A stretch of DNA of 32,912 bases from contig WRJC01000032.1 in assembly GCA_009782405.1 (NCBI GenBank), forward strand, positions 1 through 32,912, written 5' to 3'. Numbering within the stretch: the first letter of the stretch is position 1; each line of letters opens with the position of its first letter. Shown here one piece after another: positions 1 through 32,912 of the stretch. This stretch comes from Oscillospiraceae bacterium (lineage in GTDB: Bacteria > Bacillota_A > Clostridia > Oscillospirales > WRJC01). Position numbers and translations under genes: made by a program. The notes beneath the pieces were generated by a model, which ran no database searches, had not been told where the DNA came from, and was given only the letters and a program-made list of their open reading frames with translations.

Positions 1-644
1 TGGTGGTGGGCCAGAACGGCAGCGGGAAGACCACGATGATCAAGCTGCTGTGCAGGCTGTACGACCCCACGGAGGGGGTGATCACGCTCAACGGGTTCGA
101 CATCAGGAAGTACGACTACGGCGAGTACATGGGCATCTTTTCGGTGGTGTTCCAGGACTTCAGGCTGTTCTCGTTCACGCTGGGGCAGAACGTGGCGGCG
201 TCTGCGGAGTACGACGGGGTGCGTGCGGCGGAGTGCCTAACGATGGCAGGGCTGGGGGAGATGCCGAGGGGGCTGGAGACGGCGCTGTACAGGGATTTCG
301 ACGATGGCGGGGTGGAGATATCGGGCGGGGAGGCGCAGAAAGTGGCGCTGGCGCGTGCGCTGTACAAGGATGCGCCGTTCGTGGTGCTCGATGAGCCGAC
401 GGCGGCGCTTGACCCGGTGGCGGAGTCCGAGGTGTACAGCAAGTTCGACGAGATAGCTGGGGGGGGCAAGACGGCGATATACATATCGCACCGGCTGTCG
501 TCGTGCCGGTTCTGCGACGACATAGCGGTGTTCGACGGCGGGGAGCTAATCCAGCGGGGGAGCCACGAGGCGCTGCTGGCCGACGAGAGTGGCAAATACC
601 GCGAGCTCTGGCTCGCCCAGGCCCAGTATTATGCCCTCGATTGA
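1..644 (+). CDS. ABC exporter ATP-binding domain, 5'-truncated by window edge
   Basis: This is the nucleotide-binding domain of an ABC transporter, open at its 5' end; the frame runs through position 3 to a TGA at 642-644. Visible motifs in order are Walker A (VGQNGSGKTT), Q-loop (VVFQDFRLF), the signature as ISGGE rather than LSGGQ, Walker B (FVVLDEP), D-loop and H-loop (YISHRLSS). The ending with RGSHEALL and KYRELW is typical of fused membrane-domain/ATPase exporters of the MsbA/LmrA type, so a transmembrane half probably lies to the left. Substrate unknown. Codons end in G unusually often, unlike the AT-rich genes that follow. Confidence 0.9.
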   Translation, partial: VVGQNGSGKTTMIKLLCRLYDPTEGVITLNGFDIRKYDYGEYMGIFSVVFQDFRLFSFTLGQNVAASAEYDGVRAAECLTMAGLGEMPRGLETALYRDFDDGGVEISGGEAQKVALARALYKDAPFVVLDEPTAALDPVAESEVYSKFDEIAGGGKTAIYISHRLSSCRFCDDIAVFDGGELIQRGSHEALLADESGKYRELWLAQAQYYALD

Positions 645-686
645 ATAAACAAATTGAAAATATAAAATAAAATTTATATTTTCGCA

Positions 687-715
687 TTGAAATTTTTATA
701 ATTATATGATAAAAT
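687..715 (+). promoter_or_regulatory. Sigma-A-like promoter upstream of PD-(D/E)XK gene
   Basis: TTGAAA at 687-692, 17-nt spacer and TAAAAT at 710-715, 25 nt before the ATG at 741 in an otherwise AT-rich gap. Sequence match only. Confidence 0.5.
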
Positions 716-740
716 GAAAATGTGAAAGTGTGGTGAATAT

Positions 741-1598
741 ATGGAAAATATAATAGTGACAAACGACAATCGACCATCAAATTATGTCGTATTCGGTTTA
801 ATTTTCGAGGACAGGCAGATTTTCAAGGAAACTGTAAAATGTATTTTGGGCGATGAACTCAACGATGGCGCCTATATCGTCAGCGAAAAAGAAAACAGAA
901 TGGGGGGCGCATTATATAACAAAATCAGGTTCGATGTATACGCCGAGAGCGACAAGATATACAGCTTGGATATGCAGAACGGCTACACGAGCGACATGAT
1001 ACGCAATAGACTTGTGTATTATGCTTGTCGGGCGGTCGGAAGTCAGGAAGTCAAAAACTCTGAGTATGATAAATTGAAAACGTGTGTAGTAACGTTTATT
1101 TTCGAAAAAAATTCACATAACAGCAAACAGTTTTTGACCAATTATTATATGGCTGCGGATATTGACGGCAAAACCATAAAATACAGCGATTTGTTGAATG
1201 TAGTAGAATTGAATTTGGGATATTATACAGAAACGGATAATACAGATTTGAATATATTGTGCGAATTTTTGAGGATACAGGACAGCAAAAATTTAAAAAA
1301 GTTTTATGAAAAACACACCAACAGCGAATTTGGAAGAATATTATATGACAAGTACATGAAAGTGTCATTAGATAAAGATAGGATAGAAAGGGTGAAATAT
1401 ATGAATTTATATCAAGCAAAATCACAGGTGAAATATCTCAGCGAAAATGACGTTGAATTTCTTTGGAAGCAAAGGGGCGAGGAAATGGCTACAAATATGC
1501 TGAAAAAAAATAAGTACACTATAGAAGAAATATCCGAATCAACAGAAATTACCATCGAAAGAGTAAAAGAATTACAAGATGAACTAACTTTAAACTAA
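741..1598 (+). CDS. PD-(D/E)XK nuclease family transposase-like protein (PDDEXK_2/Rpn type)
   Basis: A 285-residue protein of the PDDEXK_2 group, annotated as Rpn-like nuclease or 'PD-(D/E)XK nuclease family transposase' and common in multiple copies in Clostridia. Supporting features are an N-terminal FKETVKCIL helix, then RFDVYAESDKIYSLDMQ (residues about 64-80) where the catalytic Asp and an acidic-x-Gln motif are expected; the usual EMQ is DMQ here. Next come the MIRNRLVYYACR helix and a C-terminal MLKKNKYTIEEISE tail with an HTH-like IEEISESTEITIERVKEL segment. The gene is AT-rich with a weak ribosome binding site (GGTGA). These proteins are thought to help recombination or spread as selfish genes; activity here is not shown. 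Confidence 0.75.
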   Translation: MENIIVTNDNRPSNYVVFGLIFEDRQIFKETVKCILGDELNDGAYIVSEKENRMGGALYNKIRFDVYAESDKIYSLDMQNGYTSDMIRNRLVYYACRAVGSQEVKNSEYDKLKTCVVTFIFEKNSHNSKQFLTNYYMAADIDGKTIKYSDLLNVVELNLGYYTETDNTDLNILCEFLRIQDSKNLKKFYEKHTNSEFGRILYDKYMKVSLDKDRIERVKYMNLYQAKSQVKYLSENDVEFLWKQRGEEMATNMLKKNKYTIEEISESTEITIERVKELQDELTLN

Positions 1599-1676
1599 CC
1601 GTACCGGAAGCGCGGATGTTTCGCATATGAAAAAAATGAATTATCCCCCATTGCTCGATAAGGAGGTGCATTAACA

Positions 1677-2018
1677 ATGATGCTGGCGGTCATTGCCGTG
1701 ATTTTTGCCCTGTGCGCGATTGTCTTTTTCGCAAAGCCGGTGCTGCGAAAGCTCGACATACCAAAATCCTCGGCGTCGCGGGCGAAAGCGCTGGACAAAA
1801 GGGTATGGGACGGATTGGGGTTGCCGAGCCTTTTCGTGAGGCCGCGCGAGATCGCCCCGAAAAAGGAATACTTCGTCACTTTCACATATATGGTCGATAA
1901 CGAGTGGACGGACGCGGAATTTTCGGTTTCCCAAAAAGATTATGAATCCATTGCCGTGGGCGACGAGGGAATACTCAAGCACCGCTACACGGATTTTGTC
2001 GCCTTTGAACGGTTCTGA
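1677..2018 (+). CDS. DUF2500-like small membrane-anchored protein
   Basis: A 113-residue protein with one N-terminal hydrophobic segment (residues about 2-20) and a soluble domain. The ending YFVTFTYMVDNEWTDAEF...VGDEGILKHRYTDFVAFER has the pattern of DUF2500-type proteins (a YxVTF strand, then a 'G-D-x-G-x-L' turn and an FxxFER end). No enzymatic motif is visible and the role is unknown. Start chosen at 1677 because AAGGAGG at 1660-1666 sits 10 nt upstream; the second ATG at 1680 is also possible. A short GCGCC/GGCGC hairpin follows the stop. Confidence 0.65.
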   Translation: MMLAVIAVIFALCAIVFFAKPVLRKLDIPKSSASRAKALDKRVWDGLGLPSLFVRPREIAPKKEYFVTFTYMVDNEWTDAEFSVSQKDYESIAVGDEGILKHRYTDFVAFERF

Positions 2019-2052
2019 AACGCGCCTGACGGCGCCGAAGCTATAAACCGCA

Positions 2053-2072
2053 GGTTGAATTTTAACTCAACC
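2053..2072. repeat. Inverted repeat upstream of XRE gene promoter
   Basis: GGTTGA at 2053-2058 and TCAACC at 2067-2072 form a 6-bp dyad with an 8-nt AT-rich loop. It lies between the DUF2500-like gene and the promoter of the XRE gene. It could be a weak terminator or an operator; there is no T-tract after it. Confidence 0.3.
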
Positions 2073-2091
2073 GAATTGGAATACACCTCCA

Positions 2092-2120
2092 TTGACAGCT
2101 ATTTGATACTGTTGTATAAT
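2092..2120 (+). promoter_or_regulatory. Consensus sigma-A promoter of the XRE-TPR gene
   Basis: A perfect TTGACA (2092-2097), 17-nt spacer and perfect TATAAT (2115-2120). A 10-bp palindrome ATCACGTGAT (2127-2136) sits at the predicted transcription start, a natural place for an autorepressor operator. Operator function is inferred from position only. Confidence 0.75.
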
Positions 2121-2183
2121 AAAAACATCACGTGATAATAAGTTTAAATTAAAATTTTATTATGCAGGAGGAAAAATTAATTT

Positions 2184-3317
2184 ATGAATAATAATCTAAA
2201 CATAGGGAATAAAATTGCCGGATATCGCCACGAAAAAGGTGCGACGCAAGAACAGCTTGCGGATTACGTCGGCGTTTCGGTCGCAGCCGTAAGCAAATGG
2301 GAAACGGGTCAGAGCTATCCTGATATAACGTTATTGCCGAGTATTGCCGATTTTTTTGAAGTCAGCATCGACAGTCTGCTCGATTACACGATAGCGGATA
2401 ACGAAAAGAAGCTAAAACAGATATATGATTCGATTTTTGAGCCAGTGTCAAACGGCGATTATAACACTGTATTGCCGATTACGCTTGCCGCGCTGAAAAA
2501 ATATCCGAACGATTTATATTTGCTTGAAACTACGGCGGCTATGATAAGCGGCAGGGCGTGGACGAGCGAAACAAAAGAGCAGGATTTTAAAGATGCAATC
2601 AAATATTATGAGCAGGCATTAAAATGCGCCGAAACAAAAGGCGATACGTTTAAGGTTCTTTGGATAAAAAAAGATATAGCGTATCAGCATGATAATCTGG
2701 GCGATACAGAAACGGCGATTAAAAAATTAAACGAGATAAACGACAGTCAAGCGTTTACTTTCGAAATTGCCCGGCTGAAATATAAAATAGGCGAAAAAGC
2801 AGAAGCGAAGCAGTTGGTGCAGGTGCAGCTATGGCATAATGTATTTAATTTATACAGGGTTTCAGGCGAACTCTGCAAGTATTATCATGACGAGGGCAAT
2901 TTTGATATGATGCTCGAGTGTCAGAAATATCATATTGGCTTGATGGCGGATTTAACGAATGATACGCCGAATTATGCCGATGATCTCGTTGCGTCAAGTT
3001 ACTCTGATTATGCTAAAAACCTCAAAAATCTTGAAAGATATGACGAAATGTGGAAAAATCTCGAAAAAGCGGTATATCACGCCGTAAGATTTGACAAAAA
3101 CTCGTCATATAAAATAAACACTATAAAATTCATGGAAGGCTTAGACAACGGAAATACGATGTCAACAAGTTCGGAAAGACTCATAAGCTACGGCATATTA
3201 AATGATATGAGAGAAAATTTCGCGGAGTTTGCCGGGGATTCGCGGTATATTAAGTATTATGAAGAATTAGACGCGGCGAAAAAAACTAAAATTGAAGCGG
3301 GCATTTGGACCGAATAA
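2184..3317 (+). CDS. XRE-family transcriptional regulator with C-terminal TPR-like region
   Basis: A 377-residue regulator. Residues about 8-62 form a Cro/CI-type helix-turn-helix (IAGYRHEKGATQEQLADYVGVS followed by AAVSKWETGQSYPDI) and a short dimerisation tail (FFEVSIDSLL). The remaining ~290 residues are helical with repeated Leu/Tyr/Ala periodicity (for example DAIKYYEQALKCAETKG, AIKKLNEINDSQAFTF, LKNLERYDEMWKNLEKAV), as in tetratricopeptide-type peptide- or protein-sensing regions. This architecture is common in Firmicutes regulators of unknown targets. AGGAGG at 2166-2171 precedes the ATG. No obvious adjacent target; the palindrome at its own start site suggests autoregulation. Confidence 0.85.
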   Translation: MNNNLNIGNKIAGYRHEKGATQEQLADYVGVSVAAVSKWETGQSYPDITLLPSIADFFEVSIDSLLDYTIADNEKKLKQIYDSIFEPVSNGDYNTVLPITLAALKKYPNDLYLLETTAAMISGRAWTSETKEQDFKDAIKYYEQALKCAETKGDTFKVLWIKKDIAYQHDNLGDTETAIKKLNEINDSQAFTFEIARLKYKIGEKAEAKQLVQVQLWHNVFNLYRVSGELCKYYHDEGNFDMMLECQKYHIGLMADLTNDTPNYADDLVASSYSDYAKNLKNLERYDEMWKNLEKAVYHAVRFDKNSSYKINTIKFMEGLDNGNTMSTSSERLISYGILNDMRENFAEFAGDSRYIKYYEELDAAKKTKIEAGIWTE

Positions 3318-3363
3318 TCTATGAAAATAAAATAATTGCACGAAAGTATAAGCATTTTCAATG

Positions 3364-3414
3364 AAAAGCGGCAAGGATTCCCCCGCCTCTTGGGCGGCGG
3401 GAGGAATTGCCGCT
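3364..3414 (-). terminator. Strong hairpin, probable terminator of the minus-strand aromatic operon
   Basis: AGCGGCAA (3367-3374) pairs with TTGCCGCT (3407-3414), with an inner C-rich/G-rich stem (3380-3401). Read on the minus strand, the stem is followed directly by TTTT, as in an intrinsic terminator, and it lies downstream of the Fpg-like gene. A second hairpin (TTTGCCCC at 3421-3428, GGGGCGCAAA at 3432-3441) precedes it. The pair could also be a dispersed intergenic repeat. Confidence 0.5.
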
Positions 3415-3457
3415 GATTGTTTTGCCCCGCAGGGGCGCAAATAATCATGAAAAACAC

Positions 3458-3486
3458 TTGACTTTGCTCCCGTTTTGCGCTATACT
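3458..3486 (+). promoter_or_regulatory. Near-consensus promoter with no gene downstream
   Basis: TTGACT at 3458-3463, 17-nt spacer and TATACT at 3481-3486. Downstream sequence can fold into nested helices (3494-3586) but encodes no credible protein; transcription would run antisense into the Fpg-like gene. Confidence 0.45.
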
Positions 3487-3659
3487 GGTGCTATGTACAT
3501 TGATAAGTGAATAAGGTATGCGGTTCCGAAAGTCAGCCACCTTTCGGGTAAAACTTTATGTGCAAACCGATGTCATTTGCTGTACGCTATGGGAAGTGGT
3601 AGTTGACGCATTGCGACATTATCCGCTATTTTCATTTCGTTATCCTCCCATTATTTATA

Positions 3660-4520
3660 TCACTTCGGCTGGCAATTCGGGCAATAGTACAGTTTCGTCC
3701 CCCCGCCTGCGACAAATTCTATCGGAGCGGCGCATTTCGGGCACGGCTTGCCGTGGCTGCGGGATGTGAACAGCGTCAAGCTTTCATCGTCTTCCCCGCA
3801 TTTCCGCCCGAATATGTCGGTATGGAAGCATATGCGCTTTTCGCTGATATATTCGTCGACGAGAGCTGCGGTATTGTCATAAACGGCCCGTTTTTCGTTT
3901 TCTGTCAGTTTGTTTGCTTTCTTTTTCGGGTGAAGCCCCGACTGCCAAAGTATATAGTTCATCATCGAAGTTCGTATGTCCGTCGCGCCTTTGGCAAGCG
4001 CCATCACTTCGAGAATCGGCATTGTACCGTTGCTATCGAGCCATTTTGTATAGTTTTCGTACGTAAAATCGTTTTTGTCGGCCACTTCGAGGGGAAACTT
4101 GTTTCTAAACGGGTATGAGCCGTTTGTCGCCTCAATGCGGCGTATGCCAAGGCGGCAGCACCATCCGTCCAAACACAGACGGAGCGCGGAACCGTCGTGC
4201 AGCAAAAATTTCAACGTCACGCCGCCGGAAGATGATTTCGGGGCAGGGTCGTCGCCGCAGTCTCCGGCGTTCTCGAAATAGCGCAGCCCGCCGTCGGCGT
4301 AGCCGAATTCGCACAGCCAGCCGCCGTCCGTCGCGATGAAATTCGAGTCCGCGCTCATTATTTTGCCGCCTTTGAACGGATCGGCCTGTTCTTTTGATAT
4401 ATCGAAAAGATTGTATCTGCCGCGGTCCAAGTTGCAAAATACAAAGTCCTTGATTGTTTTGCGCTCTATGTGTTGTTTCATTTGCTTTGTTATGAAAAAG
4501 CTGTTAGGTATCGCCGGCAT
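3660..4520 (-). CDS. Fpg/Nei (endonuclease VIII-like) family protein lacking catalytic residues
   Basis: A 286-residue relative of formamidopyrimidine-DNA glycosylase/endonuclease VIII, base-excision repair enzymes that use an N-terminal Pro and Glu. The C-terminal region matches the family: a helix-two-turn-helix-like segment ending YILWQSGLHPKKKANKLTENEK, a DIFGRK stretch, and a zinc finger CPKCAAPIE...YYCPNC (Cys4). The N-terminus reads MPAIPNS where the family has M-P-E-L-P-E: Pro2 is kept, but Glu3 is Ala and Glu6 is Asn. The usual G-x-G-N before the H2TH is also altered (GATDIRTSMMNYIL). Start taken at 4520 to place Pro at position 2; ATG 4523 fits the AAGGAG spacing slightly better. 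It follows the dehydroquinase gene by about 40 bp on the same strand, so it may be the last gene of the operon. Glycosylase activity is doubtful; DNA binding is plausible. Confidence 0.72.
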   Translation of the reverse strand: MPAIPNSFFITKQMKQHIERKTIKDFVFCNLDRGRYNLFDISKEQADPFKGGKIMSADSNFIATDGGWLCEFGYADGGLRYFENAGDCGDDPAPKSSSGGVTLKFLLHDGSALRLCLDGWCCRLGIRRIEATNGSYPFRNKFPLEVADKNDFTYENYTKWLDSNGTMPILEVMALAKGATDIRTSMMNYILWQSGLHPKKKANKLTENEKRAVYDNTAALVDEYISEKRICFHTDIFGRKCGEDDESLTLFTSRSHGKPCPKCAAPIEFVAGGGTKLYYCPNCQPK

Positions 4521-4561
4521 CATTTCATTCACTCTCCTTAATGTTTCTTTGTAAATTCCAA

Positions 4562-4984
4562 TTATGCAAAAAATTGAATCGCCTCGCGATACCCATCAAA
4601 GCCATTTCCGGCTATTGTCGTTTTACAAGCTTCCGAAGTAAATGAAACCCGCCGGTATGCTTCTCGTCGGCTTATATCCGAAAGATGAACCTCGACGGCC
4701 GGTATCCCAACCGCTTTCAAGGCGTCGGGAATGGCGATGCTTGTATGCGTGTATGCCGCAGGGTTAATTATTATTCCGTCGAACTTGCCATATGCCTGCT
4801 GTATCGCATCCACAATCGAACCCTCGGAGTTTGATTGGAAGCACTCGGTTTCCACTCCGGCGTCATTTGCGGCTTTGGATATAAACGCGAGCAGATCGGC
4901 ATAGGTTTTTTTGCCATAAATCTCCGGCTCGCGCAAACCGAGCATATTTATGTTGGGACCGTTTATGACCAATATCTTTTTCAC
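4562..4984 (-). CDS. aroQ: Type II 3-dehydroquinate dehydratase
   Basis: A 140-residue type II dehydroquinase (EC 4.2.1.10), converting 3-dehydroquinate to 3-dehydroshikimate in the cytosol. Motifs are the N-terminal INGPNINMLGLREPEIYG with its catalytic Tyr region, FQSNSEGSIVDAI, INPAAYTHTS, and EVHLSDISRRE, containing the active-site His of EVH. Length matches the usual 140-150. The start is GTG at 4984, overlapping the stop of the aroE-aroK gene by 4 nt (GTGA), with a GGGGG stretch upstream, so it is probably translationally coupled. It is the last biosynthetic gene of the operon. Confidence 0.95.
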   Translation of the reverse strand: MKKILVINGPNINMLGLREPEIYGKKTYADLLAFISKAANDAGVETECFQSNSEGSIVDAIQQAYGKFDGIIINPAAYTHTSIAIPDALKAVGIPAVEVHLSDISRREAYRRVSFTSEACKTTIAGNGFDGYREAIQFFA

Positions 4985-6219
4985 GATATCGCGCCCCCTT
5001 GAAATAATTCGTATATCCCGGCTGCCGTTTGTTCAACGCCGGAAACCCGGACCGAATAGTCGCACCACTTTGAATACAGCGGCAGACGGGCCTCCGCCAG
5101 CGCGTCGATGCCTTCCTTTTCGGAGAGCGGCCTTCCCGATATTTGCAGCTCGTCGATATTCCTGTCTAAAAAAACAACGATTCCGTTCTGTCTGGCGATA
5201 TTTCGGTTTTTCTGCCGCTTGACGATTCCCCCGCCCGTGGCGACGACCAAACCGCTGCGCTTGCAAATTGTGCGCAGCGCCTCGCTCTCCATGCTGCGAA
5301 ATACTTCTTCGCCATCGTCCGTAAAAATTTGCGGTATCGGCTTATCGGCAGCCTTGGCGACCCAGTCGTCCGTGTCCGCGAACTCTCTTCCCATTTTTTT
5401 CGCGAGAGCCGCGCCGATGCTCGATTTGCCGCATCCGGGCATACCGATCAACACGACATTTTTTGTCATTCGGCCGATTTTGGCAATGATCGCTTCGATT
5501 TGGTTATCGGAAATGGAAGCCTGAACAAATTGCTCCGCCGATTTTTTAGCCTGCGCAACTAACATCGCAAGCCCGTTCACGCCGGCTATCCCGCGTTCTT
5601 TTGCCTGCAATAGCAATTCCGTCCGGGCGGGATTATAAATCAGGTCAATGACGGTTTCGCAGTGTTGGAAGATGCCCAGATCAGAAATCGGCGCAACGCC
5701 GTTGTTCGGGTACATGCCGAGGGGGGTCGTATTGACAATCGCCATCGCGTCGCGGTGATTTGCGATATTCTCATAATTATCGGCCCCGTTTCTCGATATA
5801 ACCACGATTTCTTTTGCGCGCATATCGCGCAATACAGCTTGTACGGTAAGCGACGAGCCGCCGCTTCCCAAAATGATTGTTTTCCCCTCGGCGGGATTAA
5901 ACCCTGTTTTGCCCAATAGATAGGCGAAGCCATAACAATCCGTAGTATCGCCATGCAACGAACCGTCGGCAAGCCGGGTGATTGTGTTTACGCTTCCTGC
6001 GGCGCGCGCGGCATCCGATAAACTGTCGCAAAAAGGAATCACGGCTGTTTTGTAGGGAATTGTGACATTGAGCCCCTCGAAACCGCCGCTTTTCAAAAAC
6101 GCTTCCACTTCATCGGGCCTCTTCTCGTAAAGCCGGTACTCGTAGTCTCCCAATTCAGCATGGATCATTGGCGAGAAGCTGTGCGCAAGGCGCTCCCCCA
6201 AAAGACCAAAACGCCCCAT
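4981..6219 (-). CDS. Bifunctional shikimate dehydrogenase - shikimate kinase fusion (AroE-AroK)
   Basis: A 412-residue fusion of two consecutive shikimate-pathway enzymes. Residues about 1-248 are shikimate dehydrogenase (3-dehydroshikimate + NADPH to shikimate). It has GERLAHSFSPMIH for substrate binding, NVTIPYK with the catalytic Lys, GDTTD with the catalytic Asp, LGSGGSSLTVQAV for NADP binding, and a NGLAMLVAQA end. Residues about 250-412 are shikimate kinase: Walker A GMPGCGKSS, DTDD, the ATGGGIV motif and the GRPLSE lid. The dehydrogenase part is compact for the family. ATG at 6219 is preferred because GGAGG sits 7 nt upstream; it overlaps the chorismate mutase TGA by 1 nt. Fusion should give the two activities at fixed stoichiometry. 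Confidence 0.95.
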   Translation of the reverse strand: MGRFGLLGERLAHSFSPMIHAELGDYEYRLYEKRPDEVEAFLKSGGFEGLNVTIPYKTAVIPFCDSLSDAARAAGSVNTITRLADGSLHGDTTDCYGFAYLLGKTGFNPAEGKTIILGSGGSSLTVQAVLRDMRAKEIVVISRNGADNYENIANHRDAMAIVNTTPLGMYPNNGVAPISDLGIFQHCETVIDLIYNPARTELLLQAKERGIAGVNGLAMLVAQAKKSAEQFVQASISDNQIEAIIAKIGRMTKNVVLIGMPGCGKSSIGAALAKKMGREFADTDDWVAKAADKPIPQIFTDDGEEVFRSMESEALRTICKRSGLVVATGGGIVKRQKNRNIARQNGIVVFLDRNIDELQISGRPLSEKEGIDALAEARLPLYSKWCDYSVRVSGVEQTAAGIYELFQGGAIS

Positions 6220-6494
6220 CAATCCACCTCCGACCTTATCATCTTCTCCTGTTCAAAACGGCTTAGCTCAAACAACAGGGAATACAGCGCATTTACAGAC
6301 GATTTGCGCCCTTCTCCCGCTTTGCGGGATATATTTCCGAGTATCTCCTGCTCGCGAACCGGGTCATATATCGGTATATTATGCCGCCGTTTGTACCGCG
6401 CGATTTCAACGGAAACATCCATCCGCTGCTCGAACAGGCGAATCAGTTCATCGTCGATTTTGTTGATTTGGGACCGCAAATCCTGTAAATCCAT
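6219..6494 (-). CDS. Chorismate mutase, AroQ class (monofunctional)
   Basis: A 91-residue all-helical AroQ-class chorismate mutase (EC 5.4.99.5), converting chorismate to prephenate. It shows the typical LRSQINKIDDELIRLFEQRM helix, an IARYKRRHNIPIYDPVREQEIL segment (conserved Arg/Lys and the D-x-x-R-E pattern) and a short C-terminal helix. No prephenate dehydratase or dehydrogenase domain is attached. It lies 21 bp after aroC, with AAAGGA before the ATG. With tyrA upstream it commits this operon to tyrosine; no pheA is present in the window. Confidence 0.93.
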   Translation of the reverse strand: MDLQDLRSQINKIDDELIRLFEQRMDVSVEIARYKRRHNIPIYDPVREQEILGNISRKAGEGRKSSVNALYSLLFELSRFEQEKMIRSEVD

Positions 6495-6515
6495 AAAAGC
6501 ATTCCTTTCAAAACA

Positions 6516-7607
6516 TCAAAAATGACCGCGCGGTTCCAGCAGCGCATCATAGATCGCAATGGCTGCCGCAGCTTCGACGCACGGAACGGCGCGGGGCACG
6601 ATGCAGGGGTCATGGCGGCCGGCGACGATCAACTTCGTTTCTTCCCGCCGGGACAGGCTGACGCTGTCCTGCTCTGTCGAAATCGACGGCGTCGGCTTGA
6701 ATGCGGCGCGGAGCACCAGAGGCATGCCCGACGTGACGCCCCCCAAAATGCCGCCGTGGTTATTTGTGCGGGTTTGTATTTTATCTCCGCGCATTACAAA
6801 AGCGTCGTTGTTTTCCGAACCGCGCAATCCTGCCGCCGCGAAACCGCTGCCGAACTCCACGCCTTTGACCGCCGGTATGCCGAAAAGTATAGCCGCAAGA
6901 CGGTTTTCCATTCCGCCAAACATAGGTTCCCCGATTCCGGCGGGAAGTCCTGTCGCGGCACATTCAACTATTCCCCCGAGCGAATCGCCGTCTTTTTTCG
7001 CATCTTCGATGGCGGATAGCATTTGCCTTCCAATTTCCGCATCTAACACAGGAAAACCCGCCGACTCCAAAACGCGAATCTCGTTTTCGCTCACATTGAC
7101 GGGGTCGAAAGCCCGGTCGGATATGTTTCCAATTTGCGCGATATGCGCGGCGATATGTATTTTGTCCCGTTTTAAAAGTTGCAGGCATATCCCGCCCGCG
7201 ACGCACAGGGGAGCGGTCAAGCGCCCGGAAAACGCGCCGCCGCCGCGGATATCGTGCGATTGCCCATATTTGATATATGCGGCGTAATCCGCATGGGATG
7301 GGCGCGGGATGTCGCGAAGTTTATCGTAATCCGATGAGTGCGCGCCCGTGTTGCGGATGATCGCCGTCAGCGGCGCACCGCAAGTCGCTCCTTTTTCGAG
7401 TCCCGATAAAAATTCCGGTTCATCGGCTTCCTTGCGTTTTGTGGTGTATGATCCCTGTCCCGGCATACGCCGCCGCATGAATGAGCTCAGCTCATCAAAA
7501 TTTATGGCAAATCCGGCAGGCAGCCCATCGATGGTCACTCCGATGGCAGGGGAATGGGATTGTCCGAAGATTGAAATCCTGAAGTTTTTTCCGTATGTAT
7601 TCGACAT
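6516..7607 (-). CDS. aroC: Chorismate synthase
   Basis: A 363-residue chorismate synthase (EC 4.2.3.5), which eliminates phosphate from EPSP to give chorismate and needs reduced FMN. Family signatures include FGQSHSPAIGV near the N-terminus, RRRMPGQG, RPSHADY, RGGGAFSGRLTA, the FMN-binding NNHGGILGG region, FKPTPSI and GRHDPCIVPRAVP. ATG at 7607 (MSNTYGKNF) is chosen over an upstream in-frame GTG/ATG at 7625 because family proteins begin here. It lies 2 nt after the aroA stop, which explains the short GGGAG ribosome binding site inside aroA. Confidence 0.96.
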   Translation of the reverse strand: MSNTYGKNFRISIFGQSHSPAIGVTIDGLPAGFAINFDELSSFMRRRMPGQGSYTTKRKEADEPEFLSGLEKGATCGAPLTAIIRNTGAHSSDYDKLRDIPRPSHADYAAYIKYGQSHDIRGGGAFSGRLTAPLCVAGGICLQLLKRDKIHIAAHIAQIGNISDRAFDPVNVSENEIRVLESAGFPVLDAEIGRQMLSAIEDAKKDGDSLGGIVECAATGLPAGIGEPMFGGMENRLAAILFGIPAVKGVEFGSGFAAAGLRGSENNDAFVMRGDKIQTRTNNHGGILGGVTSGMPLVLRAAFKPTPSISTEQDSVSLSRREETKLIVAGRHDPCIVPRAVPCVEAAAAIAIYDALLEPRGHF

Positions 7608-7609
7608 GG

Positions 7610-8890
7610 TCAGCACTGCTCCCATTCGCCGTTCAGCGATGTTTTAAAATCACTCCAAAACCCGGGGTACGACTTGTCGACAGCTTCCGCGCCCTTTATT
7701 GTCACCGGCTCCCTGCACACCGTAGAAACAGCTGCGGCGGCCATGGCTATGCGGTGATCTCCGAATGATTCGGTTTCTCCGCCGCACAGCTCTTTTTTGC
7801 CCTCAATGCACAAACCGTCCTCTGTTTGCGCAACATCCGCGCCCAAGTCCGAAAGCGTCGCGGCAATAGTTCGCAAACGGTCGCTTTCCTTGATACGCAA
7901 GCGGCCTGCGTTGCGTATAATCGTTTTTCCCTCCGAAACCGAAGCTACAGCGGCGAGGATGGGAACCAAGTCGGGCGTATCCCCGGCATCAATCTCTATT
8001 GCGCGCAATGCGCCGGGCAATACCGTCACAAAATCATCCCCATAAGCGACGGGCGCGCCGAAACGCGACAGCAGTTTGGCAACGGCACGGTCGCCTTGTT
8101 TGGAGTTTAAGCTGAGATTCGTACAGCTGACACCGTTTTGTCCCATTGCGCCCGCCGCAAGCCAAAAAGCGGCGTTCGACCAATCGCCCTCGACCTTGAC
8201 GCTCTCAGGCGAGCAAAATGATTGATTCCCCGGTATGCGGAAGGCATTGTTTTTGTCCTCAAATATTTTCACGCCGAACAAGCGCAATTTATCCAACGTC
8301 ATATCCACATACGGGCGCGATTCCAGCACGCCCGTGACCAATAGTTCGCTGTCCCCCGGCAGCAGGGGGAGCGCAAACAACAACCCGCTGATGAATTGTG
8401 AAGAAATATTTCCCGGAAGGGCATATGATCCGCTTGTCAGCCTCCCTTCGCAACTCATCGGGGAAGCGCCCGGTTCTGACAGTTTGCAGCCGTGGGCGGC
8501 CATTTCGTCGCAAAGCCCGGACAGCGGCCGTTCGGGCAGCCGTCCGCTCATATTGAAAAGCGAATTTATGCCAAGCGCGCCGCAAATTGGCAACATGAAA
8601 CGTAGCGTCGAGCCGCTCTCCCCGCAATCCAATATGCGCCGACCCGAAGCCTGCATTATCATGCGCCGGATCGGCCTCACGCAAAACCCGTTTCTTTCAT
8701 AGCGTACCGCCGCGCCCAACGCTTCCAGGCAACGCGCCGTCGCATCGATGTCCTCCGAACGCTCCGGGCAGTCAAGGAAAGTTTCGCCGTCGGCTAATGC
8801 CGCGCAAATCAGCAGCCGATGCGCGTCGGATTTAGAAGCGATTGCCCGTATTGTGCCGCCCTGTATCGGTTTTGTGATCCTCACATTCAT
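7610..8890 (-). CDS. aroA: 3-phosphoshikimate 1-carboxyvinyltransferase (EPSP synthase)
   Basis: A 426-residue EPSP synthase (EC 2.5.1.19) that joins phosphoenolpyruvate to shikimate-3-phosphate. Motifs are SKSDAHRLLI near the N-terminus (shikimate-3-phosphate binding), DCGESGSTLRFMLP, SSQFISGLLFALPLL, ESRPYVDMT, IKESDRLRT and FGDHRIAMA near the C-terminus. Length is usual. GGAGG precedes the ATG by about 9 nt, and the start lies 1 nt after the aroB stop. Confidence 0.96.
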   Translation of the reverse strand: MNVRITKPIQGGTIRAIASKSDAHRLLICAALADGETFLDCPERSEDIDATARCLEALGAAVRYERNGFCVRPIRRMIMQASGRRILDCGESGSTLRFMLPICGALGINSLFNMSGRLPERPLSGLCDEMAAHGCKLSEPGASPMSCEGRLTSGSYALPGNISSQFISGLLFALPLLPGDSELLVTGVLESRPYVDMTLDKLRLFGVKIFEDKNNAFRIPGNQSFCSPESVKVEGDWSNAAFWLAAGAMGQNGVSCTNLSLNSKQGDRAVAKLLSRFGAPVAYGDDFVTVLPGALRAIEIDAGDTPDLVPILAAVASVSEGKTIIRNAGRLRIKESDRLRTIAATLSDLGADVAQTEDGLCIEGKKELCGGETESFGDHRIAMAAAAVSTVCREPVTIKGAEAVDKSYPGFWSDFKTSLNGEWEQC

Positions 8891-8891
8891 G

Positions 8892-9950
8892 TCAAAACCC
8901 CTCCAAACCCAGCCGTATCACAGATTCCAGTTCGCCGACCGGTATTTTTTTTAGGACGCATTTCCCGATTTCAACCGGAAAAATCATCGTGAGCTTGTCC
9001 CCGTCCCGTTTCTTGTCGGACAAACAGGCGGCGGAGAGTTCACCCGCTTCATATGATGTGTTTTCCGGCAAATCATAGCGCCGGAGCATTTGAACGATTG
9101 CGTTTGGGCATTTTGCCCCGCACATACCCATGCGCACAGCCGCGCGGGCGACGATCGCCGTCCCTGCGGCGATGGCATGGCCGTGCGAAATGCGGTAATC
9201 GCTCAGCAATTCGATCGCGTGCCCGACAGTATGCCCTAAATTCAACAGTTTTCGGGAACTGTTTTCAAACTCATCTTTGGCGACAACATCGCGCTTGATT
9301 TCAACGCATCGCATAATTACATCCTCGTAATGCTCATTGACCGGTGTTTCAAGAGATTCAAACAGCTCCCGGTCGGCGAGCACGCCGTACTTGATAACTT
9401 CGGCGCATCCGTCGCGGTAGACTTCCGCCGCCAGGCTGGACAGCAGCGAAACATCGCATAGGACGAGGTCCGGCTGATAGAACGCTCCGGCCAAATTCTT
9501 TCCGGCTGCCAAGTTGAAGGCGGTTTTTCCTCCGACGGAGGAATCCACCATCGCAAGCAGGGTAGTGGGGATTTGCGCGAATTTTATCCCCCTCATGTAG
9601 CACGCTGCGGCAAACCCCGCCAAATCGCCCGTAACGCCGCCGCCAAGCGCAACCGCAACATCGGTGCGGCTCAGCTTTTCGTCTGCGAAAAAGTTGAGCA
9701 TGGATAAAAATGTTTCGGCGTTTTTTGAGGATTCGCCATGGGGGAATACATATTGCGCGACGCGATAGCCGCTTTTCTTCAAGGTTATCGCCAAGCGTTC
9801 TCCATACAGCGCGGAAACGTTGTCATCCATTATGACAGCCGCCGACTCGCCGCCTGCCGTTTTTCGCATGAGAGCGCCGGATTCATCCAATAACCCCGAG
9901 CCAATCAATATGTCGTATTTTTTGGATGCGCTGACCGTTATCGTTTTCAT
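8892..9950 (-). CDS. aroB: 3-dehydroquinate synthase
   Basis: A 352-residue 3-dehydroquinate synthase (EC 4.2.3.4), the second step of the pathway, converting DAHP to 3-dehydroquinate with NAD and a divalent metal. The NAD-binding ALGGGVTGDLAGF, the IPTTLLAMVDSSVGGKTAFN core and the metal-ligand segment LNLGHTVGHAIE are intact. The ATG overlaps the tyrA stop by 4 nt (ATGA), with GGGGAG inside the end of tyrA as ribosome binding site. Confidence 0.96.
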   Translation of the reverse strand: MKTITVSASKKYDILIGSGLLDESGALMRKTAGGESAAVIMDDNVSALYGERLAITLKKSGYRVAQYVFPHGESSKNAETFLSMLNFFADEKLSRTDVAVALGGGVTGDLAGFAAACYMRGIKFAQIPTTLLAMVDSSVGGKTAFNLAAGKNLAGAFYQPDLVLCDVSLLSSLAAEVYRDGCAEVIKYGVLADRELFESLETPVNEHYEDVIMRCVEIKRDVVAKDEFENSSRKLLNLGHTVGHAIELLSDYRISHGHAIAAGTAIVARAAVRMGMCGAKCPNAIVQMLRRYDLPENTSYEAGELSAACLSDKKRDGDKLTMIFPVEIGKCVLKKIPVGELESVIRLGLEGF

Positions 9951-10780
9951 TTGGGATCCAGCTCCCCTTTCAAACGGCTGCCCTCTTCCAGCAGCTTTGC
10001 TAAATCACTTGTATTTTTTTTAGACAGCGCGTTTTTGTAAAGCATGAGTGAGCTTATGAAACAGTCCAACTCCCCTATGAGAAAATCGCTGTTTTCCATG
10101 CACAGCTGCGCCCACATATCCGCGTTGAGCCGCGCTACGCGGGTCAGGTCTTGGTAACTTCCGGCAGAGAACCCTTTGTGTCCTTGCGCTGTCGGGCTTT
10201 TGATGTATGCGTTTGAAACCACATGAGCCATTTGGGAGCTGAAAGCGATCATTTCATCATGCTTTTCGGCGGTGGTCACGGTCAAATGCCCGAATCCTGC
10301 CGGTTTCAGCATTGCTTCAATCCGGCCCAACAAGATCGGGTCGTCATAAACAGGCGGAACAAGGATCATGGATGCGCCGTGAAACAGGTTGGCGCGGCTG
10401 TTCTTGAAACCCGCTTTGTGGCTTCCCGCCATCGGATGCCCGCCCACGAACGTGAAGCCATACTTTTTTGCAAGCGGAAAGCATTTTGAACAAACAGAGC
10501 GCTTGATTCCGCAACAGTCGATAACTATCGTATCCTTTGCGATGGTCGGCGCGGCATTTTCAAGATAGGCGACCGCATCCTTGGGATTGACTGCGATAAA
10601 TATGGCATCGCACCCTCCAATGGAGCCCGCGTCCAGCGCACCGTCAATCGCGCCGGATAGCTGCGCGAAACTCAAAATGGATGCGTCCGTGTCGAACCCA
10701 TAAATTTTATGGCCGCCGGCCTTATACGCCTTTGCCAATGAGCCTCCGATCAATCCTGTCCCTACAATTCCTATATCCAT
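9947..10780 (-). CDS. tyrA: Prephenate dehydrogenase
   Basis: A 277-residue prephenate dehydrogenase (EC 1.3.1.12), producing 4-hydroxyphenylpyruvate for tyrosine. It has an N-terminal Rossmann fold (GIVGTGLIGGSLAKAYK), the FVGGHPMAGSHKAG substrate motif with its conserved His and Ser, and a C-terminal helical dimerisation domain. There is no ACT domain after it, unlike many Firmicute TyrA proteins of ~360 residues, so feedback control would have to come from elsewhere (the DAHP synthase N-terminal domain and the T-box). It overlaps the DAHP synthase gene by 10 nt. Confidence 0.94.
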   Translation of the reverse strand: MDIGIVGTGLIGGSLAKAYKAGGHKIYGFDTDASILSFAQLSGAIDGALDAGSIGGCDAIFIAVNPKDAVAYLENAAPTIAKDTIVIDCCGIKRSVCSKCFPLAKKYGFTFVGGHPMAGSHKAGFKNSRANLFHGASMILVPPVYDDPILLGRIEAMLKPAGFGHLTVTTAEKHDEMIAFSSQMAHVVSNAYIKSPTAQGHKGFSAGSYQDLTRVARLNADMWAQLCMENSDFLIGELDCFISSLMLYKNALSKKNTSDLAKLLEEGSRLKGELDPK

Positions 10781-11781
10781 GACATCGCCGCCTCGCGTAC
10801 CTTCCGTACTTTTTCGGACAATTCGGCGAACTGCTCCGGCGTAAGCGACTGCGCGCCGTCGCAGAGCGCGTTTGCCGGGTCGTTGTGGACTTCGATCATA
10901 AGGCCGTGCGCCCCGGCCGCCGCCGCCGCCATCGCCATCGGCGACACCAACCGCGCCACCCCGGTCGCGTGGCTGGGATCGACCACGACCGGCAAATGCG
11001 TGAGTTCGCGCAGCATCGGTATGGCCGAAAGATCGAGCGTGTTTCGCGTGTAGGTTTCAAACGTGCGGATGCCGCGCTCACATAATATGACGTTGCGATT
11101 GCCGCCCGCCATGATGTACTCGGCGCTCATAAGCAGCTCCTTCAACGTATTGGCGAGTCCGCGTTTGAGCATCACGGGCTTGCGGATCATGCCGAGTTCT
11201 TTGAGCAGTTCAAAGTTCTGCATATTGCGCGCGCCCACTTGGATCATATCCACTTGTTCGAACATAGGAAGATGGTTCGCGTTCATTATTTCGGTCACGA
11301 TCGGCATCCCGGTTCGCTTTTTTGCTTGCAGCAGCAGTTCGATCCCGTCCGCGCGCATCCCTTGAAAGTCGTAAGGGGAAGTTCGCGGCTTGAACGCCCC
11401 GCCGCGAAGGATCGATGCGCCGGATTTGTGAACGCTCTCGGCGATGGAAAGGATTTGCTCCGGTGATTCAACCGAACACGGGCCCGCAATAATTTGAAAA
11501 TGGGAGCCGCCGATTTTCAAGTTGCCGACTTCGACCACGCTGTCGTCAGGGTGAAATTTGCGATTCGCGCTCTTGAACGGATCGCTGACCCGCTTGACCG
11601 ATTCGACCATTTCAAGGCTTTCTATGAGCTCCGTGTCAATCCCGCTTGTGTCGCCGATCAAACCGAGTACAGTGTGGAACTCCCCTTTTGAAACATGAAC
11701 CGCAAGCCCCCTGTCTTTCAGCCATTCGGTAAGTTTTTCGATTTGTTCGTTTGTTGCGCTTTGTTTTAATACTGCAATCAT
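10771..11781 (-). CDS. aroF: 3-deoxy-7-phosphoheptulonate (DAHP) synthase, type I-beta with N-terminal regulatory domain
   Basis: A 336-residue DAHP synthase (EC 2.5.1.54), the entry enzyme of the aromatic pathway, condensing phosphoenolpyruvate and erythrose-4-phosphate. Residues about 1-70 form a ferredoxin-like domain (MIAVLKQSATNEQIEKLTEWL...) as in the Thermotoga-type I-beta enzymes, where it binds tyrosine or phenylalanine for feedback inhibition. The catalytic barrel follows: IIAGPCSVES, GGAFKPRTSPYDFQG, QVGARNMQNF, LKRG and DPSHATG. It is the first gene after the T-box leader, with GGAGG 8 nt before the ATG. The type assignment is from family knowledge; the inhibitor is inferred. Confidence 0.95.
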   Translation of the reverse strand: MIAVLKQSATNEQIEKLTEWLKDRGLAVHVSKGEFHTVLGLIGDTSGIDTELIESLEMVESVKRVSDPFKSANRKFHPDDSVVEVGNLKIGGSHFQIIAGPCSVESPEQILSIAESVHKSGASILRGGAFKPRTSPYDFQGMRADGIELLLQAKKRTGMPIVTEIMNANHLPMFEQVDMIQVGARNMQNFELLKELGMIRKPVMLKRGLANTLKELLMSAEYIMAGGNRNVILCERGIRTFETYTRNTLDLSAIPMLRELTHLPVVVDPSHATGVARLVSPMAMAAAAAGAHGLMIEVHNDPANALCDGAQSLTPEQFAELSEKVRKVREAAMSWI

Positions 11782-11819
11782 GGAATCGCCTCCAAAATCA
11801 TTTGTTTATGCTCAAAGCA

Positions 11820-11854
11820 AAAAGCCCCTGAGCAAAGTTAGGATTTGCTCAGGG
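11820..11854 (-). terminator. Regulated intrinsic terminator of the T-box leader
   Basis: CCCTGAGCAAA (minus strand, 11844-11854) pairs perfectly over 11 bp with TTTGCTCAGGG (11826-11836), followed by GCTTTTT. It sits about 15 nt downstream of the T-box motif and 39 nt before the DAHP synthase start. Confidence 0.9.
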
Positions 11855-12048
11855 ACGAAAACAGACATTTCCGCGGTACCACCCTGATTACGGCCAAATA
11901 CAGCCGTCGCTTATCGGGATCAAAAAATCCCTGCCCCTATTACGGTGGGCGTTCCGTATGCCCCTACGAATTTTTCAGAGCATCGGCTCAGGAGTGTATT
12001 TACATACCCTATCAGCGACTGCTTGCACCAACCGCAGTATCTCTGGCC

Positions 12049-12063
12049 GCCGGCTCCGCCGGC
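12049..12063. repeat. GC-rich palindrome within T-box stem I
   Basis: GCCGGC, 3-nt spacer, GCCGGC forms a short perfect hairpin on the 5' side of stem I. It looks like an extra arm inserted between the TACCCT helix and the distal hairpin. Confidence 0.5.
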
Positions 12064-12094
12064 TATATGCTGAGTGAGGGTATCTTTCTCTCCG

Positions 12095-12709
12095 TCAAAG
12101 CCTTATATTGTTATACATTATACACCATGCCAAAAAAAATGTCAATGGTTTTGCCGAAATTATTTTTTGTTTTTTTCTTGGCAAACAGAACTCTTTCACA
12201 AAAAAATCATCTTCCGCCCATTTTGCCGGATTATTTTCAATGTAATTCCATCTAATCCGATATTCTTCTTCGTTTCGGAGTATGCGTTCGTGATACCGCT
12301 CCTGCCACAACGAAAATCCGATCTCCTTTGTGACCATTGTTTTAAACGACCGTATGATATTCGGAATTGATGCGCTTGTAGGGCGCGATGTCTTCATCGC
12401 GCCGTTGTCTGCCGCACCGACGCCGTCATGTGTTTTTATGACAATCATGTGTATATGGTTTGGCATTATGACGTATTTATCGACCCGAAACCCATCACAC
12501 ACCAGATTTATTTTGTTGATATGTTTGTCGGCAATTTCCCCGTATTCTGATAATTGGACATGAGGCGGCGCGATGAGGACATCGCGCCCTACAACCTTTC
12601 CCAACATCTCATGTCTGTTTTTCACACATATCGTAACAAAATAATACCCCGCCCGTGAATAATCATACCCTTTCAGGCGAATACTCTTTCTGACTGGCAA
12701 TTCTTTCAC
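12095..12709 (-). CDS. REP-associated tyrosine transposase-like protein (RAYT, Y1_Tnp domain)
   Basis: A 204-residue HUH-type Y1 transposase-like protein of the RAYT group, single-strand DNA endonucleases linked to REP palindromes. The N-terminus RKSIRLKGYDYSRAGYYFVTICVKNR, the HUH motif MPNHIHMIV (two His), and the ERYHERILRNEEEYRIRWNYIENNPAKW segment with the catalytic Tyr region are intact. The start is GTG at 12709 with a GAGGTG-type ribosome binding site. Two REP-like palindromes lie in frame (12382-12403 and 12567-12588), encoding KTSRPT- and GRDVLIAP-like residues. The last ~16 codons are encoded by the aromatic-operon promoter, so the C-terminus is probably not native. Confidence 0.88.
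   Translation of the reverse strand: MKELPVRKSIRLKGYDYSRAGYYFVTICVKNRHEMLGKVVGRDVLIAPPHVQLSEYGEIADKHINKINLVCDGFRVDKYVIMPNHIHMIVIKTHDGVGAADNGAMKTSRPTSASIPNIIRSFKTMVTKEIGFSLWQERYHERILRNEEEYRIRWNYIENNPAKWAEDDFFVKEFCLPRKKQKIISAKPLTFFLAWCIMYNNIRL
12117..12145 (-). promoter_or_regulatory. Consensus sigma-A promoter of the aromatic operon
   Basis: On the minus strand, a perfect TTGACA (12140-12145), 17-nt spacer and perfect TATAAT (12117-12122). The predicted start (about 12110) is just upstream of the T-box stem I. The whole promoter lies inside the 3' end of the RAYT reading frame. Confidence 0.85.
12378..12403 (+). repeat. REP-like palindrome, copy 1, inside the RAYT gene
   Basis: GTAG then GGCGCGATG (12382-12390), loop TCTT, CATCGCGCC (12395-12403): a perfect 9-bp hairpin. 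It is 25 of 26 identical to copy 2 in inverted orientation. Confidence 0.8.
12567..12592 (-). repeat. REP-like palindrome, copy 2, inside the RAYT gene
   Basis: GGCGCGATG (12567-12575), loop AGGA, CATCGCGCC (12580-12588), then CTAC. It is the inverted match of copy 1 with one loop difference; both lie within the coding sequence. Confidence 0.8.
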
Positions 12710-12900
12710 ACTTCACCTCTCACGCTAACCTCCACAAATATTCATTTTACGCATTTAATTAAATTTTCGCTTTTTGCCGTTTGGAGCGATTTCAATAATT
12801 TTTCCGTTTCCTTAAACCCATTATACAATCTTTAGGTTGTTTTTTCAAGCATTTTTGCAAATAAATTTCGTCAAAATAAAAGCAAGAGAAAAAGAATATG

Positions 12901-12943
12901 AAAAGCCGCCGTTTTCGCCTATATCAGGGTCGCGGCGGCTTTT
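12901..12943. terminator. Bidirectional hairpin terminator
   Basis: AAAAGCCGCCG (12901-12911) pairs with CGGCGGCTTTT (12933-12943). T-tracts occur on both strands. It overlaps the last codons of the zinc-ribbon-like gene and would end its minus-strand transcript. The 12710-12900 stretch next to it is AT-rich with no gene seen. Confidence 0.6.
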
Positions 12944-13169
12944 GATTTTTGATGAAATCATCGTAGATTTCGTCGCCGACGCACTTTCTCGCATAAGCGC
13001 ACCACGCAATGCAGCTCTGCGAATCGTTGTAGGCGACAAAGCCGCACTTGCATTTAGCGTGGCTGTCCCTTGAAAAAATCTCGATCTCCCCGCCGCACTC
13101 CGGGCATATTTTTATTTTCAATTCCTGTGCGCCTTTAAAAGCCGCCGCGCCCGGGCATCCGCTTATCAT
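12924..13169 (-). CDS. Small zinc-ribbon-like protein linked to ferredoxin
   Basis: An 81-residue protein of unknown function. It begins MISGCPGAAAFKGAQELKIK, then carries a CPECGGEIE ... CKCG zinc-ribbon-like pattern (Cys-x2-Cys and Cys-x-Cys) and further Cys in SCIAWCAYARKC. The GCPG motif is shared with the C-terminus of the ferredoxin encoded just upstream. ATG 13169 is chosen because GGAGG lies 10 nt before it; an in-frame TTG at 13178 overlaps the ferredoxin stop but is too close to that site. It is probably cotranscribed and functionally paired with the ferredoxin. Confidence 0.7.
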   Translation of the reverse strand: MISGCPGAAAFKGAQELKIKICPECGGEIEIFSRDSHAKCKCGFVAYNDSQSCIAWCAYARKCVGDEIYDDFIKNQKPPRP

Positions 13170-13174
13170 GTATG

Positions 13175-13483
13175 TCAATCCTCCAAAATTTCGCCGTCCT
13201 TGGAATGTGTGCCGGGGCAGCCGCAGGCCAACGTTTCGGGCTGTATGTTTTCCGTATTCGCCTTAACTGCGGCTTCGTCATATTTTGCCGCTTCCCGCCG
13301 CTCAAAAGAGATCGCCTCCGCAGGGCATGCGGGCAGGCAGTCGCCCAATCCGTCGCAGTAATCGTCGCGAAGCAATTTCGCCTTTCCGTCAATCAGCCCT
13401 ATGGCCCCCTCATGGCAGGCCGATACGCACAGCCCGCAGCCGTCGCATTTGTTTTCGTCGATTTTTATTATTTTTCTGATCAT
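13175..13483 (-). CDS. 4Fe-4S ferredoxin with atypical second cluster motif
   Basis: A 102-residue ferredoxin-like protein. The first motif is a full CDGCGLCVSACHEGAI (C-x2-C-x2-C-x3-C). The second, CDGLGDCLPACPAEAI, lacks the second Cys of the usual pattern but keeps three. The tail has CGCPGT. This type occurs in anaerobes near Crp/Fnr regulators and redox enzymes such as hydroxylamine reductase. ATG 13483 (MIRKIIKID) is preferred, with a GGGGG stretch 8 nt upstream; an in-frame ATG at 13489 is closer. Longer in-frame extension overlaps the divergent regulator gene and is not believed. Confidence 0.85.
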   Translation of the reverse strand: MIRKIIKIDENKCDGCGLCVSACHEGAIGLIDGKAKLLRDDYCDGLGDCLPACPAEAISFERREAAKYDEAAVKANTENIQPETLACGCPGTHSKDGEILED

Positions 13484-13498
13484 GTTCATTTCCCCCTC

Positions 13499-13527
13499 TT
13501 GTTTTTGTAACAATATTGTAGTACAAT
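13499..13527 (+). promoter_or_regulatory. Candidate crp/fnr-type promoter with embedded palindromic operator
   Basis: TTGTTT (13499-13504), 17-nt spacer and TACAAT (13522-13527). The spacer contains the perfect palindrome ACAATATTGT (13510-13519), flanked by TTGTA (13505-13509) and TACAA (13522-13526). This divergent region would let the Crp/Fnr protein control both itself and the ferredoxin pair; inferred. Confidence 0.45.
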
Positions 13528-13580
13528 GAAAACAATAAATCGGTTGCAAAAACAACGAAAGAGAAAATATCGAAAATATC

Positions 13581-14363
13581 ATGGAAAAAATTTTTGAAAC
13601 GGCAAAACGCAGCCCTTTGTGGGAGGGCATCGCGCACGATGATTTCGAGCGCGCATTGAATTGCCTGTCCGCAAAAACAGCGGGCTACAAAAAAGACGAC
13701 GTGATTATGCTGTCGGGCGATATTGCAAACTTTGTGGGATTGGTTTTGGCGGGCGGGGTGCAGATCATAAAAGAGGACATGGACGGAAAGACAACTATAA
13801 TAACCGAACTGGGCGTTCCGGAACTTTTCGGCGAAACATTCGCCTGCGCAGAAATAACGCGAAGCCCTGTCACCGTATTGGCAAAAGAAGATACTGAAAT
13901 TTTGCTCTTGGACTACAAAAAAATCATCATGTCCTGCACTTCCGCTTGCATATTCCACGCAAAATTGATAGAAAATATGCTTAAAATCATTTCCCATAAA
14001 AACCTGATGCTAAACCAAAAAATCGAAATCCTCTCCAAACGGACGACGCGGGAGAAATTGCTTGCGTTTTTTGAAACCCAGAGGGGGACGGCAAAAAAAT
14101 TCACCATTTCCTACAACCGGGAGGAATTGGCGCAATACCTCAAAATCGAAATCCTCTCCAAACGGACGACGCGGGAGAAATTGCTTGCGTTTTTTGAAAC
14201 CCAGAGGGGGACGGCAAAAAAATTCACCATTTCCTACAACCGGGAGGAATTGGCGCAATACCTCTGCGTCGACCGCAGCGCGATGTCAAGCGAGCTTTGC
14301 AGAATGCGCGACGAGGGTCTGATAAAGTTTCACAAAAGCACGTTTGAAATTTGCAAAATGTGA
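13581..14363 (+). CDS. Crp/Fnr-family regulator with internal perfect tandem duplication
   Basis: A 260-residue regulator of the Crp/Fnr family. The N-terminal cyclic-nucleotide-binding-like beta roll (residues ~10-130) is followed by a dimerisation helix and a winged-helix domain ending CVDRSAMSSELCRMRDEGLIKFHKSTF. A 41-residue segment (KIEILSKRTTREKLL... to ELAQYL) occurs twice in tandem, encoded by two identical 123-bp copies (14019-14141, 14142-14264). Without one copy the protein would be 219 residues, the normal family length. The extra copy splits the HTH from the linker helix in one repeat but leaves a complete HTH after the second. No Fnr-type N-terminal Cys cluster is evident. Weak ribosome binding site. 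Confidence 0.88.
   Translation: MEKIFETAKRSPLWEGIAHDDFERALNCLSAKTAGYKKDDVIMLSGDIANFVGLVLAGGVQIIKEDMDGKTTIITELGVPELFGETFACAEITRSPVTVLAKEDTEILLLDYKKIIMSCTSACIFHAKLIENMLKIISHKNLMLNQKIEILSKRTTREKLLAFFETQRGTAKKFTISYNREELAQYLKIEILSKRTTREKLLAFFETQRGTAKKFTISYNREELAQYLCVDRSAMSSELCRMRDEGLIKFHKSTFEICKM
14019..14264 (+). repeat. Perfect 2 x 123-bp in-frame tandem duplication
   Basis: Copy 1 14019-14141 and copy 2 14142-14264 are identical by direct comparison, including the A7 and T6 runs. The unit is 41 codons, so the reading frame is kept. Confidence 0.97.
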
Positions 14364-14395
14364 TTGTAAGAATTGGATCGTATATAAAATATATG

Positions 14396-14424
14396 TTGAA
14401 TTTTTCAAAAATATATGTTAGAAT
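14396..14424 (+). promoter_or_regulatory. Sigma-A-like promoter upstream of MNT gene
   Basis: TTGAAT (14396-14401), 17-nt spacer, TAGAAT (14419-14424), 62 nt before the ATG at 14487. Confidence 0.45.
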
Positions 14425-14486
14425 ATTATATGCGAAAACAAACAGGTTATTAAACTCGGCGCATATTTTGAGGGAGGAATATTCCA

Positions 14487-14792
14487 ATGCTGTCAATAGA
14501 GGAAATCAAGTCGTATATAACGCCCGTTGTTGAAAAATATCCTATAGAAAAAGTCATACTTTACGGCTCTTACGCCCGCGGGGACGCTTCCGATAAGAGC
14601 GATGTTGATTTGGTGGTTGAAAGCGGCGGGAAAATGCGAAACAGAAAAATCTTTGCGTTGGGCGGCGATTTGCTCATGGCTTTGCCCGTAAGGGTTGACG
14701 TGTACGATATCCTTGAGATAGCAAACCCGTCGGCCATGTACGACAACATCCAAAAGGAGGGGGTGATAATTTATGACGGTTCAAGACAATGA
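14487..14792 (+). CDS. MNT-type minimal nucleotidyltransferase (antitoxin of a HEPN/MNT pair)
   Basis: A 101-residue minimal nucleotidyltransferase. It has the GSYARGDASDKSDVDLVV signature (GS...D-x-D) and a third acidic position in VRVDVYD, so the catalytic triad looks intact. In HEPN/MNT toxin-antitoxin systems such proteins neutralise the HEPN RNase, in the MntA/HepT type by AMPylating it. GGGAGGA precedes the ATG. A HEPN gene is expected directly downstream but only a 25-residue ORF is found, overlapping this gene's 3' end. Confidence 0.85.
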   Translation: MLSIEEIKSYITPVVEKYPIEKVILYGSYARGDASDKSDVDLVVESGGKMRNRKIFALGGDLLMALPVRVDVYDILEIANPSAMYDNIQKEGVIIYDGSRQ

Positions 14793-14850
14793 GCGTTTTA
14801 AGAAAATGCATACATTCGCCAAAGACGCATTTTATATAATAATTTCATAA
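14773..14850 (+). pseudogene. Possible N-terminal remnant of a HEPN toxin gene
   Basis: A 25-codon ORF begins at ATG 14773, overlapping the end of the MNT gene by 20 nt as HEPN partners often do, with an AAGGAGGGGG stretch just upstream. Its residues (DNERFKKMHTFAKDAFYII) resemble the start of HEPN helices but are too short for certainty. It ends at TAA 14848-14850, where the 3' end of the convergent GNAT gene begins, so the rest may have been lost at that junction. Confidence 0.4.
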
Positions 14851-15284
14851 ACGCAATGTTGTTTTCGCCCGTTGTTTATATAATTGTAATCGTCTTCCGG
14901 CAAATCCAGCATGGCGATGAAATCTGCTCCCAACAGTTCGCAGATTCGGCGCGACGCTGTGTTTTCCGGGTCACATGTGATATATACAGACTTCATGCCA
15001 TGAGATTTCGCCAAAATCAACAATAATTTGCACGCTTTCAGCGAATACTTGTTGCCCCTGCACCGCTCGTCTATATCATACCCGATGTTCCCGCCATATT
15101 TTATGTGCCGGTTGCTTGTATCGCCGACGCGGAAAGAGCATCTGCCGACTACATCGTCATTGCCGCGTGTTTTTATGAAAAAACGGTGAGCCGGAGGATT
15201 ATCGCCATCTCCGTCCGACGATTGATATATCTCCAAATATATTTCGTCATCCGCCAGTTTTATATTTTTGAAAACTTCCGGCAT
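14832..15284 (-). CDS. GNAT-family N-acetyltransferase
   Basis: A 150-residue GNAT protein. The acetyl-CoA pyrophosphate-binding motif is seen in CRGNKYSLKACKLLLILAKSHGMKSVYITCDPENTASRRICELLGADF: motif A Arg/Gly loop, then the N-x-A-S-x-R-x-x-E helix. The N-terminal half (ADDEIYLEIYQSSDGD...FFIKTRGNDDVVGRCSFRVGD) gives the usual beta strands. Substrate unknown. AAGGAG precedes the ATG. It follows the DUF2271 lipoprotein gene by about 11 bp on the same strand. Confidence 0.88.
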   Translation of the reverse strand: MPEVFKNIKLADDEIYLEIYQSSDGDGDNPPAHRFFIKTRGNDDVVGRCSFRVGDTSNRHIKYGGNIGYDIDERCRGNKYSLKACKLLLILAKSHGMKSVYITCDPENTASRRICELLGADFIAMLDLPEDDYNYINNGRKQHCVYEIII

Positions 15285-15295
15285 AAATATTCTCC

Positions 15296-15964
15296 TTAGC
15301 GATCGGCGGCAGGCGCGAAGCTCGCCGTCACCGTTCCGATCATCGCGTTTTCGGGCGATTCGCCCGTGAGCGCGGGCTGGTTGCCCGATGCCTCGTAGTT
15401 ATATTCCGCGACGGCCGTCGCCGTGGCGGGCGCGTCGCCTATCGTTATCACGCCGGAGTACAGGACATAGTTTTTCCAGCGCAATGTCCCCTCGACGAAA
15501 AACTTGTACTCGCCGGGCGAGACTGTGTCGCCGTTTATGTCTTTGAGGTTCCATGCATAGGACTGGCGGCCCGACGTCTTCGGCGTCGCCCCCGCGATGG
15601 CGTCCACATAATAGTCGGGCATGGAGGCTATGCCGGATTTTCCGACCCACATGGCGATAGAATCCGGGCGGCTTTTGTGGCCTCCGCTTGCCGTCCATTT
15701 GGTCGCGCATACCGTGTTTATATAGTTCCCGTCCATGTCCTCGATCCATACCGCGAACTGATTGCTCGCAGACCCTGATTGCTTTTCATAATCGAACGCG
15801 ATAACGACTTCCCCCGGCGCAACGTCCTGCGCGACGGGTTCGTTTCCGGTTTGCGGCGGCGAATCGGGCGCTCCGGCCGACGACCCGTCATTTTTCGCGC
15901 AAGCGCACAGGATCATGGGTAAAAACGCCGCAATAACAATTGAAATATATATGCTTTTTTTCAT
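15296..15964 (-). CDS. DUF2271-type lipoprotein
   Basis: A 222-residue predicted lipoprotein. A signal peptide (MKKSIYISIVIAAFLPMILCAC) ends in a lipobox with the lipidated Cys, then a low-complexity linker rich in Gly, Pro and Ser. The domain from about residue 60 (WIEDMDGNYINTVCATKW ... ASMPDYYVDAIAGATPKTSGRQSYAWNLKD ... PGEYKFFVEGTLRWKN) matches the DUF2271 pattern, found next to flavin- or redox-related envelope proteins. Start 15964 is chosen for GGAG 7 nt upstream and because it begins the signal peptide. Function unknown; acts at the outer face of the membrane. Confidence 0.8.
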   Translation of the reverse strand: MKKSIYISIVIAAFLPMILCACAKNDGSSAGAPDSPPQTGNEPVAQDVAPGEVVIAFDYEKQSGSASNQFAVWIEDMDGNYINTVCATKWTASGGHKSRPDSIAMWVGKSGIASMPDYYVDAIAGATPKTSGRQSYAWNLKDINGDTVSPGEYKFFVEGTLRWKNYVLYSGVITIGDAPATATAVAEYNYEASGNQPALTGESPENAMIGTVTASFAPAADR

Positions 15965-15989
15965 AACATGTCTCCTTTTTTGTTTTCTG

Positions 15990-16583
15990 TTATAAGGACC
16001 GCTTCGCATTCGCCAGAATTATCTTGTCCGGCGGCAATTCCCCGGAGGCTGTTTTTCGCTCCATGAAAACATTCAATCGGCGGAAAAATTCCCGCACATC
16101 ATGAAAATCTTCCTTGCACATATTAAGATTGACGCGCCCGTGGCATGTCAGTTTCTTTTGGCCGTTAAATTCGTACAGCGTTTTTGCGAGGCAACCTTCG
16201 CCATAGCAATGGGTGCAATCTTTAAACGAATTAAATATTCGCTCTGAAAGCGGCATATCATTTTGCGCTATCCCAACAAGAGTTTCTTCCATGTAATCGG
16301 CTTTGCGGTGCCACGTTTCCGGCTTGCCCTTATGTATAATGTACCACCAGAAATTATGCGAAAATTGGCCACCCGATATTTTTAACGCATAGGATATGCC
16401 AAAATCAGACGCTACATAGGTGATTTTGCTGCCGTTTTTGTCAATCACACGCTTGAATTTCATCGGGCGCAAAGATTTCAGAAAACTGTCTGTTTCAATT
16501 ATCTCATTCCGAAACTCATCAGGCAGATTCGATATTATGCTATCAAATGTTGGTTTGGATTTATCGTTTGCTGTTTTTTCCAT
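15990..16583 (-). CDS. Conserved hypothetical Cys-containing protein
   Basis: A 197-residue protein I do not recognise. The C-terminal half contains CTHCYGEGC and, 22 residues on, TCHGRVNLNMC, a pattern that could bind a metal or form disulfides. The N-terminal half is soluble with aromatic-rich HNFWWYIIHKGKPETWH. No signal peptide or membrane segment. GGGGG-type ribosome binding site precedes the ATG. It is probably cotranscribed with the lipoprotein gene 25 bp downstream. Confidence 0.6.
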   Translation of the reverse strand: MEKTANDKSKPTFDSIISNLPDEFRNEIIETDSFLKSLRPMKFKRVIDKNGSKITYVASDFGISYALKISGGQFSHNFWWYIIHKGKPETWHRKADYMEETLVGIAQNDMPLSERIFNSFKDCTHCYGEGCLAKTLYEFNGQKKLTCHGRVNLNMCKEDFHDVREFFRRLNVFMERKTASGELPPDKIILANAKRSL

Positions 16584-16656
16584 ATGCTTTCCCCCTTTAT
16601 TTTATCTTATGATTATACAGCGGTAACACATCGCACAGTTATTTTTAGTCTTGATT

Positions 16657-19155
16657 TTACTGCACACGGACTATGTGATACGGCAAAGCGTGCTGCGGAT
16701 GCCAAATCCCCGGGTAAATAATACCGTCGCCTTCATGCGAAACGGCTTCAAAATACACAAGCAAATCCCATTCCGGCGTAATATAATTTCCCGGTATCTC
16801 GCCATGCCATGCGCCGTTTGAATACACAAGTTCGCCTGACAAAAACGCGCCCTCAAGCTGATTTGTATGACGGTAACGCACTCTCACATTCCCACGGAAA
16901 CCGTCCTGTGCGCATAATTCGAGCGTCACAGGCAAATCTTTGCCGGACGGACAATTTTTCGGGAGATTATCACTCCACGCGGGAGGAGAAATCCGTGCGG
17001 TTGGCATATGTATTTCATCAAACGGTAACGGTGCATCTTCAGCAATTTCTTTCAGTTTGGCAATATCCGCGCCTATCTCGGGAAAATAATCGCTCCATGT
17101 ACCCGTGCGGTATTTTCCCCCGCCTACCATAAAAACTAAATTTTTGTGGTATGCCTTTCCAAGTTCGGCAAGCGAGTTCCAATGTGCCCGCGTGTTTTTC
17201 ATATATTCAAGACTTGTGAATGCGTATCCTTTGCGTTTTCTTATTTCGCAAAGGCATAAAAATATTGCGGCGGCAATTTTATTTCTGTGATACAGCGCAA
17301 GTTCGCGCAGCATCATCAAATCAAGTTCCAATCCTCGAGCTTCAGGCCTGTCCGGCAATCCCAAACTACGAGCCTGTTCGAGATATTTTTGCGTATTGTT
17401 CGCCATGCTTTCAAGCCATGCCATGCGCTGATACGGCGTGTAACGCCCGTCCTCTCGGCTTTCAAGCGCGTCGCGTACATAATCTTCTATCGGATAAAAA
17501 AGCCCTGCGTCGGACGGTTCGGTATTCTGATAAGTAACGCATGAGTGTTTGAACGCCCGATTGTGATTATGTTCGGCGAACAACGCCGCTCCCGTAGATA
17601 ATTCCGCCCAGTAGTGCAGCTGCGGGTGAACGGGCATATGCGAAGCGACGATAAACGGCACGATACGGCTTGCCACGGAAACAGCCGCAAGAAGCGGGTC
17701 AGCCGCCGCTCCGAAATGCTGTTTCATCGGTCTCAGCCATGCTTCGCCGACTTCTCTCAAATCATATCCGATACGCCCGAATAACCGCCAAAAGAGCCAA
17801 TAACGTTCGTCTTCATATTTGCCAAAACGCATTTTCGGGTCGTCGAAAATATGCCAGCCCGTATACATCATGTCCTGTGCGCCGCCTTTTAAAGATAACG
17901 GCGGCATCAATTCAAACCCCACAGCGTCGCCAAGTTCAAGGCTCGCTATAAAGCGCCGGACATAATCGGGGTCGCCCCATGTAAATAAATCCGTGGAGCC
18001 GTCGTTCCACAGACGATATAAAAAGTCGTGGAGGCGCGGCTTTTTGTGCATGTCCGCGTAACTGTACCTACGCGAGTGATTCAGGTTTTCAAACCGTTTC
18101 AATTCTTCTGTACGCATACGCGTAAGATGATAGGGCAAGCCTGCCTGTTCGCACCAATATTTAGTCGATACGGTGAGTTCAAAACCCTGTTCTTTCGCGT
18201 AAGCTATCATGTTATCCGTCAGACCTTTCGCTCGTAAATCGAGTTTGACTTTGCGCCCTGTATCTTTCGCGTCCGCCAATCCGTCAATCATTCTGCACCA
18301 GAAATCCTCCGCCGTGATATGCGTTCCGACACCCGATTCGTGATTTACCCTGAACTGTATCATATCTATTTCAGGGCATTGCAGTGCAAGTTCGCGTATT
18401 CCTGCGGCGCAATACGCGGAAAGATTATCGGCGTCAATGCCTTCAACCATAGCGGTTTGATCGGACGTCCACAGCGACTGCTGCCATGTGGCGAATACAA
18501 ATTCCATTCCATATTCGTGAACGAGCCGGCCTAATTTACGAAGTGCGTCAAGATGTACGGTACGGTTAAGTCCCGGCGTTATGACTTTTACGCCGGGATA
18601 TTCAGGGACATCGACAAAGAACGGATACGGCGGGGAGAGATACGGCGTATCAAATCCCACGAGCAAAACAAGCCTGTTGAAACGCACCGCGAGCAATTCT
18701 TCAAGATACCAGCGCCAATATTTTTCGTCCATCCACCACTCGCAGTCGCCGGTGTTGGCGATCAGCCGATCCATGCCGCGTATTTTCGTGTGCGGCGATT
18801 GATTCAGGCCTTCGAGTTTGTCCAACGCCCGTTCGCCGCAACTTTCCACGCGCTCCGCCATTTCCATTAAAGCGTAGGCGAGCCCGCGTTCGTCGCTGCC
18901 GGAAATAACGCGGGCCGCCCCGAAAGACATAAACTGCACGCTTTCGGGTGCGGTCAGTTTATCGCGAAGAAGATTGCCCGCGAGCGCGTCGGTATTTTTC
19001 GCGGCGATAATTATGCGTTCAGGCAATTCTCCCGTCCATGTTATACGTTTTTCAAAAGCTATTCCGGCTTGTTCAAGCGCATTTGTGAACCGTTTCATCG
19101 CTATACCGGAAACTTGGTCCGGCGTCGTGCGGTCAACCAATATCCATGTTTTCAT
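16657..19155 (-). CDS. Large glycoside hydrolase-like protein (GH67N/GH20b-type N-terminal domain)
   Basis: An 832-residue cytosolic protein. Residues about 1-115 look like the GH67/GH20 N-terminal domain (IIIAAKNTDALAG... and ISGSDERGLAYALMEMAERVE, the S-x-R-G-L-x-Y-x-x-x-E helix). A TIM-barrel-like central region follows (LLAVRFNRLVLLVGFDTPY, GMEFVFATWQQSLW, DMIQFRVNHESGVG, FELTVSTKYWCEQAG, DLFTWGDPDY). The C-terminal ~200 residues include a helical part and a beta-rich end. No signal peptide. I cannot assign an exact GH family or catalytic residues; the E in RVNHESGVG is a candidate. GAAGGA upstream of the ATG. It lies 48 bp after the GH-A clan gene, likely one operon. Confidence 0.7.
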   Translation of the reverse strand: MKTWILVDRTTPDQVSGIAMKRFTNALEQAGIAFEKRITWTGELPERIIIAAKNTDALAGNLLRDKLTAPESVQFMSFGAARVISGSDERGLAYALMEMAERVESCGERALDKLEGLNQSPHTKIRGMDRLIANTGDCEWWMDEKYWRWYLEELLAVRFNRLVLLVGFDTPYLSPPYPFFVDVPEYPGVKVITPGLNRTVHLDALRKLGRLVHEYGMEFVFATWQQSLWTSDQTAMVEGIDADNLSAYCAAGIRELALQCPEIDMIQFRVNHESGVGTHITAEDFWCRMIDGLADAKDTGRKVKLDLRAKGLTDNMIAYAKEQGFELTVSTKYWCEQAGLPYHLTRMRTEELKRFENLNHSRRYSYADMHKKPRLHDFLYRLWNDGSTDLFTWGDPDYVRRFIASLELGDAVGFELMPPLSLKGGAQDMMYTGWHIFDDPKMRFGKYEDERYWLFWRLFGRIGYDLREVGEAWLRPMKQHFGAAADPLLAAVSVASRIVPFIVASHMPVHPQLHYWAELSTGAALFAEHNHNRAFKHSCVTYQNTEPSDAGLFYPIEDYVRDALESREDGRYTPYQRMAWLESMANNTQKYLEQARSLGLPDRPEARGLELDLMMLRELALYHRNKIAAAIFLCLCEIRKRKGYAFTSLEYMKNTRAHWNSLAELGKAYHKNLVFMVGGGKYRTGTWSDYFPEIGADIAKLKEIAEDAPLPFDEIHMPTARISPPAWSDNLPKNCPSGKDLPVTLELCAQDGFRGNVRVRYRHTNQLEGAFLSGELVYSNGAWHGEIPGNYITPEWDLLVYFEAVSHEGDGIIYPGIWHPQHALPYHIVRVQ

Positions 19156-19203
19156 TTAACATATTCCTTCATACCCAATTATGCTTCTCCTGGTCGATTT
19201 TTT

Positions 19204-20232
19204 TTAAAAACACGATTTTATTCCGTCTTTAAGCGCGTAGTAGGCGGGTTTGGGTTTTTGCCCGCAGTCGACGCAGCCCCATGCGCATTCCGCCGGGCAA
19301 TCCGCTTCGCCGCACTGCCAGCATTGCGCCGTGTCGCTCCACCTGAAAAAGAAATTGCCGATGACATCGGGGTGCTCCGCGAAAACGGGAAGGCATTCGC
19401 TGACATACCGCGCCTGTTCTTCCGGCGTATGTCCCATGCCCCAGGTCATCGTCCAGTATTTGTGGCGGCATACATCTTGGTTGTAGTGGTTTTTGCGCTC
19501 GATGTCCGTGTATTTTTGCCCCCATTGCAGCGACGAGAAACCCCATTCGTTTATTATGATCGGCTTGCCTGACAATTTCGCGGTTTCGTCGATATACGGT
19601 TTCCACGAATGCGGCCCGCCCTGCTGCCAGGAACCCATATAGCCGTCAATTCCCAAGTAAGAAAACGGCGAATCGGGCACGGCGTACATTTCGCCCATGA
19701 GCATACGGGCGTAGTCGTTTATATATCCGAGGTTTATTCCGCACCGGGCTTCAGGGTTGCCGCTTATCACGCCCCTTGCCGCGTTGAGCAAAAACCTGAC
19801 ATTGTCTTTTTTCGACAGCGGGCCGTAAAATATTTCTATGTCCGGCTCGTTGGCGATTTGCCACCATGTGACGCGGCCTTTCGTGTATTCGCCGACAAAC
19901 GCCGCAGCTTCAAACAGCAGCTTTTGATAGCGGTCTTCCGACGGGTCGCCCAAATACCGGGACACTGCGCGCGAATAGACCGTTTTCCCCTCCTCCGGAA
20001 CATAGCGCATCGAGCCCGGCCCGGTAAAGGAACAGAGGATCTCAAATCCCTCCGAGCGGAATTTTTCGATTTGTCTGTCCGCGTTCAAAAAGTTTTTTGA
20101 GAGCGTGCCTTTTTCGTCGCCAAACGGGAACGGGTACCCCTGCCGCACCCATTTTACGCCGAGCTCGCGCATGAGCGCGAAATCGGGGCTGCCGTGCGCC
20201 GGGGTTATGCCTTTCATGTGGTTTTGTTTCAT
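19204..20232 (-). CDS. Clan GH-A glycoside hydrolase-like protein
   Basis: A 342-residue TIM-barrel hydrolase of clan GH-A (GH5/GH39/GH53-like). The acid/base Glu is in IANEPD (residue 129) and the nucleophile Glu in IINEWGFSS (residue 229), about 100 residues apart as expected. An aromatic WQIANEPDIEIFYGPLSK region follows strand 4. The tail is Cys-rich (CWQCGEADCPAECAWGCVDCG) before the PKPAYYALK end that closes many such barrels. No signal peptide. Start 20232 (MKQNHMKG) chosen for a GGGGA site upstream. Substrate unknown; a beta-linked plant or host glycan is a guess. Confidence 0.8.
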   Translation of the reverse strand: MKQNHMKGITPAHGSPDFALMRELGVKWVRQGYPFPFGDEKGTLSKNFLNADRQIEKFRSEGFEILCSFTGPGSMRYVPEEGKTVYSRAVSRYLGDPSEDRYQKLLFEAAAFVGEYTKGRVTWWQIANEPDIEIFYGPLSKKDNVRFLLNAARGVISGNPEARCGINLGYINDYARMLMGEMYAVPDSPFSYLGIDGYMGSWQQGGPHSWKPYIDETAKLSGKPIIINEWGFSSLQWGQKYTDIERKNHYNQDVCRHKYWTMTWGMGHTPEEQARYVSECLPVFAEHPDVIGNFFFRWSDTAQCWQCGEADCPAECAWGCVDCGQKPKPAYYALKDGIKSCF

Positions 20233-20267
20233 GTGGATTCCCCTTTCTTTTTGTTTATAACAAAACA

Positions 20268-20284
20268 TTGAAAACGGTTTTTAA
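20268..20284. promoter_or_regulatory. LacI/CcpA-type operator-like palindrome
   Basis: TTGAAAAC, G, GTTTTTAA: one mismatch from a perfect dyad, and one mismatch from the cre pattern WTGNAANCGNWNNCW. It lies in the divergent gap between the GH-A clan gene and the lipoprotein gene. No matching regulator gene is in the window. Confidence 0.4.
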
Positions 20285-20360
20285 TTTTTGTGAAATTCTG
20301 TTTATATATCCCCCCATAGGCCAAAGGTGCCAAAAACGGCGAAAAAGTTACAATTTACGC

Positions 20361-20389
20361 TTGAAAAGCCCGGAATATGGTGGTAAAAT
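20361..20389 (+). promoter_or_regulatory. Sigma-A-like promoter of lipoprotein gene
   Basis: TTGAAA (20361-20366), 17-nt spacer, TAAAAT (20384-20389), 35 nt before the ATG at 20424. Confidence 0.55.
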
Positions 20390-20423
20390 GGAAAGCGAAA
20401 AACCAAAGAAGGAGGCCAAACAA

Positions 20424-20948
20424 ATGAAGAAAACATTTATTTTACTGTTCGCTGTTTTTTTCGCGCTGTCGCTGTTTTCCTGCGGCGCCGAAGCGGGCAA
20501 ATCGACAGATCTCGCGGGGAGCTGGCTCTGCGAAACCCAAAGCGCCCACGGCTATGCCTCGTATTATTGGAGCTTTGGGGCGGACGGCCGCTTTGCCTGC
20601 TATTTTGCCGGCTTCGAGTCCCCTTTGGGCGATGTCCCGCATTCCATGAGCGAAAATTTCATGACAGGAAAGTTTCGCGAAAACGGAGGAACCGTCGAAT
20701 GCAGCGAGGTGCATATCGATTCATGCTTTGAATTCGGAGGCGAGTGGCGGTATTTCGAAAAAAGGGAGCCCGCCGAAATCGCCGATATGCTTTTGAAAAC
20801 GCCCCTGACAGAATCGGAGGGCGCCGACGATTTCTCATTTGAGTTCGAACTAAAAAACGCCGCGACTCTGCGCATCGCCATCGACCGCGGCGTCCCCCCC
20901 TATCAGTATGACATGGATTTCGAATATATCGATGCCAAAACCGATTGA
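20424..20948 (+). CDS. Small lipoprotein, function unknown
   Basis: A 174-residue predicted lipoprotein: signal peptide MKKTFILLFAVFFALSLFSC with an LFSC lipobox. The mature part begins GAEAGKSTDLAGSWLCETQ..., a 'G-x-W' start reminiscent of lipocalin-like or DUF-type beta-barrel lipoproteins (GSWLCETQ ... WSFGADGRFACYF ... GKFRENGGTVECSEV). No family was assigned. AAGGAGG lies 9 nt before the ATG; the longer in-frame start at 20268 overlaps the regulatory region and is not supported. Confidence 0.7.
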   Translation: MKKTFILLFAVFFALSLFSCGAEAGKSTDLAGSWLCETQSAHGYASYYWSFGADGRFACYFAGFESPLGDVPHSMSENFMTGKFRENGGTVECSEVHIDSCFEFGGEWRYFEKREPAEIADMLLKTPLTESEGADDFSFEFELKNAATLRIAIDRGVPPYQYDMDFEYIDAKTD

Positions 20949-21168
20949 CAGCTTCCTCCGCCTTTTAAATTGCTATGTTTTCCTCTTTCGCGTATTTTCG
21001 CATATACGCCGCCACTTTTCTAAAATTCAACCATTTATTTAATTATGTATAGCATTATATCATAAAAATATATTTCAATTGTAAACTTTTTGGTCTATCC
21101 TGACAAAATTATGATATAATAAATACATGAATGACAATTTTGACATTAATTAACAAGGTGGTTTTGAC

Positions 21169-21684
21169 ATGGTAAAATTGGAGAAATTCGAAATCGTAAA
21201 ATTCGGTCCCTACAGATTCATAGGCAAATCCGTGTATGCGCGCTGCGGGCAATCCCCTTATATATTCGGCGGATTGTGGGGCAACGACGAATGGATTTTC
21301 AAAAAATTGAACACTATGAAGGAATATGCTACCGCTGAAAATGACGATGTCGGATTTATGACCCGCGACAAGTATGATGAGCAAAAAAAGTTACTTGGAT
21401 ATACCGTCGGCAGATTCATGAAAGCAGATACCCCTGTTCCCGCCGAATTGGTGGGAACCGATTATGAAATGGACTATTTTGATATTCCCGCCATGTATGT
21501 GGCCAAGGGATTTGTGAGCAAAGATGTAGATGCCTGGCAATATGTGCAAAGGCTGACCCACGAAGCGATCGGGCAACAGGCAAAATACATCGCAACGGAT
21601 GAATTTTGCGCCGAAATCTATGTCAACCCAAACGTCGACGCAAGTTCCTTTTATGGGTATTACGTCAGCGTCAAGGAAAAATAG
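21169..21684 (+). CDS. GyrI-like small-molecule-binding domain protein
   Basis: A 171-residue stand-alone effector-binding domain of the GyrI/AraC-effector type. Features are the N-terminal KFEIVKFGPYRFIGKSVYAR strand, a FMKADTPVPAEL segment, the PAMYVAKGFVSKD strand and a C-terminal AEIYVNP...SSFYGYYVSVK strand. Such proteins bind hydrophobic or cationic small molecules; some act as hydrolases or as drug sequestration proteins. No DNA-binding domain is attached. AAGGTGG precedes the ATG, and a TATAAT-containing AT-rich stretch lies near 21115. Confidence 0.8.
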   Translation: MVKLEKFEIVKFGPYRFIGKSVYARCGQSPYIFGGLWGNDEWIFKKLNTMKEYATAENDDVGFMTRDKYDEQKKLLGYTVGRFMKADTPVPAELVGTDYEMDYFDIPAMYVAKGFVSKDVDAWQYVQRLTHEAIGQQAKYIATDEFCAEIYVNPNVDASSFYGYYVSVKEK

Positions 21685-21809
21685 CCGTCAAAAAACGCCG
21701 TCCCGGACATTTCGTCTACCGCATATTTCGCGCTTTGTCAAGCCCCGGCGCAAAAAACATTGACATTGCGGAGAATATGCGGTATACTATGTCGGAGGGG
21801 TGATTTAAA

Positions 21810-22250
21810 ATGAGCGAAAGAGAAGAAAAGGCGACAAATCTGTTTTCTAAAGGATACAACTGCGCCCAATCCGTTTTAGGCGCGTATTGCGAAAAATCGG
21901 GGCTGAACCCGGATACCGCGCTAAAACTCGCCAACGGGTTTGGAGGCGGCGCGCGCTGCGGCGAGCTTTGCGGGGCCGTGTCCGGCGCGATAATGGCCAT
22001 CGGCCTGAAATGCGGGTTTTGCGTCGAGGGGGATCTCGCGCAAAAAGGATACTGCAACAAAAAGACATATGAATTCATGGAAAAGTTCAAGGAAAAAAAC
22101 GGCTCAGCACTTTGCCGCGATTTGTTGGGCATCGACATACGCCATCCGGACGACCACAACGCGCCGGCCGCGAAAGAAGCCCACAGAACCATATGCCCGG
22201 AGCTGGTGGCTTCGGCTGTGCGCATATTGGAAACCATGGATTTTTTATGA
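21810..22250 (+). CDS. C_GCAxxG_C_C family redox protein
   Basis: A 146-residue protein of the C_GCAxxG_C_C family. The defining motif YNCAQSVLGAYC is followed by GGGARCGELCGAVSGAIMAIGLKCG and later Cys (SALCRDLLG, TICPELV). The family is common in strict anaerobes and believed to be redox active or metal binding, often next to ferredoxins or oxidoreductases. GGAGGGG precedes the ATG. It follows the GyrI-like gene by 125 bp on the same strand and ends at a structured hairpin element. Confidence 0.9.
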   Translation: MSEREEKATNLFSKGYNCAQSVLGAYCEKSGLNPDTALKLANGFGGGARCGELCGAVSGAIMAIGLKCGFCVEGDLAQKGYCNKKTYEFMEKFKEKNGSALCRDLLGIDIRHPDDHNAPAAKEAHRTICPELVASAVRILETMDFL

Positions 22251-22252
22251 AT

Positions 22253-22319
22253 AACCCGAAAAGAGGTTAGTTCCCATTTTGGGAACTAACCTCGAACAGT
22301 TGTTCATTTCGGGTTTTTT
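22253..22319 (+). terminator. Three-way-junction hairpin ending in a T-tract
   Basis: Outer stem AACCCGAAA (22253-22261) with TTTCGGGTT (22307-22315), followed by T6. Inside are two hairpins: a perfect 13-bp stem (GAGGTTAGTTCCC 22263-22275 with GGGAACTAACCTC 22281-22293) and GAACA/TGTTC (22294-22305). It lies between convergent genes and overlaps the last codons of the MBL gene. It probably terminates plus-strand transcription; the branched form is unusual. Confidence 0.75.
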
Positions 22320-22939
22320 GGCATATACAGGCCGTAGTGGGAGGTCAACACGATTTCGCTGCCTTTCATGGTTTCGCCGAGTTTTTCTATGGATTCCCCG
22401 GCGGTTTTTTTATCCATGGTGAAAGGGTGAATCTGCGGGCCACCGCTGCCAAGCCCGAATGCGTCGCCGGTGAACAGATATTTTCCGTCGACAAGATAGG
22501 CCATCGAGCCGGGCGTGTGCCCGGGAGCCTTGATGCATTCGATCGCGCGGTCGCCAAGACTCAGCTTTTGCCCGTCCCCGACCAGGCCCGCGCTACCCGG
22601 CGCCATTCCGCCCGGCAGCGCGTTATAGCCCAAAAGCGGGCTGCGCTTCGCGGTGCCGTCGATCATTTGGGCTTCGTCTTCGCCCATGTAAATTTTGGCC
22701 CGGGCGAAAATTGCCAGCGCCGCCGTATGGTCGTAATCGGAATGGGTCAAAAAAACAGATTTCACTTCGGGCAGGCCGATTTCAAATTCGGCCAGCCTTT
22801 TTTTTGCCGTGTTCGCATTCGAACCCGCGTCGATTGCGATATAGCCGTCGCTTGCCTTTATTACATACAGGCAGTTTCTTTGATTTTGGATCGCATATAT
22901 TCCGGTTTCAAAGATTTCGCCGGATTTCGCGGGTTTCAT
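22304..22939 (-). CDS. Metallo-beta-lactamase-fold hydrolase with variant metal motif
   Basis: A 211-residue MBL-fold protein. The fold is clear from AIQNQRNCLYVIKASDGYIAIDAGSN, the motif THSDYDHTAAL, the later His in APGHTPGSMAYLV, the Asp in LFTGDAFG, and SHYG near the end. The metal motif is H-S-D-Y-D-H instead of H-x-H-x-D-H: the second His is Asp. ATG 22939 is the first ATG but has no clear ribosome binding site; TTG starts at 22963 or 22981 with a GGGGGG stretch nearby are possible. Substrate unknown (thioester or lactone hydrolases are relatives). Confidence 0.85.
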   Translation of the reverse strand: MKPAKSGEIFETGIYAIQNQRNCLYVIKASDGYIAIDAGSNANTAKKRLAEFEIGLPEVKSVFLTHSDYDHTAALAIFARAKIYMGEDEAQMIDGTAKRSPLLGYNALPGGMAPGSAGLVGDGQKLSLGDRAIECIKAPGHTPGSMAYLVDGKYLFTGDAFGLGSGGPQIHPFTMDKKTAGESIEKLGETMKGSEIVLTSHYGLYMPKNPK

Positions 22940-23016
22940 CGCCAATATGGAAAATATTCCCAAATTTATCCCCCCAAGCAAATATAGTTTATGCCATTAT
23001 ACCACATTTTCGCATT

Positions 23017-23033
23017 TTTTGCAAATGGCAAAA
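23017..23033. promoter_or_regulatory. Inverted repeat upstream of the glycosidase operon
   Basis: TTTTGC (23017-23022), 5-nt spacer, GCAAAA (23028-23033): a perfect dyad just upstream of the -35 box (23040). Candidate operator for a sugar regulator. Confidence 0.35.
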
Positions 23034-23039
23034 TTTATA

Positions 23040-23068
23040 TTGCAAAAATAATCAAGGCATGATACAAT
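23040..23068 (+). promoter_or_regulatory. Sigma-A-like promoter of the glycosidase operon
   Basis: TTGCAA (23040-23045), 17-nt spacer, TACAAT (23063-23068), 50 nt before the GH5-like start at 23118. Confidence 0.55.
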
Positions 23069-23117
23069 ATATGGTAAAGGTAAAATCGGCTTCGGCGTAA
23101 AAAAGGAGGCGTATAAT

Positions 23118-24395
23118 ATGCAGGGCATAATTCAAATAAACGGCGAAAAGACGGGATTTGCCGACGGCGCAAGCGGCAAAGCGTATGTGCCGGTCGGCGT
23201 CAATTACTACGACCACGAAACGGGCTGGGCGCCGCAGATCTGGAAAATGTTCGATGAGGACAGGGTTAAACGCCAATTCGAGGCGATGAAGGAGCAGGGA
23301 ATGAACGCCGCGCGGTTTTTCATGGCGAGCACCGCCTTCATGCCCAAAAAAAACAAAATCGACATGGCCGCCGTGGAAAAATTCGACAAGTTCATCGAAT
23401 TCGCCCATGAGGCAGAAATCCGCCTGATCCCAACCGGCCCCGACCACTGGGAAGGCGTGCCGGATTATTGCAGCGCCGATATGTACTGCGGCTCCGAGGC
23501 GCTCGAGGCACTTTGCGCGTACTGGGAATTCATGGCGGGCCGATACAAAAGCGAGCCCGCGATATTCGCCTGGGATCTGCGCAATGAGCCGATGATTGCT
23601 TGGGATTCCGGACCGATGCGCGAAGGCTGGCGGAATTATTTGAAGGAAAAATACGGCAACGGCCCAAATGGGGATTTTTTGGTTCCCGAAGACGCGCCAA
23701 AGGAAAACGACAGCCGCTTGTACGACTACCAAATCTACCGGGAAAAACTCGCTTACGCCTGGACCAAAACGCAAACGGACGTAATCCGCAAGGCAAACGA
23801 CGGCCACCTTGTCACCATCGGCTATATCCAGTGGTCGTTTCCGGGGGTTTTGGCGGGGGGCAAGCCGAGCGGCTACAGCGCCTTTAGGCCATCTGCGCTC
23901 TCCAAGCTCGTCGATTTCGACTGCCCGCATTTCTACCCCACCCTCGGAGACCCGGCCGATCCGCAAAAAAAACGCGCCAACCTGAAATATCTTTGCGACT
24001 GGGTGCTTTACTGCGATTTGTCGCGGCCTGTCGTGCTCGAAGAATTCGGTTGGTACGGCGGCGGGGAGATAAACGAACATCAGCCTTACCGCACCCACGA
24101 AGACCAACTCGACTGGAACCGCGCGCTGATGGAGGAGACGATAGGGCTGTGCTCGGGCTGGCTGAACTGGCCGTTCGCGGACACCCCGTCTTCTACCGAC
24201 ATATCGAAATTTTCGGGCCTGGTCACTTCGGATTTCCGCCCCAAGCCCTGGGGGGAGGTTTTTTCGGCCTATGCAAAAGAGCTTTGCCGGGATCACGCGC
24301 CCCAAAAAAAAGAGCGCGAACAGTTCGTTTTCCCGGAGGCCGAATTTTGCCGCCTTGTGACGCGGGGCGGCGACGCGGATATGTATTTGAAGTGA
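23118..24395 (+). CDS. GH5-like glycoside hydrolase (mannanase/cellulase fold)
   Basis: A 425-residue clan GH-A hydrolase closest in pattern to GH5. Strand 1 is AYVPVGVNYYDHETGWAP; the AARFFM strand and RLIPTGPDHW follow. The acid/base Glu is in WDLRNEPM (E157) and the nucleophile in VVLEEFGWYG (E309). The VDFDCPHFYP strand carries the conserved His/Tyr, and LNWPFADTPSS closes the barrel. No signal peptide, so it acts in the cytosol. GGAGG precedes the ATG. First gene of a three-gene operon (gaps 25 and 26 bp). Substrate not determinable; beta-mannoside or beta-glucoside are the usual ones. Confidence 0.85.
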   Translation: MQGIIQINGEKTGFADGASGKAYVPVGVNYYDHETGWAPQIWKMFDEDRVKRQFEAMKEQGMNAARFFMASTAFMPKKNKIDMAAVEKFDKFIEFAHEAEIRLIPTGPDHWEGVPDYCSADMYCGSEALEALCAYWEFMAGRYKSEPAIFAWDLRNEPMIAWDSGPMREGWRNYLKEKYGNGPNGDFLVPEDAPKENDSRLYDYQIYREKLAYAWTKTQTDVIRKANDGHLVTIGYIQWSFPGVLAGGKPSGYSAFRPSALSKLVDFDCPHFYPTLGDPADPQKKRANLKYLCDWVLYCDLSRPVVLEEFGWYGGGEINEHQPYRTHEDQLDWNRALMEETIGLCSGWLNWPFADTPSSTDISKFSGLVTSDFRPKPWGEVFSAYAKELCRDHAPQKKEREQFVFPEAEFCRLVTRGGDADMYLK

Positions 24396-24420
24396 AAATA
24401 ATAAAGAGAGGAAAAATTTT

Positions 24421-26367
24421 ATGGAATGGAAAATCGAAAGGGCAGGAGGCGGCCAAACTGTCGCATTCGCGGCAGATGAGCTGCGCAAATATCTGTGTGA
24501 AATCGACCCGGAGCTAAATGTGTCGATATTGAAATCGGACAAGTCGCTCAGGCTTGAAAACACCGTGAAACTGTTGGCGGACGCATCGTTTGAAAAGCTT
24601 CCGAAACTGGACGACCCGGAGGCCGACGACGCCTACTATATTTCAGTACGCGGCAAAACGGGCGTGATCGCCGGCTCCAACGAGCGCGCCGTTCTGCTCG
24701 GCGCGTACCGCTTTTTGCATGAGCTGGGCTGCCGCTGGCTGCGCCCGGGCAAAAACGGGGAGATCATCCCCAAAAAAAGCCTGTGCGATATCGACGTGGC
24801 CTGCGCCGACGCTGCTTCCTACCGGCACAGGGGAGTATGCATCGAGGGGGCGGTATCGTTCGGGCATGTGGCGGATATGATCGACTGGCTGCCCAAGGCG
24901 GGAATGAACGCCTATTTCACCCAATTTACTACGCCCTATACGTTTTTTGACAGATGGTACAACACCGAAAACCCGTATATCGCGCCGGAGCCCGTGGATA
25001 TGGAGACGGTGCGCTCGGCGGCAAGCGCCCACGCGGAGCAGATAAAAGAGCGCGGCATGATGTACCATGCGGTGGGCCACGGCTGGACCTGCGCCCCGCT
25101 TGGACTCGAGGGCGCAAGCTGGGAATCCAAGCAGCATGAGCTGCCGCCCGAAACCCGCGAAATGCTCGCCATGATAGGCGGCAAGCGCGATTTCTATTAC
25201 GGCGTGGCGCTGAACACCAATCTCTGCTATTCCAATCCCGAGGTCCGGGAAAAGATCGCGGAGGCGATCGCCACCTACTGCAAAGGGCGCCCGGATGTGG
25301 ACTATCTGCACTTTTGGCTTGCCGACGGCGCCAACAACCACTGCGAGTGCGAAAACTGCATAGACACGCTCCCCTCGGATTATTACGTGCAGATGCTCAA
25401 CCGCATAGACGAGCTGCTCGAAAAAGAATCCGCGGCGGCCAAGATCGTGTTTTTGATTTATGTGGATCTGTTGTGGGAGCCGCAAAAGCAGCGCCTGAAT
25501 AACCCCGGCAGGTTCGTCTTGATGTTCGCGCCCATCACCCGCACATACTCCGATTCTTTCATCAATTCAAGCGATGCGGGCGATTTGCCCGAGCTTATGC
25601 CCTATGTCAGAAACAAGCTTGTGATGCCCTCGAAAGTGAGCGAAAACATCCGCCGGCTCTCAAAGTGGCAAGAGCAGTTTTCCGGGGACAGCTTTGACTT
25701 CGACTATCATCTGATGTGGGACCACATATACGATCTGGGCGGATATCACACGGCGCGGATATTGTTCGAGGATATGAAAAACCTCGACAAGATGAAGCTC
25801 AACGGCATGATGAGCTGCCAGCTGCAGCGCGCCTTCTTCCCCACCGGCCTTTCAATGTATGCGATGAGCGCCGCCCTGTGGGACAAAACCAAATCTTTCG
25901 AAGAGGTCGCCGCCAAATATTATTCGGAGGCTTTCGGGGAGCATGGGGACGAAATGCAAAAATATTTTAAAGCGCTCACCGGGCTGTGCGACACCTCGTA
26001 CCTGCGCGGGGAAAAACCGGTGGTAAACGAAGCCGCCGCAAAAAAATTCGCCCAAATACCAAAGACGGTGAACGCCATGATGCCGCGCATTTTAAGCTCT
26101 GCGCAAGAGGAAACCGAACCCTGCCGCAAAAAGCTATGGGGTTCGCTTGTGATCCACGGTCAGCTATGTTTGTACATGGCGGAAATTTACGGGAGCGTCG
26201 CTTCGGGAAATATCGAGAACCTGGATAGGCGCTGGGAGAATGTCAAGGATTATCTGCGCCGCGCGGAGCCTTCTGTCCACGAAATGTTGGACGTGCAGTT
26301 CTATATAAGCGTGGTCGGCGGGATGCTGCAAAGAAAACGCGCCGAAATCGAAAAAATCTTGAAATGA
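24421..26367 (+). CDS. DUF4838-type protein (GH20/GH67-related)
   Basis: A 648-residue protein of the DUF4838 type. Residues about 1-120 form an alpha/beta N-terminal domain as in GH20/GH67 (AADELRKYLCEIDPEL... GVIAGSNERAVLLGAYRFLHELGCRWLRPG). A barrel-like middle follows (MNAYFTQFTTPY, YHAVGHGWTC), with the HCECENC motif (Cys 308, 310, 313) and LHFWLADGANN just before it, both characteristic. A helical C-terminus (residues ~460-648) follows. Members are found in polysaccharide-degradation loci and are presumed hydrolases without a settled activity. No signal peptide. GAGAGG upstream of the ATG. Confidence 0.82.
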   Translation: MEWKIERAGGGQTVAFAADELRKYLCEIDPELNVSILKSDKSLRLENTVKLLADASFEKLPKLDDPEADDAYYISVRGKTGVIAGSNERAVLLGAYRFLHELGCRWLRPGKNGEIIPKKSLCDIDVACADAASYRHRGVCIEGAVSFGHVADMIDWLPKAGMNAYFTQFTTPYTFFDRWYNTENPYIAPEPVDMETVRSAASAHAEQIKERGMMYHAVGHGWTCAPLGLEGASWESKQHELPPETREMLAMIGGKRDFYYGVALNTNLCYSNPEVREKIAEAIATYCKGRPDVDYLHFWLADGANNHCECENCIDTLPSDYYVQMLNRIDELLEKESAAAKIVFLIYVDLLWEPQKQRLNNPGRFVLMFAPITRTYSDSFINSSDAGDLPELMPYVRNKLVMPSKVSENIRRLSKWQEQFSGDSFDFDYHLMWDHIYDLGGYHTARILFEDMKNLDKMKLNGMMSCQLQRAFFPTGLSMYAMSAALWDKTKSFEEVAAKYYSEAFGEHGDEMQKYFKALTGLCDTSYLRGEKPVVNEAAAKKFAQIPKTVNAMMPRILSSAQEETEPCRKKLWGSLVIHGQLCLYMAEIYGSVASGNIENLDRRWENVKDYLRRAEPSVHEMLDVQFYISVVGGMLQRKRAEIEKILK

Positions 26368-26393
26368 AATGAATCGAAAGGAAGGGAAAATTT

Positions 26394-28967
26394 ATGGGCG
26401 GCGATAAAAAAATGGCGTATATACCCGGGGGCACATTCACGATGGGCTCAAACAAAGGGTACGGCGAGGAGCGGCCGCTGCACAGCGTGAGCCTGCCCCC
26501 GTTTTACATGGATATCTGCCCGGTCACGAACGCCGAATTCAAAAAATACTGCGACGCGGCGGGGCGGCCATACCCCGCGGATCCGCGCTGGCCCGTCATG
26601 CGCAGCTATTTTAAAAACTACCCCGATTATCCCGTGGTGAACGTGAGCTGGGGGGAAGCCGAGGCCTACGCCAAGTGGGCGGGAAAGCGCCTGCCCTCCG
26701 AGCAGGAGTGGGAGTTCGCGGCGGCGGGCGGCTTGGATGGGCCCGCATATCCCTGGGGGGACGATTTTGGCGGAGGCGGGTGCAATTACGCAGACCGCAC
26801 AAGCGATTACCAGTGGCGCGACTTCGCGGTTTCGGACGGATTTGCCTACACTTCGCCGGTTGGAAGCTATGCGCCGAACGGCTACGGGCTGTTCGACATG
26901 GCGGGCAACGTCTGGGAGTGGACTGAGGATTGGTTTTTCGCATATGACGATCAGGTAAAAGACACCGAGCGCTTCAAGGACGGCTGGGGCGGCTCGAAGG
27001 TTTGCCGGGGGGGCAGCTACCACAACCCGCCCGGAGATTTGCGCATTTCGCGCCGCAGACAGATACTGGGCGGCGGCGGGAACATGGCGGTGGGATTTAG
27101 ATGCGTTATGGACATCGAGGGAAATGAGCACATAAAAAAAGTGGAATTTGAAATCACCGGCGAGCCCACGGAGTGGAAATCGATCCTAAAAGAAAAACAG
27201 GTAACGCTGAACCCCGGCAAAGAGCTGTGCTGCGGCATCGGCGGGGCGGATCCGGCCGAGCTGTCCCAGCTTTTTAACCTCGGATTCACCTCGGTGGAGC
27301 AGTACGTCACCTGGGAGACCTGCGAAAACGGGGGCGAGGGCAAATGGGACTTTTCGCGCTGGGATTCGGAGCTCGAAAAAATAAGGGAAGCGGGGCTGAA
27401 GTGGCTGCCCTTCGTGATCGCGGGGCCCGCCTACGCACTGCCCGACTGGTACCGCGCGGGAAAAGAACATTTGGGCCACCGCTGCCTCGAGCACAACATG
27501 GAAACCGCGATACAGTCCCACTTCGACAAAGGATTCTACGCTTACATCGAGCGTTTCATAAAAAAATTCGCTGAGCATTACGCCGACCACTCGGTCTTCG
27601 AGGGCATACTGTTTGGCATAAGCGGCGACTTCGGCGAATCGATCGTGTCCGACTGGCACGGAAACTGGCCCACGCAGATCGCGGGGCTCTATCACGCGCA
27701 CGGCGGGTATTGGTGCAACGACCCGTGTGCCAGAGCCGATTTCAAACAAAAGATGCGCGAAAAATTCGCCGCGGTCGAAAGCCTGAACGAATGCTGGGGA
27801 ACTTCGTTTGCGGGCTTTGACGATCTGGAGTTTCCGCCCCTTGAGAGCCCGCCCGAAAATCTGCGCATCGACGAGCACACACCGGCGGGGCGCTACAATG
27901 CCGACACTCCGGCAAAACGCCGCAGATGGGTGGATTTCGTGGACTGGTACAGAAACTCGATGACCGAATATGTGAAGTTTTGGATGGAGACCGCGCGAAA
28001 ATATTTCCCCGAAACCGAACTGTATATGTGCACCGGCGGCGACGCGGTGGCCTGGCACGCTGCGGAATTCGCGGCCCAGTGCAAAGCCTCGGCCTCCGTG
28101 GGCGGCGGGGTGCGCATAACTAACGAGGCCTCGAATTACGGCGCCAATTTCACAGTCACAAACTGGGTCGCCTCGGCGGGCAGCTTCTACGATGCCTATT
28201 ACAGTTTCGAGCCTGCGGGCCAGGTCACCGAGCGCGGGGCGGTTTGCCGCATATACAACGCGGCGGCCACCGGCGCGAAGGGGCTGCACTACTACAGCTC
28301 GAATGTGCTCGGCGCCAAGGCCAAATGCGAAAATTTCATAAAAAACATAGGCGCCTACAAAAATGCGCCGGTCAAAAGGGATATCGCCTATCTCTACCCC
28401 GACACGCCGATGGTGCTAAATCCCGCGAGGCGCGGCGAAAACAGCGCGGCGTGCAGCCTGCTGCGCGATTATTGCGACTATACGTTCGCCTGCGATCTGA
28501 CCATTGCCGACGGCCTGCTGCAAAAAGGCCCAAAGGCGCTGATCGTGGCCGTGGACGGCCATTACCGCGCAAAAACCCTCGAAGCGATCCGCGATTTCGT
28601 ATCTTCGGGGGGGCTGCTCGCCGGAATTGGCATAGGCGAGCTTACCGGCCTTGAAGACGGCCGCGACTGGATGCCGGAGCTGTTCGGAGGGGAAAACGCA
28701 ATACTTCTAAACAATTCCGGCTCGCCTGAAAATATCGCGGAGCTGCAAAAAAACGTGTTCGACCCGCTCACAGAGTTTCTGAATTCGCGCGGGGTAAATG
28801 TGCCCGACGGGAAAATAGACGGCATATATACGGCATCCCGGGGCGACGGCCTGTTAATTCTCGACTACACCGGCTCGCCGGAGCCAAAAGAGAGGGAATT
28901 TGTTTTGCCAAACGGCGAAATCCGCAGCCTTTCGACTGCGGACAGCGCCATTTACGAGCTGGAATGA
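26394..28967 (+). CDS. SUMF1-fold domain fused to a glycosidase-like TIM barrel
   Basis: An 857-residue two-part protein. Residues ~5-240 are an SUMF1/FGE-sulfatase-type domain: MAYIPGGTFTMGS, NAEFKKYC, VVNVSWGEAEAYAKWAGKRL, PSEQEWEFAA, AYPWGD, GLFDMAGNVWEWTEDW, CRGGSYHNPP and VGFRC. The Cys pair of true formylglycine-generating enzymes, expected after GGS, is absent. Residues ~255-860 resemble GH42/GH14-like barrels (LFNLGFTSVEQYVTW, WLPFVIAGPAYALPDWYR, ISGDFGES, GAKGLHYYSSNVLG) with a glutamine-amidotransferase-like domain late (DYTFACDLTIADGLL... IRDFVSSGGLLAGIG), as in GH42 trimerisation domains. No signal peptide. Function unknown; the fusion suggests substrate binding by the first domain. 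Confidence 0.8.
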   Translation: MGGDKKMAYIPGGTFTMGSNKGYGEERPLHSVSLPPFYMDICPVTNAEFKKYCDAAGRPYPADPRWPVMRSYFKNYPDYPVVNVSWGEAEAYAKWAGKRLPSEQEWEFAAAGGLDGPAYPWGDDFGGGGCNYADRTSDYQWRDFAVSDGFAYTSPVGSYAPNGYGLFDMAGNVWEWTEDWFFAYDDQVKDTERFKDGWGGSKVCRGGSYHNPPGDLRISRRRQILGGGGNMAVGFRCVMDIEGNEHIKKVEFEITGEPTEWKSILKEKQVTLNPGKELCCGIGGADPAELSQLFNLGFTSVEQYVTWETCENGGEGKWDFSRWDSELEKIREAGLKWLPFVIAGPAYALPDWYRAGKEHLGHRCLEHNMETAIQSHFDKGFYAYIERFIKKFAEHYADHSVFEGILFGISGDFGESIVSDWHGNWPTQIAGLYHAHGGYWCNDPCARADFKQKMREKFAAVESLNECWGTSFAGFDDLEFPPLESPPENLRIDEHTPAGRYNADTPAKRRRWVDFVDWYRNSMTEYVKFWMETARKYFPETELYMCTGGDAVAWHAAEFAAQCKASASVGGGVRITNEASNYGANFTVTNWVASAGSFYDAYYSFEPAGQVTERGAVCRIYNAAATGAKGLHYYSSNVLGAKAKCENFIKNIGAYKNAPVKRDIAYLYPDTPMVLNPARRGENSAACSLLRDYCDYTFACDLTIADGLLQKGPKALIVAVDGHYRAKTLEAIRDFVSSGGLLAGIGIGELTGLEDGRDWMPELFGGENAILLNNSGSPENIAELQKNVFDPLTEFLNSRGVNVPDGKIDGIYTASRGDGLLILDYTGSPEPKEREFVLPNGEIRSLSTADSAIYELE

Positions 28968-28970
28968 AAA

Positions 28971-29651
28971 CTATCTGGTCTTGTTGTTGGCCCAATAAAC
29001 CGCGTTGAGGATTATGTCCTGTATCTCCTTTTGGCGGTAGATGGGGTAGGTCTCGTGCCCGGGCTGGAAATAGAAAACCTTGCCGCGCCCGCGGTGGTAG
29101 GCCGCCCCGCCCCTGAAGGAGCCGCAGCCCGCGAACGCCGCGTTGAACACCAATTCGTCGGGCTGCGGTATGTCGAAGTATTCGTTGTAGCACTCCTCGA
29201 TCTCGATGTCCACCGGGTTGGGTATGCCCGCCGCGATCGGGTGGCCCGGCAGAAGCGTCCACAGCTTTTCGGCCGCGTGGCCGGGAGGGGGGATCTGCAG
29301 GCTGCACGAGCTGCCCATCAGCCGCTTGAATATTTTCGCGTAATGCGACGAATGCAGGCATATTATGCCCATGCCCCTGCCCACGACGTTTTTGTGCAGG
29401 ATCTCGACCACATCGTCGGGCACTTTTCCGTGGCCCACGTGCCCCCACCACAAAACCACGTCGATCCCGGCGAGCCGCTCCTCGGTTATGCCGCAGTTCG
29501 GATCGTCGAGCGTCGCGGTCTCGGCTGTGATGTTCGGGTCCCCGTTCAAAAATTCCGCGATTGTGTTGTGCATACCCTCGGGATAGGCCGCTTTCACGTC
29601 CTCCTGGGTCTTGTTCTGGATGTTTTCGCACCAAACCAAAGCTTTGATCAT
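28971..29651 (-). CDS. ThuA-like protein
   Basis: A 226-residue ThuA-type protein with a class I glutamine-amidotransferase-like flavodoxin fold. The core reads IKALVWCENIQNK, GIDVVLWWGHVGHGKVPDDVVEIL, VGRGMGIICLHSSHYAKIFKRLMG, VDIEIEECYNEYFDIPQPDELVF and GGAAYHRGRGKVFYFQPGHET. ThuA proteins occur in sugar catabolism loci (trehalose and others); the biochemical role is unsettled. Start 29651 (MIKALVW) chosen for a GGAGG site upstream. It is divergent from the MFS gene and convergent with the SUMF1-fusion gene, whose stop is only 3 bp away. Confidence 0.88.
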   Translation of the reverse strand: MIKALVWCENIQNKTQEDVKAAYPEGMHNTIAEFLNGDPNITAETATLDDPNCGITEERLAGIDVVLWWGHVGHGKVPDDVVEILHKNVVGRGMGIICLHSSHYAKIFKRLMGSSCSLQIPPPGHAAEKLWTLLPGHPIAAGIPNPVDIEIEECYNEYFDIPQPDELVFNAAFAGCGSFRGGAAYHRGRGKVFYFQPGHETYPIYRQKEIQDIILNAVYWANNKTR

Positions 29652-29678
29652 TGCATTATACCTCCATAAAATAAAATT

Positions 29679-29694
29679 ATTGTTTATTAACAAT
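29679..29694. promoter_or_regulatory. Palindrome in the divergent ThuA/MFS intergenic region
   Basis: ATTGTT, TATT, AACAAT: a perfect 6-bp dyad between the divergent starts at 29651 and 29736. Candidate shared operator. Confidence 0.35.
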
Positions 29695-29735
29695 TGGCAA
29701 AATGTAAAAAGAAAAACAGATAGGAAACGGCGCAT

Positions 29736-31112
29736 TTGAGAAAAACACACTTTCGCTTTGAACTGTTCGACGAGGCGGGGCTCGAGGCGCAAACGATAAA
29801 ATCGCTCAAACTCGTGATATTTGCCGTGGCTTTCGGCACAATATCCTTCAACATCAACGGCGGCGTCTCGATGACCGGATATCTGAAAGAACTCAAAGCA
29901 GACGATTTCACATTCGGGCTTTTATGCGCCATCGGGCCCTTGGCCGCCCCCGTGCAGCTTTTGGCCTCCTACATACTCGAGCGCACCCAGAGGCGCAGAT
30001 CGATGTTTTTGGCCTGCGGCATAATACAGCGAATGAGCTGGCTGCCTTTTGGCTGCGTGCCGTTTTTTGTCCCGATGAGCCAGCCCGCGCTCCGCATATG
30101 GATGGCCTCGCTGTTTCTTTTGGTTTCCGCGGCTCTCGTCCCTTTTGTGAACGTGAGCTTTTTTTCCTTAGCGGCGGACTTGGTGCCCATGAACATACGC
30201 GGCAGCTATTTTGCCGTCAGATCGCGCATCGCGACCATGTTCGGCGTGGCGGGCGGCATACTGACCGCTTGGTTTTTGGATGTGTTTTCGGGGTTTTCCA
30301 GCTACGCTTTCGTGTTCGCGCTGTCGGCCATGATGGGCACCTTGGATGTCTTATGCTTTTTTTTGGTGAAATTTCCGCCGATGGCGGCGAGGCCAAAGCG
30401 CGGCGAAAGTTTTGCCGAAATGGCCTCGGGCGTGCTCAAAAACAAAAAATACATGAAATTCGCGGTCTTCATGACGCTTTGGTTTTTTTCGTGCAGCCTG
30501 TCCTCGCCGTTCTATTTGGTGCACCTGAAAACCAACCTGCTTTTTTCCAACACCCTTGTCACCGTTTTGGTGCAGATACTGCCGAGCGTGTGCTCGATAC
30601 TCATAGTGAAGCGCTGGGGCAGGGCAATCGACGCCCACGGCAACAAAGCCGTGATGCAGCTGACAAACGGAATATTGTGCGCCGCGCCGTTTCTGTGGAT
30701 ATTCACGGCAAACAAAGCGTCGGCCGCGGTATTGGTGGTTTTTATCATGCTGCTTCAGGGATGCCTGTTCTCGGGCTTCGATATAGGGGCCAACAACATC
30801 ATGCTCGGCCACGCCCCGCAGCATAACCGCTCGATGTACATCGCCATCTATTTCATGATGACGCAGAGCTTTGGCGTGGGGCTGGGAAACGCCGCCGGCG
30901 GCTGGCTGCTCGACAACGTGTTTTCGAGGATCGAGAGCCTCGACATAGCGGTATTCGGCGCGAAAATGACACGGTACAACTATTTGTTCGCCCTAACTGC
31001 GGCTCTCAGGTTCGCAGTCGTATACATAGCGCTGCCGCGCATGATCTCCGAAGAGGGCGGCGCCCCCGTGGGCGAGCTTCTGCGCGGGATATTCCGGCGC
31101 AAAAAGAATTGA
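29736..31112 (+). CDS. MFS transporter, probable sugar/glycoside permease
   Basis: A 458-residue membrane protein with about 12 hydrophobic segments. The MFS loop 2-3 motif is reduced to an ILERTQRRRSM form; a central loop (KFPPMAARPKRGESFAEMASGVLKNKKY) separates two six-helix halves. Segments include LVIFAVAFGTISFNINGG, LLCAIGPLAAPVQLLASYIL and FALTAALRFAVVYIALP. The start is TTG at 29736: no in-frame ATG is near, a stop lies 15 nt upstream, and AGGA sits 10 nt before. It is the only transporter near the glycosidase genes, so it probably imports their substrate. Confidence 0.85.
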   Translation: MRKTHFRFELFDEAGLEAQTIKSLKLVIFAVAFGTISFNINGGVSMTGYLKELKADDFTFGLLCAIGPLAAPVQLLASYILERTQRRRSMFLACGIIQRMSWLPFGCVPFFVPMSQPALRIWMASLFLLVSAALVPFVNVSFFSLAADLVPMNIRGSYFAVRSRIATMFGVAGGILTAWFLDVFSGFSSYAFVFALSAMMGTLDVLCFFLVKFPPMAARPKRGESFAEMASGVLKNKKYMKFAVFMTLWFFSCSLSSPFYLVHLKTNLLFSNTLVTVLVQILPSVCSILIVKRWGRAIDAHGNKAVMQLTNGILCAAPFLWIFTANKASAAVLVVFIMLLQGCLFSGFDIGANNIMLGHAPQHNRSMYIAIYFMMTQSFGVGLGNAAGGWLLDNVFSRIESLDIAVFGAKMTRYNYLFALTAALRFAVVYIALPRMISEEGGAPVGELLRGIFRRKKN

Positions 31113-31121
31113 GGCAGCAAG

Positions 31122-32378
31122 CTACCTGACCTGGCCCTCGCCGTCGATCAGATACTTCACCGTGGTCAGCTCCTTTGCGCCCACCGGGCCCCTGGCGTGG
31201 AGCTTGGAGGTCGATATGCCGATCTCCGCGCCGAAGCCGAATTCCTCCCCGTCGGTGAATCTGGTCGACACGTTCGCATAGACCGCCACGGCGTCGACTT
31301 TCGCCTGAAATTCCCGCGCGTTTTTCATGTCGTTGGTGATTATCGCCTCGCTGTGCCTGGTGTTGTATTTGTTGATATGCGCGATTGCTTCGTGCACGTC
31401 GGCCACCACCTTGACCGCCACTATGAAATCCAAGTATTCGGCATAGTAATCCTCTTCGGTCGCGGGTACCGCCTCAGCCAATATTTCGCAGGTCAGCTCG
31501 CAGCCCCTGATTTCGGCGTTCAGCTCGTCGAGCCGCCGTTTTAAAACAGGCAGGAACTCTTTGTAGATCGCTTCGGAGACAAGCACCGTTTCGACCGCGT
31601 TGCACACCGAGGGCCGCGCCTTTGATCGCATTGCCACGTTTGCCGCCATTTCGAAATCCGCGTCGTAATCCACGTATATGTGGCAATTGCCCACGCCGGT
31701 TTCGATCACGGGGATTTTGGAGTTTTCGGCAACATTGGCGATCAGCGAGGCGTTGCCCCTGGGTATGAGCAAATCGATTTTTCCGTGCTGCCTCATGAGT
31801 ATGTTCGCGCTCTCGCGGGTGATGTCCTCGACTTTCTGCACGCAGTTTTCGTCGAATCCCGCCTCTTTCAAGGCCTGCCTGATGATCCCGGCGAGGGCGA
31901 GGTCAGAGTTCACGGCCTCCTTCCCCCCGCGCAAAATAACCGCATTGCCGGATTTTATGCACAAGGCGGCCGCATCGACGGTGACGTTCGGGCGCGATTC
32001 GTAAATCATGGCCACGACTCCCAAGGGCACGCTCACGCGCCTGATCGATAGGCCGCTCGGACGGCTCCAGAGCTCGCCGCCGCCAAGCGGATCGGGCAGG
32101 CTCACGACTTTGAGCAGCGCAGAGGCGATATTTTTTATCCGGGTTTCGTCGAGCCGGAGGCGGTCGACCATGGCCGGGGCGATATTGTTTTCGTTGGCTT
32201 TTGAGATGTCGATTTTGTTTTTTTCGATGATTTGCGCGATGGATTCCGGCTTTTGCAAGTTGTCCGAGAGTATCTTCAGCGCTTCGTTTCTTTTGGTCAG
32301 CGTGGACTGCGCGAGCCCGTGCGAAGCCTCTCTCGCCTTGCCGCAGAGACCGGCGATATATTTTTCGAGGTCAATCAT
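31122..32378 (-). CDS. proA: Gamma-glutamyl phosphate reductase
   Basis: A 418-residue NADPH-dependent gamma-glutamyl phosphate reductase (EC 1.2.1.41), second step of proline synthesis in the cytosol. Features are VPLGVVAMIYESRPNVTVDAAALC, GNAVILRGGKEA, LIPRGNASLIANV, IETGVGNCHIYVD, and the catalytic Cys259 in SKARPSVCNAVET. The C-terminus is FGAEIGISTSKLHARGPVGAKELTT. Start 32378 (MIDLEKY) with GGAG upstream; it overlaps zapA by 8 nt. No proB was found in the window. Confidence 0.95.
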   Translation of the reverse strand: MIDLEKYIAGLCGKAREASHGLAQSTLTKRNEALKILSDNLQKPESIAQIIEKNKIDISKANENNIAPAMVDRLRLDETRIKNIASALLKVVSLPDPLGGGELWSRPSGLSIRRVSVPLGVVAMIYESRPNVTVDAAALCIKSGNAVILRGGKEAVNSDLALAGIIRQALKEAGFDENCVQKVEDITRESANILMRQHGKIDLLIPRGNASLIANVAENSKIPVIETGVGNCHIYVDYDADFEMAANVAMRSKARPSVCNAVETVLVSEAIYKEFLPVLKRRLDELNAEIRGCELTCEILAEAVPATEEDYYAEYLDFIVAVKVVADVHEAIAHINKYNTRHSEAIITNDMKNAREFQAKVDAVAVYANVSTRFTDGEEFGFGAEIGISTSKLHARGPVGAKELTTVKYLIDGEGQVR

Positions 32379-32724
32379 TTTCCTTTTCTCCTTCATCCGC
32401 GAGCTCCGCATTTTTTTGCGGCTTGCCCGATTTTTGCCGTTCATAGATCGAAAGTTTTTTGTTGAGCGAGGCGATTTCATCGACGTACATAGTGATTTGT
32501 TTTCTCATGTTGTCGTTGTTGTTGGCGAGCTTCCTGTTTCTGTCGCATAAATCGAGGCAGGCCAAAACGGCGGCGTCGGCTTTCGAAATCCTCAGGTTTG
32601 AATAAGTGGTGGTCTCTATCATCTGGTTTATTTCGGTGGCCAGCGACTGCACGTATTCATCGGTTTCTTCGGACAGGAGAGCGTATTCCTTGTCGCAAAG
32701 CTCGACAGTGATTTTGTTTTTCAT
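32371..32724 (-). CDS. zapA: Cell division protein ZapA
   Basis: A 117-residue ZapA-like protein, which bundles FtsZ filaments at the division site. The N-terminus KITVELCDKEYALLSEETDEYVQSLATEIN and the ISKADAAVLACLDLCDRNRK segment are typical, followed by a coiled coil (NMRKQITMYVDEIASLNKKLSIYERQ) and a charged tail. AAAGGA precedes the ATG. Overlap with proA suggests cotranscription, probably from a TATAAT at 32801-32806 (minus strand) with a poor -35 (TTTATT). Confidence 0.9.
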   Translation of the reverse strand: MKNKITVELCDKEYALLSEETDEYVQSLATEINQMIETTTYSNLRISKADAAVLACLDLCDRNRKLANNNDNMRKQITMYVDEIASLNKKLSIYERQKSGKPQKNAELADEGEKEND

Positions 32725-32898
32725 TGATAAATCTTTCCTTTCTTTTCTCGCGCTGTTAATATTTTCTTAACCTATTCGGCGGCGAATTCGTGTATGATAT
32801 ATTATAATACATTTTTTCGATTTAATAAAGGGTTTTTAAAAAAAAAATTGCCAAATATCGAAAATTATGCCGCAAAATCATTTTTTGGGAGTGGAAAA

Positions 32899-32912
32899 GT
32901 GGACAAACTGGA
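32899..32912 (+). CDS. Possible start of a divergent gene, cut by window edge
   Basis: GTG GAC AAA CTG preceded by GGGAG 7 nt upstream. Only four codons are visible, so no product can be named; it could be chance. Confidence 0.25.

Follow-up and report, generated by a model that had tools for sequence, protein, structure and literature searches.

Among described systems, the aldouronate cluster of Paenibacillus sp. JDR-2 offers a close comparison: as set out in passages of PMC4765114, three intracellular glycosidases (GH67, GH10 and GH43) are combined there with ABC transporters and regulators. The original prediction for the present locus had started from the premise that most polysaccharide loci rely on secreted enzymes with ABC or SusCD import. 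In view of the intracellular JDR-2 enzymes this premise had to be trimmed, and since cytosolic glycosidases have already been described in Firmicutes, a locus of such enzymes is an ordinary arrangement. A second point of reference is Op5Man5, a termite-gut GH5 exo-mannosidase with a GH42-type trimer (described in part of PMC8233224), which indicates that a GH42-type scaffold is able to carry another catalytic family. Moreover, thuAB-type operons have been tied to 3-keto-maltose in a section of PMC4765114.

Literature searches on SUMF1, FGE-sulfatase, formylglycine-generating and ThuA gave no title on these enzymes among the matches listed, and nothing was found on GH138 with galacturonidase and rhamnogalacturonan II, or on BPa0997, in a search of freely readable papers. 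As far as these searches go, the enzyme families of the locus are not known to have been characterised, and we know of no activity for any of them.

The locus lies in a stretch of 32,912 nucleotides from an Oscillospiraceae bacterium, which is referred to as the window. The ORFs and domains named earlier were found again where they had been placed:

16657..19155, minus strand: probable alpha-uronidase of 832 aa with a fold of the GH138/GH67/GH20 group, without signal peptide
19204..20232, minus strand: clan GH-A-like hydrolase of 342 aa, with its start taken at 20232 in an ORF that opens at 20268
23118..24395, plus strand: 425-aa GH5-like hydrolase (PF00150, 2.4e-12) leading the plus-strand trio, GGAGG upstream
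24421..26367, plus strand: 648-aa DUF4838 protein (PF16126, 2.4e-10) with a GH67/GH20-like N-terminal part and a CxCxxC motif
26394..28967, plus strand: 857-aa fusion of an FGE/SUMF1 domain with a GH14-like barrel/GH42-like part
28971..29651, minus strand: 226-aa ThuA-like protein (PF06283, 1e-28), divergent from the MFS gene, GGAGG at its start
29652..29735, no strand: 84-bp AT-rich gap separating the divergent ThuA and MFS genes
29736..31112, plus strand: 458-aa MFS transporter (PF07690, 3.9e-18), TTG start, candidate importer

The gene set that had been placed within 14.5 kb is present, but it does not form a single unit. Instead, the 342-aa gene is followed by the 832-aa gene on the minus strand (48 bp between them), the GH5, DUF4838 and fusion genes form a plus-strand trio with gaps of 25 and 26 bp and a Shine-Dalgarno-like site before each gene, and the ThuA and MFS genes form a further pair. 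Between the minus-strand pair and the trio lie a lipoprotein-like ORF, an unassigned ORF, a C_GCAxxG gene and an MBL-fold gene. An Aldedh-matching ORF, which we take to be proA, borders the region, and an aromatic-amino-acid operon lies beyond it in the upstream direction. Among named proteins, the nearest come from MAGs of Oscillospiraceae and Defluviitaleaceae.

Families and conserved residues of the encoded proteins

The 832-aa ORF has no Pfam match at 0.01. Its profile and predicted fold place the protein beside GH138, GH20 and GH67, and it has the domain layout of GH138. It is 16% identical to the GH138 enzyme BPa0997 (PDB 6hze, 6hzf, 6hzg), an alpha-galacturonidase, from which it also differs in being signal-less. 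The NCBIfam alpha-galacturonidase model NF049878 scores it at 15.8 bits, far below the cut-off of 1300. Two glutamates, E273 and E336, are invariant in 60/60 relatives, E336 being unmatched in one of two relatives nearer to GH138. We take E294 and E361 to be the catalytic glutamates of GH138; E361 also appears in a PDB molecule name. Taken together, profile and model point to a probable alpha-uronidase.

For the partner (the 342-aa protein; 354 aa when read from 20268) no Pfam match was obtained at 0.01 either. Its relatives number 95, and in a profile search GH10 enzymes come up weakly (best 4.1e-5). Both E129 and E229 occur in all of 39/39 sequences, and their motifs NE129PD and NE229W probably hold the acid/base and the nucleophile. 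Four cysteines (C255, C304, C307 and C312) are equally invariant (39/39), which suggests a structural metal site. A scan of viral contigs returned no relatives of the partner or fusion families.

The GH5-like protein scores 47.4 bits against PF00150 (cut-off 23.5), and its nearest solved chains are mostly mannanases (best 7.1e-7). The DUF4838 protein scores 40.5 bits against PF16126 (cut-off 26.6), and all three cysteines of its CxCxxC motif are kept in 6/6 sequences. It has an N-terminal part in common with the 832-aa family (hhalign 95%, 3.6e-8), and its profile of six rows shows a borderline similarity to a GH67 glucuronidase (3.8e-4). On these grounds the DUF4838 and 832-aa proteins seem to belong to one superfamily.

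In the fusion protein, an FGE/SUMF1 fold (approximately residues 1-242; PF03781, 207.4 bits versus a cut-off of 23.3) precedes a GH14-like barrel with GH42-like further domains (approximately 273-857). The latter part passes the Pfam cut-offs of both GH14 (33.3 versus 27) and GH42 (26.1 versus 21), and we therefore assign the fusion to neither family. Relative to GH42 beta-galactosidases and GH14 beta-amylases, residues 273-857 are laid out as in GH42, although the best alignment of the barrel is to GH14, and the FGE-fold domain is an addition. No FGE domain is mentioned in the passages of PMC8233224 that describe Op5Man5, and Op5Man5 itself does not appear in the listed PDB matches of the GH5 or the fusion protein. 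E415, E578 and E606 are kept in 63/63 fusion relatives, and two of these three are candidate catalytic carboxylates of the barrel.

A Cys-x4-Cys pair forms the copper site of the formylglycine-generating enzyme (FGE/SUMF1). In alignments to 6muj, 2q17 and 2aft this pair was absent from all 63 fusion relatives, the corresponding stretch containing no cysteine in 59/63 and a single one in 4/63. A cysteine just before this stretch is present in 43/63 relatives, at a position where FGE has a serine. In view of the missing pair, an active FGE was rejected. The likelier role of the FGE-like domain after this loss is binding or positioning, and not oxidation. In the fusion tree a single branch (support 100/99) has all fused rows to the same side of it; the tree covers 43 of 53 loci, as two cut at a contig edge were dropped and the others were short matches or missed ORFs. 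Existing names for such proteins mostly derive from the SUMF1 half (for instance "SUMF1/EgtB/PvdO family nonheme iron enzyme"), although the cysteine pair is gone and the conserved acids are in the glycosidase barrel. With activities for the fusion and for the GH138-like protein, two widespread families would gain a name and the SUMF1 annotation would be put right.

The two remaining proteins clearly match their families (ThuA, PF06283, 100.6 bits; MFS_1, PF07690, 65.9 bits; cut-off 33.4 for each). With regard to a ThuAB 3-keto-glycoside pathway, no oxidoreductase partner was found beside ThuA, whose neighbours are the fusion and MFS genes, and no sugar oxidoreductase among the scanned ORFs of the window.

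N-termini and cellular location

The original prediction had described the enzymes as signal-less and had named signal peptides at corrected starts as evidence against this. In the ORF list each frame begins with the first ATG, GTG or TTG that follows a stop, which leaves no such start further up. N-termini were assessed by hydropathy (best 9-residue value within the first 45 residues) rather than by a trained signal-peptide predictor. No signal peptide was recognised in the five glycosidase-like proteins, with best values of at most 1.1 compared to 3.01 for a control lipoprotein of the window, and inspection of the starts ruled out signal peptides hidden at other starts. For ThuA a value of 2.39 was reached solely in an upstream TTG extension; this hydrophobic stretch falls in the AT-rich gap, outside the Pfam match, and was rejected as a signal, the protein's own ATG at 29651 being preceded by GGAGG. 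Judged by their N-termini and families, the locus enzymes thus look cytosolic and built for carbohydrates, as had been proposed.

Among 21 fused relatives listed, a hydrophobic N-terminus (2.3 to 3.4) was present in five (three Bacteroidales, two Ignavibacteria) and absent (≤1.58) from 14 Clostridia, one Chloroflexi and one Spirochaetia. Since the fused relatives from Clostridia likewise lack a hydrophobic N-terminus, an annotation slip in the window is unlikely, and given the split by taxon the location of the fusion seems to track lineage. The same enzyme could therefore be studied on both sides of the membrane by comparing Bacteroidales or Ignavibacteria with Clostridia. At a hydropathy cut-off of 2.2, the relatives of three enzyme families pass in 2/60, 9/63 and 0/39 cases, and some of these passes are not signal-like.

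Neighbourhoods and co-occurrence in other genomes

A genome scan yielded 53 loci with relatives of the glycosidase part of the fusion, 25 of which also have the FGE part. GH5, DUF4838, ThuA, MFS, the 832-aa protein and the partner were found in none of these 53 (tblastn at 1e-6, on stretches of 3.9 to 21.8 kb). Conserved co-occurrence of the six families had been named as a check, and a lack of neighbourhood conservation as evidence against the proposal; lack of conservation is what was observed in 53/53 loci, all from relatives more distant than the closest ones (72-88%). Nor was the neighbourhood conserved around the relatives of the 832-aa, partner, MFS and DUF4838 proteins that were examined. 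Across 185 loci, many of them short or overlapping, the sole co-located pair of window genes was DUF4838 with C_GCAxxG, one place counted twice.

In the 23 fusion-bearing genomes, DUF4838 was present in seven (three below 1e-100), MFS in five (identity ≤25%) and the 832-aa family in none, while GH5 was found weakly (4.2e-4) in one of 28 genomes. Five genomes carry the 832-aa family; one of them has DUF4838 (4.6e-6) and one the glycosidase part of the fusion, over residues 278-743 only. When 198 relatives of a single fusion-bearing genome were searched, the fusion query gave a match in 19, and in two of these with both parts.

We also Pfam-scanned 60 of the 242 ORFs neighbouring fusion relatives, hand-picked for nearness. 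These included five ABC permeases, two GH92, two GH2 and one each of GH127, DUF2961 and Sugar_tr, an MFS-type family (counts from the best 25 of 109 families). Neighbour ORFs were called simply as the longest ones, and at two loci (L010 and L021) this procedure preferred an antisense ORF to the fusion.

The class was represented by 391 genomes. Among these, the 832-aa family occurred in five, MFS matches in 64 (14 below 1e-50) and partner matches in 23 (four below 1e-50). With a good relative defined by the 1e-50 line, which was set after the hits had been seen, and with genome kinship uncontrolled throughout, a good MFS relative was present in 4/5 genomes with the 832-aa family versus 10/386 others (p 5e-6), and in 2/4 partner genomes versus 12/387 (p 0.007). 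At 1e-3 the former comparison becomes 5/5 versus 59/386. The co-occurring MFS relatives are 30-35% identical and lie on other contigs. The 832-aa family and the partner were found together in one genome (p 0.05, kinship again uncontrolled), on different contigs.

Competing explanations for the locus

Our preferred reading, which we hold tentatively and with slightly less than even confidence, is that the locus contains two adjacent but separate cytosolic operons for dismantling glycans, and not one pathway. We infer operon status for both gene sets. The minus-strand pair, a GH10-like clan GH-A enzyme and a GH138/GH67-like alpha-uronidase, would dismantle an imported oligosaccharide bearing uronic acid, and the acidic product would enter sugar-acid catabolism. 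The plus-strand trio would act on another imported oligosaccharide, which it would shorten from the ends, with the FGE-like domain of the fusion serving as a binding or assembly module and not as an oxidase. Action after import is the most likely mode for both. The pair can be likened in kind to the intracellular GH67 and GH10 enzymes of JDR-2, as it too would combine a probable alpha-uronidase with a GH10-like enzyme for imported acidic oligosaccharides; according to the same passages of PMC4765114, import there is by ABC transporters. The window differs in holding distant relatives of the uronidase and of a clan GH-A enzyme, and a Pfam scan with 29 of its ORFs as queries found no ABC importer or sugar-acid dehydratase. 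For either operon, the MFS protein is one candidate importer.

The original prediction had a single pathway: a small oligosaccharide or glycoside would enter intact through the MFS protein and be taken apart in the cytosol by all six enzymes. The signal-less glycosidase-like proteins, the close packing of the genes and the co-occurrence of MFS relatives with the 832-aa family (4/5 versus 10/386) are consistent with it, as is the 9-mer TGGCAAAAT, which is present upstream of both GH5 (23026-23034) and MFS (in the 29652-29735 gap). However, 24/100 shuffles reach 2, so that the sharing of TGGCAAAAT is not above chance and a shared operator was dropped. The unconserved neighbourhood, the absence of the 832-aa family from the 23 fusion genomes and the finding of GH5 in only 1/28 genomes further argue against a single pathway fed by the MFS protein, which we now regard as improbable. 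Equally improbable, in our judgement, is that these are unrelated carbohydrate genes, neighbours by chance in this lineage, each handling oligosaccharides from other importers. No conserved gene set was found and unrelated genes separate the units, but the short gaps within the pair and the trio, and the N-terminal part common to the 832-aa and DUF4838 proteins, speak against chance.

A further explanation, which we consider rather unlikely, assigns the MFS protein to the minus-strand pair only, so that the transporter serving the trio would be encoded outside this region. It draws on the co-occurrence of good MFS relatives with those of both the 832-aa protein and the partner, and on one genome in which the genes near an MFS relative include an L-rhamnose isomerase and a member of the sugar-acid dehydratase family. 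Against this stand the uncontrolled kinship, the post hoc 1e-50 line and the broader distribution at 1e-3. Moreover, MFS relatives adjoin a nagA-like gene in 6/10 MFS loci (one named by NCBIfam, the others by similarity to that one), as would fit an amino sugar at these loci, and in none of the loci examined was an MFS relative beside an 832-aa gene.

The enzymes of the window might together represent a cytosolic system for acidic heteroglycans in which nearly all families are uncharacterised (a GH138-like uronidase, a cysteine-clustered GH-A enzyme, DUF4838, and an FGE-fold/GH14-GH42 protein with a sugar- or partner-binding FGE module), a proposal that we consider unlikely as it stands. As to the preferred reading, a connection of the minus-strand pair with sugar acids is weakly favoured by genes of the galactonate dehydratase family (MR_MLE), which lie near 832-aa relatives in 2/6 loci and near partner relatives in 1/6, versus 0/27 fusion loci (uncorrected p values of 0.028 and 0.024, in a family noticed among many). 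Near an MFS relative such a gene lies in 1/10 loci. This context comes from relatives at ~47-65% identity, and since the two dehydratases near 832-aa relatives are 80% alike, they may count as one event. The other 4/6 832-aa loci showed no dehydratase; an FAD oxidoreductase is present in two of these, in one case with a solute-binding protein nearby.

Genes beside relatives of the transporter and the fusion protein

A nagA-like amidohydrolase gene adjoins the relative of the 458-aa MFS transporter in six of the ten loci fetched for this protein (L132, L133, L134, L139, L140 and L142), and in five of those six a MoxR/DUF58/transglutaminase block lies on the side opposite the nagA-like gene. In the neighbourhood of relatives of the FGE/SUMF1–GH14/GH42-like fusion, two clusters of proteins of ~313–319 aa were found at L017, L018, L020, L023 and L041, whose hosts are Chloroflexi, Spirochaetes and one Clostridiaceae MAG. 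The Pfam scan of 60 neighbours of fusion relatives took in five proteins from these clusters; among the matches listed, at least five of the 60 matched ABC permeases.

Cysteine motif of the DUF4838 family

In the family of the DUF4838 protein (24421–26367, plus strand), all six aligned members retain a C-x-C-x2-C motif following HxWxxD, a pattern that could possibly represent a metal site.

Regulatory and aromatic-amino-acid genes in the window

4981–6222, minus strand: single ORF, shikimate dehydrogenase N-domain plus shikimate kinase (PF08501 + PF01202)
11848–12107, minus strand: T-box leader (RF00230, 100.3 bits)
14019–14264, plus strand: exact 123-bp tandem duplication (100% match) within a Crp/Fnr-type regulator (13581–14363)

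The 123-bp duplication repeats 41 residues ahead of the HTH of the regulator, and reflects either a recent duplication or an assembly artefact. The T-box leader stands immediately upstream of the aromatic-amino-acid operon, of which DAHP synthase (10771–11781) is the first gene.
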